This document shows, one piece after another, positions 1 to 64,000 of a stretch of DNA of 64,000 nucleotides; the stretch's first letter is position 1; every line of letters begins with the position of its first letter. The DNA is from Verrucomicrobiota bacterium (GTDB lineage Bacteria; Verrucomicrobiota; Verrucomicrobiia; Opitutales; UBA953): NCBI GenBank assembly GCA_016871415.1, contig VHDL01000002.1, positions 62,001-126,000 on the forward strand, read 5' to 3'. Position numbers and translations under genes: made by a program. The notes under the pieces are model-generated. The model was not told the DNA's origin. It did no database searches and saw only the letters and a program-made list of their open reading frames with translations.

Positions 1-449
1 AGGGCCATGCTCAGCGCGGCCCGAGCGAACTCGGCTCCGCGGTCGAGCTCGCCCTTGCAGCGGGCCTCGGCCTGCTCGCGCGTGTTGGTGACCACGATGC
101 CGTTGATCACGGGCACCTCCGCGCGCAGGCACACGTCTTGGAGCGCCTTAGCCGTGGAATGTGCGATGACCTCGTAGTGCGGGGTGTCGCCCGCGATGAC
201 GACGCCGAGCGCGATGACGCAGTCATAGTCTCCGGTCATCGCGGCCATGTAGGCCGCGTAGGGAATCTCGCCCGAACCGGGCACCCGAACGACCCGGATC
301 GCGTCCTCCTTCACCTTTGCGGCGCGCAGGGTCTTCTGCGCGCGGCGGAGGAGCGCCTCGACCAGTTCGCCGTTGAAGCCTGCCGCCACGACCGCGAAAC
401 GCAGCTCGGAGCCGTCGACGGCGTCGGGGATGGGCTTGTCCTGGCTCAT
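1..449 (-). CDS. ribH: 6,7-dimethyl-8-ribityllumazine synthase, C-terminus cut by window edge
   Basis: RibH condenses 5-amino-6-ribitylaminouracil with 3,4-dihydroxy-2-butanone 4-phosphate, the penultimate step of riboflavin synthesis; it normally assembles into cytosolic pentamers or icosahedra. The reading frame starts MSQDKPIPDAVDG and shows the family hallmarks VPGSGEIP, ALGVVIAGDTPHYE (with the catalytic His) and a late AEARCKGELDRGAEFA segment. About 149 residues are visible, nearly the full family length, and the stop lies outside the window. It follows the ribBA-like gene on the same strand after about 70 bases, so they probably form one operon. The usual Arg in the IRG-T-H motif is Ala here, a minor oddity. 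Confidence 0.93.
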   Translation of the reverse strand, partial: MSQDKPIPDAVDGSELRFAVVAAGFNGELVEALLRRAQKTLRAAKVKEDAIRVVRVPGSGEIPYAAYMAAMTGDYDCVIALGVVIAGDTPHYEVIAHSTAKALQDVCLRAEVPVINGIVVTNTREQAEARCKGELDRGAEFARAALSMA

Positions 450-519
450 GTGCTGGAGAACGGAACGGTGATGAAGCCCCGCCCGGCCGCTGCATCAAGC
501 GGAAAACCCCCGCCCGGCC

Positions 520-1596
520 TCAGAAGGGCACCTGTTCGACGATTTCGATGCCGTGTCCGCCGAGGCCCACCACCTTGCGCGGGTTGTTCGTGATCAGGCG
601 GAGGCGCCGCACACCGAGGTGGGCGAGGATCTGGGCGCCGATGCCGTAGTCACGCTCGTCCATACGGCCGAGCCGAACCCCGTCCGCGTCGGCCTCGAGT
701 CCGCCGGCCGGCTGGGCCACGTGCACGATCACGCCACGGCCTTCCTTGGCCACGGCCTCGAAGCTGGCGCGGAGGGACCGGCCGCCGCCGAACTCGGCGC
801 CGCGGAAGAGGTCGCCGAGGAGGTTTTCGCGCTGCACGCGCACGAGGGTCGGGCCCTCGCCGGGTTCGCCGAGCACGAAGGCGAGGTGCTGGCGTCCGTC
901 CGCGAAAGAGCGGTAAGCGCACAGGCGGAACTCGCCCCACTCGCATCGGAAGGGCGACTCCGCCACGAGCTCCACGAGGCGTTCGCGGCGCAGACGGTAC
1001 TCGATGAGCTGCGCAATCGAGACCATGCGCAGGCCGAACTTAACCTTCATCTCCGTGAGCTCGGGCAGGCGGGCCATCGAGCCGTCCTCATTGAGGATCT
1101 CGCAGATGACGCCGCTCGGATGGAGGCCGGCGAGCGAGGCGAGGTCGACCGCGGCCTCGGTGTGCCCGGCCCGCTGCAGCACGCCGCCCGGCCGGGCGAG
1201 CAGAGGGAAGATGTGTCCCGGGCGCACGAGCTGCTCGGGGCGCGCGGCGGGGTCCGCCAAGATGGAGATTGTCCGCGCGCGGTCGTAGGCGCTGATCCCG
1301 GTGGTGACGTCCTCGGCCGCATCGACCGAGACCGCGAAGGCCGTGCGCATCGACTCGCGGTTGTCCGGCACCATCTGGGCGATGCCCAGCCGGCGCATCT
1401 GGGGCTCAACGGTGGGGACACAGATGAGCCCGCGGGCGTGCCGGATCATCATGTTCACCGTTTCGGGGGTCGCCTTCGAGGCCGCCATCACGAGGTCGCC
1501 CTCGTTCTCGCGGTTCTCGTCGTCCGTGACGATGATCAGGCGTCCCGCGGCGATGTCCGCGAGTGCCTCCTCGATCGTGTCGAACGGTTGCGGCAT
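520..1596 (-). CDS. ribB: 3,4-dihydroxy-2-butanone 4-phosphate synthase with a degenerate GTP cyclohydrolase II domain (RibBA/RibBX-like)
   Basis: The N-terminal half (about residues 1-205 of 358) is a normal RibB domain that makes the four-carbon precursor of riboflavin from ribulose 5-phosphate. It has DDENRENEGDL, HARGLICV, TGISAYDRART and RPGHIFPLLA. The C-terminal half aligns with GTP cyclohydrolase II (RDYGIGAQIL, ITNNP, GIEIVEQVPF). However, the stretch that should carry the three zinc cysteines (C-x10-C-x-C) reads NLLGDLFRGAEFGGGRSL, without any cysteine, and the RQEGRGIGL loop is replaced by AQPAGGLEA. RibA activity is therefore unlikely, and the domain may be structural or regulatory. 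I chose the ATG giving MPQPFDTIEEAL because upstream codons are not RibB-like. No FMN riboswitch is apparent upstream. Confidence 0.93.
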   Translation of the reverse strand: MPQPFDTIEEALADIAAGRLIIVTDDENRENEGDLVMAASKATPETVNMMIRHARGLICVPTVEPQMRRLGIAQMVPDNRESMRTAFAVSVDAAEDVTTGISAYDRARTISILADPAARPEQLVRPGHIFPLLARPGGVLQRAGHTEAAVDLASLAGLHPSGVICEILNEDGSMARLPELTEMKVKFGLRMVSIAQLIEYRLRRERLVELVAESPFRCEWGEFRLCAYRSFADGRQHLAFVLGEPGEGPTLVRVQRENLLGDLFRGAEFGGGRSLRASFEAVAKEGRGVIVHVAQPAGGLEADADGVRLGRMDERDYGIGAQILAHLGVRRLRLITNNPRKVVGLGGHGIEIVEQVPF

Positions 1597-1739
1597 GGGC
1601 TGGGAGGGTCGAACTTGGCGGTTCGTCTCGTCCCTGCAAGCGGCGAAGCGCCCCTTAGGAGGCCTTCTGTGCTTGGTCTCCGGCAGCTCCTCGCGCGGAT
1701 GCCTTCCCCTGTGCGCACCCACTTCCCTTTCGCCACCTT

Positions 1740-1868
1740 CTAGGCGGCGGCCTCGGCGTCCTTGGTCAGGGCGTCGACGACGAGCGCCTTCTCGGGCTAC
1801 GCGAGCAGGGTGGCGGGCGGTTCGGCGGCCCCTAGGGCGGCGGCCAGGGTGAAGACGGCTGATTTCAT
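1740..1868 (-). pseudogene. possible remnant of a small exported protein gene
   Basis: This lies in the 320-base stretch between the ribB start and the end of the next gene. The minus strand starts MKSAVFTLAAALGAAEPP, resembling a short signal peptide. It hits TAG at codon 24, continues PEKALVVDALTKDAEAAA, reaches a second TAG at codon 43, and stays open in frame as KVAKGKWVRTGEG. Codon use looks coding, and each TAG sits where one base change would restore a sense codon. TAG is an ordinary stop elsewhere in the window (for example bioA), so recoding is unlikely. The rest of the stretch holds nothing recognisable. It could also be chance in G+C-rich DNA. Confidence 0.35.
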
Positions 1869-1916
1869 CGGTCTGGATGATGAGGATGGAACTGCGCAAA
1901 CTGCCAGGGGTTGTGG

Positions 1917-4397
1917 TCAATCGTAGGCCAGCTGGGCGGACAGCCTGGTGGTCTGTGCGGAAACGGTGCGCAGCCAGTAGGCGTTGAGCCAGCCGGGCAG
2001 CCGATGCTCGAGGCTCTCGCCTGGTGCCACCGTGAAGTCCTGGTAAACCGCGAAGCGGCCGTCGCCGGCCACGTCGAGCTCGACCGTGACGCGGGCGGGC
2101 TCCGGGCCATGATTCTCGAGCGTGAGCGTCTTCCGATCATAGCCGGTCATGAGGTACGGATCCGAGGGCGCGCCCTTTTGGACGGCGGTCCTCTTCCACG
2201 GCCCGCCGAAGCCGCGCGGCTTGCCGAGCTGCCAGAGGTCGTCGGCTGCCCCGGCCCACACGGCGGCCTTGCCATCGTCGGAGCGGATGACGTGATGGTT
2301 GCCGCTTCCCGCGGCGGGGTCGATTCCGCTCAGTACGAGTAGTCCGCGGTAGGAGCAGTAGTCATGCACGGCCGCATTGCTGGTTGCGACCGGGCGCATA
2401 CGGATTGCGCCCTTGGCGTTGAGGGCGGGCAGTTCGTAGAAGGTGCCGTGCGCCTGGAGGAGGTCGCGCTCGGTGCAGACCTCCCGAGCCTTGCGCAGCG
2501 CCGAGCGAGTCAGGAGGGCGTCGAAGGCGGCGTTGCGCGGGTCGCCCTCGGCGAAGGCACGGGGCAGTCGCCAGCGCACGCCGCCCTCTTCGAAGATCAC
2601 GGACGCCTCGTCGGCGGTGATGATGCCCTGAGGGATGGGCGTGCTCTTCTCGACGTCGGCGGCGACTTTCGGATCGGCCATCTTCGTCAGCTTCAGGTCC
2701 GCGGACAGCACGTACGCATCGCCAGGCGTGGTCCGGTCTGGCGTGACGGTCGCCGTCAGGACGGACAGCGTGCGTAGGTTGGCTCCGCGCGTGAGGAGGA
2801 ACGCGCCTTGCGAGGTCGTGTCGCCGGCCTTGCTGAGTCCCTTGAAGATAGCGTCGCGTTCGGTGAGGCGTTCATCCTTGGCGGCGTATTGGAACGTGAC
2901 GCTGGCCTTGGCGACGTCGCGGTCGGTCTTGGTGCGGATCCAGGCGCCGGGCAGCGCCGCCGGAATCTCGACCCACGCCGAGGCGTCGCCGGCCTTCAGC
3001 ACGACATCGCGCCAGCTCTTCCACTGGCCGTCGCCCTGGGCGTCGATCTCCAGCGAGAAGGTGGTCGCGGCCGTGCCGTCGTGGGCGAGGAAGGTCGCGC
3101 GCTTCGCGAAGCCCGCGAGGAGGAAGGGGTCGGACGGGACCCCGGCCTTGACGGGTTCGTCGACCCAGACGCTGCCGCGGCCGAGCGCCGGGCCGAGCTT
3201 GTCCGGCGTCTCGGGCGAGGTGAACCAGAGGTTGGACTGCGACTGGCCGGGGCCGGCGAGAGCGCCCTTGGCGGGACGCTTGTTGAGGAACTCCGACTTC
3301 GCGGTGTCGTCGCACCCGAAGACCAGCCTGTCATTCCAGCGCGTGAAGTCACCGATGACTTTGAGGTAGGCGGAGCGGGGCGCGATGCCGGCGGACTTCT
3401 TCGAGGAGAAGCCGGCGGGGAATCTCCAGAAGAGCCCGTGCATGGTCATCAGGCGCGAGCCGTCTTCGCCGATGTCGCGGATGCGCGGCCACTCGGTGTT
3501 CCAGCCGTGCGCGCCGTCGTACGTGTGGCTGCCCTTCGGCAGGCGATAGCTCGTCCACTTGCCGTCCTCCATCACCATGAGGATGAGCGAGCGTTGGTCC
3601 CAGCCGATCGACCACACGGGATCCTTCGCTGAATCGGCGTTGCCGGCGAGTCCGCCGGGTCCGGTGACCTCGGTGAACTGGTTGCGGCGGACGAGGCTCC
3701 AGTTCCCCTCGCCGTTCCACGAGCCGAGCGCGCCGCTGACGACGGCCGGGTCGGTCAGCGCCTCCTTGCTGCGCTCGCCATTGTTGGCGAGGATGACCAG
3801 TCCCTGTCCGGAATAGAGTCCCTTGCCGTGGTAGCCGGGCAGAGTCGAGGTGATCGTCGCCGGGTCGGTCTCGGTGGTCTGCCCCGGCTTGGGCTTGTTC
3901 ATGATCTCCCTGATGAGCCCTTTCACCGCGAGCGTCCGCACGTCGACCTCATAGAGTCCGTCCTCCATCGTCGCAAAGTAGACCTTGTCTGCGGGGGCCG
4001 TCAGGTGGCGGGCGTTGCCCGTGAGCCGCCCAGGCATGAGCTTTGGCGGGATGACGCGCACCTCGCGGTCGGCGCCGATGAAGTAGGGGCCGATGATCAG
4101 CTGGTTCGACTCCTTGTGGATCATACGGTTGGCCGGCGTGCCACCCACGCTTTCCGGCCGCACGATCTGGCGCAGGTCGGGCGTGATTTCGTAGAGTTTG
4201 TCACTCGAACCGAAGGGGAGGTGAGGACCGTAGGTGATGACCCAGAGCCGGTCGGCCCAGGGTACGACGGCGCCGGTGCCGCACTCGCCTTCGTCATTGA
4301 AATAGGCGAGTTCGGGGTGGATGCCCGAGCGTTCGACCGGCGCGGCCGTCAGGCCTGCGGCGAGGGAGAGGATGGCGAGGCCGGCGCGGGGTCGCAT
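1917..4397 (-). CDS. large secreted protein of unknown function with an internal repeat
   Basis: I do not recognise a named family. The 826-residue product starts MRPRAGLAILSLAAGLTAAP, a good Sec signal peptide, so it is periplasmic or outer-surface. The first half reads like a beta-propeller or WD-like protein (DRLWVITYGPHLPFGSSDKLYEI, DKVYFATMEDGLYEVD). Two segments of about 85 residues resemble each other, near 417-502 and 740-826: each begins G-PSDP(F/Y)L(L/M)-G(F/Y), runs through D-x-x-GDG-(W/F)-x-x-(W/Y)-(R/Q)-D, and ends in an A-(W/Y)-(I/L)-RT strand pair, suggesting a duplicated beta-sandwich. It is followed on the same strand by ribB and preceded by the comEC-like gene. The ATG was chosen for the signal peptide. 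Confidence 0.75.
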   Translation of the reverse strand: MRPRAGLAILSLAAGLTAAPVERSGIHPELAYFNDEGECGTGAVVPWADRLWVITYGPHLPFGSSDKLYEITPDLRQIVRPESVGGTPANRMIHKESNQLIIGPYFIGADREVRVIPPKLMPGRLTGNARHLTAPADKVYFATMEDGLYEVDVRTLAVKGLIREIMNKPKPGQTTETDPATITSTLPGYHGKGLYSGQGLVILANNGERSKEALTDPAVVSGALGSWNGEGNWSLVRRNQFTEVTGPGGLAGNADSAKDPVWSIGWDQRSLILMVMEDGKWTSYRLPKGSHTYDGAHGWNTEWPRIRDIGEDGSRLMTMHGLFWRFPAGFSSKKSAGIAPRSAYLKVIGDFTRWNDRLVFGCDDTAKSEFLNKRPAKGALAGPGQSQSNLWFTSPETPDKLGPALGRGSVWVDEPVKAGVPSDPFLLAGFAKRATFLAHDGTAATTFSLEIDAQGDGQWKSWRDVVLKAGDASAWVEIPAALPGAWIRTKTDRDVAKASVTFQYAAKDERLTERDAIFKGLSKAGDTTSQGAFLLTRGANLRTLSVLTATVTPDRTTPGDAYVLSADLKLTKMADPKVAADVEKSTPIPQGIITADEASVIFEEGGVRWRLPRAFAEGDPRNAAFDALLTRSALRKAREVCTERDLLQAHGTFYELPALNAKGAIRMRPVATSNAAVHDYCSYRGLLVLSGIDPAAGSGNHHVIRSDDGKAAVWAGAADDLWQLGKPRGFGGPWKRTAVQKGAPSDPYLMTGYDRKTLTLENHGPEPARVTVELDVAGDGRFAVYQDFTVAPGESLEHRLPGWLNAYWLRTVSAQTTRLSAQLAYD

Positions 4398-4441
4398 GAT
4401 CCGATCATACTGCCGGAGACGGCCCGAGGCGAGCGTCCGGC

Positions 4442-6064
4442 TCAGGCCACGACGGCCAGCCACAGCAGCCCGGCCGCGACGGGCGTGCCCATCAATCGCC
4501 AGGGGTCGCGAGATTCGGCTTGCGAGATCAGCGTCGCGACGAGGAGGGCGCCCCACAGGGGTGTCGCCCATGCGGGCAGGCTCTCGAGACGTGCGGTCAG
4601 GCCCGGCGCGGCCGCCATGCTTTCCGCCAGCCAGCCCATCATCCGCAGCCAAGCCGCGGCCAGACCGTTGAGCCAGGTCGCGCCGACGATCAAGGGCTCC
4701 CAGACGGAGCATGCCGCCGAGACCATTCCGAGCAGGAGCGGCGGTGCCGAGAGCGGCACCAGGACCAGGTTTGCGAACACGCCTCCCCAACTCGCCGTGC
4801 CGAACGCCGCTAGGGTGAGCGGCGCGCCGGCGACGCTGGCGGCAAAGGAGACGCAGAGTCCCGCCGTGAGCGTGCGGCGCGCGGACGAGCGCAGACGGTC
4901 GCCGAGGCTCCGTGCCGAGCGCGGCGTGGAGAGCTCGGCGACGTCGGGCGCCGCCAGCGTTTCCGCCGCCGGTCCGCCGGAGAGCAGCAGTGCGAGCACG
5001 GCCAGGTAGCTCAGCTGGAATCCGGCGTCGGCGCAGGCCTCGGGGCTGAGGATCAGCGTGATGAAGCAGGCCGTGCCCAGCGCGTGCACGGGTGCCGCGC
5101 CCCGCCCGATGGCTCGGCCCGCCCAAAGGCACGCTGCCATGATCCACGCGCGCGTCGCCGAGGGTGCGGCGCCGGTGACCTGCACGTAGGTCCACAGCAG
5201 CGCGAGTCCGAACAGCCCCGCCGCCAGTCCGGGCAGCCGCAGCCGCCGCGCCGCCCATTCCATGGCCGCCGCCATCCCCGCGATGTGCAGGCCGCTGATT
5301 GCGAAGAGATGCAGCGTGCCCGTGCGCTCGAACGCTTTGCGTTCGGACGGCGGAATCAGCGCCGTGCGGCCGAGCATCGTCGCCGCCAGCAGCGCGCCGC
5401 CTTCGGGATCTTCCCAGGGCAGCGTCCGTAGCCAGCGGTCGAGACGGTCGCGGCTCGCCGCGCACCATCGGCTGAAATCCGACGCCGGTTCGAGCACGCC
5501 GAGGTTCCTCGCTCCGGCCAGCCTCAGCGTCGCTCCCTGTCCGCGCGCCCACGCCGCATACCCGCCGGGTTCACCGGCCAGGGAGGAGAGCCTCCCCGAG
5601 AGTTTCAGTTCCGCGCCGGCGGCCGGGCACACGCCCTTACCCGAGATCACCAGCCGCCGACGATGGTACGGGCCGTCCCGGTCGGTGACCGCGCCCATCC
5701 CGGTCCATCCTTCTGACGGATCGGCCCGGGGTGTCGCCCGCTCGATGCGGACCGAGAGTTCTTCGAAGGAGCGCCTCACCGCGACCTCCGAACGCGGAGC
5801 CTTGCGCAGCTGATGCCAGGCGCAGCCCACGCCGAGGCCCGCCGTCACGAGGAGGACGTGGGCGAGCACCGTCCGTGCGTGCGCCGGCCACAGCAGGGCC
5901 AGGGCTGCTACCGCGACGGCGAGCGGCGCGCCGGCGGGCACGTCCCACGCCGCGTCCGCCGCGCAGCCCGCCAGCAAGGGTAGGGCCAGCCACAGGGAGG
6001 GGGAGTGCCCGAAGCGTGAGGGCTTCAGTCCTTCTTCTTGATCCAGGGGGTCGGGCCTTGCCAT
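4442..6064 (-). CDS. comEC: ComEC/Rec2-family integral membrane protein
   Basis: ComEC proteins form the inner-membrane channel for single-stranded DNA during natural transformation. The 540-residue product has a soluble N-terminal segment after two hydrophobic stretches. It then carries the family signature HLFAISGLHIAG near residue 250 and many transmembrane helices (for example AGFQLSYLAVLALLLSGG and ASVAGAPLTLAAFGT). The C-terminal metallo-beta-lactamase-like domain of full-length ComEC is absent, so this is the short architecture. The proposed ATG (MARPDPLDQEEG) overlaps the 3' end of folK by 40 bases; a non-ATG start further in is possible. No other competence gene is visible, so a role in transformation is inferred from the family only. 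Confidence 0.85.
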   Translation of the reverse strand: MARPDPLDQEEGLKPSRFGHSPSLWLALPLLAGCAADAAWDVPAGAPLAVAVAALALLWPAHARTVLAHVLLVTAGLGVGCAWHQLRKAPRSEVAVRRSFEELSVRIERATPRADPSEGWTGMGAVTDRDGPYHRRRLVISGKGVCPAAGAELKLSGRLSSLAGEPGGYAAWARGQGATLRLAGARNLGVLEPASDFSRWCAASRDRLDRWLRTLPWEDPEGGALLAATMLGRTALIPPSERKAFERTGTLHLFAISGLHIAGMAAAMEWAARRLRLPGLAAGLFGLALLWTYVQVTGAAPSATRAWIMAACLWAGRAIGRGAAPVHALGTACFITLILSPEACADAGFQLSYLAVLALLLSGGPAAETLAAPDVAELSTPRSARSLGDRLRSSARRTLTAGLCVSFAASVAGAPLTLAAFGTASWGGVFANLVLVPLSAPPLLLGMVSAACSVWEPLIVGATWLNGLAAAWLRMMGWLAESMAAAPGLTARLESLPAWATPLWGALLVATLISQAESRDPWRLMGTPVAAGLLWLAVVA

Positions 6065-6564
6065 GGGCGGAGGCCTGACGCGTCCGCTTCCAGACTTGCG
6101 ACCTCGGCCCGCAGGGAATCCCAAGCCGGATCTTTGACGATGACCGGCTCATCCAGCAGATGCTTCAGGGGAATCACGACGAAGCCACGGGATTTCCACC
6201 TAGGGTGGGGCAGGGTCAGACTGGCGGACGCATGCCCCCCGTCCCGGTGGAACAGTAGGTCGATGTCGAGTGTCCGGGGGCCGTTGCGGTTGGCCGTCCT
6301 TTCCCGGCCTAAGCGGGCTTCGATGCCGAGCGTCGCCTTGAGCATTTCCTCTGGATTTATTTCAGAAGATAATGCTGCACATAGATTTATGAAATCCGGC
6401 TGGTCGGCGTACCCCACGGGGGTCGTCTCAAATGCGGGCGATACGGCCATGATCCGGGTTTCAGGCAGACGCCCCATGGCTTCGAGCGCTCGGGCCAGAT
6501 TGCCTGCCCGGTCGCCGAGATTGCCGCCCAACCCCACCATGTAATGGACCGTGGAATCCTTCAC
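6025..6564 (-). CDS. folK: 2-amino-4-hydroxy-6-hydroxymethyldihydropteridine pyrophosphokinase
   Basis: FolK transfers pyrophosphate from ATP to 6-hydroxymethyl-7,8-dihydropterin in folate synthesis. Visible motifs are VGLGGNLGD at the first strand and loop, YADQPDFINLCA, and RNGPRTLDIDLLF, which holds the metal-binding DxD. The product is about 179 residues, the usual size. I chose the GTG at 6564 because it overlaps the folB stop as GTGA and completes the first beta strand (STVHYMVGLGGN); the ATG at 6540 would truncate that strand. It acts directly after FolB, encoded just upstream. A patch around 6350-6400 uses more A/T-rich codons than its neighbours. Confidence 0.93.
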   Translation of the reverse strand: MKDSTVHYMVGLGGNLGDRAGNLARALEAMGRLPETRIMAVSPAFETTPVGYADQPDFINLCAALSSEINPEEMLKATLGIEARLGRERTANRNGPRTLDIDLLFHRDGGHASASLTLPHPRWKSRGFVVIPLKHLLDEPVIVKDPAWDSLRAEVASLEADASGLRPWQGPTPWIKKKD

Positions 6565-6965
6565 GCCCGTTCCCGGCGGATCTTGACCGAGATGGCGTCG
6601 AAATCGGCCGCGACCGGGGCGAAGGGCTTGGTGACCTCGACCGTCACCGCCTTGACCATGGTGAAAGTGCCCAGAATCCGCGCCGCGATCTGCTGGGCCA
6701 GCGTCTCGATAAGGTAGACCGGCTTGCCCTTGAGCTGGGCCTCCACCGTCGCGATCACCTTGCCGTAGTCCACCGTCAGCTTGAGGTCGTCCGTGGCGGC
6801 GGCCGGACGGGTGTCCAATTCCAGGTCGACCGAGACGGTGAAACGCTGACCCAGCCGGGTCTCCTCGGGGAGGGCGCCGTGGTGGCCGAATGACCGGATG
6901 CCTGCGATGCGGATGACGTCCACGACCCGATGAATGAGGTGAGTCCTCGGCGGCGCAAGCGCCAT
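6561..6965 (-). CDS. folB: dihydroneopterin aldolase
   Basis: FolB cleaves 7,8-dihydroneopterin to 6-hydroxymethyl-7,8-dihydropterin and glycolaldehyde, the substrate step for FolK. The 134-residue product has the family pattern GIRSFGHHGALPEET, LTVDYGKV and LIETLAQQIAARIL, with the pterin-binding Glu in the last motif. An AGGAGG ribosome binding site lies a few bases before the chosen ATG. It overlaps folK by four bases and is divergent from carB, whose start is 75 bases away, so both promoters must lie in that short gap. Confidence 0.94.
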   Translation of the reverse strand: MALAPPRTHLIHRVVDVIRIAGIRSFGHHGALPEETRLGQRFTVSVDLELDTRPAAATDDLKLTVDYGKVIATVEAQLKGKPVYLIETLAQQIAARILGTFTMVKAVTVEVTKPFAPVAADFDAISVKIRRERA

Positions 6966-7040
6966 CGGGAGACCCTCCTGCGGTTGTCGGCACTCCCCGC
7001 TTGACCGCCCTTCCGCGGGCGGCTGACTCTCGCCCTCAGC

Positions 7041-10283
<3,243 letters not shown>

Positions 10284-10314
10284 ATCGGGTACGTTCGACC
10301 TCTTACCCATCCCC

Positions 10315-11052
10315 ATGAGACTCCCCCACCTCGCCGCGCTGGCCCTCGCCGTCGCGTCCCTCCAGGCCGCCGAAGAAGCCAAGCCTGCCGCCGCGCAGCC
10401 TGCGACCCCTCCTCCCGCCCCCGTGAAGACCCTCACCCCCGACCAGCAGAAGCAGGCCTGGAACATGCTCGGCTACTCCGTGGCCAACCGCTCCCAGATG
10501 CCTTCCATCGCCAACCAGCTCGAGCTGACTGACGTCGAACTCGACCTCTTCCTGGCCGGCGTGCGCGCCGCCATCCGCGGCGAGGCGCCCAAGTTCAATC
10601 CCGACGAGATCGGCGAAGGCGCCGACCGTCTCTTCACCGAGCGCGTGCAGGGTAAGTCCGCCCGCTGGTCCAAGCAGAACGCGGACTTCCTCGCCAAGGT
10701 GGACGCCGACAAGGCTGTCACTAAGACGACCTCCGGTCTCCGCTACCGCATCGTCGAGGCTGGTGCCGACCCCAAGCCCACCAAGAACAGCACCGTGAAG
10801 TGCCGCTACGAGGGCAAGCTGGTCGACGGGAAAGTCTTCGACTCGACCAAGAATCGTAACAATGAGCCCACGGAGTTCCCCCTCAGCGGCGTGATTGCCG
10901 CGTGGACCGAGGGCGTCCAGCTCATCGGCAAGGGCGGCAAGATCGTCCTCTACTGCCCGTCCGAACTCGCCTATGGCGACCAGGGCCAGGGACCGATTCC
11001 CGGCAAGTCCGTCCTCGAGTTCGAGGTCGAGCTTGTCGAGATCGTGAAGTGA
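10315..11052 (+). CDS. FKBP-type peptidyl-prolyl cis-trans isomerase, exported
   Basis: The 245-residue product has a signal peptide (MRLPHLAALALAVASLQAA), a Pro/Ala-rich linker, an FkpA/Mip-like helical N-terminal domain (LGYSVANRSQM, NQLELTDVELDLFLAGVRAA) and a C-terminal FKBP domain (CRYEGKLVDGKVFDST, WTEGVQLIGKGGKIVLYCP, LAYGDQGQGPIPGKSVLEFEVEL). It should fold proteins in the periplasm, probably as a dimer through the N-terminal helices as in FkpA/Mip. It lies 31 bases after carB and ends in a hairpin terminator. Confidence 0.93.
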   Translation: MRLPHLAALALAVASLQAAEEAKPAAAQPATPPPAPVKTLTPDQQKQAWNMLGYSVANRSQMPSIANQLELTDVELDLFLAGVRAAIRGEAPKFNPDEIGEGADRLFTERVQGKSARWSKQNADFLAKVDADKAVTKTTSGLRYRIVEAGADPKPTKNSTVKCRYEGKLVDGKVFDSTKNRNNEPTEFPLSGVIAAWTEGVQLIGKGGKIVLYCPSELAYGDQGQGPIPGKSVLEFEVELVEIVK

Positions 11053-11071
11053 CCATCCCTGCGGTCTGAAC

Positions 11072-11107
11072 AGCGGCGCATCCTCCGGGACGCGCCGCTT
11101 TGCTTTA
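11072..11107 (+). terminator. rho-independent terminator after the FKBP gene
   Basis: An 8-bp perfect stem (AGCGGCGC at 11072-11079 pairing with GCGCCGCT at 11092-11099), a 12-base loop and a short T-rich tail (TTGCTTT). It separates the carB-FKBP unit from the efflux operon that starts at 11120. Confidence 0.7.
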
Positions 11108-11119
11108 CAAGGGGAACAA

Positions 11120-12697
11120 ATGGGGGCAAAGAGGGTATTAACCCGCATGCGCCCCTTGCTGCCCGCGTTCCTCGTCGCGGCCGCCGCCCTTTCCGGTGCG
11201 GGGCTGCAGGACCCTGGCGCGGCGTCGACCGTCCCGGCCTCGGATCCGGCGCTGACGCTGTCGGAGGCGATTGACCGCGCCTTGGCCAACAATTTCGGCG
11301 TGGCGGTTGACCGGCTGACGGCGCTCCGCTCGATCGATTCCGTGCAGGCGGCGGATTCCGCCTTCGACACCGTGCTCGGCTGGACCGCGGCCACGGCCGG
11401 TTCCAGGGCGCCCCTTGCCGTCACGACCGTCCGGACCGCCGCCGCCGCCCTGTCCGCCTCCCGCCGTTTCGACTGGGGAGGTTCCTTGACCTTGGGAGCC
11501 CAGGCCAACCGCGGCTGGAGCCGCACCGGCGGCGTGGGCGTCGCCAGCGCCTACGACCTCTCGACTACCGTCGCCTACTCCCAGCCCCTGCTCGCGGGCG
11601 GATGGCGGTCGGTCAACCTGGCTCCGCTCATCACCGCCCGGCAGTCCGCCTGGCGGAGCCGGCTCGCGCTGCGTTCCTCGGCGCTCGACCTCATCCGCGA
11701 CGCCGAGTCGGCCTACTGGAGCCTCTCCGCGGCACGCACGCTCATCGCGCTCCGTGAGACCAGCCTGCGCTCCGCCGAGTCGCTGCTCGACCAGGTGAAG
11801 CTCAAGCGTGAGCTCGGGGACGCCAACGTGCTCGAACAGCTGCAGGCCGAGGCCGACGTCGCCAGCCAGAAGGTCGCGGTGCTCACCGCACGGCAGTCCG
11901 TGGACGCCGCCGAGATGCGCCTCCGAAGTCTCCTGGGCCGGGGCGCCGCCGAGGAGGTCGACCGCGCCCTGCTCGTCCAGCCGCTGCCCGAGTCGCCCGT
12001 GCCGCCGCCGCCCGAGTTCCGCCCGTGGATCGCGCAGGTCTCCGACTTCGACTTCGGCGTGGCGATTGCGCTATCCAACGTCGAGTCAGCCGACGTCCTC
12101 GTCGACCGGGCCCGGCAGGACGACAATCCGGACCTCCGCCTGAATCTCTCCGGCTCCACCGCTGCGGATCCCGTCGCGGGCTTCGGCGACGCCTATGACG
12201 TCTGGCGGCGGGAGAAGGGCTGGGGTAACGCCGTCTCGCTCACCTTCTCGATGCCGCTCGGGCTCCGGGAAGCCGAGGCGAACCGCCGGCTTGCCGAGCG
12301 GGCCCGCCGGCAAGCCGAGTTGCGTCTGGCGGACGTGAGGCAGACGCTCATCTTCGACGCGCGCGCCACCTGGCGTGACCTCGAGTCCTCCCGGGCGCGC
12401 GTGGAGGCCGCCGACACCGCGCTCCGCCTCCAGCGCCAGTCCTACGAAGGGGAGCGTGAGCGCTACCGCGTCGGACAGTCCGACCTCCTGCGCGTCATCC
12501 AGTCGCAGGCCCTGTTAGACTCCGCCCAGCTCGCCTGGGTGCAGGCCCGGCTCGACGCCCGTCTGGCCTCCGCCCGCACGGCGCGCCTCGACGGCTCCAT
12601 CCTGCCCCGACACGGCTTCAGCCTCGATGCGGTCGAGCTGCGTCTGGCCGACGGCGGCCGCGCTGACCCCCTTCCGCCCGCCGAAGACAACCGATGA
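11120..12697 (+). CDS. TolC-family outer membrane efflux protein
   Basis: This is the outer-membrane duct of a tripartite pump. The 525-residue product has a signal peptide (LLPAFLVAAAALSGAG) and two related OEP halves with long amphipathic coiled-coil helices (around 170-270 and 400-480, for example SLRSAESLLDQVKLKREL and RQSYEGERERYRVGQSDL). The second half shows the TolC-like R(Y/F)xVGxxDLLxV pattern. An AAGGGG ribosome binding site supports the ATG at 11120; the ATG at 11147 is an alternative. It overlaps the HlyD gene by ATGA, so the operon is translationally coupled. Confidence 0.93.
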   Translation: MGAKRVLTRMRPLLPAFLVAAAALSGAGLQDPGAASTVPASDPALTLSEAIDRALANNFGVAVDRLTALRSIDSVQAADSAFDTVLGWTAATAGSRAPLAVTTVRTAAAALSASRRFDWGGSLTLGAQANRGWSRTGGVGVASAYDLSTTVAYSQPLLAGGWRSVNLAPLITARQSAWRSRLALRSSALDLIRDAESAYWSLSAARTLIALRETSLRSAESLLDQVKLKRELGDANVLEQLQAEADVASQKVAVLTARQSVDAAEMRLRSLLGRGAAEEVDRALLVQPLPESPVPPPPEFRPWIAQVSDFDFGVAIALSNVESADVLVDRARQDDNPDLRLNLSGSTAADPVAGFGDAYDVWRREKGWGNAVSLTFSMPLGLREAEANRRLAERARRQAELRLADVRQTLIFDARATWRDLESSRARVEAADTALRLQRQSYEGERERYRVGQSDLLRVIQSQALLDSAQLAWVQARLDARLASARTARLDGSILPRHGFSLDAVELRLADGGRADPLPPAEDNR

Positions 12698-13782
12698 ACA
12701 AGAAACTCAAGCTCTCCCTGATCGTCGCCGGCCTCGCCGGCCTCGCCTGGCCCGCATGGGTCCACTTCTCCAGCGCACCCAAGCGGCCGGCCCGTTCCGC
12801 CGTCACCGCCGAAGCGCGCGCGGAGCGCCGCGACATCCAGGAGACCGTCGAGGCCTCCGGCTTCGTGCGCGCCGTGACCTACAGCACCATCCGCGCCCAG
12901 GTGAGCGGGCCCATCCTCAAGCTGCACGTGCAGACCGGAGATATGGTGAAGAAGGACCAGGTCCTCGTGGAGCTCGACCCTGTGCTGGCCAACGCCGATG
13001 AGACCGAGGACCGCCGCAACGTCCAGCTGCAGACCCTGACGCTGGAGCGCCTTGAGCGCGACCTCCGCCGCGTGGAGGTGCTGGTTAAGAAGGGCTTCGT
13101 CTCGGAGCGGGAGGTCCTCGATCATCGCACGGCCTACGAGGTCGCGAAATTGCAGCGCGACATCGCGCAGGCCCGCCTCGACAAGGCGGTCGAGAACGTA
13201 CGCCGCACGGTCATCCGCGCGCCGCACGACGGCCAGGTCTCCGATTGCAACGTGCTCGAAGGGCAGATCGTCATCGGCGCGCAGTCGATCAACAGCGGCA
13301 CGCTCCTGATGACTGTCTCGGACACCTCCGTGCTCCGGGTCGACGTGAACCTCAACGAGTTCGCCGCCACGCGCATCGCGCTGGGACGCGAGGTGACCGT
13401 GACCTTCGACTCCATCCCGAACCTCCGCAAGAAGGGTGAGATCACCTTCATGACGCCCTTCGGGACGGCGGACACCAAGGTGCCGGACCTCCGCGTCTTC
13501 CCCACCCAGGTCTCGTTCCCCGCCGGCGACGGCGTGCGGCCGGGCATCAGCGCCAACGTCTCCGTGCTCGTGGCACGCGAGAAGCAGTGCGTGGCGGTGC
13601 CGGTGTCCGCCGTCTTCATCGAGGGCCCCGACCGCATACTCTACGTCAGGGACGCCGATGGCGGCTGGGATCGCAGGGTCGTCACGCTCGGACTCAGCGA
13701 CGCCTCCTGGACCCAAGTACGGGAAGGGGTCGCCCCCGGCGCCGTGGTCAGCCTGGTGCGTCCCGCCGCGCCCGCCCGGTGA
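12694..13782 (+). CDS. HlyD/MacA-family periplasmic adaptor
   Basis: The 362-residue product begins with a membrane anchor (LSLIVAGLAGLAWPAWVHF). It then has a split biotinyl-lipoyl-like domain (IRAQVSGPILKLHVQTGDMVKKDQVLVELD and VIRAPHDGQVSDCNVLEGQIV) around a coiled-coil hairpin (about 110-165), followed by beta-barrel and membrane-proximal domains (VPVSAVFIEGPDRILYVRD). It links the inner-membrane ABC transporter to the TolC-like duct. The LDQ/lipoyl arrangement and neighbours point to the MacA subgroup. The substrate is not evident. Confidence 0.93.
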   Translation: MNKKLKLSLIVAGLAGLAWPAWVHFSSAPKRPARSAVTAEARAERRDIQETVEASGFVRAVTYSTIRAQVSGPILKLHVQTGDMVKKDQVLVELDPVLANADETEDRRNVQLQTLTLERLERDLRRVEVLVKKGFVSEREVLDHRTAYEVAKLQRDIAQARLDKAVENVRRTVIRAPHDGQVSDCNVLEGQIVIGAQSINSGTLLMTVSDTSVLRVDVNLNEFAATRIALGREVTVTFDSIPNLRKKGEITFMTPFGTADTKVPDLRVFPTQVSFPAGDGVRPGISANVSVLVAREKQCVAVPVSAVFIEGPDRILYVRDADGGWDRRVVTLGLSDASWTQVREGVAPGAVVSLVRPAAPAR

Positions 13783-13783
13783 G

Positions 13784-14470
13784 ATGGGGTCGCTCTTCTC
13801 CATCCGCGGCCTCCGCAAGACCTACCGCATGGGCGATGAGGATGTCAACGCGCTCGACGGCGTGGACCTCGACTTCGAGAAGGGCGAGTTCGTCGCCATC
13901 CTGGGCCCGTCTGGCTCCGGCAAGTCGACGCTCATGCACATCCTCGGCTTCATGGACCAGCCCAGTTCCGGCAGCATCCTCTTCGAAGGGCAGGAGGTCG
14001 CCGGCCTCGACCCTGACCGCCGCGCCCGGTACCGGTCCAACCGCGTGGGCTTCGTCTTCCAAGCCTTCAACCTGTTGCCGCGGCTGACCGTGCTGGAGAA
14101 TGTCGCGCTGCCCCTCACCTATCGTGAGGACTCCGATCTGGTCCGCAACGCCGAGGCCGCCCGCGTCGCCCTGGAGCGCGTGGGCATGGGCCATCGGCTC
14201 GACCACCGGCCCAGCCAGCTCTCCGGCGGCGAACGCCAGCGCGTGGCCGTCGCGCGGGCCATCGTCGGCCGGCCGGCGATCATCTTCGCGGACGAGCCGA
14301 CCGGCAACCTCGACGTGCGTAACGTCGACCGCTTGCTCGACCTGCTCGGCTCGCTCATCGCCGAGGGCATCACCGTCGTGCTGGTCACGCATGACCTCTC
14401 GGTGGCCGGGCGCGCCCACCGCGTCATCTCCATGCGCTCGGGACGCGTGCAGGAGGACCGTCGCCGATGA
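13784..14470 (+). CDS. ABC transporter ATP-binding protein (MacB/LolD type)
   Basis: The 228-residue nucleotide-binding protein has Walker A GPSGSGKST, the Q-loop FVFQAFNLLP, signature LSGGERQRVAVARA, Walker B IIFADEPTGNLD and the H-loop VLVTHD. This pattern is typical of the MacB/LolD/FtsE group, which powers periplasmic rather than through-membrane transport. The ATG starts one base after the adaptor's stop. Its stop overlaps the permease start by ATGA. ATPase and permease are separate proteins here, unlike the fused MacB of enterics. Confidence 0.95.
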   Translation: MGSLFSIRGLRKTYRMGDEDVNALDGVDLDFEKGEFVAILGPSGSGKSTLMHILGFMDQPSSGSILFEGQEVAGLDPDRRARYRSNRVGFVFQAFNLLPRLTVLENVALPLTYREDSDLVRNAEAARVALERVGMGHRLDHRPSQLSGGERQRVAVARAIVGRPAIIFADEPTGNLDVRNVDRLLDLLGSLIAEGITVVLVTHDLSVAGRAHRVISMRSGRVQEDRRR

Positions 14471-15753
14471 GACTCCTAGATCGTCTCCGTCCGGCTGTGG
14501 TCAACGGTCTGCGTGAGCTGCGCGCCAACAAGGTGCGCTCGCTCCTTTCCATGTCTGGCATCATCCTGGGCGTGGCCTCGCTCGTCGCCATGGTGACGGT
14601 GGTCCAGGGCATGGTGGGCAACTTCCGGCAGTTCGTGGACGCCATGGGCGGCATCGAGAAGGTCACGGTCTCCCGTGAACCGCTGCCCCGCGAGCAGGAG
14701 CACCTGGCCGAGCTCTCGGAGGGTCTGACCATGCGTGACGTGGCGCGCATCCGGTCCACCGTGCCCCTCGTCGCCAACATCTCGCCGGAGGCGCGCGTCG
14801 GCTTCGAGAAGCTGGCCAACGACAGCCGGGAGACGCTGACCTACGTCACCGGCGTCGCCGCCGACTACCTCCCGGTCGCCAAGCGCTGGGTCGAGCCCCA
14901 TGAGGGTCGTTTTATCAGCGACCTCGACGTGCACAACATGACCGACGTCGTCGTTCTCGGCGCGGCGGTCGTCGCCGACCTCTTCCCGCCCAATGAGGAT
15001 CCGGTGGGCCGGGTGATTAAGCTCCGCGGCCGCGCCTACACGGTCATCGGCGTGCTCAACAACATCGAGGGCTCCGGTTTCCAGATCAGCTCAGCCCGAT
15101 CGCGCGGTTCGGGCGGCTTCTGGCGCTATCGCAACTACGGCGCCTACATCCCCGTGACCACCGCGCTCACCAAGTTCCTCGGCAGCGACCGGCTGAGCGG
15201 GCTCGGGCTCCGGGTGGGCGACCCGACGCAGCTGCAGGACGCGGTGGACCAGACGGAGCGCGCCCTGCTTATCTCCCACAAGGGCCTGCGCGACTTCGGC
15301 ATCACCACCAACGAGCAGACGCTGGAGGACTTCCGTCGCACCGAGTCCGCGTTCAAGCTCTCCCTGGGCGGCGTCGCGGGCATCTCACTCTTCGTGGGGG
15401 GCATCGGCATCATGAACGTGATGCTGGCCTCGATCAACGAACGTATCCGCGAGATCGGAGTGCGCAAGGCGGTCGGCGCCCGCGGCTCCGACCTTTTCCT
15501 GCAGTTCCTGGCCGAGGCAGCCGTGGTCTCCTTCGTGGGCGGGGTCCTCGGGCTCGGCGTCTCGATGGGCATTGTCTCGGTCATGAACCTCGTGCTTTCC
15601 GCGGCGGTGCCGACCAGCGCCGCCTCCATGCTCGATCCGCAGATCATGGCCATGGGGCTCGGCTTCTCCGTGGTCATCGGCCTCGTGGCCGGGGTCTACC
15701 CCGCGCTGCGTGCGGCGAGGCTCGACCCGATCGAGGCCCTGCGCCATGAATGA
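14467..15753 (+). CDS. MacB/FtsX-family ABC transporter permease
   Basis: The 428-residue product has one N-terminal membrane helix (RSLLSMSGIILGVASLVAMVTVV), a large periplasmic MacB core domain (about 50-300) and three C-terminal helices beginning GGVAGISLFVGGIGIMNVMLASI. It also has the conserved ERxxEIGxRKAxGA motif (ERIREIGVRKAVGARG). With the three preceding genes it forms a complete tripartite exporter, which could move a lipid, lipopeptide, drug or small protein; nothing in the sequence decides the substrate. It overlaps the esterase gene by four bases. Confidence 0.95.
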   Translation: MRLLDRLRPAVVNGLRELRANKVRSLLSMSGIILGVASLVAMVTVVQGMVGNFRQFVDAMGGIEKVTVSREPLPREQEHLAELSEGLTMRDVARIRSTVPLVANISPEARVGFEKLANDSRETLTYVTGVAADYLPVAKRWVEPHEGRFISDLDVHNMTDVVVLGAAVVADLFPPNEDPVGRVIKLRGRAYTVIGVLNNIEGSGFQISSARSRGSGGFWRYRNYGAYIPVTTALTKFLGSDRLSGLGLRVGDPTQLQDAVDQTERALLISHKGLRDFGITTNEQTLEDFRRTESAFKLSLGGVAGISLFVGGIGIMNVMLASINERIREIGVRKAVGARGSDLFLQFLAEAAVVSFVGGVLGLGVSMGIVSVMNLVLSAAVPTSAASMLDPQIMAMGLGFSVVIGLVAGVYPALRAARLDPIEALRHE

Positions 15754-16610
15754 TTTCCATGAACCCCACGCTCCTCGCCCTCCTGCTCTCGCTTCCCCTC
15801 ATGGCGGCGCCGCTTGATCCCGTGTCCGTCTGGGAGGGGGCGCCGCCCGCCGAGACGCTCACCCTGAAGCCCGGCGCGGATCCGCGCGGCACGGTGAAGG
15901 ACGGACGGCGCACCGACGTCTTCGCGCCCGAGATGATTCCCTGGCCGGCGGCCAGGCCCGGCGCGCCGCTCGTCATCGTCTGTCCCGGCGGCGGTTACGG
16001 CATCCTCGCCGAGGAGCACGAGGGCGTCGCGGTCGCGCAGCGCCTCAACGCCCTCGGCTCCGCCGCGGTCGTGCTCAAGTATCGCGTGCCCCGCCGCAGC
16101 CCGGACAAGCCCTGGGTCGTGCCGGTGATGGACGCGCGTCGCGCGCTCGAGATCGCCCGCGCCCGCGCCAAGGAATGGAACGCCGATCCGACCAAGGTCG
16201 GCATCCTCGGCTTCTCCGCCGGCGGCAACCTGGCGGCGCGCGTGGCCTACGCGCCCGCCGAGGCCGGCGCCCCGCGCCCCGATTTCGCCGTGATGGTCTA
16301 TCCGGCCTACCTCTTCGAGCAGGACAAGCCCGACAGCGTCCTGCGCAAGGGGCCCGAGGGCGTGGTGCCGTCCGCCGGCACGGGCAAGCCCGTGCCCGCG
16401 TTCTTCGCGCACAGCGCGGATGACAAGTATCCGTCCGAAGGCTCGGCCGCCCTCGCCGCCCATCTCAAGTCGCTCGGCGGCAGCGTGGAAGTGCACGTCT
16501 GGGCCAAGGGCGGCCACGGCTGGGGTGCTTCGGACCGCTGCGAGGCCGCCCAGCGCTGGACGGATCTGCTCGGGGTCTGGATGAAGGAGACCGGCTTCCT
16601 CGCCCGCTGA
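15750..16610 (+). CDS. exported alpha/beta-hydrolase (BD-FAE/acetyl esterase-like)
   Basis: The 286-residue product has a signal peptide (MNPTLLALLLSLPLMAAP) and an alpha/beta-hydrolase fold: oxyanion motif CPGGGYG, nucleophile elbow GFSAGG, acid in HSADDKYP and base in KGGHGWG. Similar enzymes are annotated as acetylxylan or other short-chain carboxylesterases. It is translationally coupled to the MacB-like permease (ATGA overlap). It may therefore process something exported, or simply be the last operon gene. The start can be 15750 or the ATG at 15759. Confidence 0.88.
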   Translation: MISMNPTLLALLLSLPLMAAPLDPVSVWEGAPPAETLTLKPGADPRGTVKDGRRTDVFAPEMIPWPAARPGAPLVIVCPGGGYGILAEEHEGVAVAQRLNALGSAAVVLKYRVPRRSPDKPWVVPVMDARRALEIARARAKEWNADPTKVGILGFSAGGNLAARVAYAPAEAGAPRPDFAVMVYPAYLFEQDKPDSVLRKGPEGVVPSAGTGKPVPAFFAHSADDKYPSEGSAALAAHLKSLGGSVEVHVWAKGGHGWGASDRCEAAQRWTDLLGVWMKETGFLAR

Positions 16611-16636
16611 GCGCCGCCGTCGGTCGCGCAAAGAAG

Positions 16637-16659
16637 AAGGCCGCCCGTCGGGCGGCCTT
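16637..16659. terminator. bidirectional hairpin terminator between convergent genes
   Basis: A 10-bp perfect stem (AAGGCCGCCC/GGGCGGCCTT) with a three-base loop, between the esterase (plus) and the outer-membrane barrel gene (minus). On the minus strand it is followed by CTTCTTTG, so it suits the barrel gene best. Confidence 0.75.
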
Positions 16660-16683
16660 CGGCTTGGCGCACTGTCTCCGCGC

Positions 16684-17217
16684 TCAGAACTTGAAGCGCA
16701 GGCCGGCGAGACCGGACCAGTGGCTGATGTCCTGGTCGCTGGCGGCGCCGTTGGCGTTCTCGTAGACGTTGAAGACGCGGGTGTAGCGGGCGGTCAAGGT
16801 GAAGTCCACGTTCTGGGAGACTTCGAAGCGGATGCCGACGAACGCGGCGGCGCAGAACTCTTCGATTCCGTTCTGGGTGCTGTCGATGTCCGAGCCGGAG
16901 AGCTTGGCCTGGCCGGCGCCGACTCCGACGAAGGTTCCAAGTCCGCCGCGGGCTAGGTCGTAGGTCAGGTCCAGGGTGTAGGTCTGGAGGCTGGAGTTGA
17001 CGTTGCCGAAGACCGCGTCGCCCGTGGTGTCCAGGTTGGAGTACAGGTAGGTGGCGCCGAGGGACAGCTCATCGGTGAGGGCGAATCCCAAGGAGGCGGC
17101 GTAGGTGCCGTCGTTGTCGAAGCGGCTGGCTTTTCCGAAGCCGCCCTGGACGTCGAGCGTCAGGGCGTGGGCGGAGGTGGTCAGGACGGGCAGGGCGGCG
17201 AGTGCGAGTAAGCGCAT
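16684..17217 (-). CDS. small outer-membrane beta-barrel protein
   Basis: The 177-residue product has a signal peptide (MRLLALAALPVLTTSAHA) and alternating hydrophobic strands typical of an eight-stranded OmpA/OmpW-like barrel (YAASLGFALTDELSLGATY, TYTLDLTYDLA, VDFTLTARYTRVFNVYE). It ends in the C-terminal Phe (GLRFKF) that the BAM complex recognises. The barrel fold is inferred from pattern. Function is unknown; such barrels often act as adhesins or small porins. Confidence 0.82.
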   Translation of the reverse strand: MRLLALAALPVLTTSAHALTLDVQGGFGKASRFDNDGTYAASLGFALTDELSLGATYLYSNLDTTGDAVFGNVNSSLQTYTLDLTYDLARGGLGTFVGVGAGQAKLSGSDIDSTQNGIEEFCAAAFVGIRFEVSQNVDFTLTARYTRVFNVYENANGAASDQDISHWSGLAGLRFKF

Positions 17218-17277
17218 GGGTGTGGGGTGAGGTTGTGAAGATGGGTCCGGCGTGCCTTCGTGTAAAGGGCTAAGGGC

Positions 17278-17904
17278 TCACTTGGCCCCGCCGACGACCT
17301 CGACCTTGAGGATGTCGACCCGCTCGGTGGGGGTGGATTCCTCGGGTCCCACGCAGGCGATGGCCGCGATCTTGTCCAGGACGTCCGCCCCTTCGACCAG
17401 CTTGCCGAAGGCGGTGTACTTGTTGTTGAGGAAGGGGGCCGCGCCGTGACAGATGAAGAACTGGCTGCCGGCGCTGTCGGGGTCGGAGGAGCGCGCCATG
17501 GAGAGGACGCCCCGCACGTGGGAGCGGTTGTTGAACTCGGCCTTGATCTGATAGCCCGGTCCACCCGTTCCGGGCTGCCGGCCGGAGCCGCGCTTGGAGT
17601 TGGGGCAGCCGCCTTGGATCATGAAGCCCTTGATGATGCGGTGGAAGCAGGTGCCTTCATAGAAGCCCTCGCGGGAGAGCTTGAGGAAGTTGTCGACCGT
17701 GCGGGGGGCGACGTCGGGCCAGAATTCGACGGTCATGTCGCCGACGGAGGTGCGGATGATGGCGCGGGGCGCCTCGGAGGGTGTTTCTTTCATGGGAGAG
17801 GCGGGCCGGGCGGCTGGGACTTCCGCGGCGGGCTTGGAGGAACGGTCAGAGCAGCCGGCGGCGAGCAGGGCCGCGCAGAAGGCGAGAAGTCCGGTGATTC
17901 GCAT
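17278..17904 (-). CDS. cyclophilin-type peptidyl-prolyl isomerase lipoprotein
   Basis: The 208-residue product begins with a lipoprotein signal (ITGLLAFCAALLAAGC, Cys after LAAG) and a short disordered linker. The cyclophilin domain shows VEFWPDVAPRTVDNFL, FHRIIKGFMIQGG (catalytic Arg), AGSQFFI and NKYTAFGKLVEG. It should catalyse prolyl isomerisation in the periplasm, anchored to a membrane. It is divergent from thiS, with 88 bases between the starts. Confidence 0.95.
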   Translation of the reverse strand: MRITGLLAFCAALLAAGCSDRSSKPAAEVPAARPASPMKETPSEAPRAIIRTSVGDMTVEFWPDVAPRTVDNFLKLSREGFYEGTCFHRIIKGFMIQGGCPNSKRGSGRQPGTGGPGYQIKAEFNNRSHVRGVLSMARSSDPDSAGSQFFICHGAAPFLNNKYTAFGKLVEGADVLDKIAAIACVGPEESTPTERVDILKVEVVGGAK

Positions 17905-17992
17905 GCCGGAGAGGGAAGGGCGGGGGGCTTCGTCCGCAACCCCAAACCTCCGCTTGCCATGGCCGCGCCGCGCGCCCACCTTGCGGCAACTG

Positions 17993-18193
17993 ATGCAAGT
18001 GACCGTCAACGACGAGCCCAAGGACACCGCCTCCCGCACGCTGGAGGGCCTTCTGCGTGAACTGGGCGTGGCCGACCAGGCCGCGGTGGCGGCCGCGGTC
18101 GACGGACAGGTCGTGCCCCGTTCCCGTTGGTCCGAACGGGCGCTCTCCGAAGGCAGTTCGGTCATCGTCATCCGCGCCGCGCAGGGAGGTTGA
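17993..18193 (+). CDS. thiS: thiamine biosynthesis sulfur carrier protein ThiS
   Basis: ThiS is a ubiquitin-like carrier whose C-terminal thiocarboxylate supplies sulfur to ThiG. The 66-residue product starts MQVTVNDEP and ends in the required Gly-Gly (RAAQGG), with the family pattern LLRELGVADQAAVAAAVDGQVVPR. It opens the cluster thiS-thiE-like-thiE-thiG. The adenylating enzyme ThiF and the dehydroglycine source (ThiH or ThiO) are not in the window. I saw no TPP riboswitch in the 88 bases upstream. Confidence 0.93.
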   Translation: MQVTVNDEPKDTASRTLEGLLRELGVADQAAVAAAVDGQVVPRSRWSERALSEGSSVIVIRAAQGG

Positions 18194-18196
18194 ACC

Positions 18197-18874
18197 ATGC
18201 TGCGCTTCATCAAGGGGCTGTTCGTGGCCGAGCCAGAGGATCCCGCTCCCGCGAACCTCGTGCTTTTCACGCCGAACGACGGCAGCTGGGACCTGAAGTC
18301 GGTGCGCAGGCTGCTTGACGCGGGGCTGGCCCGGCTTCACGTCCAGACCCGCCGCGACTGGCATCCGCAGGATTACGAGAGGTTCATCAAGGCGGTTCCG
18401 GAGGCCTTCCACTCGCGCATCGTGCTGGAGGACCATTCCGAGCTGGTGCTGGCGCGCGGGCTCGGCGGCTACCAGCTGCGGCCCGGACAGCGGGCACCCC
18501 GGCGCTGGCCGAAGGAGGGCGTCCTGTCCGCCAAGTGCCATTCCTACGACGAGCTCCGTCAGGCCGACCGCGCCTGCCGCTACGTGTTCCTCGCGCCGGT
18601 GTTCGAGTCGGTCTCCAAGCGCGACCACCGTCCGCGCCGCACCACCCGTGAGTATCAGGTGATCGTGCAGCGCTGGAAGTCGGAGGGAGGCTGCCCTGCC
18701 TACGCCCTCGGCGGCATCACGCCGCGCACGGCCGAGAAGGCCCGCGAACTGGGCTTCGACGGCATCGGTTTCATCGGCTCGGTCTGGCGGCAGGAGGATC
18801 CGGTGCGCGCCTTCATCGAGCTGGAGCGGGCCTGGTGCGGACGCGAGGCGCGGCGTCTCCGGCGCGCCCGTTGA
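18197..18874 (+). CDS. ThiE/TenI-family protein, divergent paralogue
   Basis: This 225-residue TIM-barrel protein carries late ThiE/TenI motifs (CHSYDELRQADR, YVFLAPVFESVSK, YALGGITPRTAEKARELGFDGIGFIGSVW). The canonical VNDR substrate-site motif is replaced by VLEDHSEL. It is probably a TenI-like or specialised member rather than the main thiamine phosphate synthase, which is likely the next gene. It lies three bases after thiS, so it belongs to the thiamine operon. Its exact reaction is unknown. Confidence 0.82.
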   Translation: MLRFIKGLFVAEPEDPAPANLVLFTPNDGSWDLKSVRRLLDAGLARLHVQTRRDWHPQDYERFIKAVPEAFHSRIVLEDHSELVLARGLGGYQLRPGQRAPRRWPKEGVLSAKCHSYDELRQADRACRYVFLAPVFESVSKRDHRPRRTTREYQVIVQRWKSEGGCPAYALGGITPRTAEKARELGFDGIGFIGSVWRQEDPVRAFIELERAWCGREARRLRRAR

Positions 18875-18877
18875 GCC

Positions 18878-19486
18878 GTGTTCCCGCGCCTGCAGTTCCT
18901 CACGCTCGACGGCGCGTCGCACGGGCACGTCGCGCAGGCGAGGCTCGCGCTCGCCGGCGGGGTGCGATGGATCCAGCTCCGCGCGAAGGGGCTCGCGGAG
19001 CAGGAATGGACGCGTCTCGCCCGGGAGGTCGGGGCGCTCTGCCGCGCGGCCGGCGCCACGTTCATCGTCAATGACTCGCCCCGCGTCGCCGCCGCCGCCG
19101 GCGCCGACGGCGTGCATCTTGGCGCCGCGGACGCTTCGCCGGAGGAGGCCCGCGCGCTGCTGGGCGAGCGCGCGCTCGTGGGAGTCACGCTCAACTTCCC
19201 CGCGCATCTCGACCGCCTGCGCGGCGCGCGCGTCGACTACGTCGGCGTCGGCCCGCTGCGCGCCACTTCCAGCAAGCCCGGTCATGCCGTGCCCCATGCC
19301 GAGGCGTCGCTCCGCTCGCTGATTGCCGCCGCCGGCCTGCCCGCTTACGTCATCGGCGGGGTCGTCGCCGAGGACGCGCCCCGGCTGCTCGGGCTCGGAG
19401 CCCATGGCCTGGCGGTGAGCGCCGCCATCGCTTCGGCCGCCGATCCGGAGGCCGCCGCCCGGCGGCTCGTGGCCGCCGTCGGCTGA
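18878..19486 (+). CDS. thiE: thiamine-phosphate synthase
   Basis: ThiE joins the pyrimidine and thiazole phosphates to thiamine phosphate. The 202-residue TIM barrel has [49 protein letters not shown] and [24 protein letters not shown]. The order and spacing are typical, though the usual NDR is NDS. Translation starts at GTG, three bases after the paralogue's stop. The pairing of canonical and divergent copies in one operon suggests divided roles. Confidence 0.88.
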
Positions 19487-19510
19487 GTTTGGCGCTCCCG
19501 GGCTGGACAT

Positions 19511-19526
19511 CCCGCCCCGGGGCGGG
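19511..19526. repeat. 16-bp perfect G+C palindrome between thiE and thiG
   Basis: The sequence CCCGCCCCGGGGCGGG sits 13 bases before the thiG start. It could fold into a short hairpin only by opening the central bases, or bind a dimeric protein; no function is known to me. It argues for the ATG at 19540 as the thiG start rather than the TTG at 19489. Confidence 0.5.
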
Positions 19527-19539
19527 ATTGTTGGCGGCG

Positions 19540-20307
19540 ATGGACGCCCTGCGCATCGCCGACCGCACGTTCTCCTCCCGCCTGCTGACGGGCACGGGCA
19601 AGTATGCGTCGGCCGGCGAGCTCCGTGAGGTGCTCGACGCCTCCGGCGCCGAGATCGTGACCATGGCGGTCAAGCGCGTGCGCTTCGGGGACAAGGACGA
19701 CGGCATCCTTTCCGGCGTCGATCCGGCCCGCCACCTCGTCCTACCCAACACCTCCGGGGTGCGCACGGCGGACGAGGCGGTCTTCGCCGCCGAACTGGCG
19801 CGCGAGGCCCTGGGCACGGACTGGCTCAAGCTGGAGATCCATCCCGACCCCAAGTACCTCATGCCCGACCCGGTCGAGACCCTCGCGGCCTGCGGCGAGC
19901 TCGTCCGCCGCGGCTTCAAGGTCATGCCCTACGTCCATGCCGACCCTGTGCTGGCCAAGCGGCTCGAGGAGGCCGGCGCGGTCGCGGTCATGCCGCTCGG
20001 CGCGCCCATCGGCACCAACCGCGGGCTGCTGACGCGGGACTTCGTGCGCATCATCGTGGAGCAGGCGCGCGTGCCGGTCGTCGTTGATGCCGGCCTGGGC
20101 GCACCCTCCCACGCCGCGGAGGCGATGGAGCTCGGTGCCGACGCGGTGCTCGTTAACACCGGCATCGCCTCCGCCGGCGACCCGGTCGCGATGGCGCGCG
20201 CGTTCCGTCTCGCGGTCGAGGCCGGTCGCGCCGCCCATCTCGCCGGGCTCGGCGCCGGCTCCGACGTCGCGAGGCCGACTTCGCCGCTCACCGGCTTCCT
20301 CGACTGA
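19540..20307 (+). CDS. thiG: thiazole synthase
   Basis: ThiG builds the thiazole phosphate of thiamine from 1-deoxy-D-xylulose 5-phosphate, dehydroglycine and ThiS thiocarboxylate. The 255-residue TIM barrel has [25 protein letters not shown] (Schiff-base Lys), [40 protein letters not shown] and [25 protein letters not shown]. All are canonical, and the length from the chosen ATG matches the family. It ends one base before the tlyA ATG. Confidence 0.97.
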
Positions 20308-20308
20308 G

Positions 20309-21064
20309 ATGGCCGCCAAGCCGGGCAGGATCCGCGCCGACGAGCTCCTCGTGAGGCTGGGCCTCGCGCCCTCCCGCGCCGCCGCCCAGGCGATCATCCT
20401 CGCGGGCAAGGTCCGTTCCGGTCCCGACAGCGTGATCCAGAAGTCCTCGCAGTCGCTCCCCGAGGACGTCCTGCTCACGGTGGAGCGTCCGCCGCGCTTC
20501 GTCTCACGCGGAGGCGAGAAGCTCGAAGGCGCGCTCGACCATTTCGGAATCTCCGTCGAAGGCCTGCACGGGCTGGACGTCGGAGCCTCGACGGGAGGGT
20601 TCACGGACTGCCTGCTCCAGCGCGGCGCCGCCTCGGTCACCTGCGTCGACGTGGGCACGGGCCAGCTGCACGCCAAACTGCGTTCCGACGCCCGGGTCAC
20701 GAGCTTCGAGAAGTTCAACGCGCGCGACCTGCCCGCGGCGAAGTTGCCCCATGAGCGCTACGGCGTCGTGGTGATGGACCTCTCCTTCATCTCGCTCACG
20801 CACGTTCTCCCGGCGGCCTGGTCACGCACGGCCCCCGGCGGCCGGCTCATCGCGCTCATCAAGCCCCAGTTCGAGGCCACCAAGGCGGAGGCGGACAAGG
20901 GCAGGGGGGTCATCCGCGATCCCGCCATCCACGCCCGGGCGGTCGCCGCCCTCAGCGAGGCCGGGCGCGCGCTTCCGGGCGCCACGTTGCTCGGCGTGAT
21001 TCCCTCGCCCATCGAGGGCGGCGAGGGCAACAAGGAGTTCCTGATGGGCCTTTCAAAGGCCTGA
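20309..21064 (+). CDS. tlyA: TlyA-family rRNA 2'-O-methyltransferase
   Basis: TlyA proteins methylate the 2'-OH of C1409 (16S) and/or C1920 (23S), which affects subunit joining and capreomycin sensitivity; the hemolysin label is historical. The 251-residue product has an N-terminal S4 RNA-binding domain ([19 protein letters not shown]) and an FtsJ-type Rossmann domain ([25 protein letters not shown]). The K-D-K-E tetrad is visible ([31 protein letters not shown]). It is likely co-transcribed with thiG. Confidence 0.95.
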
Positions 21065-21158
21065 AGGGCGTCTTTTCCTCGGAATAACGCCATTAACCCC
21101 GCTTTCTGGTCACTTCTGCCTTGCCCAAAGTTTCGCTGGCCTTACTTCCAACCCTCCC

Positions 21159-21353
21159 ATGACCACCGAAGGCAAGCTCAAGCGCTCCCGCAATCCGCTC
21201 GACTACGATTTCACCGAGCCGGAAGCCCTGACCCGCTACGTCACCGAGACCGGCAAGATCCTGCCCCGCAAGCTCACCGGCCTCACCGCCAAGCAGCAGC
21301 GTCACATCGCCAAGGCCATCAAGCGCGCGCGCAACATGGTCACGATGAAGTGA
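21159..21353 (+). CDS. rpsR: 30S ribosomal protein S18
   Basis: S18 binds S6 and 16S rRNA on the platform of the small subunit. The 64-residue protein carries [20 protein letters not shown] and the highly conserved [17 protein letters not shown]. It lies 94 bases after tlyA and ends in a strong terminator. S6 and L9, its usual partners, are not adjacent, so it is encoded alone here. Confidence 0.97.
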
Positions 21354-21374
21354 CCCGGGCCGCGTGTCGTCCCC

Positions 21375-21400
21375 AGGCCGCCACCAAGGCGGCCTTTTTT
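21375..21400 (+). terminator. strong rho-independent terminator after rpsR
   Basis: A perfect 8-bp stem (AGGCCGCC/GGCGGCCT) with loop ACCAA, followed immediately by a run of T residues. It is the clearest intrinsic terminator in the window. Confidence 0.93.
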
Positions 21401-21453
21401 CGGTCCGTACTTGGCAGGATGGGAGGTTGCCCCGGCTCCGTGGGCAGGGATAG

Positions 21454-22476
21454 ATGGGAGCGACCTTCACGCACGGCACATCCAATCTCTGCGTCTTGAC
21501 CGACTCCATCCCCAGTCCGCTTCCCGCCACGCCCGAGGGCCTGGCCCGCGCCGCGTCCTTGCTGCGTGCCGGGGAGTGCGTGGCCCTGCCGACTGAGACG
21601 GTGTACGGTCTGGCCGCCGACGCGCTCAATCCTGAGGCCGCGGCCAAGGTCTTCGCCATCAAGGGCCGCCCATTGATCGACCCGCTCATCGTCCACGTGC
21701 CGGACCTGGACGCGCTCGCCCGCGTGGCCGAGCCGGATCCACAGCTCACCGCCCTCGCGCTGCTCTGGCCGGGTCCGCTCACCGTCGTGTTGCGTCGACG
21801 CAAGTCGGTGCCCGACGTGATCACCGCCGGACAGGACACGGTCGCCGTCCGCATCCCGGCGCACCCCGTCCTGCGCGAGGTGCTCCGCCTGTCAGGTCTG
21901 GCGCTCGCCGCCCCCAGCGCCAATCCCTTCGGTTACGTCAGCCCCACGCGGGCGTCCCACGTGCGCGACTCGCTCGGTGCACGCTGCCCTTGGATCGTCG
22001 ACGGCGGACCTTGCGAGCACGGCGTCGAGTCCACCATCGTGGACCTCTCCGTCCCCGGTGTGGCGCGTCTGCTACGCCCCGGCCCGGTACCCTTGGAGCG
22101 ACTCAAGACCCTGCTCGGTGAAGTCTCGGTCGTCGGGCGCACCGCCAATCCGTCAGCTGCGCAGGCCGCTCCCGGCATGCTCGAACGTCACTACAGTCCG
22201 GGCACGCGCCTGCGGCTGTTTGCCGCCGGCGGCGACCCGGGTCCCGTCGGATCCGGAGAGGCCGTGATGTTTCTCGGCCGGCGCGCCGGCTTCACGGGTC
22301 CCGCCGTCTTCCACCTCTCCGAGGACGGCTCCGTCGAGGAGGCTGCGCGCAACCTCTTCGACCTCCTCCGGCGACTCGATGCGCGCGGACTCGCACTCAT
22401 CCACGCCGAGCTTGCGCCTCCGGCCGGCGTCGGCGCCGCTTTCAACGACCGGCTCACGCGCGCCGCCGCCCGCTGA
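21454..22476 (+). CDS. sua5: L-threonylcarbamoyladenylate synthase (Sua5 type)
   Basis: This enzyme makes threonylcarbamoyl-AMP from Thr, bicarbonate and ATP for the t6A37 modification of ANN-decoding tRNAs. The 340-residue product has the YrdC domain (LPTETVYGLAADAL, IKGRPLIDPLIVHV, WPGPLTVVL, AVRIPAHPVLREVL, APSANPFGYVSPT, STIVDLS) and the extra C-terminal Sua5 domain after PGMLERHYSP. This is the long version rather than the short TsaC. It overlaps nothing and is two bases from prmC. Confidence 0.95.
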   Translation: MGATFTHGTSNLCVLTDSIPSPLPATPEGLARAASLLRAGECVALPTETVYGLAADALNPEAAAKVFAIKGRPLIDPLIVHVPDLDALARVAEPDPQLTALALLWPGPLTVVLRRRKSVPDVITAGQDTVAVRIPAHPVLREVLRLSGLALAAPSANPFGYVSPTRASHVRDSLGARCPWIVDGGPCEHGVESTIVDLSVPGVARLLRPGPVPLERLKTLLGEVSVVGRTANPSAAQAAPGMLERHYSPGTRLRLFAAGGDPGPVGSGEAVMFLGRRAGFTGPAVFHLSEDGSVEEAARNLFDLLRRLDARGLALIHAELAPPAGVGAAFNDRLTRAAAR

Positions 22477-22478
22477 CC

Positions 22479-23327
22479 GTGCAGACCCTGCTCGAGGCCC
22501 TCCGCAAGTCCGCGGACTTCCTCGCCCGCAAGGGTCTGGGGCGGCCGCGCCTCGAGGCCGAGCACGTCTTCGCCGCCGCGCTCGGCCTCAAGCGCCTCGA
22601 CCTCTACCTGCAGTTCGAACGTCCGCTCACCGCGGAAGAGGAGGCCAGCCTGCGCGGACTTATCGTGCGCCGAGGTAACCGCGAGCCGCTTCAGCACGTC
22701 GCGGGGCGGACCGGTTTCCGCTCGCTCACGCTGCGGTGCGACCGCCGCGCCCTAATCCCGCGGCCCGAGACCGAGGAGCTCGTCGACTTCGCCCTGACCC
22801 TCTTCCCGGCCGACCGGGCCGTGCGCGTCCTCGACCTCGGCACGGGCGCCGGCGCCATCGCGCTCGCGCTCGCCGCGGAGCGCCCCGGATGGAAGGTGGC
22901 CGCCGTCGACCGCTCCGAGGATGCGCTCGCGCTCGCCCGTGAGAACGCCGAGGCCTGCGGGCTCGCTTCGCGCGTCGACTTCGGGCGTTCCGACTGGTTC
23001 TCGGAGGTGCGTGACCGCTACGACCTGATCGTCTCCAATCCGCCCTACCTCACCGAGACGGAACTGGCCTCGGCCGAGCCTGAAGTTCGTGAACATGATC
23101 CCAGGTCGGCGCTCGTCGCCGCGGAGGAAGGCCTCGCGGACCTGCGGCGCATCCTGACCGGGGCCGTCGGGTTCCTCGGGCCCGGAGGCTGGGTGATCCT
23201 CGAGACCGGCGTAGACCATCATGCGGCCCTGGCCTCGTTGTCCGCCGAGCTCGGCTATGCCGAGGCGGCGGGCCTGCCCGACCTTTCCGGACGGCCCCGC
23301 TTCTGGAAAGCCCGCCGCGGGCCCTGA
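22479..23327 (+). CDS. prmC: peptide chain release factor N5-glutamine methyltransferase
   Basis: PrmC methylates the Gln of the GGQ motif in release factors RF1/RF2. The 282-residue product has the N-terminal helical domain (RLEAEHVFAAALGLKRLDLY, REPLQHVAGRTGFRSL), the RPETEELVDFAL motif, the SAM site LDLGTGAGAIALALA and the catalytic NPPYLTETEL. It starts at GTG two bases after the sua5 stop, so the two translation-related genes are coupled. Confidence 0.96.
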   Translation: MQTLLEALRKSADFLARKGLGRPRLEAEHVFAAALGLKRLDLYLQFERPLTAEEEASLRGLIVRRGNREPLQHVAGRTGFRSLTLRCDRRALIPRPETEELVDFALTLFPADRAVRVLDLGTGAGAIALALAAERPGWKVAAVDRSEDALALARENAEACGLASRVDFGRSDWFSEVRDRYDLIVSNPPYLTETELASAEPEVREHDPRSALVAAEEGLADLRRILTGAVGFLGPGGWVILETGVDHHAALASLSAELGYAEAAGLPDLSGRPRFWKARRGP

Positions 23328-23381
23328 CCGGCTTCATCCCGTCCTTGCCCGACAGGGTGCCTTGCGTCTTAAGTCTGCCTT

Positions 23382-24908
23382 ATGTCGCAGCCCGGAGCCA
23401 AGCCGAAGTCCGCCATCACCCCGACCCGCGCCGAGGACTACCCCGAGTGGTACCTCCAGGTCATCCGGGCCGCCGAGCTCGCCGAGAACAGCCCCGTGCG
23501 CGGTTGCATGGTCATCAAGCCCTGGGGCTACGCACTGTGGGAGAACATCCAGCGCGACCTCGACGCCCTCTTCAAGGAGACCGGCCACGTCAACGCGTAC
23601 TTCCCCCTCTTCATCCCCGTCAGCTACATCCGGAAGGAGGCCGCACACGTGGACGGCTTCGCCAAGGAGTGCGCCGTCGTCACCCATTCGCGACTCGAGG
23701 CCGGACCAGACGGCAAGCTCGTCCCCGGCGGCGAGCTCGAGGAGCCCCTCATCGTTCGACCCACTTCGGAGACCATCATCGGCGAGACCTACGCCAAATG
23801 GGTGCAGTCCTACCGCGACCTGCCCATCCTCATCAACCAGTGGGCCAACGTTGTGCGCTGGGAGATGCGCACCCGCCTGTTCCTCCGCACCGCGGAGTTC
23901 CTCTGGCAGGAAGGGCACACCGTCCACGCCACCGAGGCCGAGGCGGTCGAGGAGACCCACCGTATGCTCGAGGTGTACGCCGACTTCGCGGAGAACTACA
24001 TGGCGATGCCCGTCATCAAGGGCCGCAAGACCGAGGGTGAGCGCTTCCCGGGCGCCGTCGACACGCTCTGCATCGAGTCGATGATGCAGGACCGTAAGGC
24101 CCTCCAGGCCGGCACCTCGCACCATCTCGGCCAGAACTTCGCCAAGTCCTGCAACATCCAGTTCCAGGACGCCCTGGGCGTGCAGCAGTTCGCGCACACC
24201 ACCTCCTGGGGCGTTTCCACGCGCCTCATCGGCGGCATGATCATGACGCACTCCGATGACGACGGCTTCGTCGCCCCGCCCCGGCTGGCGCCGCAACATG
24301 TCGTCATCTGCCCGATCTACAAGGACGAGGTCGGCAAGGCCGACATCCTCGCCTACTGCCAGTCGTTGCAGAAGGAGCTCTCCGCGCAGCGCTTCCACGA
24401 CCGCAAGGTCGTCGTGACCGTCGACAACCGCGACATCCGCGGCGGCGACAAGGCCTGGGGCTGGATCAAGAAGGGCGTCCCGCTGCGCGTCGAGGTCGGC
24501 CCGCGTGACTTCGCCGCCGGCTCCGTCTTCGTCGCCCGCCGCGACACCGGTGAGAAGGCTGGGGTCCCGCGCGTCGAGTTCGTCGCCACCCTCGTCCAGC
24601 GCCTGCAGGCCATTCAGGACAACCTCCTAGCCCGCGCCAAGGCGCACCGCGCTGCCAACACCCGGGTGATCGACACCTGGGACGAGCTCAAGGCCTATTT
24701 CACGGCAAAGAATCCGGAGCGCCCCGAGGTGCACGGCGGATTCGCGCTGTGCCACTGGAACGGCTCGAAGGAGGTCGAACGTCGCCTGAAGGAGGAGCTC
24801 AAGGTCACGATCCGCTGCATCCCGCTCGACGCCAAGGACGAGCCGGGCAAGTGCGTCGTCACCAGCGAGCCCAGCCCGCGTCGCGTGGTGATGGCGAAGG
24901 CTTACTGA
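23382..24908 (+). CDS. proS: prolyl-tRNA synthetase, archaeal/eukaryotic type (type 3)
   Basis: This enzyme charges tRNA-Pro. The 508-residue class II synthetase shows motif 1 (VNAYFPLFIPVS), the TSETIIGETYAKW strand, motif 2 around WEMRTRLFLRTAEFLWQEGHT and motif 3 (GGMIMTHSDDDG). It is the short form without the INS editing insert of E. coli ProRS and ends in the type-3 C-terminal domain with a final Tyr (VVMAKAY). Members of this type are known from archaea, eukaryotes and scattered bacteria. A hairpin overlaps its stop codon. Confidence 0.97.
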   Translation: MSQPGAKPKSAITPTRAEDYPEWYLQVIRAAELAENSPVRGCMVIKPWGYALWENIQRDLDALFKETGHVNAYFPLFIPVSYIRKEAAHVDGFAKECAVVTHSRLEAGPDGKLVPGGELEEPLIVRPTSETIIGETYAKWVQSYRDLPILINQWANVVRWEMRTRLFLRTAEFLWQEGHTVHATEAEAVEETHRMLEVYADFAENYMAMPVIKGRKTEGERFPGAVDTLCIESMMQDRKALQAGTSHHLGQNFAKSCNIQFQDALGVQQFAHTTSWGVSTRLIGGMIMTHSDDDGFVAPPRLAPQHVVICPIYKDEVGKADILAYCQSLQKELSAQRFHDRKVVVTVDNRDIRGGDKAWGWIKKGVPLRVEVGPRDFAAGSVFVARRDTGEKAGVPRVEFVATLVQRLQAIQDNLLARAKAHRAANTRVIDTWDELKAYFTAKNPERPEVHGGFALCHWNGSKEVERRLKEELKVTIRCIPLDAKDEPGKCVVTSEPSPRRVVMAKAY

Positions 24909-24924
24909 TCGGCGCGGCCGATCA
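24906..24924. terminator. perfect hairpin overlapping the proS stop codon
   Basis: TGATCGGC, loop GCG, GCCGATCA: an 8-bp perfect stem whose first three bases are the proS TGA. No T-run follows. Instead a G-rich hexamer repeat starts two bases later, in the gap between convergent proS and xseA. It may act as a transcript end or stabiliser. Confidence 0.6.
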
Positions 24925-24926
24925 GA

Positions 24927-24958
24927 GGGACAGGGACAGGGGCAGGGACAGGGGCGGG
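24927..24958 (+). repeat. G-rich hexamer tandem repeat with G-quadruplex potential
   Basis: Six G-tracts of three or four G start at 24927, 24933, 24939, 24945, 24951 and 24956, separated by ACA, CA or C. The first five are in strict 6-base register (units GGGACA and GGGGCA). The spacing satisfies the G3+N1-7 rule for an intramolecular G-quadruplex on the plus strand. The minus strand is correspondingly C-rich, near the end of the xseA transcript. Confidence 0.85.
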
Positions 24959-24974
24959 AGTCCGGCGGAGCGTG

Positions 24975-26165
24975 TCAGGCGCCGGTGGCGTCGGCCTCGC
25001 CGTCCTTGAACCTGATGCGCAGCGCCTTGCCCTTGCGCACGTTCTTCGCCTTGGACACCACCTTGCCGTCCGCGTCGCGCACGATGGCGTAGCCGCGGGC
25101 GAGCGTGGATTCGAAGCCCGCCGAACGCAGGCGTTTCTCCAGCTGCGCGACCCGTTCCCGCGCGACCTGCAGGCGGGCCGAAGGCGAGAGCCGGTGAAGT
25201 TCGCCGGACAGTTCCGCCAGCCGGTGACGGCGTTCTGCCAGTAGCTCCTCTGCCGCGCCGTCGAGGCGTTCCGCCAGCAGGTCGAGGTCCTGGAACAGTT
25301 CGCGAAGGCGTGCCTGGGGCGAGAGCCGCGCCAGTTCCACCGCCAGCAGTCGCACCCGCTCGCGGAGGCGCGCCTGTCCGGAGGCGATGAGTTCCGCCGC
25401 CGCGGTCGGCGTCTCCGCGCGCACGTCCGCCGCGAAGTCGCACAGCGTGAAGTCCGTCTGGTGGCCCACCGCGGAGATGACCGGCGCAGCGCTCGCCACG
25501 ACCGCACGCACCACCTTCTCGTCGTTGAATCCCCAGAGGTCCTCCATCGAACCGCCGCCCCGCCCCACCACCACGATGTCGACGTCGGGAATCTCGTTGG
25601 CGCGCTCCAGACCCTCCGCAACGGATCCCGGGCAGGTGTCGCCCTGCACCTTCACCGGCACCAGCCAGGCGTGGCCGGACCAGCCGCGCGTGCGCAGCAC
25701 TTCCGTGAAGTCGTGCCACACGGCCCCTTGGGCCGACGTCACGAAGGCGACCACCTTCGGGCGTTCGGGGAGCGGCCGCTTCCTCGCCTCGTCGAAGAGG
25801 CCCTCGGCGGCCAGCCGCGCCTGCAGCTCCTTAAACTTCCTGAACAGGTCGCCTTCGCCCTCGGGCCGGACCGTATCTACGATCAGCGAGAGCTTGCCCG
25901 TCTTACCATAGAAGTCCGCCTTGCCGCGGAGCACCACCCGCATCCCGTCGCCCAGGGCCGTCCTCAGCCAGCGCGCCTGGTTGGCGTAAAGCACGCAGGA
26001 AACCGTCGAGGTCTCGTCCTTGAGCGTGAAGTAGTGGTGTCCTGAGGCGGCGTAGTGCCTGTGGCCGGAGACCTCGCCCGCGACTTCCAGCGTCCCCATC
26101 GCCGACACGTGGCCCTTGAGGACCGCGGCCAGCTCGGTGACGGACAGGGGGGCGGACTTGGCCAT
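24975..26165 (-). CDS. xseA: exodeoxyribonuclease VII large subunit
   Basis: XseA with XseB degrades single-stranded DNA from both ends in repair. The 396-residue product has an N-terminal OB fold (LEVAGEVSGHRHYAASGH, FTLKDETSTVSCVLY), the catalytic core (KVVAFVTSAQGAVWHDF, IVVVGRGGGSMEDLWGFNDE, VISAVGHQTDFTLCDFAADVRA) and a C-terminal coiled-coil region. The small subunit XseB is not adjacent. It is divergent from the dehydrogenase at 26256. Confidence 0.96.
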   Translation of the reverse strand: MAKSAPLSVTELAAVLKGHVSAMGTLEVAGEVSGHRHYAASGHHYFTLKDETSTVSCVLYANQARWLRTALGDGMRVVLRGKADFYGKTGKLSLIVDTVRPEGEGDLFRKFKELQARLAAEGLFDEARKRPLPERPKVVAFVTSAQGAVWHDFTEVLRTRGWSGHAWLVPVKVQGDTCPGSVAEGLERANEIPDVDIVVVGRGGGSMEDLWGFNDEKVVRAVVASAAPVISAVGHQTDFTLCDFAADVRAETPTAAAELIASGQARLRERVRLLAVELARLSPQARLRELFQDLDLLAERLDGAAEELLAERRHRLAELSGELHRLSPSARLQVARERVAQLEKRLRSAGFESTLARGYAIVRDADGKVVSKAKNVRKGKALRIRFKDGEADATGA

Positions 26166-26255
26166 GCCCTCATGGTGGGGTCACGTCCCACCGTTTCAAT
26201 GACGCCCTGCATCTTTGCGCTTTCCGTACCCTGTGCCCTCGCAACGATGCATTCC

Positions 26256-27113
26256 ATGCGTATCGGGTTCGTCGGCGCGGGGGTGATGGGCGCCAGCATG
26301 GCCGGCCATCTCCTCCGCGCTGGGCATGAACTCGTCGTGCACACGCGCACGCGCGCCAAGGCGGAACCCCTGCTCGCCGCCGGCGCCCGCTGGGCCGACT
26401 CCGCCGCCGAGGCGGCCGAGGGAGCGGAGGCCGCCTTCTCGATGGTGGGCTATCCTGCTGACGTCGAGGAGGTCTGGCGGGGATTCATGTCGGCCGCGCC
26501 CCGCGGCTGCCTGCTGGTGGACATGACTACGTCCAGTCCCGCGCTCGCACGCCGTCTCGCGACGGCGGCCGTCGCGTGCGGGCTGCGTCCGCTGGACGCC
26601 CCCGTCTCCGGAGGCGACAGGGGCGCGCGTGAGGCGACGCTCACCGTCATGACCGGCGGCGCCGAGGAGCACCATCGGGCCGCCGACCCCCTGCTGGCGC
26701 ACATGGGCCGTACAATCGAGCGCCTCGGCGGCCCAGGGGCCGGCCAGCTCTGCAAGCTCGCCAACCAGATCGCGGTGGCGTCGGGCATGGTCGCCATGAC
26801 CGAGACCCTGGCGTTCGCCAAGGCCGTCGGACTCGATCTCGCCGCGGTCCATCGCACCGTCTCCGGCGGCGCCGCCGGCAGCTGGCCCATGACCAACCTC
26901 GCGCCGCGCGTCCTGCGCGGCGACTTCGCCCCCGGGTTCTACGTTAAGCACCTCGTCAAGGACCTTGGACTCGCCCTCGACACCGCGCGGGAGGCCGGCG
27001 TTGAACTGCCCGGTCTCAAGCTGGCCGCGCGGCTGTATGACCGCGTCGTGGCTGCGGGCGACGGCGACCTCGGCACGCAGGCCCTAGCGCGGCGCTACTT
27101 CGCGCTGGCCTGA
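26256..27113 (+). CDS. beta-hydroxyacid dehydrogenase (3-hydroxyisobutyrate dehydrogenase family)
   Basis: The 285-residue NAD(P)-dependent enzyme has the Rossmann motif MRIGFVGAGVMGASMAGHLL, the substrate loop DAPVSGGDRGAREATLTVM, and the catalytic Lys in GPGAGQLCKLANQI. The C-terminal pattern FYVKHLVKDLGLAL is also canonical. The family includes 3-hydroxyisobutyrate, tartronate semialdehyde and glyoxylate/succinic semialdehyde reductases; the exact substrate cannot be read from sequence. The in-frame ATG at 26247 is an alternative start. It ends three bases before the convergent pyk gene. Confidence 0.92.
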   Translation: MRIGFVGAGVMGASMAGHLLRAGHELVVHTRTRAKAEPLLAAGARWADSAAEAAEGAEAAFSMVGYPADVEEVWRGFMSAAPRGCLLVDMTTSSPALARRLATAAVACGLRPLDAPVSGGDRGAREATLTVMTGGAEEHHRAADPLLAHMGRTIERLGGPGAGQLCKLANQIAVASGMVAMTETLAFAKAVGLDLAAVHRTVSGGAAGSWPMTNLAPRVLRGDFAPGFYVKHLVKDLGLALDTAREAGVELPGLKLAARLYDRVVAAGDGDLGTQALARRYFALA

Positions 27114-27116
27114 GCG

Positions 27117-28541
27117 TCAGTCCGCGGGGACGGCGCGCAGCTGCACGCTGTCGATGACCTCCGGACCCAGGATGACGTTGGTCACGATGACCATCATCTG
27201 GCCCGGCTGGCACCGGCCCGCGTCGCGGAGCCGACGTAGTGCCGCGACCACGTTGTCGTTGGCGCGCGGTGTGAACTCGGTGAGGAACGACTCGACGCCC
27301 CAGAGCAGCGACATCTTCCGGTGCACCAGCGGATCCTCCATGAAGGCGTAGACCGGCACGCCGACCGCGCGCATTGCGGACAGGTTGCGGGGCACGTCGC
27401 CGTTGCGCGTAAAGGCCACCACGCCCGCGCCGGGGATGTCCTGGGCGAGGCCCGCCGCGGCACGGAGCAGCTTGATCTTCGGAGATTCGTCCGCCTGTTC
27501 GTCCGCGAGGCGGCGGGGCAGGGTGCGTTCGACCGTGGCGGCGATGCGCGCCATCACCTCGACGCACCTCACCGGGTGCCGTCCCGTCGTGGTCTCGCCC
27601 GAGAGCATAACCGAGTCCGCCCTTTCCAGCGCGGCGTTGGCGACGTCGGTCACCTCGGCCCGCGTGGGCACCGGCGCGTGGATCATCGACTCCAGCATGT
27701 GCGTCGCGACGATCACGGGCTTGCGGGCCGCGATTGACATCGTCACGGCGCGTCGCTGCACCAGGGGCAGGGTCTCGTAGGGGATCTCGATGCCGAGGTC
27801 GCCGCGGGCCACCATGAGGGCATCGGCCTCCTTCAGGATGTTGCCCAGGTGCTCGATTGCGGACTGGTCCTCGATCTTGGCGATGATGCCGGCCTTGGAG
27901 CCGTGCTTGGTGAGCAGTGCGCGCAACGTGGCCACGTCGGCCGCCGCGCGTACGAAGGACAGCGCGTAGAAGTCCACGCCCAGCTCGCAGCCCACGGCCA
28001 CGTCGGCGCGGTCCTTGTCGGTGAGCGCGGGGAGGTCGACCTTGACCCCGGGCAGGTTGACGTGACGGCGGCTGCCGAGCGGGCCGGGCTGCTCGACCTT
28101 GCAGCGCAGGCGGTCCTTGCGGACTTCGGTCACGCGCAGCTGGATGAGCCCGTTGTCCACGAGGACGAGCCCTCCCACGGGCACGACCGAGACGATTTTC
28201 GGATAGTTGGTCGGGATGGCCAGTGTGCCGCTCTCGGTCGGCGCGTCGGCCGAGCCGAGTACGTCCGCCGTCTGTCCGGCCGTCAGCAGGATGGGCTCGG
28301 AGCGTGAGCCCGTGCGGATCTCGGGTCCCTTGATGTCCATCATCACGCCGAGTTCGCGGCCTGACTTGCGTCCAACCTCGCGGACCCGCTGCACCGTGCG
28401 ACGCACCCATTCGTGGTCGGCGTGGGCCATGTTGAGCCGCACCACGTCCCCGCCCGCCGCGATCACGGCCGCCAGCGTCTCCTCCGATTCGGTCGCAGGC
28501 CCGATGGTGAAGGTGATCCGGGTGTGACGAAGCGAATGCAC
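27117..28541 (-). CDS. pyk: pyruvate kinase
   Basis: Pyruvate kinase converts phosphoenolpyruvate and ADP to pyruvate and ATP. The 474-residue product has TFTIGPATES, DIKGPEIRTG, FVRAAADV, IIAKIEDQSAIEHL, MVARGDLGIEIPYE, VIVATHMLESMI and DSVMLSGETTTGRHP, in order. Deviations from common sequences are LNMAHADHE where NFSHG is usual, and ATHMLESM for ATQMLESM. The domain order (barrel, B domain, C domain) is complete. Confidence 0.95.
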   Translation of the reverse strand: MHSLRHTRITFTIGPATESEETLAAVIAAGGDVVRLNMAHADHEWVRRTVQRVREVGRKSGRELGVMMDIKGPEIRTGSRSEPILLTAGQTADVLGSADAPTESGTLAIPTNYPKIVSVVPVGGLVLVDNGLIQLRVTEVRKDRLRCKVEQPGPLGSRRHVNLPGVKVDLPALTDKDRADVAVGCELGVDFYALSFVRAAADVATLRALLTKHGSKAGIIAKIEDQSAIEHLGNILKEADALMVARGDLGIEIPYETLPLVQRRAVTMSIAARKPVIVATHMLESMIHAPVPTRAEVTDVANAALERADSVMLSGETTTGRHPVRCVEVMARIAATVERTLPRRLADEQADESPKIKLLRAAAGLAQDIPGAGVVAFTRNGDVPRNLSAMRAVGVPVYAFMEDPLVHRKMSLLWGVESFLTEFTPRANDNVVAALRRLRDAGRCQPGQMMVIVTNVILGPEVIDSVQLRAVPAD

Positions 28542-28630
28542 GTCTTAATGAGTGGAAATGACGCGGCGGCGAGGCAAGGAAAAGTGCCCCTGGTCATTAC
28601 TTCATGTGGCGCAGGCTGTTGCGTCGCGGT

Positions 28631-29308
28631 TCAGGGACGCAGGCGGGCGATGACGTCGCGTCGGGCCTTCATGCGCGTCTCGAAGAACGTCACCTGCTCG
28701 AACGGCCAGGGCTCGTCGGGCAGGATTTCCCATCGCGGGTGCCCGGTGACGGCTACGCAGGTCCATGCATGGTAGTCCTCGTCGTCGGTGCGGAAGTGCA
28801 GGCGAGCGTCCGGCGCCGACCTCTCCGCCAGCGCCGTTAGGCTCTCCGGTTGCACGAAACGGTTCTTGCGGTGCTTCTTCTTCGGCCAGGGGTCGGGGTA
28901 GAGGATGAAGGTGTTCGCGATGCGCGCGTCCGCGGGGAGCGCGTCGAGGAACTCGGAGGCCTCCGCCTTCAGGAACGCGACATTAGTCAGCCCCGCCTTC
29001 TCCTTCTTGCGGAGCGCCTTCTCCACCCGGCCCGAGATCAGGTCGATGCCCACGCAGGCCTCCTGCGGCCGGTCCGCTGCGTAGGCCGCGAGCCAATGGC
29101 CGTGTCCGCTGCCGAGCTCGAAAGTAAAGGTTTCGCGGTCGGCCAGCGTCGAGGCCAGCGTGCCGGCCAGCAGCCGCACCCGGTCCGCCCGGCGGGCCTC
29201 CGCCCAGTCCCTGCCCATGACCTTGCCCGTGCGCATGACGCAGGAAGGCTTCGTCCGGCGGGGAAGGCAAGGCGTAGGCGGAACCGCTGGGAATAACTCG
29301 TCCTTCAC
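28631..29308 (-). CDS. trmB: tRNA (guanine-N7)-methyltransferase
   Basis: TrmB methylates G46 in the variable loop of tRNAs. The 225-residue product has the SAM site FELGSGHGHWLAAYA, GIDLISGRVEKAL and the diagnostic YPDPWPKKKHRKNRFVQPE. It probably starts at the GTG at 29308; an ATG 24 codons later (MRTGKVMGRDW) would remove a poorly conserved leader and is a fair alternative. It is divergent from the unknown gene at 29338. Confidence 0.94.
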   Translation of the reverse strand: MKDELFPAVPPTPCLPRRTKPSCVMRTGKVMGRDWAEARRADRVRLLAGTLASTLADRETFTFELGSGHGHWLAAYAADRPQEACVGIDLISGRVEKALRKKEKAGLTNVAFLKAEASEFLDALPADARIANTFILYPDPWPKKKHRKNRFVQPESLTALAERSAPDARLHFRTDDEDYHAWTCVAVTGHPRWEILPDEPWPFEQVTFFETRMKARRDVIARLRP

Positions 29309-29337
29309 TCCCGCCCCGGCCTGGCGTCTCCTGCCGC

Positions 29338-29778
29338 ATGGCCAAGGTCGACATCGAAGTGGTGCAACGCGTGCTCGAGGAGAACGGCGTGGACGTGCGT
29401 CTCACGGCCGAGATCCTCAAGCAGATCCGTGACGCCGCCGCGGAGGACGCGGTCGAGCGCGAGAAGCCGGTGAAGAAGCAGCACCTCGTGCTCGTCAGCG
29501 AACCTGAGGAGGGCTTACCCAAGGACCTCGTCGGCTGGGTCGTGCAGCTGCCCGAGGACGACGATCCGCGGGACGTCGTCGTCAAGATTGCCGACGCCGC
29601 TTCCGCCTTCAATGCCACGCCGAAGGGCGAACGCGTCCCTGTGCAGTCCTTCGGCGACGCCTGCCAGAGCTTGCCCGCCAAGGCGCTCAAGGAGCGCTAC
29701 GTCTGGATCAAGACCCGCGAGCCCGTCCGCGTCATCGCGGTGAAGAATTCGCTCTCGCGCCGCCGCACGGCGCAGTGA
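29338..29778 (+). CDS. conserved-looking protein of unknown function
   Basis: I do not recognise this 146-residue protein. It is soluble, with an N-terminal helix pair (VDIEVVQRVLEENGVDVRLTAE) and then a compact alpha/beta region. That region contains QHLVLVSEPEEGLPKDLVGWVVQLPEDD and a C-terminal basic strand (ERYVWIKTREPVRVIAVKNSL). Codon use and G+C match the neighbours, so the reading frame looks genuine. It stands alone between divergent trmB and the downstream desaturase. Confidence 0.7.
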   Translation: MAKVDIEVVQRVLEENGVDVRLTAEILKQIRDAAAEDAVEREKPVKKQHLVLVSEPEEGLPKDLVGWVVQLPEDDDPRDVVVKIADAASAFNATPKGERVPVQSFGDACQSLPAKALKERYVWIKTREPVRVIAVKNSLSRRRTAQ

Positions 29779-29875
29779 GCGCCGACTCCGGACCGCGTTT
29801 CTGGGCCTGAAACTGCTTCTAATGAGGGCGTTTGCGCTCGCTTTCGGCCGGCCGGAGCGCACTATCGGTCACTTC

Positions 29876-31042
29876 ATGAAGTTCAGGAATTTCCCGATCT
29901 ACCGCATCGAGTGGGTGACCTCCGCCTTCCTCTTGGGCACCGCCCTCCTGGCCGTCACCCTGGTCCCCTGGTTCCTCTGGAACCATTACGCCGACGTCCA
30001 GGGGTGGGGCTTCATCTGGAGCCTCTTCGTCTTCTACTATTTCGCCACCGGGTTCGGCATTACCCTCGGCTACCACCGCCTTTTCTCACACCTGTCCTTC
30101 CGCGCCAAGTGGCCCGTGAAGCTCTTCGTCCTGCTCTTCGGCGCCGCTTCCTTCGAGAATTCGGCCCTGGACTGGTCCGCCGACCACCGGGTCCACCACA
30201 AGCACGTCGACGAAGACGAGGACCCCTACGACATCTCCAAGGGATTCTTCTACGCCCACATCGGCTGGCTGCTCTTCCGCCTCAAGCCGAAGCCGCCCGT
30301 CAACAACGTCAAGGATCTCGAGGCCGACCCCCTGGTCATGTGGCAGCACCGCTACGTCCATTGGATCGGTTTCACCGTGGGATTCGTCCTGCCCGCCGCC
30401 CTCGGCTGGGCCTACGGCTCCCTGATGGGTTTCGAGAACCCCTGGATGACGGCCTTGGCCTGCTTCCTTCTGGCCGGCCTGCTCCGCGTGGTCGTGGTCC
30501 AACAGGGCACCTTCTGCATCAACTCCCTCTGCCACATGGTGGGACGCCAGCCTTATTCCACCACCCACAGCGCGCGGGATAGCGGCGTCGTCGCCCTGCT
30601 CACCTTCGGCGAGGGGTATCACAACTACCATCACGAGTTCCAGCATGACTACCGCAACGGGGTGAAGGGCTGGCAGTACGATCCCACCAAGTGGATCATC
30701 TGGGGCCTGTGCAAGCTGGGCATGACCTCCGACCTCCGCCGCGTGCCCGACTCCCGCATCATGGCCGCCGAACTTAAGGAGCGCAGCCTCACGCTCGGCC
30801 GAGACATCGACAATCTCGCCGCCCGCCTCGATGCCCGCACGCGTGAGCTCAAGGCGCGCACTATCGCCGCCGCCCATGAGCTCGCCCGCGAGCTCGGCGC
30901 CCGCGCGGAGGCGCTCAAGGAGGCCGCGGCCACCAGGGCCGAAGTCGGTCGTGAGACGATGGCCGAACTGCGCGGCCTGCTCAACCAGGCGGCCGCCCAT
31001 CTCGAGACGCTGCGTCGGGCCGACGCCGGCTCAGCGGCCTGA
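29876..31042 (+). CDS. acyl desaturase with C-terminal coiled-coil extension
   Basis: This is a membrane-bound di-iron fatty acid desaturase of the delta-9 type. Of 388 residues, about 1-285 form the catalytic part with all three histidine boxes: HRLFSH, HRVHHKH and HNYHH, plus four membrane helices. After about residue 290 a highly charged, Ala-rich helix of some 95 residues follows (RTRELKARTIAAAHELARE, EALKEAAATRAEVGRETM), predicted to be coiled coil. Standard bacterial desaturases lack this. The start at MKFRNFPIYRIEW is preferred over the ATG at 29822. It ends three bases before the convergent phosphatase gene. Confidence 0.93.
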   Translation: MKFRNFPIYRIEWVTSAFLLGTALLAVTLVPWFLWNHYADVQGWGFIWSLFVFYYFATGFGITLGYHRLFSHLSFRAKWPVKLFVLLFGAASFENSALDWSADHRVHHKHVDEDEDPYDISKGFFYAHIGWLLFRLKPKPPVNNVKDLEADPLVMWQHRYVHWIGFTVGFVLPAALGWAYGSLMGFENPWMTALACFLLAGLLRVVVVQQGTFCINSLCHMVGRQPYSTTHSARDSGVVALLTFGEGYHNYHHEFQHDYRNGVKGWQYDPTKWIIWGLCKLGMTSDLRRVPDSRIMAAELKERSLTLGRDIDNLAARLDARTRELKARTIAAAHELARELGARAEALKEAAATRAEVGRETMAELRGLLNQAAAHLETLRRADAGSAA

Positions 31043-31045
31043 GGT

Positions 31046-31507
31046 TCAGGAGCCCAGCTCCTGGACGAGCAGGTGGACCTTCTCCTCGATGAGGGGGAGG
31101 ACCTCCTCGGGCTGCGCGCAGTCAATGTCGTGTATGGCCCAGTATTCGATGCGGTCCGCCCATTCGGGGTGGGCCCGGAGCATCATGGCATGATGTTCGT
31201 CCCGCTTGAGGGCGATGGTGCGTCGGGCGCGTCCGAGATCATCCTCGCGCAGCTGCACGGGCGCTGGGCTGGTCAGGTGCAGGGGCACGCCCAGCTCCCC
31301 CAGCCGGCGGGCGGTGTCCCGGGAGATCGGGGTGGGCTCATCGGCCACCAGGGAGGTCAGCAGCCCCCGGGAGAAAGCCCGGTAGGGGGACCCGAGGCGG
31401 TCGGCATGCCAGTTGAACAGGGCCTCGGCGTGCCGGCTCCGATAGAAGTTGCCCGTGCAGACGAAGAGGACCAGCGGGCCTGAATCTGCGCTTGTGCGTT
31501 GGGACAT
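31046..31507 (-). CDS. low-molecular-weight phosphatase-family protein
   Basis: The 153-residue product has the P-loop CTGNFYRSRHAEALF, which fits C-x5-R-[ST], and a candidate general-acid loop (IEYWAIHDIDCAQPEE). It belongs to the LMW protein tyrosine phosphatase / arsenate reductase superfamily. The Phe-Tyr-Arg-Ser-Arg loop differs from the common GNICRSP, placing it in an uncharacterised subfamily. Its start overlaps the 5' region of the small lipoprotein gene on the other strand. Confidence 0.8.
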   Translation of the reverse strand: MSQRTSADSGPLVLFVCTGNFYRSRHAEALFNWHADRLGSPYRAFSRGLLTSLVADEPTPISRDTARRLGELGVPLHLTSPAPVQLREDDLGRARRTIALKRDEHHAMMLRAHPEWADRIEYWAIHDIDCAQPEEVLPLIEEKVHLLVQELGS

Positions 31508-31542
31508 GCGGCGTAAAGTCCCCGCAATCTACCCAACCCGCC

Positions 31543-31776
31543 ATGGCAAGCAAACTGTTCGTCCTCACCGCCCTTACCGCCCTCTTCGTCGGCTGCGCCA
31601 GTCCCGACCGCGCCCCCAGCCCAGTGATCGATGAGCCTGCCGCGCCCGCCCCCGCCGTCGAGACCCTCTCGCCCGTGGCTCCCGTGGCTCCCGGTATACC
31701 GGCTCCCGCCCCCGATGCCCCCAAGGCTCCGGCGCCCAAGGGCCGCATCCCGATTCGCAACGCCGGCAACAAGTGA
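31543..31776 (+). CDS. small Pro/Ala-rich lipoprotein
   Basis: The 77-residue product has a lipoprotein signal peptide (MASKLFVLTALTALFVGC, with the lipidated Cys after LFVG). The mature part is low-complexity and Pro/Ala-rich (APVAPGIPAPAPDAP) and ends in a short basic tail (KGRIPIRNAGNK). Such proteins are usually surface or periplasmic spacers; no function can be assigned. Confidence 0.7.
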   Translation: MASKLFVLTALTALFVGCASPDRAPSPVIDEPAAPAPAVETLSPVAPVAPGIPAPAPDAPKAPAPKGRIPIRNAGNK

Positions 31777-31782
31777 TTCGAA

Positions 31783-32712
31783 TCACATCAGCGATACCTC
31801 GGTGACGAAGGTGTCGGTGCGACCGGGCTCCACGTGGTGGAGCCCGTTTCCGTGTTCGGGGCTGTTGGGCGGCCCCATCCAGGGCTCGACGCAGTAGAAG
31901 GGCGCCTCCGGATCCTGCGTCCAGGTGACCACGGTCCCCCAGCTGCCGGGGATCGGGTCCTCGCCGACTTTCACCGTCACGTCCTCCTCGCCTGACTTGG
32001 GACCGAACGCCACGGCCGCTGACTTCAGGTGCGTGAAGATGCAGTCGGAGAGCTCCGGCGCGTCGAACGGGATCGCGTCCCTCCCCTTGAGGTCCGCGTA
32101 CGGCACGAGCTTGCCGTCGGCCGCGTGACGCCACTGACGCTTCGAGGGGATGCGGATGACGTAGTCGCGCCGGGAGAGCCCGCGGTGCCAGGGCAGGGTG
32201 AAGTAGAAATGGTGTCCCGCGCACCAGGGCAGCGGCCTGCCCCCGCGGTTCTCCAGCTCGAAGGTGATCCGCAGGAAGAGCTCGAGGAAGTCGAAGCGCA
32301 CGCGGAACGCGTAGTCGAAGGGATAGCAGCGGTCGCCCGCCTCGTCGGGGATGAGCCGCGCCACGGCGTGCCGCGGGCCGTGCTCGATGACCTCGAAGAC
32401 GCTGTCGCGGGCGAAGCCGTGCTGGGGCATGGGGCGCTTCACGCCCTCGGCGTCCTTCCAGGCGAACTTCTCACCGTCGGCGTAGTTGCGTCCCATGAAG
32501 GGGAAGAGCACAGGGTTGCCGCCGCGCACGGCCCCGATCTTCGCGAGCTCGGTCGGCGCGCCCGCGGGCCAGTGCAGGACCTCGCGTGCGCCCCCCGGCA
32601 GTTCGACGCGCCAGCGCATGAGCCGCGCCCCACGGGTCAGGCAGGTCTCGTAGGTGGAGGCCCCGACGCGCCAGCGTTCGCAGGGCGTTCCGTCGACGGT
32701 GAAGGTCTCCAT
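31783..32712 (-). CDS. aldose 1-epimerase-like (galactose mutarotase-fold) protein
   Basis: The 309-residue product fits the aldose-epimerase / YeaD superfamily: GNPVLFPFMGRN, PQHGFARDSVFEV with the substrate-binding His, CAGHHFYFTLP with the catalytic His, and VEPWMGPPNSPEHGNGLHHVEPG near the end. It would interconvert sugar anomers or act on sugar phosphates. The ATG giving METFTVDG is preferred to a TTG four codons earlier. Its location downstream of the lipid genes gives no clear functional link. Confidence 0.85.
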   Translation of the reverse strand: METFTVDGTPCERWRVGASTYETCLTRGARLMRWRVELPGGAREVLHWPAGAPTELAKIGAVRGGNPVLFPFMGRNYADGEKFAWKDAEGVKRPMPQHGFARDSVFEVIEHGPRHAVARLIPDEAGDRCYPFDYAFRVRFDFLELFLRITFELENRGGRPLPWCAGHHFYFTLPWHRGLSRRDYVIRIPSKRQWRHAADGKLVPYADLKGRDAIPFDAPELSDCIFTHLKSAAVAFGPKSGEEDVTVKVGEDPIPGSWGTVVTWTQDPEAPFYCVEPWMGPPNSPEHGNGLHHVEPGRTDTFVTEVSLM

Positions 32713-32760
32713 GCGTCCAGCCAAGGGCGGCGGGCGGCGGAGGCAAACGCGGACTTCCCC

Positions 32761-33795
32761 TCAGGCCTTGCGGAAGCGGTAGTGGCAGACCATCCACTCG
32801 CGTCCGCCGTCGAAGTTCCAGAGTTCGGCGCAGGCCATGAAGAAGATCCGCCAGTAGGCCAGCCACTTGCGCGCCTCGCCGGGGCCGTAGGTCCGGGCGA
32901 AGATCTCCAGGATCTCCTTGCGGCGGCGGTCGGTGTTGCGCAGCCAGTGCTCAGAGGTCTGCCCGTAGTGCCGGCCTTCGACCTCCCAGACCTGTTCGAG
33001 CTTCAGGTGCTCCTGGAAGCGGGAGGCGAGGCAGTTCGACGGCATGATGCCGCCGGTGAAGAAATGCCGGGACATCCAGTCGGTCCCGTCCTTCGACTCG
33101 AAGTGGTACGCGCAGTCGCGATGGGTGAAGACGTGGAAGAACAGCGCCCCGCCCGGCCGCAGCCAGGTGGACACGCGCCGCAGGAGCTCGCCCCAGTTCT
33201 TCATGTGCTCGAGCATCTCGACGGAGACGACGCGGTCATAGGCGCCCGCGTCGGCGTCGAAGACGTTCATGTCGCAGGTGATGATGCGCACGTTGGTCAG
33301 GCCGCGCGCCCGGGCCTCGGATTCGATGTGCGCCCGTTGGGAGGCGGAGTTGGAGACGCCGGTGATACGCGAGCGGGGGTATTTCTCGGCCATCCAGAGG
33401 GTGAGGGATCCCCAGCCGCAGCCGAGTTCGAGCACGTCCTGTCCGTCCATGAGTTCGGCGCGTTCGCAGGTGAGCGCCAGCATGGCCTCCTCGGCGGCCG
33501 GGATGTCCTCGTCCCCATTGGGATAGAGGCAGCTGGAATACTTGAGGCGCGGGCCGAGGCAGAGGCGGTAGAACGCGGCGGGTACCTCGTAGTGCTGGTC
33601 ATTGGCCGCCTTGGTGGCCACGGCGACGGGCAGCCGGCGCAGCTCCTCGGCGAAAGCGTTGACGCGCCGGCGGCGTTCTTCGGCGTCGTCCGACCGCTCG
33701 TCGCGGAGGCGCTGGCGCAGGAGGCGGCGGATGCCCCGGCGGATGAGGGAGTCGGGGAGGACGTCCCAGCCGAGGACGGCGTCGAGCAAGGGCAT
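32761..33795 (-). CDS. cyclopropane-fatty-acid-synthase-family SAM methyltransferase (1)
   Basis: The 344-residue product has a short N-terminal helical domain, the sequence HYEVPAAFYRLCLGPRLKYSS and the SAM site DVLELGCGWGSLTLWMAEKYP. Further along are SVEMLEHMKNW, FHVFTHRDCAYHF and HFFTGGIMPS. It resembles the CFA-like group often found beside DUF1295 genes, and differs from the classical synthase encoded at 35798-37036. Lipid C-methylation is inferred from family and context. It follows the DUF1295 gene after about 50 bases in what looks like one operon. Confidence 0.88.
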   Translation of the reverse strand: MPLLDAVLGWDVLPDSLIRRGIRRLLRQRLRDERSDDAEERRRRVNAFAEELRRLPVAVATKAANDQHYEVPAAFYRLCLGPRLKYSSCLYPNGDEDIPAAEEAMLALTCERAELMDGQDVLELGCGWGSLTLWMAEKYPRSRITGVSNSASQRAHIESEARARGLTNVRIITCDMNVFDADAGAYDRVVSVEMLEHMKNWGELLRRVSTWLRPGGALFFHVFTHRDCAYHFESKDGTDWMSRHFFTGGIMPSNCLASRFQEHLKLEQVWEVEGRHYGQTSEHWLRNTDRRRKEILEIFARTYGPGEARKWLAYWRIFFMACAELWNFDGGREWMVCHYRFRKA

Positions 33796-33847
33796 GCAGG
33801 AATCTGGAACGAAAGGCCGCCCGCTGGCAAACCCGCCCTCGGAAAAG

Positions 33848-34663
33848 TCAGCCCCGCGGCGGGCGGGGCCAGAAGGCCGGGACGCGCCGCATGTAGTCCT
33901 CATAGGCGGCGCCCTTGGACTTGAGCAGCTGCTGCTCGGTGAGGGGCACGCCGGTCACGCGGGTCAGGAAGTGATGGATGACGACGACGCAGAGCAGGCC
34001 GGGGACGCCCCGGTATTCGGCGTTGTAGCTCATGAGCAGAAAGCCGACCCACACGAGCCACTCGCCGAAGTAGTTCGGGTGCCGGCTCCACGCCCACAGG
34101 CCGCGTTCGCAGACCTTGCCCCTGTTCGCGGGATCCTTCTTGAAGGCGGCGAGCTGCGCGTCGGCCACGCCTTCGATGAGCAGGGCGAGGCCGAAGACGG
34201 CCAGTCCGGCCCAGTGGACCGCCGCCGGGGAGGGCGGTGCGCCCGCCGGAGCCGAGGACAGCAGGGGCAGGCAGAGCACGGCCAGCACGACGGCCTGCAG
34301 GAAGTAGAAGGTGACCATTTTAGCGGCCATGCGCTCGCCGTGCTCCTCACGCATGCGCAGGTAGCGTCCGTCCTCCTGGTCGAGGTGCCCGAGCACGCGC
34401 GCGCCGAGATGCGCGCTCAGCCGTAGGCTCCAGGCGACGGTGGTGCCGGCCATGAGCAGGCCCTGGCCTCCCAGGCACGGCGTGATGAGGAAGTGTACGG
34501 CCAGCATCTGGAGCCCGACCAGCGCGAAGCCGAACGACCAGGCGACGTCGACGATCGACCAGTTATCGATGCATCTGGCCACCGCCCAGCAGGCGGCGAA
34601 GTAGACGCACGCCTCGACGAGCAGGATGGCGAAATCGAGGCCCAGCGCGACGTAGGGGTTCAT
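33848..34663 (-). CDS. DUF1295 (steroid 5-alpha-reductase-like) membrane protein
   Basis: The 271-residue protein has about six or seven membrane helices and the DUF1295 signature WSRHPNYFGEWLVWVGFLL close to the C-terminus, plus YMRRVPAFWPRPP. The fold is related to steroid reductases and isoprenylcysteine methyltransferases. Bacterial members commonly lie beside CFA-synthase genes, as here. A role in lipid reduction or modification is inferred. Its start overlaps the DUF2062 stop by ATGA. Confidence 0.9.
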   Translation of the reverse strand: MNPYVALGLDFAILLVEACVYFAACWAVARCIDNWSIVDVAWSFGFALVGLQMLAVHFLITPCLGGQGLLMAGTTVAWSLRLSAHLGARVLGHLDQEDGRYLRMREEHGERMAAKMVTFYFLQAVVLAVLCLPLLSSAPAGAPPSPAAVHWAGLAVFGLALLIEGVADAQLAAFKKDPANRGKVCERGLWAWSRHPNYFGEWLVWVGFLLMSYNAEYRGVPGLLCVVVIHHFLTRVTGVPLTEQQLLKSKGAAYEDYMRRVPAFWPRPPRG

Positions 34664-35124
34664 GAGGCGAGTCTGCGGAAGGTGCCGCGCAAGGCCAGCC
34701 CGAGCAGCCAGGCGACCGCGGGCATGACGAGGGCCCAGCCGAGGGCGCCGTGCAGTCCGGCCATGCCGAATTCGGACAGGAAGGCGGCGGGCGATTCGGC
34801 GAACCTGCTTGCGATGAGCGTCGGGGAGAGGGGCATGGGTTCCGCGCCGGTCACGGCCTCACCAAGGCGCACGAAGGGCACGATGAGCGCGATCTGCGCG
34901 GGGTAGAGGAGGAAGTTGACCGTCTGCAGGGCGACGTGATTGAGCCGGGCCAGCCGTCCGGCCAGGAAGCAAAGGAAGGTGGTCGCGCCCAGGAAGGGGA
35001 GCAGCCCGATGGCCGCCCCCACGGCGGCCGAGTTCGCCAGGCCTTCCGGTGTGGCGCCCTGCCTCAGCTCGGCGACGAGCGGGTCGCGCACGCGCCGGGC
35101 CAGCCATGCCCCGACCGCGCCCAT
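34660..35124 (-). CDS. DUF2062 membrane protein
   Basis: The 154-residue protein carries the DUF2062 pattern (GATPEGLANSAAVGAAIGLLPFLGATT and NPxxxxPxY-like LLYPAQIALIVPFVRLGE) and three or four hydrophobic helices. Function is unknown; members are often near glycosyltransferase or lipid genes. It is coupled to genes on both sides (1-base overlap with the upstream stop, 4-base overlap downstream). Confidence 0.82.
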   Translation of the reverse strand: MGAVGAWLARRVRDPLVAELRQGATPEGLANSAAVGAAIGLLPFLGATTFLCFLAGRLARLNHVALQTVNFLLYPAQIALIVPFVRLGEAVTGAEPMPLSPTLIASRFAESPAAFLSEFGMAGLHGALGWALVMPAVAWLLGLALRGTFRRLAS

Positions 35125-35519
35125 CAGGCCGCACGTCGGGTGAAGAAGAGCTTCGCGGGGTCGTTCTCGCCCGGAGCCGCGCGCAGGCAGAGCAGGGCGT
35201 AGGCCGCGATGGCGAAGTTCCCGAGCAGGAGCAGCGCGACCAGCCAGCCGAGGCGTGAGAGCGCGGTGCGCTCACGCCAGGCGACGTAGAGCCAGAAGGC
35301 CATGAAGCCGAAGTAGGCGTCGAACATCGTGGCGAGGCCCCAGGGCTCGGAGCACACGGTCTCGAAGCCTTTGATCACGTTGATACCCTCCTTCCCCGCG
35401 AGGGCGGCGTACTGGGGCAGGGAGGTGATGGTCGGGGTCGTGGTGGCATACCACGACACCCAGGTCATGGCGGCCAGCACGATGATGAAGTAGAGGGCGA
35501 CGGAGCGGCGCAGGTTCAT
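35124..35519 (-). CDS. small membrane protein, DUF1475-like
   Basis: The 131-residue product has three or four hydrophobic helices (SVALYFIIVLAAMTWVSWYA, WGLATMFDAYFGFMAFWLYVAW, LGWLVALLLLGNFAIAAYALL). The PWxxATxxDAYFGFxxFxxxVAW segment is reminiscent of DUF1475, found with lipid or polyketide genes. It is the first gene of the minus operon 35519-32761. Assignment rests on that one segment. Confidence 0.68.
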   Translation of the reverse strand: MNLRRSVALYFIIVLAAMTWVSWYATTTPTITSLPQYAALAGKEGINVIKGFETVCSEPWGLATMFDAYFGFMAFWLYVAWRERTALSRLGWLVALLLLGNFAIAAYALLCLRAAPGENDPAKLFFTRRAA

Positions 35520-35594
35520 GGGTTTAGGGTAGGGGAGATGCGGGGAAAGGCAAACGGCGCGGAAAAGAGCCGAAGGCTGAACGGTTTCGAGACA

Positions 35595-35617
35595 GGGTCA
35601 GCGCTGCGTGCTGACCC
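35595..35617. repeat. dispersed hairpin, CACGCAG family (copy 1)
   Basis: Arms GGGTCAGC and GCTGACCC pair perfectly over 8 bp around a 7-base loop. The reverse complement matches the element at 57926-57948 at 19 of 23 positions, with one stem pair exchanged A-T for G-C. It lies in the 278-base gap between the CFA synthase gene and the DUF1475-like gene; outside the two hairpins this gap holds nothing I recognise. Confidence 0.75.
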
Positions 35618-35619
35618 AT

Positions 35620-35643
35620 TTCGTCCGCCGCAGGGCGGACGAA
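35620..35643. repeat. perfect 10-bp hairpin directly after the CACGCAG element
   Basis: TTCGTCCGCC, loop GCAG, GGCGGACGAA. It starts two bases after the preceding hairpin, so the pair forms a composite double stem-loop. It could terminate the CFA synthase transcript, although no T-run follows. Confidence 0.75.
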
Positions 35644-35797
35644 GGTAGGGTCGTGGCCAAGCAGCGCCGTCCTGTCAAGCGGACGCGAAGTCATCGCGTC
35701 CTTGCCTAAGTCAGGAGCACCCGCTCAAGGGGAGGCCGGAAACCGGGAAGGATGCTTCGGGCATGATGTCCCCGTGTCAACTTGCCCTCGTGTCCCT

Positions 35798-37036
35798 TCA
35801 GGACGCTTGCGTCGCGCTCAGCCCGCCGCAGTTCGGCCGCACGTACACGGCCTGCACCACGCCGATGTTTCGGCGTTCGAAGGCGGCCTCGCAGTAGCGG
35901 AAATACAGGCGCCACTTGCGGATGAAGCGTTCGTCGAAGCCCATGGCGCGGACTTTTTCCAGATTGGCCTCGAAGGCGCGGCACCAGGCGTCGAGGGTGC
36001 GCGCGTAGTCGGGCCCGAACTCCTCGAGGCGGTGCAGCTGGAAGCCGGCGCGGCGGGTCATGAGCTCACCGACGCGGTTGATCGAGAGGAGGAGGGAGCC
36101 GGGGAAGATGTGCTTCTGGATGAAGTCCACGCCGCTCCGGAACTGCTCGTAGCGGGCGTCGGGGCAGGTGATGTACTGGAAGGCGGCGACGCCGTCCTTC
36201 TTTAGCAGGCGCCCGACGGATTCGCAGAAGGCCGGGAGGTAGCGGTGGCCGAGGGCCTCCATCATCTCGATGGACACGCACTTGTCATACTGGCCGCGGT
36301 GGTCGCGGAAATCCTCGAGGCGCACCTCGATGCGGTCCGCCAGCCCGGCGGCCCTCACGCGTTCGACGGCGAGGTCGTGCTGTGCCTTGGAGATGGTCAG
36401 GGTGGTCACGCGGCAGCCGTGATGGCGCACGGCGTGCAGGGCCCAGCCGCCCCAGCCGGTGCCAATCTCGATCACGTGATCCTCGGGCCGCAGGCGGAGG
36501 AGGCGGCACAGCGCCTCGTTCTTGTTCGCCTGCGCCTGCTCGAGCGTCGTCGCGCCCTCCCAGCGGGCGGAGGAGTACATCATCGACGGGTCGAGGAAGA
36601 GCCGGAAGAAGTCGTTCGCGAGGTCGTAGTGCTCGGCGATGTTGCGCCGCACGACCTTGCGGGAGTTCGGACGCAGGAGGTGGCCGATGCGGTTGGCCAC
36701 GCGCAGGACGCCCAGTGCGGCGTTGCGCCGGGCGGATCCGGACAGGCCCGCGGCGTGGTCGAGGTTGTCGATGAAGAACGCGATGACCGCAGCGAGGTCG
36801 GGCGAGTCCCATTCGCCGTCCATGTAGGATTCCGTCAGGCCGATGTCCGCTGAGAGCACGATGCGGCGGAAGAAGCCGTCGTCTTTCGCCGTGATGCGCG
36901 CGCCGTCCGCGACGGCGGGGTCGCCGAAGCGCAGGGTCCCGCCCTCGGGCGTGACGAGGTCGAGCCGTCCGCTCCGGAGGCGTGCGAACTCCCGCAGCAC
37001 GAGGCGACGGGAAAGGGAGGGGCGGTGGACGGTCAT
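35798..37036 (-). CDS. cfa: cyclopropane-fatty-acyl-phospholipid synthase-family enzyme (2)
   Basis: This family transfers a methyl or methylene group from SAM to double bonds of phospholipid acyl chains at the inner membrane. The 412-residue product has the CFA N-terminal domain (LRFGDPAVADGARI, GLTESYMDGEWDSPDL) and the SAM core (NIAEHYDLANDFFRLFLDPSMMYSSA, VIEIGTGWGGWALHA, SIEMMEALG). The FIQKHIFPGSLL motif and a classical C-terminus follow (RYCEAAFERRNIGVVQAVY). Its product could be a cyclopropane, a methyl branch or a methylated furan precursor; sequence alone does not decide. It overlaps the DUF1365 gene by four bases. Confidence 0.95.
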   Translation of the reverse strand: MTVHRPSLSRRLVLREFARLRSGRLDLVTPEGGTLRFGDPAVADGARITAKDDGFFRRIVLSADIGLTESYMDGEWDSPDLAAVIAFFIDNLDHAAGLSGSARRNAALGVLRVANRIGHLLRPNSRKVVRRNIAEHYDLANDFFRLFLDPSMMYSSARWEGATTLEQAQANKNEALCRLLRLRPEDHVIEIGTGWGGWALHAVRHHGCRVTTLTISKAQHDLAVERVRAAGLADRIEVRLEDFRDHRGQYDKCVSIEMMEALGHRYLPAFCESVGRLLKKDGVAAFQYITCPDARYEQFRSGVDFIQKHIFPGSLLLSINRVGELMTRRAGFQLHRLEEFGPDYARTLDAWCRAFEANLEKVRAMGFDERFIRKWRLYFRYCEAAFERRNIGVVQAVYVRPNCGGLSATQAS

Positions 37037-37881
37037 GGTCGGCCGGCGATCTCGGGCGAAGGTTGGCGTAGTCCGCGCTGCAGGTCGACGTCATCCCGCT
37101 TGCGCCGGAAGGGCAGGCGGCGGGCCAGCCACAGCCAGGTGGCGTGGAGGTGGATGAGTACAGTCACCTTGAGCACGAGAAGGGGCGACTTGAGCGTGAG
37201 CCAGAGCAGGCTGAGGTCGGTGAGCGGCACCTGCCGGCCGCTCCAGGAGCTGACTAGGGTCTTCTCGCCGCCCTCATAGTGGTCGACCGTGACCGAGAGC
37301 GTGCCCGCGGGCTCACGCATGGTGAACTCGAACTCGGTGTCGAGGCCCGAGAAGGGCGAGACGTAGAAGCGCTTGGGCGCGCGCAGCTGCAGGTAGGGGT
37401 CACCGTCGTGCTCCTCGCGCCGGCAGTCCGGCCCGAGGAACCAGGCCTTGCGCTCCCCGAAGGTGTTGTGCACCTCGGCGATTCCGCAGTCGAGCCGCCC
37501 GTCGACGGTGACGACGAAGAAGACCACGGGGTTATAGGACCGGCCGAAGGCGCGCGGCATCGCGATGAGGTAGATTGCGGCCCGCTCCGGCAGGGCGTGC
37601 CCCTGTGATGCGCAGAAGGCCCGCACGCGCGCCTCGAGGCGGTCCCCAGGGCGGCCGAAGTCCTGCGGGGCGCCCTCGGGGCCGAAGACCTCGCCGGGCG
37701 ACAGGAAGTCCTCGTCCCGGAAATCGTAGGGGGACCAGCGGCGGCCCAGCAGCCAGAGTCCGCGACCGGGATTCTCCAGCGCCTCGGGGCGGATGCTGAA
37801 GGCGAAGGCCGCGTGGGAGAAGTGGTGCCGCTTCGGCCGCAGCCGCGCGTGCATCACGGTCGCATCATAGAGCCGCACCAT
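37033..37881 (-). CDS. DUF1365 protein
   Basis: The 282-residue product shows the DUF1365 core: ATVMHARLRPKRHHFSHAAF, the YNPVVFFVV segment, EVHNTFGERKAW and KRFYVSPFSGLDTEFEF, and a late amphipathic/hydrophobic helix (LTLKSPLLVLKVTVLIHLHATW). The biochemical role is not established to my knowledge. It co-occurs with an FAD amine-oxidase-type protein and a CFA synthase in many genomes, and both are nearby here. It overlaps the synthase gene by ATGA. Confidence 0.93.
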   Translation of the reverse strand: MVRLYDATVMHARLRPKRHHFSHAAFAFSIRPEALENPGRGLWLLGRRWSPYDFRDEDFLSPGEVFGPEGAPQDFGRPGDRLEARVRAFCASQGHALPERAAIYLIAMPRAFGRSYNPVVFFVVTVDGRLDCGIAEVHNTFGERKAWFLGPDCRREEHDGDPYLQLRAPKRFYVSPFSGLDTEFEFTMREPAGTLSVTVDHYEGGEKTLVSSWSGRQVPLTDLSLLWLTLKSPLLVLKVTVLIHLHATWLWLARRLPFRRKRDDVDLQRGLRQPSPEIAGRP

Positions 37882-37979
37882 CGGAGACGGAGGTTTGGAG
37901 GGTTCCCGGCCGGGCGCAAGCCCCCTCGCCGCATTCTGCCCCGCTTGCGTCTTGGGCCCGTCGTGGTATCAAGGCGACA

Positions 37980-39287
37980 GTGCCCTCGCTCCTGATCGCT
38001 AGAGCCGTGAATCCCGAGGTCGCCGTGTTCCTGGCGGTTTTCTCCCTCCTATGCCTCTGGCTGGCGATGCGAGCGGGCCGTCGCCGCCGTCTGCTCGACG
38101 ACACCCCGGTCTCGAAGGCGCTTAGCGTCTTCATCGGCGAGGTCGAGCTCGACGGCGTCTGCGTGCTGGAGAAGCCGCTCATCGCCTACGTCAGCGAGCG
38201 TCCCTGCGTGGCCTACCGCTGGTCCGTCGCGGAGCACTGGAGCCGTATGGTCACGGAGACCTACACCGATGACAAGGGCCGCACACGCACGCGGCAGGTT
38301 CGCCGTACGGGCTGGGACACGGTGGACGAGGGCGAGGAGGAGTCCGGCTTCTACCTCCGCGACGAGACCGGCTACGTCTGGGTCAACCCCGAGGGGGCGC
38401 AGTATGAATACGTCGAGATGTTCAGCCAGTCCGTGGAGCGCGATGATCCGCTCTACTACGGCAAGGGTCCCCGCGGCGCGGTGGAGGGCTCGACCGGTAC
38501 GCGGCTCTTCATCGAGCGCGGGATGCCCCTGGGCACGCGGCTCTTCGTGCGCGGGCGCGCCAGCGAGCGCACCGACGTGGTCGCGGCCCAGATTGCCCGA
38601 CACCCGGAGCAGGAGATGTTCATCATAACGCCGCGGGGCGAGGAGCGCCTGAGCTCCAGCAACGCGACCGCCTTCGTCTTGTGGACGCTCGCCGGCGCTT
38701 TCGCCGCCGCGGCTGCGGCCTTCCTCTTCATGGGCGTGGACGGCCTGCGCGGCGACGTGCCCGTCTCGGCCATCGCGGGCCTCGCGATCTACGGACTCCT
38801 TTTCTTCGTCGGCTGGGTCTGGATGGTCTTCAACAGCCTCGTGGGCGTGCGCAACCGCGTGACGCGGGCCCGCTCGCTCGTCGACGTCCAGCTGAAGCGC
38901 CGCGCTGACCTCATCCCGGCGCTCGCAGCCTGCTTGGCCGGATACCGCGCCCATGAGCGCGCGGTGCAGGAGGCCGTCGCGGCCCTGCGCGCGCAGTCGG
39001 GCTCCGGCGGGGTGAGCGCCATCGCGCCCTCGATCCTGGCGCTACAGGAGGTCTACCCCGACCTCGCCGCCGTGGAGTCCTTCACCGCGTTGAGCCGGGG
39101 GCTGGTCGAAACCGAGCAGCGCATCGCCCTCGCCCGCAACTTCCTGAACGACTCTGTGACGTTCCACAATGTCCGCATCGAGCGCGTGCCGGACCGGTTC
39201 GTCGCTGGGCTCGCCGGCATGCGTCCCGAGGAGCTCTTCCGTGCCGAGGGCTTCGAGCGCCTGCCCTCCGCGGTCCGCTTCGGCTGA
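37980..39287 (+). CDS. GIDE domain-LemA fusion membrane protein
   Basis: The 435-residue product starts with a membrane helix (VAVFLAVFSLLCLWLAMRAG). It then has a GIDE/BAM-like domain of about 170 residues, related to the non-RING part of the mitochondrial E3 ligase MUL1 (CVLEKPLIAYVSERPCVAYRWSVAE, VWVNPEGAQYEYVEMF). Two further helices and a C-terminal LemA-type helical bundle follow (VFNSLVGVRNRVTRARSLVDVQLKRRADLIPAL, LARNFLNDSVTFHNVRIERVPDRF). It starts at GTG (37980, or 38007). It interrupts the minus-strand lipid cluster and ends one base before the FAD oxidoreductase stop. Confidence 0.88.
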   Translation: MPSLLIARAVNPEVAVFLAVFSLLCLWLAMRAGRRRRLLDDTPVSKALSVFIGEVELDGVCVLEKPLIAYVSERPCVAYRWSVAEHWSRMVTETYTDDKGRTRTRQVRRTGWDTVDEGEEESGFYLRDETGYVWVNPEGAQYEYVEMFSQSVERDDPLYYGKGPRGAVEGSTGTRLFIERGMPLGTRLFVRGRASERTDVVAAQIARHPEQEMFIITPRGEERLSSSNATAFVLWTLAGAFAAAAAAFLFMGVDGLRGDVPVSAIAGLAIYGLLFFVGWVWMVFNSLVGVRNRVTRARSLVDVQLKRRADLIPALAACLAGYRAHERAVQEAVAALRAQSGSGGVSAIAPSILALQEVYPDLAAVESFTALSRGLVETEQRIALARNFLNDSVTFHNVRIERVPDRFVAGLAGMRPEELFRAEGFERLPSAVRFG

Positions 39288-40565
39288 TCAGGCCTCCCAA
39301 GCGTCGCGGCCGAGGAGGAACGAGGACAGCCGGTGGGCCGACCAGAGTCCGTCCTCGTGGAAGCCGTGCCTCTGCCAAGCGCCGACGAAGTGCGTGCGCG
39401 CCCCGGGCCTTTCGTTGAGCGCCCGCACCTCCGCCTGGGCGGCGATGCCCTCGCCGGTGAAGAGCGGGTGCTCGCAGGGGATGGTCCGGATGACCTTTTC
39501 CGGCGCGACCTGTTCGGGCCGGTTGATAGTGACGACGAAGTCGCCGCGGTCGGTCAGGCCCTGCAGGGAGTTCATCCAGTAGTGGGTTGAGGTCACCGGG
39601 CGGCCGTCCTCCCGCCAGGTGCGGCAGTTCCAGGAGGCCCGCGCCGACGGCGTGCGCGGCAGCGGTGACATGTCCGAGTGCACCACGGCCACGTTGCGGT
39701 TGTAAGGGAAGGCGCCGAGGATGCGGCGTTCCTCCCCGTCCGCGTCGACGAGCAGGCCCAGCGTGTCGTCGGCGTGCGTGGCCAGGATCACGCGGTCGAA
39801 GCGCTCCTCGCCGCCCGCATGCGTGACCGTCACGCCGTCCGCCGTCCGTCGCACCGCGGTGACCGCGCAGCCCGTCCGCACGTCGGCGGGACAGGCGGCG
39901 AGCAGCGCGTCGACGTACGTCCGGCTGCCGCCCTCCAGCGTGAGCCAGGGGTGCTGCGTGTTGAGTCCGAGGAAGCCGTGGTTGTGGAAGAAGCGCAGCA
40001 GCGCCGCCGCGGGAAAGCCGAGCATCTTCTCCGGCGGCGTCGACCACACCGCCGAGCTCATCGGTATCAGGTAGAGGTCGAGGAAGTCGCGGCCGAGTCC
40101 GCGCGCGGCGCACCATTCGCCGAGCGGAGTGCGTTCGGCCTCGGGCGTCTTCCAGCCCTCGGCGGCGAGGCGGTTGAACTTCGCGACCTGCATCAGGAAG
40201 CGCCAGAAGCGCGGCCGCAGCAGGTTCCGTTTCTGCGCGAAGAGGTGTCGCAGCGACGAGCCGCGCCACTCGGTGCCGGTGGGGTCGTGACGCACGGCGA
40301 AGGACATCGAGGTCGGCTTGGGCTTCACGCCGAGCTCCTTGAACAGACGGCAGAGGTGCGGGTAGGTCACCTCGTTGAAGACCATGAAGCCCACGTCCAT
40401 CGGGAGCTGCCGCCCCGTGCCCGGCTCATCGACCTCGATCGTGTGGGCGTGGCCGCCCGGCCGGCGGTCGGAGTCGAAGAGGGTCACCTGCGCGCGTTCC
40501 CGCAGGAAGCGCAGGCAGCCCAGGCCCGAGACGCCCGAGCCGACAATCGCGACCCGTTCAGGCAC
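39288..40565 (-). CDS. FAD-dependent oxidoreductase (flavin amine-oxidase family)
   Basis: The 425-residue product begins VPERVAIVGSGVSGLGCLRFL, a dinucleotide-binding site. It has the PGGHAHTI motif, VDVGFMVFNEVTYPHL and HPWLTLEGGSRTYVDAL, and a C-terminal FAD-contact segment. It is the group that co-occurs with DUF1365 and CFA synthase and acts on lipids rather than amines; desaturation of a methylated acyl chain is the inferred reaction. The GTG start overlaps the desaturase stop by eight bases, so both are translated from one message. Confidence 0.92.
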   Translation of the reverse strand: MPERVAIVGSGVSGLGCLRFLRERAQVTLFDSDRRPGGHAHTIEVDEPGTGRQLPMDVGFMVFNEVTYPHLCRLFKELGVKPKPTSMSFAVRHDPTGTEWRGSSLRHLFAQKRNLLRPRFWRFLMQVAKFNRLAAEGWKTPEAERTPLGEWCAARGLGRDFLDLYLIPMSSAVWSTPPEKMLGFPAAALLRFFHNHGFLGLNTQHPWLTLEGGSRTYVDALLAACPADVRTGCAVTAVRRTADGVTVTHAGGEERFDRVILATHADDTLGLLVDADGEERRILGAFPYNRNVAVVHSDMSPLPRTPSARASWNCRTWREDGRPVTSTHYWMNSLQGLTDRGDFVVTINRPEQVAPEKVIRTIPCEHPLFTGEGIAAQAEVRALNERPGARTHFVGAWQRHGFHEDGLWSAHRLSSFLLGRDAWEA

Positions 40566-41598
40566 TCGGTTCCGCCTCCTCCGCCGTGACCTCGCCGTCT
40601 TCACCCGCGGCCTCGGCGTAGACCGAGGCGGGCACCGGCTTGAGGCCCCAGATGAGGCCGGTCCAGGAGAGGGCCTTGAGGAGATACCAGGTAGGGTCGA
40701 ACTCCCACCAGAAGAATCCCTGGCGCACGGTGGCCTGGTACCGGTGGTGGTTGTTGTGCCAGCCCTCGCCGAGGGTGATCAGCGAGAGCAGCAGAGAGTT
40801 GCGGGAATCGTCCCCGGTTTGGAGGAAACGCCGCCGCCCGAACACGTGGGCGAGGGAGTTGATGCAGGCCGTACCATGGAAGAGCACGACGGTGGAAATC
40901 ACGCCCCAGACGAGCATCTGCGCCCCTGTCGTCGCCACGCCGGCGGACTCCAGCCAGGCGCCCGCCCCGAAGAGCGCGGCGAAGAAGATTACCGGCACGA
41001 ACACGTCGAAGCGGTTCAGGAACACGAGTTCGGGATATTTCGCCAGGTCCGGCACGCGCGCGTAGTCGGTGGGGAAGTTCCGCTTGGCGGTGATCCAGCC
41101 CACGTGCGACCACCAGAAGCCGTCCACCACGGGCGAATGCTTGTCCTCCGGGTCGTCGGAGTGGCGGTGGTGGTGGCGGTGGGTGGCCGCCCACCAGAGG
41201 GCGCCGCGCTGGACGGCGGTGGCGGTCCACAGGGCCATGATGAACTGGAAGGCCCGGGAGGTGGCGAAGGTCCGGTGGGAGAAGTAGCGGTGTAGGAAGC
41301 CGGTGATGGCGAACATCCGTACGAAGTAGAGGGCCGCCGCGGTCCAGACGGCCACGGGCGAGGCCCCGGTCCAGATCACCGCGAAACAGGCCAGATGCAG
41401 GAGGATGAAGGGGATGCAGCGGGCCCAGTCCACTTCCTTGGGGGCGGCCCGCATGGCTTCGGCCCCCTCCGGCAGGTGGTCGGCGTCGATCCACCGGACG
41501 AGGGTGGGAAGGGGTCCCTTGGGAGGGGCGCTGGGGGCTGATCCGGGCACCTGCCGACTAATAAAGGCACTCCGGCACTCCGCAACTGCTTTGACCAT
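40558..41598 (-). CDS. membrane-bound acyl-CoA/acyl-lipid desaturase
   Basis: A second di-iron desaturase, about 346 residues. The histidine boxes are HRYFSH, HRHHHRH and HNNHH, with NSLAHVFG between them and membrane helices around. The region before about residue 48 is poorly conserved; ATG at 41454 is an alternative start. It lacks the coiled-coil tail of the desaturase at 29876. It diverges from the ECF sigma gene, with about 60 bases between starts, so the sigma factor could control both directions. Confidence 0.93.
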   Translation of the reverse strand: MVKAVAECRSAFISRQVPGSAPSAPPKGPLPTLVRWIDADHLPEGAEAMRAAPKEVDWARCIPFILLHLACFAVIWTGASPVAVWTAAALYFVRMFAITGFLHRYFSHRTFATSRAFQFIMALWTATAVQRGALWWAATHRHHHRHSDDPEDKHSPVVDGFWWSHVGWITAKRNFPTDYARVPDLAKYPELVFLNRFDVFVPVIFFAALFGAGAWLESAGVATTGAQMLVWGVISTVVLFHGTACINSLAHVFGRRRFLQTGDDSRNSLLLSLITLGEGWHNNHHRYQATVRQGFFWWEFDPTWYLLKALSWTGLIWGLKPVPASVYAEAAGEDGEVTAEEAEPSA

Positions 41599-41658
41599 CC
41601 GGCGATGGCCGCTGAAAATGTCATTTCGGAGACAAATCCGACCCAACGCGCCGCTGAT

Positions 41659-42171
41659 ATGTCAGAGATGCCCGACACCCGAGTCTCCGGTGACTGGCGG
41701 GCCTGGTTCGCCGAACACGGCCCCAGGCTCCGTCTGATCGCGCGCAATTGGACCCGCTCGGACGCGGACGCGGACGATGTCGTGCAGGAGGCGTTCATCC
41801 GGTTCTGGAAGCACCAGCGTCACCTTCCCGGCGATCCGAACGCCCTCGTGGTCACCTCCATCCGTCGCGCCGCCCTCGACCTGATTCGCAGCTCCGACCG
41901 CCGCACGGTCCGTGAGAAGGCCGTGGCCGCCGACACGGACACCGTCGGCTGGTTCGAGCCGGAGGCCGACCCTCGGCTCAGGGTCCTGGCCGATTCGCTC
42001 GGCGCCCTCCCGGAGGAGCAGCGCGAGGTGGTCGTGCTCAAGACCTGGGGCGGACTGACTTTTGACCAGATCGGCGAACAGCTCTCGATTTCACCAAACA
42101 CCGCGGCCTCCCGGTGGCGCTATGCCATGGAGGCCCTGCGCAGACTCCTCACCGCCCGCACCCATGCCTGA
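41659..42171 (+). CDS. ECF-type RNA polymerase sigma factor
   Basis: The 170-residue product has sigma region 2 (ARNWTRSDADADDVVQEAFIRFWKH) and region 4 (LPEEQREVVVLKTWGGLTFDQIGEQLSISPNTAASRWRYAMEALRR), joined by a short linker, the ECF architecture. Upstream in-frame ATGs (from 41605) exist, but ECF sigma factors usually start shortly before region 2, so the ATG at 41659 is preferred. It is coupled to a putative membrane anti-sigma gene by an eight-base overlap and faces away from the desaturase/FAD oxidoreductase genes, its likely targets. Confidence 0.93.
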   Translation: MSEMPDTRVSGDWRAWFAEHGPRLRLIARNWTRSDADADDVVQEAFIRFWKHQRHLPGDPNALVVTSIRRAALDLIRSSDRRTVREKAVAADTDTVGWFEPEADPRLRVLADSLGALPEEQREVVVLKTWGGLTFDQIGEQLSISPNTAASRWRYAMEALRRLLTARTHA

Positions 42172-42706
42172 ACAGGACGAAGATATCGAACTCGCGCTGG
42201 CCGCCCTGCGCCCCCGCCCGCCCTCGGACGCGACGGTCCGCGCCGTCGCGGAGTCGCTCGACGCTCCCCGGCAGGAGCGTTCCAACGTGATCGTCTGGTT
42301 CTCCGGCCTCGCGGCGGCCGCGTGCCTCGCCCTGGCCTTCCTCGTGCTGCCGGAGGCTGAGCCCGTCGCCGAGGCCGCGGCTTTCGGCGCCGCTGAAAGC
42401 CGCTCCGGCCTCATGGGGGCCGCCCCCGCGCTCGACGTGACGGCCGCGCCGGCGGCCGGAGCGGGCCGCGGCTTCGGCGGAGGAGCCGCCAAGTCGGCCG
42501 CGCCTTATCGCCTGGTGTCCGCCCAGGTCTCCCCCTCCAGCCTCGAGATGCTGGAGCCCGTCCGGCTTCGTGACGGCACCTATGTCCGTCCGGTGCGCAT
42601 GCGTCGCGAGCATTCCACGCACTGGGAGACTCCGGGATCCGGCTCCAGGCTGGTCCGCTACCGCCCCGAGGAGCGCACGATTCTCCTTCCCCTCGAAACC
42701 TACTGA
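42164..42706 (+). CDS. single-pass membrane protein, putative anti-sigma factor
   Basis: The 180-residue product has a cytosolic N-terminal part of about 40 residues (DEDIELALAALRPRPPSDATVRAVAESL) and one membrane helix (IVWFSGLAAAACLALAFLVLP). A Gly/Ala linker and a periplasmic domain rich in Arg and aromatic residues follow (PVRLRDGTYVRPVRMRREHSTHWE). I see no ZAS zinc motif. Gene order, overlap with the sigma gene and topology suggest an anti-sigma factor; sequence alone does not prove it. Confidence 0.7.
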   Translation: MPEQDEDIELALAALRPRPPSDATVRAVAESLDAPRQERSNVIVWFSGLAAAACLALAFLVLPEAEPVAEAAAFGAAESRSGLMGAAPALDVTAAPAAGAGRGFGGGAAKSAAPYRLVSAQVSPSSLEMLEPVRLRDGTYVRPVRMRREHSTHWETPGSGSRLVRYRPEERTILLPLETY

Positions 42707-42736
42707 ACGGATCCGCCGATCCTTGACGCTCACCTT

Positions 42737-43798
42737 ATGAAGACCGCCATGTCCCTCCCGATTCCCCTCCACATGCTGCTGCTCGCGGGCTTGCTCGCGC
42801 CCGCCCATGCGTCCGACGCGTCCGCGTCCGGCACGAAGGCCTCCGAATCCTCCGCCGCTGCCAAGCCGGCCGCCCCCGCCGCCTACGCGGGACTGAACGC
42901 CCTGCCTCCCACCGACGAAGAGCGCGCCGCCCTCGGCGCCAAGCTGCCCGAAGGCGTCGGCCTGCGCGTGGGCGTCGTCGACCCCAAGGGTCCCGCCGTG
43001 GACCAGCTCCAGCCGGGCGACGTCCTGGTGCGTTTTGACGACCAGCTCCTCGTGAATTTCGACCAGTTCCGCTCGCTCGTGCAGATGCGTCGGCCGGGCG
43101 ACACGGTGAAGTTCTCGGTGCTGCGCAACGGCTCCGCCATGACCGTGCCCGTGCGTCTCGCCGTCCGTCCCCCGGGCGTGGAGGCTTCCGACTCTCCTCG
43201 CGGCAAGTCCGCGACCGCGGCCGACGCCCTGAAGAAGGACTCCGGCGGCGCGCGCACGATCCAGGTCGGCCCCGGCTTCGTCATCAACTTCCCCCCCAGC
43301 ACCGCCAACTTCCCCCCGGAGATCATGCAGCAGCTCGAGGAGCTGCAGGCGCGCGGCCTCTTCGCCCAGCCCGCCGCGGCGGCCGGAGCCCGCGCCCGCA
43401 AGGGGGCGGCGCGGGACGTCGAGGAGCCCGGCAAGGCCCGGCCCGGCGTGAGCGCGCGCTCCTCGCGCTCCTTCAGTTTCGGCATCGGCACCGGCCTGAC
43501 TTCGAGCTCCAGCACGCATCTCGTCGATGAGGCGGGATCGGTCACCGTCGAGGACAAGGACGGCAAGCGTCATGCGACGGTCAAGGACGCCGCCGGCGCG
43601 GTGCTGTTCGACGGTGACATCTCGACCGAGGCGCAGCGCGCCCAGCTGTCCGAAGACGTGCGTCGTCGGCTCAAGGCCGTGGAGGGCGCCGTGCTCAGCA
43701 AGCCCGCGATCCCCGGCGCGCCCGGCGCCGCTCCGGCGCCCGCGGCTCCCAAGTCCGCCGAAGAGCCGAAGAAGTTCGACCGCAAGAAGGGCGCCTGA
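42737..43798 (+). CDS. exported PDZ-domain protein
   Basis: The 353-residue product has a signal peptide (LHMLLLAGLLAPAHA) and a PDZ domain at about 55-140 (GLRVGVVDPKGPAVDQLQPGDVLVRFDDQLLVNFDQFRSLV and an RPGDTVKFSVLRNG strand). A long low-complexity region and an acidic/basic C-terminal part follow. No protease domain is present. Placed third in the sigma operon, it could bind a protease or present a signal to the membrane protein; this is inference. A palindrome after the stop may terminate the operon. Confidence 0.85.
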   Translation: MKTAMSLPIPLHMLLLAGLLAPAHASDASASGTKASESSAAAKPAAPAAYAGLNALPPTDEERAALGAKLPEGVGLRVGVVDPKGPAVDQLQPGDVLVRFDDQLLVNFDQFRSLVQMRRPGDTVKFSVLRNGSAMTVPVRLAVRPPGVEASDSPRGKSATAADALKKDSGGARTIQVGPGFVINFPPSTANFPPEIMQQLEELQARGLFAQPAAAAGARARKGAARDVEEPGKARPGVSARSSRSFSFGIGTGLTSSSSTHLVDEAGSVTVEDKDGKRHATVKDAAGAVLFDGDISTEAQRAQLSEDVRRRLKAVEGAVLSKPAIPGAPGAAPAPAAPKSAEEPKKFDRKKGA

Positions 43799-43803
43799 GG
43801 CAA

Positions 43804-43825
43804 GGACGTGATGGCCATCACGTCC
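43804..43825. repeat. dispersed palindrome, GTGAT/ATCAC family (copy 1)
   Basis: GGACGTGATGG followed directly by its reverse complement, 22 bases perfectly palindromic, six bases after the PDZ gene stop. The core is shared with 48926-48947 and 49019-49040. It may act as a transcript end or a REP-type element. Confidence 0.8.
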
Positions 43826-43872
43826 GTGGGCGGACGGACTTGATGCGGTCGGTGACCCTGCCTCTTCGTCGC

Positions 43873-44814
43873 TCAGCGCGGCGGCCCCTTCTTCTTGGGG
43901 GCGCCCTTCTTGCCGGCCTTGCCTCCCGGCCCTTCACCCATGCGCTTCGAGAACGAAGGATCCGGGGTGCCGCGGTGCGCGCGGGGGATGAACGGCCAGT
44001 CTTCCGTCAGCACGTAGTAATAGGTGCCCTTGGGGAATTCGGGCGTCGGTCCGGCGCGTCCGCCGAATTCATCCAGGTCTCCGGAGCCGGCCACGTATTC
44101 ATAGTCGAGGCCGAAGGAGCCGTCGGGCTGTCCGGAGGGCGCGTCGGCCCCGCCAGGCCGTGCCGTCTTCTTCAGCCGGTAGCTGCTCTTCATCGCGCGC
44201 ACCGGGCTGGTCGCGTCGTCGGCCTTGGCCGGGGCGTACACCGCGTAGACCGGGTGGCCGTCGGCGGCCCAGCCCACGTGCGTCATCTTCTTCTCTCCGC
44301 CGGAGAGCCGTTCGATGAGCAGCGTCGGCAGCCCGTGATAATGGTAGGCGCCGTTCGGCTGCACGTGCGCGTGGTTGGCGTCGAGTCCGAGGCCGGTGCG
44401 GATCCGGGGCGTGGTCCCCATCTCCGTGTTGCTGAGCAGGGCCTCGTAGCGCCAGGGGGATGAGCGGTCACCATCGTTGTAGATCTCCGCCGTGCCCGGG
44501 TCAAACACCACCCCGTTGAGCGCGACGCCCCAGAGCGAGCCCGGTCCCGGTCCGCGGGCTGGGGCGGAACCGGAGGAGGGGGCGGGCTTCAGGGGCACTT
44601 CGAAGCGGTAGCGCTGTTCCGTGATCTCGTGGGGGTTGCCCCGGTTAGGGAAGCGGGAGACCTTGTGGTCAGGCACGCCATTGGCCTCAATCACCCGCTT
44701 GTCGCCCGAGATTGTGACGGTCACCCGCGAGACGGCCGGGGGTTCCTGGTCGGCCGGAATCATGGGCGGCCCCGAGGCGGTCGAAAGGAGGAGGGCTGGG
44801 AGCAGCGGGTGCAT
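43873..44814 (-). CDS. exported YHYH-domain protein
   Basis: The 313-residue product has a signal peptide (MHPLLPALLLSTASG) and the YHYH domain: LWGVALNGVVFDPGTAEIYND, LDANHAHVQPNGAYHYHGLP and VGWAADGHPVYAVY. It ends in a Lys/Gly-rich tail (GKKGAPKKKGPPR). YHYH proteins are secreted and of unknown function; the His cluster suggests metal binding. It is divergent from the DUF420 gene. Confidence 0.87.
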   Translation of the reverse strand: MHPLLPALLLSTASGPPMIPADQEPPAVSRVTVTISGDKRVIEANGVPDHKVSRFPNRGNPHEITEQRYRFEVPLKPAPSSGSAPARGPGPGSLWGVALNGVVFDPGTAEIYNDGDRSSPWRYEALLSNTEMGTTPRIRTGLGLDANHAHVQPNGAYHYHGLPTLLIERLSGGEKKMTHVGWAADGHPVYAVYAPAKADDATSPVRAMKSSYRLKKTARPGGADAPSGQPDGSFGLDYEYVAGSGDLDEFGGRAGPTPEFPKGTYYYVLTEDWPFIPRAHRGTPDPSFSKRMGEGPGGKAGKKGAPKKKGPPR

Positions 44815-44891
44815 GCTGACGGAACCCCGACTCCGCCCCACCGGTTGCGGCCCGGGTTTGCCTTTCCCGACTCCCGGGGTCTTCTTACGCC

Positions 44892-45368
44892 ATGGCCAGC
44901 ACCACCGAAATCCTCTCCCGAGCCGTCGCTGGGCTCAACGCCCTCGCCACCGTCTTCCTCCTGGTCGGCATCTTCCGCATCAAGGCCGGCGACCGGGACG
45001 GGCACGGCAGGGCCATGAAGTGGGCCGTCCTGACTTCGGCCCTCTTCCTTGCCGTCTACCTCGCCTCCAAGGTCCACCTCTGGGTGGCCTTGGGTCGGAC
45101 TAACATCACCTACGCGCCGGACCCCGCCTCCTCATGGGCCGCCCTCAAGGGACTGTACCTCCTGATTCTGATTCCGCATGTCATCCTGGCCATCGTCGTC
45201 ACCCCATTCGTCCTGCGGTCGGTGTGGCTGGCCAAGGCCGGGCGCTTCGAGGAGCACAAGCGCCTCACCCGGTGGGTCTTCCCCGTCTGGCTCTACGTGT
45301 CCGTGACAGGCGTCATCGTCTGGGCTTTCATGGAGTTCAGCGGCTCCCTCGCACGGGCGGCCAGCTGA
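44892..45368 (+). CDS. DUF420-family membrane protein
   Basis: The 158-residue protein has four membrane helices with the DUF420 pattern HRxxMxxA-like [41 protein letters not shown] and [23 protein letters not shown], with conserved His residues. Relatives (CtaM in staphylococci) are linked to cytochrome oxidase maturation. No oxidase gene is visible here, so that role is only possible. Confidence 0.85.
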
Positions 45369-45419
45369 AGTTTTCCTCTCGCAGGGCGGGCCTTTCTCGC
45401 TATCTCTCGGCTCGACGAG

Positions 45420-45758
45420 ATGGAGCGCGAAGCCGACCAGTCGCCCACGCAGACCGAGAAGCTCATTCTCTGGTCACTTATTCTTCTGCTCTGCGTCGTC
45501 ACCGCAGCCGTGCTTTCCACGCATTCCGACGAAACCGACCGTCTGGCCGCCCTCCGCGCCTCCGAAGTCCAGAAGGAGCAGGTCAATGCCGCCCTCGAGC
45601 GCACGCGTGTGCAGACCGAGCGCTACATCAACCGCTTCACCACCGATCCGGAGTTCGTGCGCGACCAGGCGCGCGAACGGCTCGGGGTCGCCGAGTCCGG
45701 CGAGATTGTCATCCGTCTCGAAGGGCCCTCCGTGCGCGCCGCACAGCCCGCCCGCTGA
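45420..45758 (+). CDS. septum formation initiator (FtsB/DivIC)-like protein
   Basis: The 112-residue product has a short cytosolic N-terminus, one membrane helix ([19 protein letters not shown]), a coiled-coil segment ([21 protein letters not shown]) and the family's end motif [25 protein letters not shown]. Such proteins bridge FtsL and the FtsQ/FtsA divisome subunits. Gene order gives no cell-division neighbours, so the assignment rests on sequence pattern. Confidence 0.85.
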
Positions 45759-45804
45759 GCGTTCCTCGCTTGCCTGCGCCCCCGTGCGCGGGCATTCCTC
45801 ACTC

Positions 45805-47211
45805 ATGCCCGCGAAGAAGAAGGCACAGGCCACCTGGGGCGGCCGGTTCAGCGCCGGTCCCGCCGAGCTGATGCTGCGCTTCGGGGAGTCCGTCTCGTTC
45901 GACCGCCGGCTGTGGGAGCAGGACATCCGGGGCTCCAAGGCCCACGCGACCATGCTGGCCGCCGCCGGCATCATCACCCGCCGGGAGCGTGACGCCATCG
46001 TCCGCGGCCTCGACGCCGTCGCGAAGGATATCCGCTCGGGCAGGTTCACCTGGAGCCGCGACCTAGAGGACGTGCACATGAACGTCGAGACCGCGCTGAC
46101 GAAGCGCGTGCCCGCCGCGGCCAAGCTGCACACCGCCCGCTCGCGCAACGACCAGGTCTCGACCGACGTCCATCTCTGGATCAAGGACCAGTGCGACGCG
46201 GCCGACGCCGCCCTCGTCTCCTTGCTGAAGACGCTCGTGAAGCTCGCCGAGGCCAACGCCGACGTGATCCTCCCGGGCTACACGCACCTGCAGCGCGCCC
46301 AGCCCGTCTCCGCCGCCCATCACCTGCTCGCCTACGCCGAAATGTTCGGCCGCGACCGCACGCGTCTCGCTGCCGCTAAGGTCTCGGCTAATCGGTGCCC
46401 GCTCGGCTCCGGCGCCATCGCCGGCACCACGCTGCCCATCCGCCGCGAGCTGACCGCGAAGCTGCTCGGCTTCGTCGACGCCAAGGGCCGTCCGCAGGTC
46501 ACGCGTAATTCCATGGATGCCGTCGCCGACCGTGACGCGGCCACCGAGTTCTGCTTCGCCGCCGCCCTCTGCGGCGTGCACCTCTCCCGCCTGGCCGAGG
46601 ACATGGTGCTGTGGTCCTCCGCCGAGTTCGGCTTCGCCCGCGTGCCCGACGCCTTCTCCACCGGCTCCTCGCTGATGCCGCAGAAGCGCAATCCCGACTC
46701 CATGGAACTGCTCCGTGGCAAAGCCGCGCGCTTCCAGGCCTCGCTCACGCACCTGCTTTCGCTCACCAAGGGCCTGCCGCTCACCTACAACCGCGACCTG
46801 CAGGACGACAAGCCGCCGCTCTTCGACGCGGCCGACCAGCTCCTGCTCTCGCTCGCCGTCGCCGACGCAACGCTGGCCGGCACGAAGTTTGACCGGGCCC
46901 GCTGCCTCGCCGCCGCGTCCGATCCCACGCTCCTCGCCACGGACCTCGCCGACTGGCTCGTCCGCAAGGGCGTGCCTTTTCGCCACGCCCATCACGCGGT
47001 CGGCCGCCTCGTGGCGCTCGCCGAGAAGTCCGGCGTGCCGCTCGACCGTCTCTCCGACACCGCCGCGCTGACGGCCGACAAGGCCTTCACGAAGGGCTGG
47101 CGCGAGGTCTTCAGCCTGAAGCGCGGCTTCGCCGCGCGCGAGAACGCGGGCATGCCGGGTCCGAAGGCCGTCGCCCGCGAGATCGCCCGCTGGGAAAAGG
47201 CGCTGCGCTGA
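45805..47211 (+). CDS. argH: argininosuccinate lyase
   Basis: ArgH cleaves argininosuccinate to arginine and fumarate. The 468-residue product has [41 protein letters not shown], the family signature [23 protein letters not shown] and [15 protein letters not shown]. The catalytic Ser sits in the [12 protein letters not shown] loop. The ATG giving [13 protein letters not shown] is used. A LysE-type exporter gene follows after six bases, perhaps linking synthesis and export of arginine. Confidence 0.98.
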
Positions 47212-47217
47212 CCGCCG

Positions 47218-47856
47218 ATGGACTTCGGGCTGCTCATCACGGCCTGCTTCGTCGCCAGCCTCTCCCCGGGGCCCGCGGTGCTCTCCACGGTGGAGACCGC
47301 GCTGCTCCACGGGGCCCGCCGGACGACCTGGCACACGATGGGTCTGGTGGCCGGAGAGATTCCGCAGGCCTGCCTCGCCTACGCGGCTTCGGTCTGGATG
47401 ACCGGAAGCTTCCCCGCCGGCCGCGCGGCGGTCGCCACGCTCGGCGCCGTCTGGTTCCTCCGCACCGGCGTCGGGCATCTGCTGCGGCCGCGTTCCGCCC
47501 TTCCGGACGCGCAGGGGCTGGAGGGCGAGGGGCTCCGTCTCTTCCTGCGCGGCGCGTGGGTGAACTTTTCGAATCCGAAGACCATCCCCTGGCTGCTGGC
47601 CATCATCCAGGCGGCCCGGCTGCCCACCGAGGCGTTCTCCTGGGGGCCGGCTCTCGCTCTGGTCGGCGCGGCGATGCTCTCGGAGACCACCGTGATGTCC
47701 TTCTACTCCTTGCTGGCCGACGGCCTTCGCCCCTGGCTGCGGACGCCGGTCGTGGTGCGCTGGGTGGACCGGGCCACGGGGATTCTGTGGACCGTGCTCG
47801 GCCTGCTGCTCGCCCGCCAGGCCTGGGAGCTCGTGAACGGACTCGTCCGCGCCTGA
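47218..47856 (+). CDS. LysE/RhtB-family amino acid exporter
   Basis: The 212-residue product has about six membrane helices and the LysE-family N-terminal signature FVASLSPGPAVLSTVETALLHGARRTTWHTMGLVAGE. Two further helices, about 155-210, close the protein. Substrates of the family include Lys, Arg, Thr and homoserine. Directly following argH, arginine is the first guess, but that is context only. Confidence 0.88.
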   Translation: MDFGLLITACFVASLSPGPAVLSTVETALLHGARRTTWHTMGLVAGEIPQACLAYAASVWMTGSFPAGRAAVATLGAVWFLRTGVGHLLRPRSALPDAQGLEGEGLRLFLRGAWVNFSNPKTIPWLLAIIQAARLPTEAFSWGPALALVGAAMLSETTVMSFYSLLADGLRPWLRTPVVVRWVDRATGILWTVLGLLLARQAWELVNGLVRA

Positions 47857-47896
47857 GCGCGCTTGCCCACGCACGCTCCCGCGGGTCTAATGCCAC

Positions 47897-48925
47897 ATGA
47901 CCCCGACCCCGTCCCGTCTCGCCGCATGGGCGGCCCTGCTGCTCGCCTGCGTCTCCGCGTCCGCCGAGGAGGCCGCGAAGAAGATCGGTATCATCGGTCT
48001 CGATACCTCGCATGTCGTGGCGTTCACGACGGTCTTCAATAAGGGCCCGAAGAATCCCGCCGACGCGCCGAAGTTCGCCGGCTTCCGCGTGACGCACGCC
48101 TTCGCCCAGGGCAGCAAGGACATCCCGGAAAGCGTCTCTAGGGTCCCTGAATACTCCGAGAAGCTCAAGGGCATGGGCGTCGAGATCGTGGACTCGATCG
48201 AGAAGCTCTGCACCCAAGTGGACTTCGTGCTGCTAGAGTCAAACGACGGCCGGGTGCACCTGGAGCAGGTGCTGCCGGTGCTCAAGGCAGGCAAGCCGGT
48301 CTTCATCGACAAGCCAATCGCAGGCTCTCTCGCCGACGTCATCCGCATCCAGGAGGCGGCGAAGCGCGCGGGCGTTACCTACTTCTGCTCCTCTTCCCTC
48401 CGTTTCGCCGCTGGTACGCAGGCGGTCGCCCAAGGCTCGGTCGGCAAGGTGAAGACGGCTTACGCCACCAGCCCCGCCAGCCTCGAGCCCCATCACCCGG
48501 ATCTCTATTGGTATGGCGTCCATGGCTGCGAAAGCCTCTACACGGTGATGGGCCTTGGCTGCGTCTCGGTGAAGCGCGACAAGACCCCGGAAGGTTTCAT
48601 CCAGGTCACCGGCAACTGGGGCGACGGCCGCGTCGGCACCTATCGCGAGGCCGATCGCAAGGCCAAGGGCGGACCCTACGGCGGCAAGGCCGTCGGAGAG
48701 AAGGGCGAGGCCGACATCGGCAAGTTTGACGGCTATGAAGTGCTGCTCGAGGCGATCGTGAAGATGTTCCGCACCGGCAAGGCGCCCGTCAGCCCCGAGG
48801 AGATCCTCGAACTCTACGCCTTCATGGAGGCCGCCGACGAGAGCAAGCGCCGGGGCGGGGCGGTGGTGAAGCTCGCCGACGTGATCGCCAAGGCCCGCGC
48901 CGAAGCGGCCGGAAATCCCAGGTAG
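47897..48925 (+). CDS. exported Gfo/Idh/MocA-family oxidoreductase
   Basis: The 342-residue product has a signal peptide (LAAWAALLLACVSASA) followed by a Rossmann fold with KKIGIIGLDTSHVVAF. The motif DKPIAGSLADVIRI corresponds to the conserved EKP of the family (here DKP), and YWYGVHGCESLYTVMG carries the putative catalytic His. Secreted members are common in Planctomycetes and Verrucomicrobia, and their substrates are usually unknown sugars. The stop is TAG, overlapping the base of a hairpin repeat. Confidence 0.88.
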   Translation: MTPTPSRLAAWAALLLACVSASAEEAAKKIGIIGLDTSHVVAFTTVFNKGPKNPADAPKFAGFRVTHAFAQGSKDIPESVSRVPEYSEKLKGMGVEIVDSIEKLCTQVDFVLLESNDGRVHLEQVLPVLKAGKPVFIDKPIAGSLADVIRIQEAAKRAGVTYFCSSSLRFAAGTQAVAQGSVGKVKTAYATSPASLEPHHPDLYWYGVHGCESLYTVMGLGCVSVKRDKTPEGFIQVTGNWGDGRVGTYREADRKAKGGPYGGKAVGEKGEADIGKFDGYEVLLEAIVKMFRTGKAPVSPEEILELYAFMEAADESKRRGGAVVKLADVIAKARAEAAGNPR

Positions 48926-48947
48926 GGCGGTGATTGCCATCACCGCC
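48926..48947. repeat. dispersed hairpin, GTGAT/ATCAC family (copy 2)
   Basis: Arms GGCGGTGAT and ATCACCGCC with loop TGCC, beginning one base after the TAG of the Gfo/Idh gene. Compared with copies 1 and 3, stem positions three and four are CG instead of AC, with compensating changes in the other arm. Confidence 0.85.
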
Positions 48948-49018
48948 GTTCGAGTCCGGGGGCGGGTCATCGTCGGGCCTTGGCTCGGCTCGTCGGGTTA
49001 CCATGTCCGACCGCGAAC

Positions 49019-49040
49019 GGACGTGATGGCAATCACGTCC
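49019..49040. repeat. dispersed hairpin, GTGAT/ATCAC family (copy 3)
   Basis: Arms GGACGTGAT and ATCACGTCC with loop GGCA, followed by CTGCCTTTT. It sits 72 bases from copy 2 in the 144-base gap between convergent genes. Copy 2 faces the end of the Gfo/Idh transcript and copy 3 the end of the metH unit. Confidence 0.85.
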
Positions 49041-49069
49041 CTGCCTTTTGATGGCGCGACTGCGCCGGC

Positions 49070-49399
49070 TCACTCCTCGACGAAGCCGTGATCCTTGAGC
49101 ATTCGCGCCACGGCCTGCGGAAGCGAGGGACGCAGGGTCGGCGGCACGGGCTTGAGCGCTTCGTACGTGCAATGCAGGTAGCCGAGCTTGCGGGCCACGT
49201 CGGCGTCACGCTGCCGTTCTTCCAGCCAGCGTTGCAGCACCGCCGCGGCGCGGCCCCATTCCCGCCAGTCGCTCTCCGCCGAATCGGCGGCCTCGACGAG
49301 GGCGCGGAGCGCGCAGCCCGCACCCAGGAATCGCTCCACCATCTCGGCGTCCTCCGGTCCGAGCGCGGCGACGAGCGTCTCCCGTTCCCTCGCGTCCAT
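49070..49399 (-). CDS. small protein of unknown function downstream of metH
   Basis: I do not recognise this 109-residue, mostly helical protein (MDARERETLVAALGPEDAEMVERFLG, WREWGRAAAVLQRWLEERQRD, LGYLHCTYEALKPVPPTLRPSLP). It starts two bases after the metH stop on the same strand, so it is co-transcribed and probably translationally coupled. No catalytic motif is visible. Confidence 0.65.
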   Translation of the reverse strand: MDARERETLVAALGPEDAEMVERFLGAGCALRALVEAADSAESDWREWGRAAAVLQRWLEERQRDADVARKLGYLHCTYEALKPVPPTLRPSLPQAVARMLKDHGFVEE

Positions 49400-49401
49400 C
49401 T

Positions 49402-53091
<3,690 letters not shown>

Positions 53092-53148
53092 CACGCCCAA
53101 CGTGACGCTTCGGGACGGAGGGTCAAGGCAGGGGGAGGCCGCCGCGTG

Positions 53149-53814
53149 TCATGCCGGCGGGTCGGGCCGGCGGCAGCGGGCCAGGTCCTGGGCGCGGTAC
53201 AGCACGATGCGCTTGCCCTCGAACTTGGGGTCGTCGCGGAGCAGGGGGCGCAGTTCGAAGGAGAAGGCGGGAGTCAGGTTGGACTTGGCCGCCTCCTCCG
53301 CCGGGTCGCCGCCCTGCCAGTAGAGGATGCCGTTGGGCAGGGAGTACTTCTGCCCGCGCCCGACGAGCTGGCGGGTCTGGTGTACGAAGGTGCGCAGGTC
53401 CGCTACGGCGCGGCCGGTGACGAAGTCGTGCTCATGCCCGAGGGTCTCGGCGCGGGCGTTGCGCGTCTCGACGTTCTTCAGTCCGAGACGGTCCGCGATG
53501 TCGCGCACGACGGCGACCTTCTTGCCGACGGAGTCGACGAGGGTGAAGCGGGCCCTGGGATGCAGGGCGGCGAGGATGAGTCCGGGGAAGCCGCCGCCGG
53601 TGCCGACGTCGATGACGCGCGCCCCGTCCATGAGCCTGAGGAACTTCACCGAGGCGAGGCAGGGGGCGTAATGGTGCCATTCGAGGCGCTCCATGTCCTT
53701 GCGCGAGACCAGGTTGATCCTGGCGTTCCATTCGCGGTGCAGCACCGCCATCGCGCGCAGGACCTCCCAGCGGTCGGCTTCGACTTCGGGAAAGAGCGGC
53801 ACGAGCTCGTCCAT
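53149..53814 (-). CDS. rsmG: 16S rRNA (guanine527-N7)-methyltransferase
   Basis: RsmG methylates G527 in the 530 loop of 16S rRNA. The 221-residue product has HREWNARINLVSRKD, the SAM site VIDVGTGGGFPGLILAALHP, LVDSVGKKVAVVRDIA and TGRAVADLRTFV. These are typical. Unlike many genomes, mnmG, parA or parB are not adjacent; it lies between an Hsp70 pair and metH. Confidence 0.95.
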   Translation of the reverse strand: MDELVPLFPEVEADRWEVLRAMAVLHREWNARINLVSRKDMERLEWHHYAPCLASVKFLRLMDGARVIDVGTGGGFPGLILAALHPRARFTLVDSVGKKVAVVRDIADRLGLKNVETRNARAETLGHEHDFVTGRAVADLRTFVHQTRQLVGRGQKYSLPNGILYWQGGDPAEEAAKSNLTPAFSFELRPLLRDDPKFEGKRIVLYRAQDLARCRRPDPPA

Positions 53815-53858
53815 GAGGGGCCGAGCGTGGACGGCCGTCCCCGGGAGGCAAGGACGCT

Positions 53859-54494
53859 TCAGCGGCCCGCGGCGAGCGCCCGCCGCAGGCGGCCGATCTC
53901 CTCGAGCCGCGCCTGCACGGCGTCACGGTCCTCGGCCTTCGCCGCGAGGTGGATGCGCGCGTTCTGCCGGAGGTATTCCTTGGTGAGGTGCTCGCGCGCC
54001 TTCGGCAGCTCCCACTCGGCCCGCAGCCCCAGTTCGGAGGCGAGCGCGAGCAGCGGCGGCGGGAGATCCGCGATGGCCTCGCCGGCGGTCGTGACGCGTC
54101 GGCGTCCGGCGGGACGGGCCTTGCTGCCGCGCTTCAGCTGCCGCATCAGACGCCCGAGCCGGGCCGCGTCCAGTCCGAGTAGGGCATCGACGTCGGGCGG
54201 TCTCACGCCGAACTCGCGTTCGAGGGCGTCCGGCAGGCGCTTCCTTGCCGCGGTGCCGAGCAGCGCCTCGACCGTGCGACCTTCGGCCGCCTTCTTCGGC
54301 GGCACGCCGGCGAGCTTGGCCAGAGTCCAGGCGGCGCGCTCGCCGTCGTCGCTGCCCTTGGGCGCGAGGGGCGCCGTGTGTGATCGTGCGCGTCGCCGCG
54401 GCGCAGGCCGCGTGCGTTTCCCCCGGAGCAGCAGCCAGGCGGCCGCCGCGGCGCAGGGGGTGAGCGTGAAGGCGGCGATGACGAGCGGGTCCAC
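53859..54494 (-). CDS. membrane-anchored protein of unknown function, partner gene of Hsp70
   Basis: The 211-residue product (GTG start) has an N-terminal membrane helix (LVIAAFTLTPCAAAAAWLLL), a very basic linker and two helical regions. The last, about 160-208, forms a helix pair (AREHLTKEYLRQNARIHL, AVQARLEEIGRLRRALA) separated by a charged loop. This is J-domain-like in size, but no HPD motif is present. It starts three bases after the Hsp70 stop, so the two are surely co-expressed; a co-chaperone or anchor role is speculation. Confidence 0.65.
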   Translation of the reverse strand: MDPLVIAAFTLTPCAAAAAWLLLRGKRTRPAPRRRARSHTAPLAPKGSDDGERAAWTLAKLAGVPPKKAAEGRTVEALLGTAARKRLPDALEREFGVRPPDVDALLGLDAARLGRLMRQLKRGSKARPAGRRRVTTAGEAIADLPPPLLALASELGLRAEWELPKAREHLTKEYLRQNARIHLAAKAEDRDAVQARLEEIGRLRRALAAGR

Positions 54495-54497
54495 GGC

Positions 54498-56009
54498 TCA
54501 GTCGAGACGGATGCGGGAGACGTTGAGCGAACCGCGGCCCGAACCCTCGGACTTCAGTTCGATGACCAGCGGACGTCCCGTGCCGAGGTCCTTGAACTCC
54601 GCGCGCATCACGCCGTCGAGGTCGTAGGAGAACGTGACCTCCACCGGCTGGTCGGCCGGCCGTCCCGGCGGCAGCGGCATCTCGACCTCGGCCACGCGCA
54701 GCACCATCGACGGGTCGGATTCCGCGACGGCCGACTGCGTGACCTCGCAGGTGAGGATGCGCTGGTCCGGCTCGGCGGTGTAATAGGTGCGCGTGCGTGA
54801 GACGGGCAGCTTCTCGCCCTTGGCGATGATGACGCTGTTCTCGAGCAGCCCGTCCTCATCCATCGCCAGCGTGCCGAAGTAGTGCGGCGCGATATCCTGG
54901 AAGCGGATCGCGGAGGTCCGGCGACGCTGCGCGGGGGAGAGCAGGGCGGGGTTCGCCCGGTGGGCGGCGTAGAGCGCCGCGCCCCGCGCCACCGCCGTGT
55001 CGGGATCGCGCAGGAGCGGATTCCGCCCGAAGACGCGTTCGACCGCCGCCCGCACGGCGGGCATCCGGCAGGCGCCGCCCGCGAGGAAGACACCGGACAG
55101 CGCGGAGCGGTCGATACCGGCGCGCAGCAGCACGCCCTCGCAGGCCATCTCCGCCTGCGCGACGAGGCCTTCCGTGGCGGCCTCGAGCGCGGCCCGGCGC
55201 ACGGTGACCGGCACGCGTCCGTGCCTGGCCGAGCGCAGCGCGACCCGCACGGACTCGCGCGAGGACAGCCGGTGCTTGAGCTCCTCCGCGTCGGCGCGGC
55301 CGAAGTCGCAGTCGCCCGGCCGCATCTCCTCGCCGACGGTCTCGCGGAACCCTGCCCGCACGATGTCGAGCAGCTTCGTGTCGAAGTCCTTCCCGCCTAG
55401 CCGCTGCACACCCTCGGTGAAGACGACCTCGACGTCCATCCCCCGGGCCCGCACCAGCGAGACGTCGAACGTGCCGCCGCCCAGGTCGAACACGGCGTAC
55501 AGGCCCTCGGCCAGCCCGCCCGAGGCGTGGGCGTAGGCGAGCGCGGCGGCGGTCGGCTCGTTGATCATGTGCACCTTGCCGAGGCCGGCGCGTCGCGCCG
55601 CCTCCAGCGTGGCCTCGCGCGCGGCGTTGGTGAAGTTGGCCGGGATAGTGATGACCGCGAGGTCGACTGGTCCGGCGCCCGCCTCGGCGTGCTCGCGCAC
55701 CTTGCGGAGCATGAGCGCCGAGAGGTCGAGCGGGGTCACCCGTCGTCCGAAGGCCGGATGGGAGACCCCGGTGCCCATATCGCGTTTGAACTCCGTGAAG
55801 ACGTGGTCGGCGTCGTCGGCCATCGCGCGGGCCTCCCGGCCGATGACGACCGCGGCGGCGGATTCGAAGGCCACCGCCGTCGGCGTGACCTCCTGGCCGT
55901 CCCAGTCGCGCACCACCTCGGGCGCCCCGGAGGCGTCGATCCGGGCGACGATCGTGGTCGTCGTGCCGAGGTCGATGCCGAGGAGGTGCGCCATTCCTTG
56001 GGCCGGCAT
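54498..56009 (-). CDS. short Hsp70-family protein
   Basis: This ATP-dependent chaperone-like protein has 503 residues. The nucleotide-binding domain is complete (LLGIDLGTTTTIVARID, TIPANFTNAAREATLEAARRAGL, INEPTAAALAYAHA, VFDLGGGTFDVSLV, VFLAGGACRMPAVR, ARGAALYAA). It is followed by a beta substrate-binding domain, but the C-terminal helical lid of DnaK (about 640 residues) is missing, as in HscC-like proteins. DnaJ and GrpE genes are absent here, so it is a specialised Hsp70, not the main DnaK. Start may be 56009 or 55994. Confidence 0.93.
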   Translation of the reverse strand: MPAQGMAHLLGIDLGTTTTIVARIDASGAPEVVRDWDGQEVTPTAVAFESAAAVVIGREARAMADDADHVFTEFKRDMGTGVSHPAFGRRVTPLDLSALMLRKVREHAEAGAGPVDLAVITIPANFTNAAREATLEAARRAGLGKVHMINEPTAAALAYAHASGGLAEGLYAVFDLGGGTFDVSLVRARGMDVEVVFTEGVQRLGGKDFDTKLLDIVRAGFRETVGEEMRPGDCDFGRADAEELKHRLSSRESVRVALRSARHGRVPVTVRRAALEAATEGLVAQAEMACEGVLLRAGIDRSALSGVFLAGGACRMPAVRAAVERVFGRNPLLRDPDTAVARGAALYAAHRANPALLSPAQRRRTSAIRFQDIAPHYFGTLAMDEDGLLENSVIIAKGEKLPVSRTRTYYTAEPDQRILTCEVTQSAVAESDPSMVLRVAEVEMPLPPGRPADQPVEVTFSYDLDGVMRAEFKDLGTGRPLVIELKSEGSGRGSLNVSRIRLD

Positions 56010-56110
56010 CTTGCCGCGCCCCGGCGCCGCTGGGAAGCGTTAACCGAGCGGGCCCTTCGCCCAAGTTTGCGGTTCACTTCCGTCCCGGGGACCGCAATCC
56101 TCCGCCCGTC

Positions 56111-56410
56111 ATGTTCCACCACGTCGTCTTCTTCTACCTCAAAAAGACCATCACTGCCGCCCAGCGCGCGGAGTTCGAGGCCAAGCTCCGCGGCCTGCTG
56201 CGGATCAAGACCATCGCGTCCGGCTACGTGGGCAAGCCCAGCACGCACGCCGTCCGGCCCATCATCGACACCACCTACGACTTCGCCGAGTTCTTCGTGT
56301 TCAAGAGCCACGCCGACCACGACGCCTACCAGGTCGACCCGATCCACCAGGACTTCATCAAGGACTGCAAGGAGTACTGGGAGTCCGTGAAGATCTACGA
56401 CTTCGAGTGA
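56111..56410 (+). CDS. Dabb-family (stress-responsive A/B barrel) protein
   Basis: The 99-residue product starts MFHHVVFFYLKKTITAAQRAEF and contains the dimeric ferredoxin-like A/B barrel pattern with FAEFFVFKSHADHDAYQVDPIHQDFI. The HHVVFF start and the H-x-x-Y-x-x-D-P-x-H stretch are typical of Dabb proteins. Function is unknown; related proteins are induced by stress or act as small cyclases. It is divergent from the Hsp70 gene and ends in a terminator. Confidence 0.9.
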   Translation: MFHHVVFFYLKKTITAAQRAEFEAKLRGLLRIKTIASGYVGKPSTHAVRPIIDTTYDFAEFFVFKSHADHDAYQVDPIHQDFIKDCKEYWESVKIYDFE

Positions 56411-56435
56411 GCCCCTCCACCTGAGTCCGTCGTGA

Positions 56436-56464
56436 AAGGCCGCCGCGACGCGCGGCCTTGCTTT
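56436..56464 (+). terminator. rho-independent terminator after the Dabb gene
   Basis: An 8-bp stem (AAGGCCGC/GCGGCCTT) with an 8-base loop, followed by GCTTTT. It separates the Dabb gene from the biotin operon. Confidence 0.78.
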
Positions 56465-56483
56465 TCCCGGCGCCGGCCGCGGC

Positions 56484-56517
56484 ATTGTAAACATCAGGAC
56501 ACTTAGGACTTAACAAT
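56484..56517 (+). promoter_or_regulatory. BirA operator upstream of bioA
   Basis: Half-sites ATTGTAAAC (56484-56492) and CTTAACAAT (56509-56517) form an inverted repeat separated by 16 bases, matching the TTGT(A/T)AAC-N15/16-GTTAACAA type of biotin repressor site. This A/T-rich stretch stands out in the G+C-rich surroundings and ends 27 bases before the bioA start, where it would cover the promoter. A repressor-type BirA with an HTH is expected elsewhere in the genome. Confidence 0.85.
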
Positions 56518-56544
56518 GGCCCCGGACGGCCCTATCCATGGGCC

Positions 56545-57927
56545 GTGGCCAATGCCCCCGCAACGGATGCGTCCTCCGTGGACGCGCTCGATGCCTCCGA
56601 CCGGAGGCATTCGTGGCATCCGTTCACGCAGATGCGGGAATACCTGGACCACCCGCGGCTGCACCTGGTCCGCGGGGAGGGCAGCTGGCTGATCGACGGG
56701 GAAGGGCGCCGCTACCTGGACGGCAACGCGTCGGTCTGGACGAACGTCCACGGACACAACGATCCCGACCTGAACCGAGCGCTCACCGCCCAGCTGGGCA
56801 AGGTGGCCCACGTGACGCTACTCGGGCTCAACCACCCGGTGGCGACGGAGCTGGCCGAGGACCTCGCCGGTCTCACGGGCGGCGCGCTGTCCCGCTGCTT
56901 CTTCACCGACAATGGCAGCCACGCGGTCGAGGTCGCGCTCAAGCTCTCGTTCCAACATCGGCAGCTGACCGGACAAGCAGCCAAGCGCGGGGTCATCGCG
57001 ATGGAGGGTGGATACCACGGCGACACGTTCGGCACGATGTCAGTCGGGGGACGCACGGAGTTCCACCGCCGCTTCGAGCCCTGGCTCTTCGCCGCGAAGA
57101 CGTTCCCGGCGCCGGTCCACTCCGAATGCGCCGGCAAGGTCGTCCGCTCCGACGCCTCCGCCTCGCTGGCCGCGCTGGAATCCCTGCTGGTCCGTGACGG
57201 AGCCTCGACGGCCTGCGTCATCCTTGAGCCGTTGGTGCAGGGCGCCGCCGGCATGGTGCAGCAGCCGCCCGGCTTCCTGCGGTCCGTCGCGGAACTCTGC
57301 CGACGCCACGGCGTGCATCTGATCCTCGACGAAGTCTTCACCGGATTCGGCCGCACCGGCGCGCTCACGGCCGCCGAGCGTGAGGGCGTCGTCCCGGATT
57401 TCCTCTGTCTCGCGAAGGGCCTCGCCGCCGGCTACCTGCCGCTGGCCGCCACCCTCACCTCGGAGAAGATCCACGGGGCCTTCCTCGGGACGTTCTCCGA
57501 CGGGCGCACCTTCTTCCACGGCCACACGTTCTCCGGCAACCCCCTCGCCTGCGCGGTCGCCCGTGAGTCGCTGCGCAAGCTCCGGCCGATGCTGGCCTCG
57601 GGTCAGGTCGCCGAACGGGCCGCGCTCCTTGGTCGCGAGATGGAGGACGCCTTCTCCGGCCACCCGCGCGTGCGCACCTTCCGTCAGCTGGGCCTGACCG
57701 GCTCCGTCGAGTTCAAGCCGGCGGCCGGAGGCGGCTGGCCGACCGACGCCCGTGCCGGCTTCCAAGTCGCCCTCGCCGCGCGCCGCCATGGGCTCGTCAT
57801 CCGTCCGCTGGGCGACTCGATCCTCTTCGTCCCGCCGATTGCCATCCAAGCCGACGAGGTGAAGCACCTCGTGCGCGCCGTCCGCCTCGCGATGGACGAG
57901 ACCCTGCCCTCCCTAGAGCCGGACTAG
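56545..57927 (+). CDS. bioA: adenosylmethionine-8-amino-7-oxononanoate aminotransferase
   Basis: BioA converts KAPA to DAPA in biotin synthesis with SAM as amino donor. The 460-residue PLP enzyme has HSWHPFTQMREY (the BioA hallmark), YLDGNASVWTNVHGHN, NGSHAVEVALKL, EGGYHGDTFGTMSVGG, ILDEVFTGFGRTG, LAKGLAAGYLPLAATLTS with the PLP Lys, and FHGHTFSGNPLACA. It starts at GTG; no in-frame ATG is close. First gene of the biotin operon, under the BirA operator. The stop is TAG. Confidence 0.97.
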   Translation: MANAPATDASSVDALDASDRRHSWHPFTQMREYLDHPRLHLVRGEGSWLIDGEGRRYLDGNASVWTNVHGHNDPDLNRALTAQLGKVAHVTLLGLNHPVATELAEDLAGLTGGALSRCFFTDNGSHAVEVALKLSFQHRQLTGQAAKRGVIAMEGGYHGDTFGTMSVGGRTEFHRRFEPWLFAAKTFPAPVHSECAGKVVRSDASASLAALESLLVRDGASTACVILEPLVQGAAGMVQQPPGFLRSVAELCRRHGVHLILDEVFTGFGRTGALTAAEREGVVPDFLCLAKGLAAGYLPLAATLTSEKIHGAFLGTFSDGRTFFHGHTFSGNPLACAVARESLRKLRPMLASGQVAERAALLGREMEDAFSGHPRVRTFRQLGLTGSVEFKPAAGGGWPTDARAGFQVALAARRHGLVIRPLGDSILFVPPIAIQADEVKHLVRAVRLAMDETLPSLEPD

Positions 57928-57948
57928 GTCGGCACGCAGTGCCGACCC
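57926..57948. repeat. dispersed hairpin, CACGCAG family (copy 2), between bioA and bioB
   Basis: Arms GGTCGGCA (57927-57934) and TGCCGACC (57940-57947) around loop CGCAG, starting within the bioA stop codon. Same family as 35595-35617 (inverted), with a compensated stem change. It lies inside the operon, so it may act as an mRNA stabiliser or attenuator rather than a terminator. Confidence 0.8.
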
Positions 57949-57998
57949 TGTCCGAAGCATCTTTCCCAACCGCCAGCCGCCACCACCTTCTCAAACAT

Positions 57999-59066
57999 AT
58001 GCCCAACCTCACCGAAGCCCGAGCGCTCTACGACCTGCCGCTCAACACCCTGATCTTCCGGGCCCAGCAGGCCCATCAGGCCCACCAGGATCCCGCCGGC
58101 GTGCAGCTCTGTACGCTGAAATCCATCAAGACGGGCGCCTGCCCCGAGGACTGCGCCTACTGCCCGCAGTCGGTGCACCACAACACCTTCGTGGAGGCCG
58201 AGGCCCTGATGGAGACCGACGCCATTCTCGAGGACGCGCGCAAGGCTCGGGCCGGCGGCGCGACGCGCTTCTGCATGGGCGCCGCCTGGCGTCGCGTGGC
58301 CGACGGTCGTCAGTTCGACAGCGTCCTGCGCACGGTTTCGGGCGTGAAGGAGCTGGGTCTGGAGGTCTGCTGCACGCTCGGGATGGTCACCGAGCGGCAG
58401 GCTGCCCGCCTCAAGGAGGCCGGCTGCGACGTCTACAACCACAACCTCGACACCTCGCGCGAGCACTACGCGAAGATCATCACCACCCGCAGCTACGACG
58501 ACCGGCTCCAGACGCTGTCCAATATCCGCAAGGCCGGCCTTGAGGTCTGCTCAGGCGGCATCATCGGCATGGGTGAGACGGTCGACGACCGGCTCAAGAT
58601 GCTCGTCGAGCTCGCCTCGCTCGACCCTCAGCCGGATTCCGTGCCCATCAACGCGCTCGTCTCGGTCGAAGGCACGCCGCTCGCGGGACGCCGGTTCGTC
58701 GACACCGTCGAGTTCGTGCGCACAATCGCAGTCGCCCGCATCCTGATGCCCAGGGCGATGGTGCGTCTCTCCGCCGGCCGCGCCAACATGAACGACGAGA
58801 CCCAGGCGCTCTGCTACCTGGCCGGCGCCAACTCCATCTTCCTAGGTGAGAAGCTGCTCACCACCGGCAACCCCGAGATCGAGGAGGATATGAACCTCCT
58901 CCGCCGTCTCGGCCTCCACCCCCTCCACCCCGATGAGGCGCGCCGCGTCCATCGCGGAGAAATCTCCCCGTCCTCGGCGTCTCCGGCGCCCTGGCCCGAC
59001 CCCGCCGAATTCACTGCCGCGACCAAGGGCGCTTCCTGCGGCGAGGGCGGTTGCGGCTGCGGCTGA
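57999..59066 (+). CDS. bioB: biotin synthase
   Basis: BioB inserts sulfur into dethiobiotin by radical SAM chemistry. The 355-residue product has the cluster motif CPEDCAYCPQS (C-x3-C-x2-C), FCMGAAWR, YNHNLDTS, GIIGMGET and RLSAGRANM. The C-terminus has a Cys/Gly tail (GASCGEGGCGCG) not typical of E. coli BioB. I used the ATG at 57999, because the longer in-frame start at 57939 falls inside the hairpin. Confidence 0.97.
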   Translation: MPNLTEARALYDLPLNTLIFRAQQAHQAHQDPAGVQLCTLKSIKTGACPEDCAYCPQSVHHNTFVEAEALMETDAILEDARKARAGGATRFCMGAAWRRVADGRQFDSVLRTVSGVKELGLEVCCTLGMVTERQAARLKEAGCDVYNHNLDTSREHYAKIITTRSYDDRLQTLSNIRKAGLEVCSGGIIGMGETVDDRLKMLVELASLDPQPDSVPINALVSVEGTPLAGRRFVDTVEFVRTIAVARILMPRAMVRLSAGRANMNDETQALCYLAGANSIFLGEKLLTTGNPEIEEDMNLLRRLGLHPLHPDEARRVHRGEISPSSASPAPWPDPAEFTAATKGASCGEGGCGCG

Positions 59067-59068
59067 CC

Positions 59069-59695
59069 GTGCGGACCGTCTTCGTCACCGCGAGCGATAC
59101 GGGCGTGGGCAAGACCCACGTCGCCGGTCTCCTCGTGCGCCGTCTGTCCGGCCTCGGACGCGGTCAGGTGGTGAAGCCGGTCGAGTCAGGCGCTGGTCAT
59201 GGACGTCCGGCCGACGCCCCCCGTGCCGCGGGGCGCCTCGCCGAGGCGGTCACGCTGCTCTCCCTGCCCGAGCCCTTGGCGCCGCTCGCCGCCGCACGTC
59301 GTGCGCGCCGGCGGCTCAGCCTCGCGGGCCTGCTGCGTCCGCTGCGCGCGCTGCCCGCGGCGCCTTTCCGCCTCGTCGAGGGCGCGGGCGGGGTGGCTGT
59401 CCCCCTCGCGCTGGATGGTTCGGACTGGTCCGACTTCGCTGCCGCGCTGCGCCCTGGCCTCGTCGTGATTGTGGTGCCCGACCGTCTCGGAGCCATCAGC
59501 CAGGCGCGCACCGCCTACGCCTACCTCCGCCGCCGTTGGCGCGGCCCCGCCGGCGTCTGGCTCAACGCCGCGCGCCGGCCCTCCGCCGCGGTGGCCGCCT
59601 CCAACCGCGAAGGCCTGCGCGCCGCCGGCATCCCTCTGCTCGGCGAATCTTGGAAGGGTGGCGCACGCTTTTGGTCTGCCCTACTCAAGCCATGA
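59069..59695 (+). CDS. bioD: dethiobiotin synthetase
   Basis: BioD closes the ureido ring of dethiobiotin from DAPA, CO2 and ATP. The 208-residue product has the P-loop VTASDTGVGKTHVAG, the substrate loop VVKPVESG and VEGAGGVAVPL. The GTG start lies two bases after the bioB stop. It overlaps bioF by ATGA. Confidence 0.93.
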   Translation: MRTVFVTASDTGVGKTHVAGLLVRRLSGLGRGQVVKPVESGAGHGRPADAPRAAGRLAEAVTLLSLPEPLAPLAAARRARRRLSLAGLLRPLRALPAAPFRLVEGAGGVAVPLALDGSDWSDFAAALRPGLVVIVVPDRLGAISQARTAYAYLRRRWRGPAGVWLNAARRPSAAVAASNREGLRAAGIPLLGESWKGGARFWSALLKP

Positions 59696-60837
59696 GCGAA
59701 GCCCTCCTCCGCCGACTCGCGCAGACGCTCCTCGCCCGCGAGGCCGCCTCGCTCCGCCGTCAGCTCACGGCCCGTGAATCGTCGGACGCCCGGATCAACC
59801 TCGCCGACAACGACTACCTCGGCCTCGCGCGGGATCCTGCGGTCATCGAAGGCGCCGCCGCGGCCGCCCGCGAGTGGGGCGCGTCCTCGTCGGCTTCACC
59901 GCTCGTCACCGGTTACACCGCGCTGCACGCGCGCCTCGAGTCCGAGCTCGCGGGCTGGCACGGCTACCCGCATGCGCTGGTGATGAATTCCGGATACGCC
60001 GCCAACGCGGCCGTGCTCGGGGGGTTACCGAAGAAGGGGGACGTGGTGCTGGCCGACCGGCTGGTGCACGCCAGCATGATCGAGGGCATCCTCGCCTCCG
60101 GCGCCCGCCTGCGCCGCTTTGCGCACAACGACCTCGACGCCCTCGAGCTCATGCTCGACGAGGAACGTCCGCCCGGCGGCGCGGTCTTCGTCGTCACCGA
60201 GAGCGTCTACTCGATGGACGGGGACGGACCCGACCTTCCTCGTCTCGCCGCGCTCCGGCGCCGCAAGGACTTCTGCTGGGTGCTCGACGAGGCCCATGCG
60301 ACGGGCTGGTACGGCGCGACCGGATCCGGCCTGCAGGAGGATTCCGGCGTGAGGGCCGCCGCCGACATCGTGGTAGGCACGCTGGGCAAGGGCCTCGGTT
60401 CCCAGGGGGCGTACGTCCTCTCGCGTGCGCCCGAGGTCCGCGAAGCGCTCATCAATTTCACCGGAGGCTTCGTCTACTCCACGCATCTCGCGCCGCCCTG
60501 CGTCGGCGCCGCGCTCGCCGCCCTCGGACGCGTGCGCGCCCTAGCCGATGAACGCGGGGCCCTACGCGAACTCTCCCGGAGCTGGCGCGACGGACTGGTT
60601 GAGGCCGGATTCTCCGTACCCGCGGGCGATTCGCCGGTTATCCCGCTGGTCTTCGGCGACGCGGCGACGACCCTGCGTCATGCGGAGGCCTTGCGCGCCG
60701 CCGGCTTCATCGTCTCGGCCATCCGTCCGCCCACCGTACCCGAAGGCACCGCGCGCATCCGTATCTCGCTCCGTCGCGGCCTCAGGTCGGAGCACCTCGC
60801 CGCCTTCGTCGCGGCCCTCGGAAAGACCCGCGCATGA
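59692..60837 (+). CDS. bioF: 8-amino-7-oxononanoate synthase
   Basis: BioF condenses pimeloyl-ACP and L-alanine to KAPA. The 381-residue PLP enzyme has NDYLGLARDP, SPLVTGYTALHARLESELA, TESVYSMDGDGPDLP, LDEAHATGWYG and GTLGKGLGSQGAYV, which carries the PLP Lys. The C-terminal PPTVPEGTARIRISL is also typical. It overlaps bioD by four bases and the esterase gene by four bases. Confidence 0.97.
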   Translation: MSEALLRRLAQTLLAREAASLRRQLTARESSDARINLADNDYLGLARDPAVIEGAAAAAREWGASSSASPLVTGYTALHARLESELAGWHGYPHALVMNSGYAANAAVLGGLPKKGDVVLADRLVHASMIEGILASGARLRRFAHNDLDALELMLDEERPPGGAVFVVTESVYSMDGDGPDLPRLAALRRRKDFCWVLDEAHATGWYGATGSGLQEDSGVRAAADIVVGTLGKGLGSQGAYVLSRAPEVREALINFTGGFVYSTHLAPPCVGAALAALGRVRALADERGALRELSRSWRDGLVEAGFSVPAGDSPVIPLVFGDAATTLRHAEALRAAGFIVSAIRPPTVPEGTARIRISLRRGLRSEHLAAFVAALGKTRA

Positions 60838-61445
60838 GGATTGCCTGGATCGGCGGATGGGGCGTGCCGCCGGAGGAGCTCCGTCCCCTCGCCGCCGCCC
60901 ATGCGCCCGACGCTGAGCACGTGATCACCGTGCCTGTCACGGGGGCTCCGGAACTGGTCGCCGGCTGCGACGCGCTCGTGGCCTGGTCGTTGGGAGCGCA
61001 TCTCGCCCTCGAGGCCGCCGCGCGCGGCGTACGCCTGCCGCCCAAGGTCCTGCTCATCGCGCCCTTCACCTCCTTCTGCCGGGAGCACGGTTCCTGCGGC
61101 AAGGTGTCCGAGACCCAGGTAAGTTACCTTCGCCGCTGGATGGAGACCGATCCCTCCTCCGCCCTCGCTGACTTCAGGCTGCGGGCGGACCTGCCTCCCG
61201 CTGAGTCCCCGGGCCTGCCCTATCCCCTCGACGAGCTCCTCGCCGGACTCGACATTCTCGCCCAGCCGGCCGGCGTCTCCCTCGTCTCCTTCGCCCGAGG
61301 CGGCCTTCCCGCCGGCTGGGAGGCCTTCGTCGGTGACCGCGATCCGCTGCTTGAGGCGACCGGCGTTTGCGAATCCGTGCTCGGCTGTCACATTGTTGAG
61401 GAAGCTGGGCATGCGCTCCGCGACTACCTCAGCCCCGCATCCTGA
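60834..61445 (+). CDS. alpha/beta-hydrolase, probable pimeloyl-ACP methyl ester esterase (BioH substitute)
   Basis: The 203-residue protein is a compact alpha/beta-hydrolase with oxyanion-side IGGWGVPPEEL, nucleophile elbow AWSLGAH (Ser52; the usual GxSxG is altered), an acid in GDRDPLL and a base in EEAGHALRDYL. Its place between bioF and bioC, with four-base and one-base overlaps, points to the demethylation that ends the BioC-BioH pimelate route. It is shorter than E. coli BioH (256 residues) and not clearly BioG, BioJ, BioK or BioV. Role inferred from context. Confidence 0.82.
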   Translation: MRIAWIGGWGVPPEELRPLAAAHAPDAEHVITVPVTGAPELVAGCDALVAWSLGAHLALEAAARGVRLPPKVLLIAPFTSFCREHGSCGKVSETQVSYLRRWMETDPSSALADFRLRADLPPAESPGLPYPLDELLAGLDILAQPAGVSLVSFARGGLPAGWEAFVGDRDPLLEATGVCESVLGCHIVEEAGHALRDYLSPAS

Positions 61446-62149
61446 TGCGCTTCCACGAGCGAGCCGGGTCCTACGAGGCCAACGCCGCGCCCCAGAGGCG
61501 CTTCGCCGAGGCCCTGGCGGCCTTCGCCCCCTTCCGCGCCGGCTCGAAGCTGAACGAACTCGGAGCCGGCACCGGCTTCCTCACCGCCGCGCTCCTCGCC
61601 CAGGGTGTGCAGGTCCACGCGACCGACTCCTCGCCCGCCATGGTGGAGCTTGGACGTAAGGCCGTGCCCGCCGCCAAGTGGAGCGTCCATGACGCCTTCG
61701 GTCCGGTCGATCCCGCGCCCGCTCTGGCCTCCTCCGGCCTGCTGCACTGGGCCGCCGATCCCGCCGCCGTGCTCCGCCATTGGCATGACGCGCTGCCCGA
61801 CCAGGGCCGCCTCCTGCTCGGCGTGCCCTGCGACCCCTGCCTCTGCGAGCTGCGTGACCTCATCGGCGAGGGACCCGTGCGCTGGCGCGACGAGGCCCAG
61901 TGGCTGGCCCTGCTGCGCCGCGCACGCTTCGACGTGCGCGCGCACGGCGTACTGGAGTCCGAAGAAGCCTATCCTTCGGCCATCGACTTCTTCCGCACTC
62001 TGCACCGCAGCGGCGTGACCGGCGCGCCTCGCTTCGGTCCCGCCGAACTTCGTTCACTCATCAAGGATTACGACCGCCTGCACGCCGGACCCCGCGGCGT
62101 CACCGCCACCTGGGCCTGGTTGCTGGTGGATGCGACGGCCCGTCCCTGA
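61445..62149 (+). CDS. bioC: malonyl-ACP O-methyltransferase
   Basis: BioC methylates malonyl-ACP to disguise it for fatty acid elongation towards pimeloyl-ACP. The 234-residue product begins with the BioC-type pattern FHERAGSYEANAAPQRRFAEAL and has the SAM site LNELGAGTGFLTAALLAQG, HATDSSPAMVELG and SGLLHWAADPAAVLRHW. It overlaps the esterase stop by one base and closes the operon, three bases before the convergent rnhB. Confidence 0.92.
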   Translation: MRFHERAGSYEANAAPQRRFAEALAAFAPFRAGSKLNELGAGTGFLTAALLAQGVQVHATDSSPAMVELGRKAVPAAKWSVHDAFGPVDPAPALASSGLLHWAADPAAVLRHWHDALPDQGRLLLGVPCDPCLCELRDLIGEGPVRWRDEAQWLALLRRARFDVRAHGVLESEEAYPSAIDFFRTLHRSGVTGAPRFGPAELRSLIKDYDRLHAGPRGVTATWAWLLVDATARP

Positions 62150-62152
62150 GGA

Positions 62153-62899
62153 TCACTCGAAGCTGAACTCGTCCTGGGCCTCCGGCGGCTGCTCCTCGCC
62201 CGCCAGGATGCGTCGCACGAACAGGTCCCGATGTTCCGGGCAGGGGCCCAGCCGCCGGAGGGCCTCGATGTGGTCCGGCGTGCCGTAGCCCTTGTGCACT
62301 CCGAACCCGTACTCCGGATGCCGCGCGTCCAGCTCGACCAGCAACCGGTCCCTTTCGACCTTGGCCACGATCGAGGCCAGTGCGATGGCGAGCGACTTGC
62401 CGTCGCCTCCCTTGAGCGCTTCGTGCGCCCAGGCGAACGGACGCAGCGGCAGTCCGTCGACCAGCACGAGGAACGTGCGTCCGTCACCGTGGCCGAACAG
62501 CTCGCCCTCCGTGCCCGCCGCGGCGAAGAGCGGGGCCAGTTGGCCCTCGGCGAGTTCGGCGACGCACCGGGCCATCGCCAGGCGCGTCGCGCCGAGGACG
62601 TTGTGGGCGGAAATCTCGAGCACCGACGCCGAGGCCCAGGCGCAGCGCAGCCGTCCCGCCAACTGCAGTTCGCCGACCGCGGCGTGCAGTTCGGCCCGCC
62701 GTTCCGCCGTTAGGCGCTTCGAGTCGACGGCGCCGGCCACCTTCCGTAGCCACGAGCGTTCTCCGTAGAAGCCCGCGTCGAGCAGCACTGCCGCCGCGAC
62801 CACCGGACCGCAGAGCGAGCCGCGGCCCGCCTCGTCCACGCCCACCACGCCGGGCCGGTCCGCCCCCCTTTTGCGGTCGAACTGGGCCAGCGAGGCCAA
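62153..62899 (-). CDS. rnhB: ribonuclease HII
   Basis: RNase HII removes misincorporated ribonucleotides and RNA primers from DNA-RNA hybrids. The 248-residue product has VVGVDEAGRGSLCGPVVAAAVLL, DSKRLTAERR, the third acidic residue near VLVDGLPL, and IALASIVAKVERDRLLVELDARHPEYGFGVHKGYGT. The probable start is TTG, two bases after the rnhC stop. Having rnhC and rnhB in one operon is unusual. Confidence 0.95.
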   Translation of the reverse strand: MASLAQFDRKRGADRPGVVGVDEAGRGSLCGPVVAAAVLLDAGFYGERSWLRKVAGAVDSKRLTAERRAELHAAVGELQLAGRLRCAWASASVLEISAHNVLGATRLAMARCVAELAEGQLAPLFAAAGTEGELFGHGDGRTFLVLVDGLPLRPFAWAHEALKGGDGKSLAIALASIVAKVERDRLLVELDARHPEYGFGVHKGYGTPDHIEALRRLGPCPEHRDLFVRRILAGEEQPPEAQDEFSFE

Positions 62900-62901
62900 G
62901 G

Positions 62902-63915
62902 TCAGCCTTTCTTGCGCCCCTTGAGGAAGGGCTTCGGTTCCGGGGGCTCGAGTCCGCGCGCCTCGTAGGCCGTGCGGAAGTGCAGCTTGGCGAAATTGAC
63001 TAGGATGGCCGGACCGAGCCTTCCGCAGAGTTCGGTGGCGGCCGCCTTGGCATCGGCGCCGGATCCCTTGGGCAGGGGCACGCCTCCGTCCTGCGAGAGC
63101 CGTTCGAGTTCCCGCACGAACGTCGCGCGCGCGACGATGGAGGCGGCGGCGACGACCGGATCGGACTCCGCCTTGGTGCGCATGCGCAGGTCGAAGGCCA
63201 CGTTCTTGCGAGCCAGCTCTTTCTGGACCAGCGGCTCCTCCGAGAACTGGTCGAGCAGGCCCCAGACCGGACGTCTTCCGTGAGCCTCCTCGAACGCCTT
63301 GAGCGCCTCCTCGCAGGAGGTCGCGTGCATCCAGGCCAGCAGGCGGTTGAGGTTCTTGCCGAAGCGTGCGTGCAGCTCGTTGTACTTCGACATCCGCGCG
63401 AAGGTCGTCTTGACCGCGACCCCGGGCGTCTCGCGGATGGCGCGGTCGAGTTCGGCAATCCTGGCGTCGGTCAGCTTCTTGGAGTCCTTAATCCCCATGC
63501 CGATCCATTCGCGCGCCATTTCGCCCGTGGCGACGACGCACGCCGAGACCACCGGGCCGAAGAGGTCGCCCTTGCCCGACTCGTCGAGGCCCGCGTGGTC
63601 CTCGAACCATTCCGGGTTGAGCTCGGCCTCGTAGCCCAGCTCGGCCTTGCCGGTCACGTCGGGCTCCAGCGTGAACTTCACGAACTCCTCGGTGCCTTTG
63701 CCGGCGATCACGCACTTGCCTGAGGCGTAGTGCGTCACGTTGACGCCGGGGCCCTTGAAGGCGAAGAGCGCATGGTCCACCGTGCGCGCCTCCCAGCCCT
63801 TGGCCGCGAGGATGCCGCGCAGCTTCGCGGACTGCTCGGCGCCGAGCTTGACGGTGTGGGACGTGACCCTGGCGGGGGCGCCGTCGTCGGAGTCCTGCTT
63901 TGCCTTCTTCGCCAT
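62902..63915 (-). CDS. rnhC: ribonuclease HIII
   Basis: RNase HIII shares the fold of HII but has an N-terminal TBP-like substrate-binding domain, seen here as about residues 20-95 (AKLRGILAAKGWEARTVDHALFAFKG). The catalytic domain has AGLDESGKGDLFGPVVSACVV, IKDSKKLTDARI and AASIVARATFVRELERL, i.e. the DEGK-type site. The 337-residue length is typical. The ATG at MAKKAKQDSDD is used. It is the first gene of the rnhC-rnhB pair. Confidence 0.95.
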   Translation of the reverse strand: MAKKAKQDSDDGAPARVTSHTVKLGAEQSAKLRGILAAKGWEARTVDHALFAFKGPGVNVTHYASGKCVIAGKGTEEFVKFTLEPDVTGKAELGYEAELNPEWFEDHAGLDESGKGDLFGPVVSACVVATGEMAREWIGMGIKDSKKLTDARIAELDRAIRETPGVAVKTTFARMSKYNELHARFGKNLNRLLAWMHATSCEEALKAFEEAHGRRPVWGLLDQFSEEPLVQKELARKNVAFDLRMRTKAESDPVVAAASIVARATFVRELERLSQDGGVPLPKGSGADAKAAATELCGRLGPAILVNFAKLHFRTAYEARGLEPPEPKPFLKGRKKG

Positions 63916-63963
63916 CGGACCCAAGGTGATACTGACCTCCCCGTCCTAATCCAGCCCCATCCC

Positions 63964-64000
63964 ATGGACGAACGCGCGGAAAGCATCCTCAAGAACGCAC
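63964..64000 (+). CDS. start of an unidentified gene, cut by window edge
   Basis: An ATG opens the frame MDERAESILKNA and runs off the window after 12 codons. It diverges from rnhC, 48 bases from its start. Too little is visible to assign a function or to be sure that it is coding. Confidence 0.35.
   Translation, partial: MDERAESILKNA

Follow-up and report, generated by a model that had tools for sequence, protein, structure and literature searches.

We report a locus from a freshwater Verrucomicrobiota bacterium in which two modules probably lie back to back, namely a cassette for the synthesis of dimethyl-furan fatty acids and an unrelated, self-regulating ECF envelope-proteolysis module. 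Furan fatty acids are radical-scavenging lipids, and the bacterial pathway has been solved in two alphaproteobacteria (PMC7380195). An earlier note on this DNA had proposed a verrucomicrobial equivalent controlled by the neighbouring sigma factor; a set of UfaM-, UfaD- and UfaO-like proteins is indeed present, with a FufM-like protein added, but sigma control was not borne out. The features of the window, i.e. the whole stretch of 64,000 nucleotides that was analysed, are listed in Table 1.

Table 1 Features of the lipid cassette and the adjacent sigma factor module
Feature	Position	Strand	Evidence and remarks
des1, second Delta9-type desaturase, neighbour gene	29876..31042	+	PF00487
fufM-like, coclaurine-N-methyltransferase-like CMAS (CMAS-2)	32761..33795	-	PF02353, 126 bits; open frame extends to 33903
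DUF1295 membrane protein, constant adjoining partner of fufM	33848..34663	-	PF06966, 200 bits
DUF2062 small membrane protein	34660..35124	-	PF09835; cassette position conserved
DUF1475-type small membrane protein	35124..35519	-	PF07343, 23.3 bits, barely above cut-off; cassette position conserved
ufaM-like CMAS-family acyl methyltransferase (CMAS-1)	35798..37036	-	PF02353, 261 bits; start overlaps ufaO stop
ufaO-like DUF1365 protein, predicted O2-dependent furan-forming monooxygenase	37033..37881	-	PF07103, 182 bits
Dyad CGCAAGC..GCTTGCG upstream of ufaO	37915..37949	-	ufaO's own promoter region
ufaD-like FAD-dependent acyl desaturase, amine-oxidase superfamily	39288..40604	-	PF01593, 71 bits; true start probably ~40565
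des2, Delta9-type membrane di-iron acyl desaturase, first gene of cassette	40558..41550	-	PF00487; GTG start 41550, open frame to 41646
Conserved block CGCAACTGCTTTGAC between des2 and ECF	41581..41595	.	Retained in 20/21 genus sequences; degenerate in L136
ECF autoregulatory promoter motif AGACAAAW-N14-CGCT	41630..41655	+	Conserved across genus and in L048-L050
ECF sigma factor, adjacent module outside lipid cassette	41659..42171	+	TIGR02937, 76 bits; tree; promoter scan
Putative single-TM anti-sigma factor, uncatalogued type	42164..42706	+	Follows sigma gene; one hydrophobic segment
Exported PDZ protein, sigma-module member	42737..43798	+	PF13180

Gene content of the locus

Profile searches placed two FA_desaturase proteins, two CMAS proteins, a DUF1365 protein, an FAD amine-oxidase-type protein, a DUF1295 protein, an ECF sigma factor and an exported PDZ protein at the locus, and all of these components, as named in the earlier note, were confirmed by domain matches. 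The window also carries genes for DUF2062, DUF1475, a LemA/GIDE protein, an aldose-epimerase-like protein and a small phosphatase-like protein. A genome search found no CMAS match beyond the window pair. The gap between the divergent des2 and ECF genes, previously put at about 60 bases, is about 108 bases when measured from the conserved starts (GTG at 41550 for Des2 and ATG at 41659 for ECF).

The two desaturases are 32% identical. The best PDB match of Des2 was stearoyl-CoA desaturase 1 (E 1.8e-24), and the protein keeps all 20 residues conserved among 47 homologues, His boxes included. Des1 was seen in loci of the genus and family only and is absent from the cassette of other families. No FabA over the cut-off was found in the genome, so the O2-dependent desaturases are the likely source of monoenes.

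The predicted furan fatty acid pathway

The identities and chemistry of UfaM, UfaD, UfaO and FufM were taken from PMC7380195. The roles read into the locus earlier need correction, since the Rhodobacter UfaD is an FAD protein (RSP1091) rather than a di-iron desaturase, and DUF1365 is the family of UfaO (RSP1090; PMC7380195). The window FAD protein is accordingly assigned as a putative UfaD (PMC7380195, PMC10940516); it keeps 54 of 55 residues conserved among homologues from several phyla, and its gene leads the UfaD-UfaO-UfaM order in many phyla. By the same comparison, 18/18 residues are kept in the UfaO-like, 68/69 in the UfaM-like and 89/89 in the FufM-like protein.

FufM makes dimethyl-furan fatty acids (PMC7380195) and was grouped with coclaurine-N-methyltransferase-like proteins (PMC10940516). 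Judged by its sequence, CMAS-2 belongs to this family of FufM, its best PDB match being coclaurine N-methyltransferase (E 2.5e-72; the top-scoring Cfa chain reached 4e-24). The window UfaM was also aligned to E. coli Cfa, in which C139, E239, H266, I268 and Y317 are the bicarbonate-site residues. E239, I268 and Y317 are kept, while C139 is replaced by S and H266 by Q, a pattern that does not separate methylation from cyclopropanation.

No sequence relatives of UfaO or of DUF1295 were found in the PDB. UfaO is the most divergent member of the cassette (~24-41% identity outside the genus); a fold search with its AF2 model (pLDDT 94) gave only borderline matches, to the FABP-like Ycf58 and to nitrobindin (best Z 6.4, rmsd 4.2, 127 aligned), which were not taken as evidence of haem. 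DUF1295 keeps 28/28 conserved residues, and its AF2 model (pLDDT 95) has a steroid/sterol-reductase-like fold, with matches to delta14-sterol reductase (Z 15.3, rmsd 4.1, 243 aligned) and 5-alpha-reductase (Z 14.8, rmsd 4.5, 210 aligned).

Family membership, synteny and conserved residues point to orthology with the Ufa/Fuf proteins of R. sphaeroides and R. palustris, and it is likely that the cassette carries out furan fatty acid chemistry, each enzyme of the window having been assigned its step by homology. The substrate would be the chains of membrane phospholipids, which would be taken from saturated chain to cis-monoene, methyl-monoene, methyl-diene, furan and dimethylfuran. Des2 would convert the saturated chain into a cis monoene, UfaM would methylate the monoene in a SAM-dependent manner, and the FAD enzyme UfaD would desaturate the product to a methyl-branched conjugated diene. 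UfaO would then insert oxygen derived from O2 and close the furan ring, and FufM would place a second methyl onto the ring. Should the monoene be Delta9, the ring would be expected at another position than in the 9M5/9D5 acids, which derive from vaccenate, with for instance a 7-carbon chain on the acid side. DUF1295, as a membrane protein of reductase fold, would come in addition to these enzymes and might supply hydride to the FufM branch or act as a reductase in it.

Distribution of the cassette

A gene-neighbourhood survey, as proposed in the earlier note, showed that the lipid genes co-occur both in relatives and in other phyla. The one-strand cassette Des2-UfaD-UfaO-UfaM-(DUF1475-DUF2062)-DUF1295-FufM recurs across Verrucomicrobiota and in Lysobacteraceae, Acinetobacter and Vampirovibrio; it is found in rotated order in Bacteroidota and Planctomycetota, and on named plasmids of Acinetobacter, Burkholderia, Rhizobium and Streptomyces. 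Because the gene set is conserved across phyla, a chance grouping of the cassette genes is ruled out. Among 289 Verrucomicrobiota genomes, FufM was always accompanied by UfaD (53/53 FufM genomes, p = 2e-47), and UfaD occurred without FufM in 11 genomes. Within the window's genus FufM was undetected in six of the 12 genomes checked, and at least some of these six retain the remaining cassette.

Promoter elements and the sigma factor module

In the window's family a LemA gene separates ufaO from ufaD, and ufaO therefore has a promoter region of its own, in which the GCAAG..CTTGC dyad was retained in 14 of 15 aligned genus sequences, being degenerate in L102. The CGCAACTGCTTTGAC block includes a sigma70-like -35 element, TTTGAC, which faces the ECF gene and lies 17 bp from TAAAAT/TATAAT in relatives.

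The regulon was searched for in the window genome by pattern searches, in which the ECF promoter motif at 41630..41655 was the sole exact match. One exact site for the relaxed motif was seen outside the sigma module (C10), and pattern controls indicated that such single sites arise by chance. Genus-wide, the motif recurred ahead of the genes for the ECF, for the PDZ protein (in 62% of genus loci) and for the Tsp/Prc protease. The ECF sigma factor, a short membrane anti-sigma factor and the exported PDZ protein would thus constitute an envelope-proteolysis stress module, regulating itself, the PDZ gene and the tail-specific protease, with the lipid genes outside the regulon.

The anti-sigma candidate has one hydrophobic segment and directly follows the sigma gene, a position in which it recurs in other families of the order; it matched no family in Pfam or NCBIfam, and no zinc motif, RskA or cupin domain was found. 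It differs from ChrR of the RpoE-ChrR system, which has an HxxxCxxC zinc motif and a cupin domain, and the window ECF is far from ChrR-linked ECFs.

Alternative explanations

The control that had been proposed, in which the ECF sigma factor directly drives the lipid genes on the model of RpoE-ChrR in Rhodobacter, with a membrane anti-sigma factor replacing ChrR, is now improbable. The divergent adjacency is conserved in the genus, and elsewhere the cassette is bordered by ECF/anti-sigma pairs, namely in Streptomyces, Burkholderia, Rhizobium, Azospirillum and other Verrucomicrobiota. A SigK/RskA-type pair divergent from a UfaD-UfaO-UfaM-DUF1295 operon exists in Streptomyces (L128), with similar pairs in Verrucomicrobiota MAGs (L137, L181), so a sigma factor with a membrane anti-sigma factor, divergent from the cassette, has real counterparts elsewhere; however, the RskA_C domain of Streptomyces and L181 is absent from the window protein, and neither motif nor tree links the window ECF to the cassette. 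Across 22 genus loci the motif was absent from every lipid-gene promoter, the median score being -4.2 at the Des2 promoter against 24.6 at the ECF promoter, with Des2 scoring >=12 in 0/22; scores for Des1 and LemA were left out, as they included mis-anchored windows. Exclusion of the lipid genes from the sigma regulon had been named beforehand as evidence against the proposal, and the recurrent predicted targets are the ECF, PDZ and Tsp/Prc genes. In the tree, the window ECF groups with homologues that do not adjoin the cassette, apart from the cassette-flanking SigK/RskA and ChrR-linked ECFs. Beyond the genus, its homologues are separated from the cassette by 85 kb to 1.4 Mb or placed on other contigs, or the genome has no cassette at all, and no SigK-like ECF above 37 bits was found elsewhere in the window's genome. 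Across the phylum, the presence of the ECF shows a weak correlation with that of UfaD (p 0.013, or 0.0015 for the strict set), which may be explained by shared ancestry within the order. The ECF thus probably does not control the lipid genes and appears to be an unrelated neighbour, although the motif scan leaves room for the sigma factor to act weakly or indirectly on des2, the promoter of which lies in the same 108-bp gap. Control of the cassette by another, postulated regulator, which would sense oxygen, light or singlet oxygen and act at the elements that precede ufaO and des2, is a serious contender at somewhat under even chances. Both elements are conserved where flanking bases vary, and singlet oxygen elicits a response of these gene families in R. 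sphaeroides (PMC7380195) and Chlamydomonas (PMC4067076), but both elements also resemble -35 hexamers of ordinary promoters.

As to the product, the cassette might instead make cyclopropane or mid-chain methyl-branched chains, with UfaM forming the ring or methylene and the UfaD-like protein or DUF1295 acting as reductase. CMAS enzymes do both, the double-bond-reductase-like fold modelled for DUF1295 would suit a methylene reductase, and the CMAS homologues BfaB/TmpB yield 10-methylene chains (PMC7791843). We nevertheless regard this as unlikely: the known reductases differ, BfaA and TmpA being mutually non-homologous and TmpA geranylgeranyl-reductase-like (PMC7791843), whereas the window flavoprotein matches no reductase family better than it does the amine-oxidase type, PF01593, BfaA and TmpA having been compared by description. 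Such a product would also leave DUF1365/UfaO and FufM without a role, yet FufM occurs only with UfaD. The Bfa (actinobacteria) and Tmp (gammaproteobacteria) 10-methyl operons resemble the window in combining a CMAS methyltransferase with a flavoprotein, but as published they consist of two genes each and lack UfaO and FufM. Both pathways were rejected, set apart by the description of their flavoproteins as other kinds (PMC7791843).

Comparison with known systems

Relative to the Ufa/Fuf pathway (R. sphaeroides RSP2144, RSP1091 and RSP1090; R. palustris RPA2569-2571 and RPA0924), the window has one member for each of the four enzyme families. The UfaD-UfaO-UfaM order is that of RPA2571-2569, and CMAS-2 shares 27% identity with the window UfaM, much as RPA0924 shares 26% with UfaM. 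Unlike in Rhodobacter and R. palustris, everything lies in one locus together with a dedicated desaturase, DUF1295, DUF2062 and DUF1475; LemA intervenes between ufaO and ufaD, ChrR is absent and the sigma module is unrelated. In Chlamydomonas, the CFA1, CFA2/coclaurine-type, DUF1365 and DUF1295 families shared with the window are co-induced by singlet oxygen (PMC4067076), as a SAK1-dependent set; this organism differs in being a eukaryote, and the genes were not described as an operon. That paper (PMC4067076) was the sole one found in a literature search for DUF1365 and DUF1295 together, and a search for furan fatty acids with Verrucomicrobia found no furan-lipid report for the phylum.

Conclusions

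The sigma factor result cautions that regulation is not shown by divergent adjacency alone. More tentatively, and with the odds rather against it, dimethyl-furan lipid synthesis could be an ancient and widely shared aerobic membrane protection, encoded by a desaturase-led operon in several phyla, with DUF1295 as an unrecognised enzyme and UfaO as an oxygenase built on an FABP/nitrobindin-like beta barrel. The cassette survey provides named, culturable carriers, among them Pedobacter zeae (L186), Mucilaginibacter frigoritolerans (L177), Lysobacter lacus (L164) and Aquimonas voraii (L195), and the FufM-minus and FufM-plus genomes within the window's genus would offer a natural contrast of mono- and dimethyl furans. 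If the furan reading is true, an operon with every pathway family and a fixed DUF1295, present in Verrucomicrobiota and other phyla, would mean that furan lipids are far more widespread than recorded.

Organisation of the locus

The genes listed in the earlier note proved to be real. They form a lipid cassette, named by likeness to the furan fatty acid genes of Rhodobacter and Rhodopseudomonas, and a divergent sigma module. With 2.2 Mb in 60 contigs, the genome comes from a freshwater Opitutae lineage; lake MAGs and Opitutae bacterium BS10 are its nearest named records. The LemA/GIDE insertion was seen only in the window's own family.

Positions of the features, in the window unless a relative's locus (L) or a contig (C) is named
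Feature	Position	Strand	Remarks
Lipid genes	from 41550	minus	des2, ufaD-like FAD protein, ufaO-like DUF1365, ufaM-like CMAS, in this order
Lipid genes, rest		minus	after ufaM: DUF1475, DUF2062, DUF1295, fufM-like CMAS
LemA/GIDE fusion gene	37980-39287	opposite to lipid genes	between ufaO and ufaD
Sigma module	41659-43798	plus	ECF sigma, small single-TM protein (short anti-sigma candidate), exported PDZ protein
ECF + short anti-sigma, L048	9703-11717		PDZ protein also present
ECF + short anti-sigma, L049	9792-11819		PDZ protein also present
ECF + short anti-sigma, L050			
One-mismatch ECF-type site, window genome (G000) contig C18 (L210)	11308-11333		directly 5' of predicted exported-protein gene; may be chance

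Separation of the sigma module from the lipid genes

Alignment of the des2/ECF gap across the genus and order-level ECF homologues placed AGACAAAW-N14-CGCT directly 5' of the ECF gene in all sequences, and in the distant homologues nothing else aligned. The sole exact site in the window genome is the ECF promoter. When 22 genus loci were scanned with a matrix, median scores were 24.6 for ECF and 14.5 for PDZ promoters, and the lipid-gene promoters were all at background. A search of 55 genus genomes revealed one further recurrent ECF-type site, 5' of a short open frame and a tail-specific protease (Tsp/Prc; TSP_NTD match, 141 bits) at loci L231, L232, L234, L235, L244 and L246; the window genome carries a degenerate form there.

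In the ECF tree, the window protein grouped with those of L048-L050, which have no cassette nearby, apart from the SigK-like cassette-adjoining ECFs of Streptomyces, Burkholderia, Luteimonas and Verrucomicrobiota loci L137 and L181, and also from ChrR-linked ECFs. The region between ECF and des2 in L137 and L181 contains an inverted repeat, GGATGCA..TGCATCC, which may be an operator. Eight genomes outside the genus bear the cassette but have the ECF homologue at least 85 kb from it or on a different contig; eight close homologues occur in genomes without UfaD. The anti-sigma candidate, which the earlier note had cast as a membrane replacement for ChrR, has an LRPRPPS-like N-terminal segment, one TM and a PREEV-like C-terminal end, and matched no Pfam anti-sigma family; it differs from RskA of the SigK-RskA pair in having no RskA domain, and from ChrR in having neither a zinc motif nor a cupin domain.

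Taken together, the motif scan, tree, distant homologues and anti-sigma domains indicate that adjacency does not imply control in this lineage. The proposed ECF control of the lipid genes is therefore not upheld, and the label 'sigma-controlled' should be dropped for the window; des2 may still be under weak or indirect control. The sigma module is separate from the cassette, and ECF plus the anti-sigma candidate, with or without PDZ, is a stress module that occurs across the order and has a promoter motif of its own.

The cassette itself has a GCAAG..CTTGC dyad 5' of ufaO and a CGCAACTGCTTTGAC block 5' of des2. Cassette-type families are co-induced by singlet oxygen in Chlamydomonas (PMC4067076), and likewise in R. 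sphaeroides, which makes stress from oxygen or light the natural candidate for a signal to which the cassette may respond.

Identity of the lipid enzymes

Lemke et al. 2020 (PMC7380195) established four steps: methylation of cis-vaccenate by UfaM (RSP2144), formation of the methylated diene by UfaD (RSP1091), insertion of O2-derived oxygen by UfaO (RSP1090, DUF1365) and a second methylation by FufM (RPA0924). UfaD, UfaO and UfaM have fitting counterparts in the window's FAD, DUF1365 and first CMAS proteins, respectively. The second CMAS protein matched coclaurine N-methyltransferase (E 2.5e-72) far above any cyclopropane synthase, and shares 27% identity with the window UfaM, similar to the published 26% between RPA0924 and UfaM. 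Among plant proteins, we take AT3G23510 to be an FAD-oxidase/CMAS fusion and AT4G33110 to be coclaurine-N-methyltransferase-like. UfaM and UfaD are both homologous to AT3G23510, and FufM to AT4G33110 (PMC10940516). Because of these fits and the coclaurine-type second CMAS, the enzyme roles first proposed are shifted: a Ufa-like set is present, but the UfaD counterpart is the FAD protein, and the di-iron desaturases probably supply the cis monoene. No FabA scored above its cut-off in the window genome; oxygen-dependent desaturation is therefore the likely monoene source.

The UfaO model was confident (pLDDT 94) and showed a beta barrel whose similarity to FABP-like Ycf58 and nitrobindin is borderline (best Z 6.4, rmsd 4.2, 127 aligned). 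The DUF1295 model (pLDDT 95) matched delta14-sterol reductase (Z 15.3, rmsd 4.1, 243 aligned), steroid 5-alpha-reductase (Z 14.8) and ICMT (Z 13.0), with unrelated rows at about 7; a reductase is a candidate role, though fold likeness alone does not establish function. We infer that the cassette encodes a furan fatty acid pathway, of predicted chemistry, as a desaturase-led, DUF1295-containing operon.

Conservation of the cassette

The lipid genes co-occur in relatives. Elsewhere in the phylum, other families carry des2-ufaD-ufaO-ufaM-DUF1475-DUF2062-DUF1295-fufM entirely on one strand, and named genomes of Lysobacter, Luteimonas, Aquimonas, Rhodanobacter and Vampirovibrio have the identical order. 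The order is rotated in Pedobacter, Mucilaginibacter and one planctomycete, and an Acinetobacter plasmid carries desaturase-UfaD-UfaO-UfaM-DUF1295-FufM. Among 289 phylum genomes, UfaD was present in 64 and FufM in 53, all 53 within the UfaD set (Fisher p 2e-47, for entries that share ancestry and are not independent). Of the positions that are at least 95% conserved across 47-85 homologues, the window proteins retain nearly all.

No FufM was detected in 6 of the 12 genus genomes searched (G001, G010, G024, G028, G347 and G353). In two of the six, at loci L036 and L039, DUF1295 abuts the epimerase gene and the remaining cassette is present, which provides a natural mono- versus dimethyl contrast.
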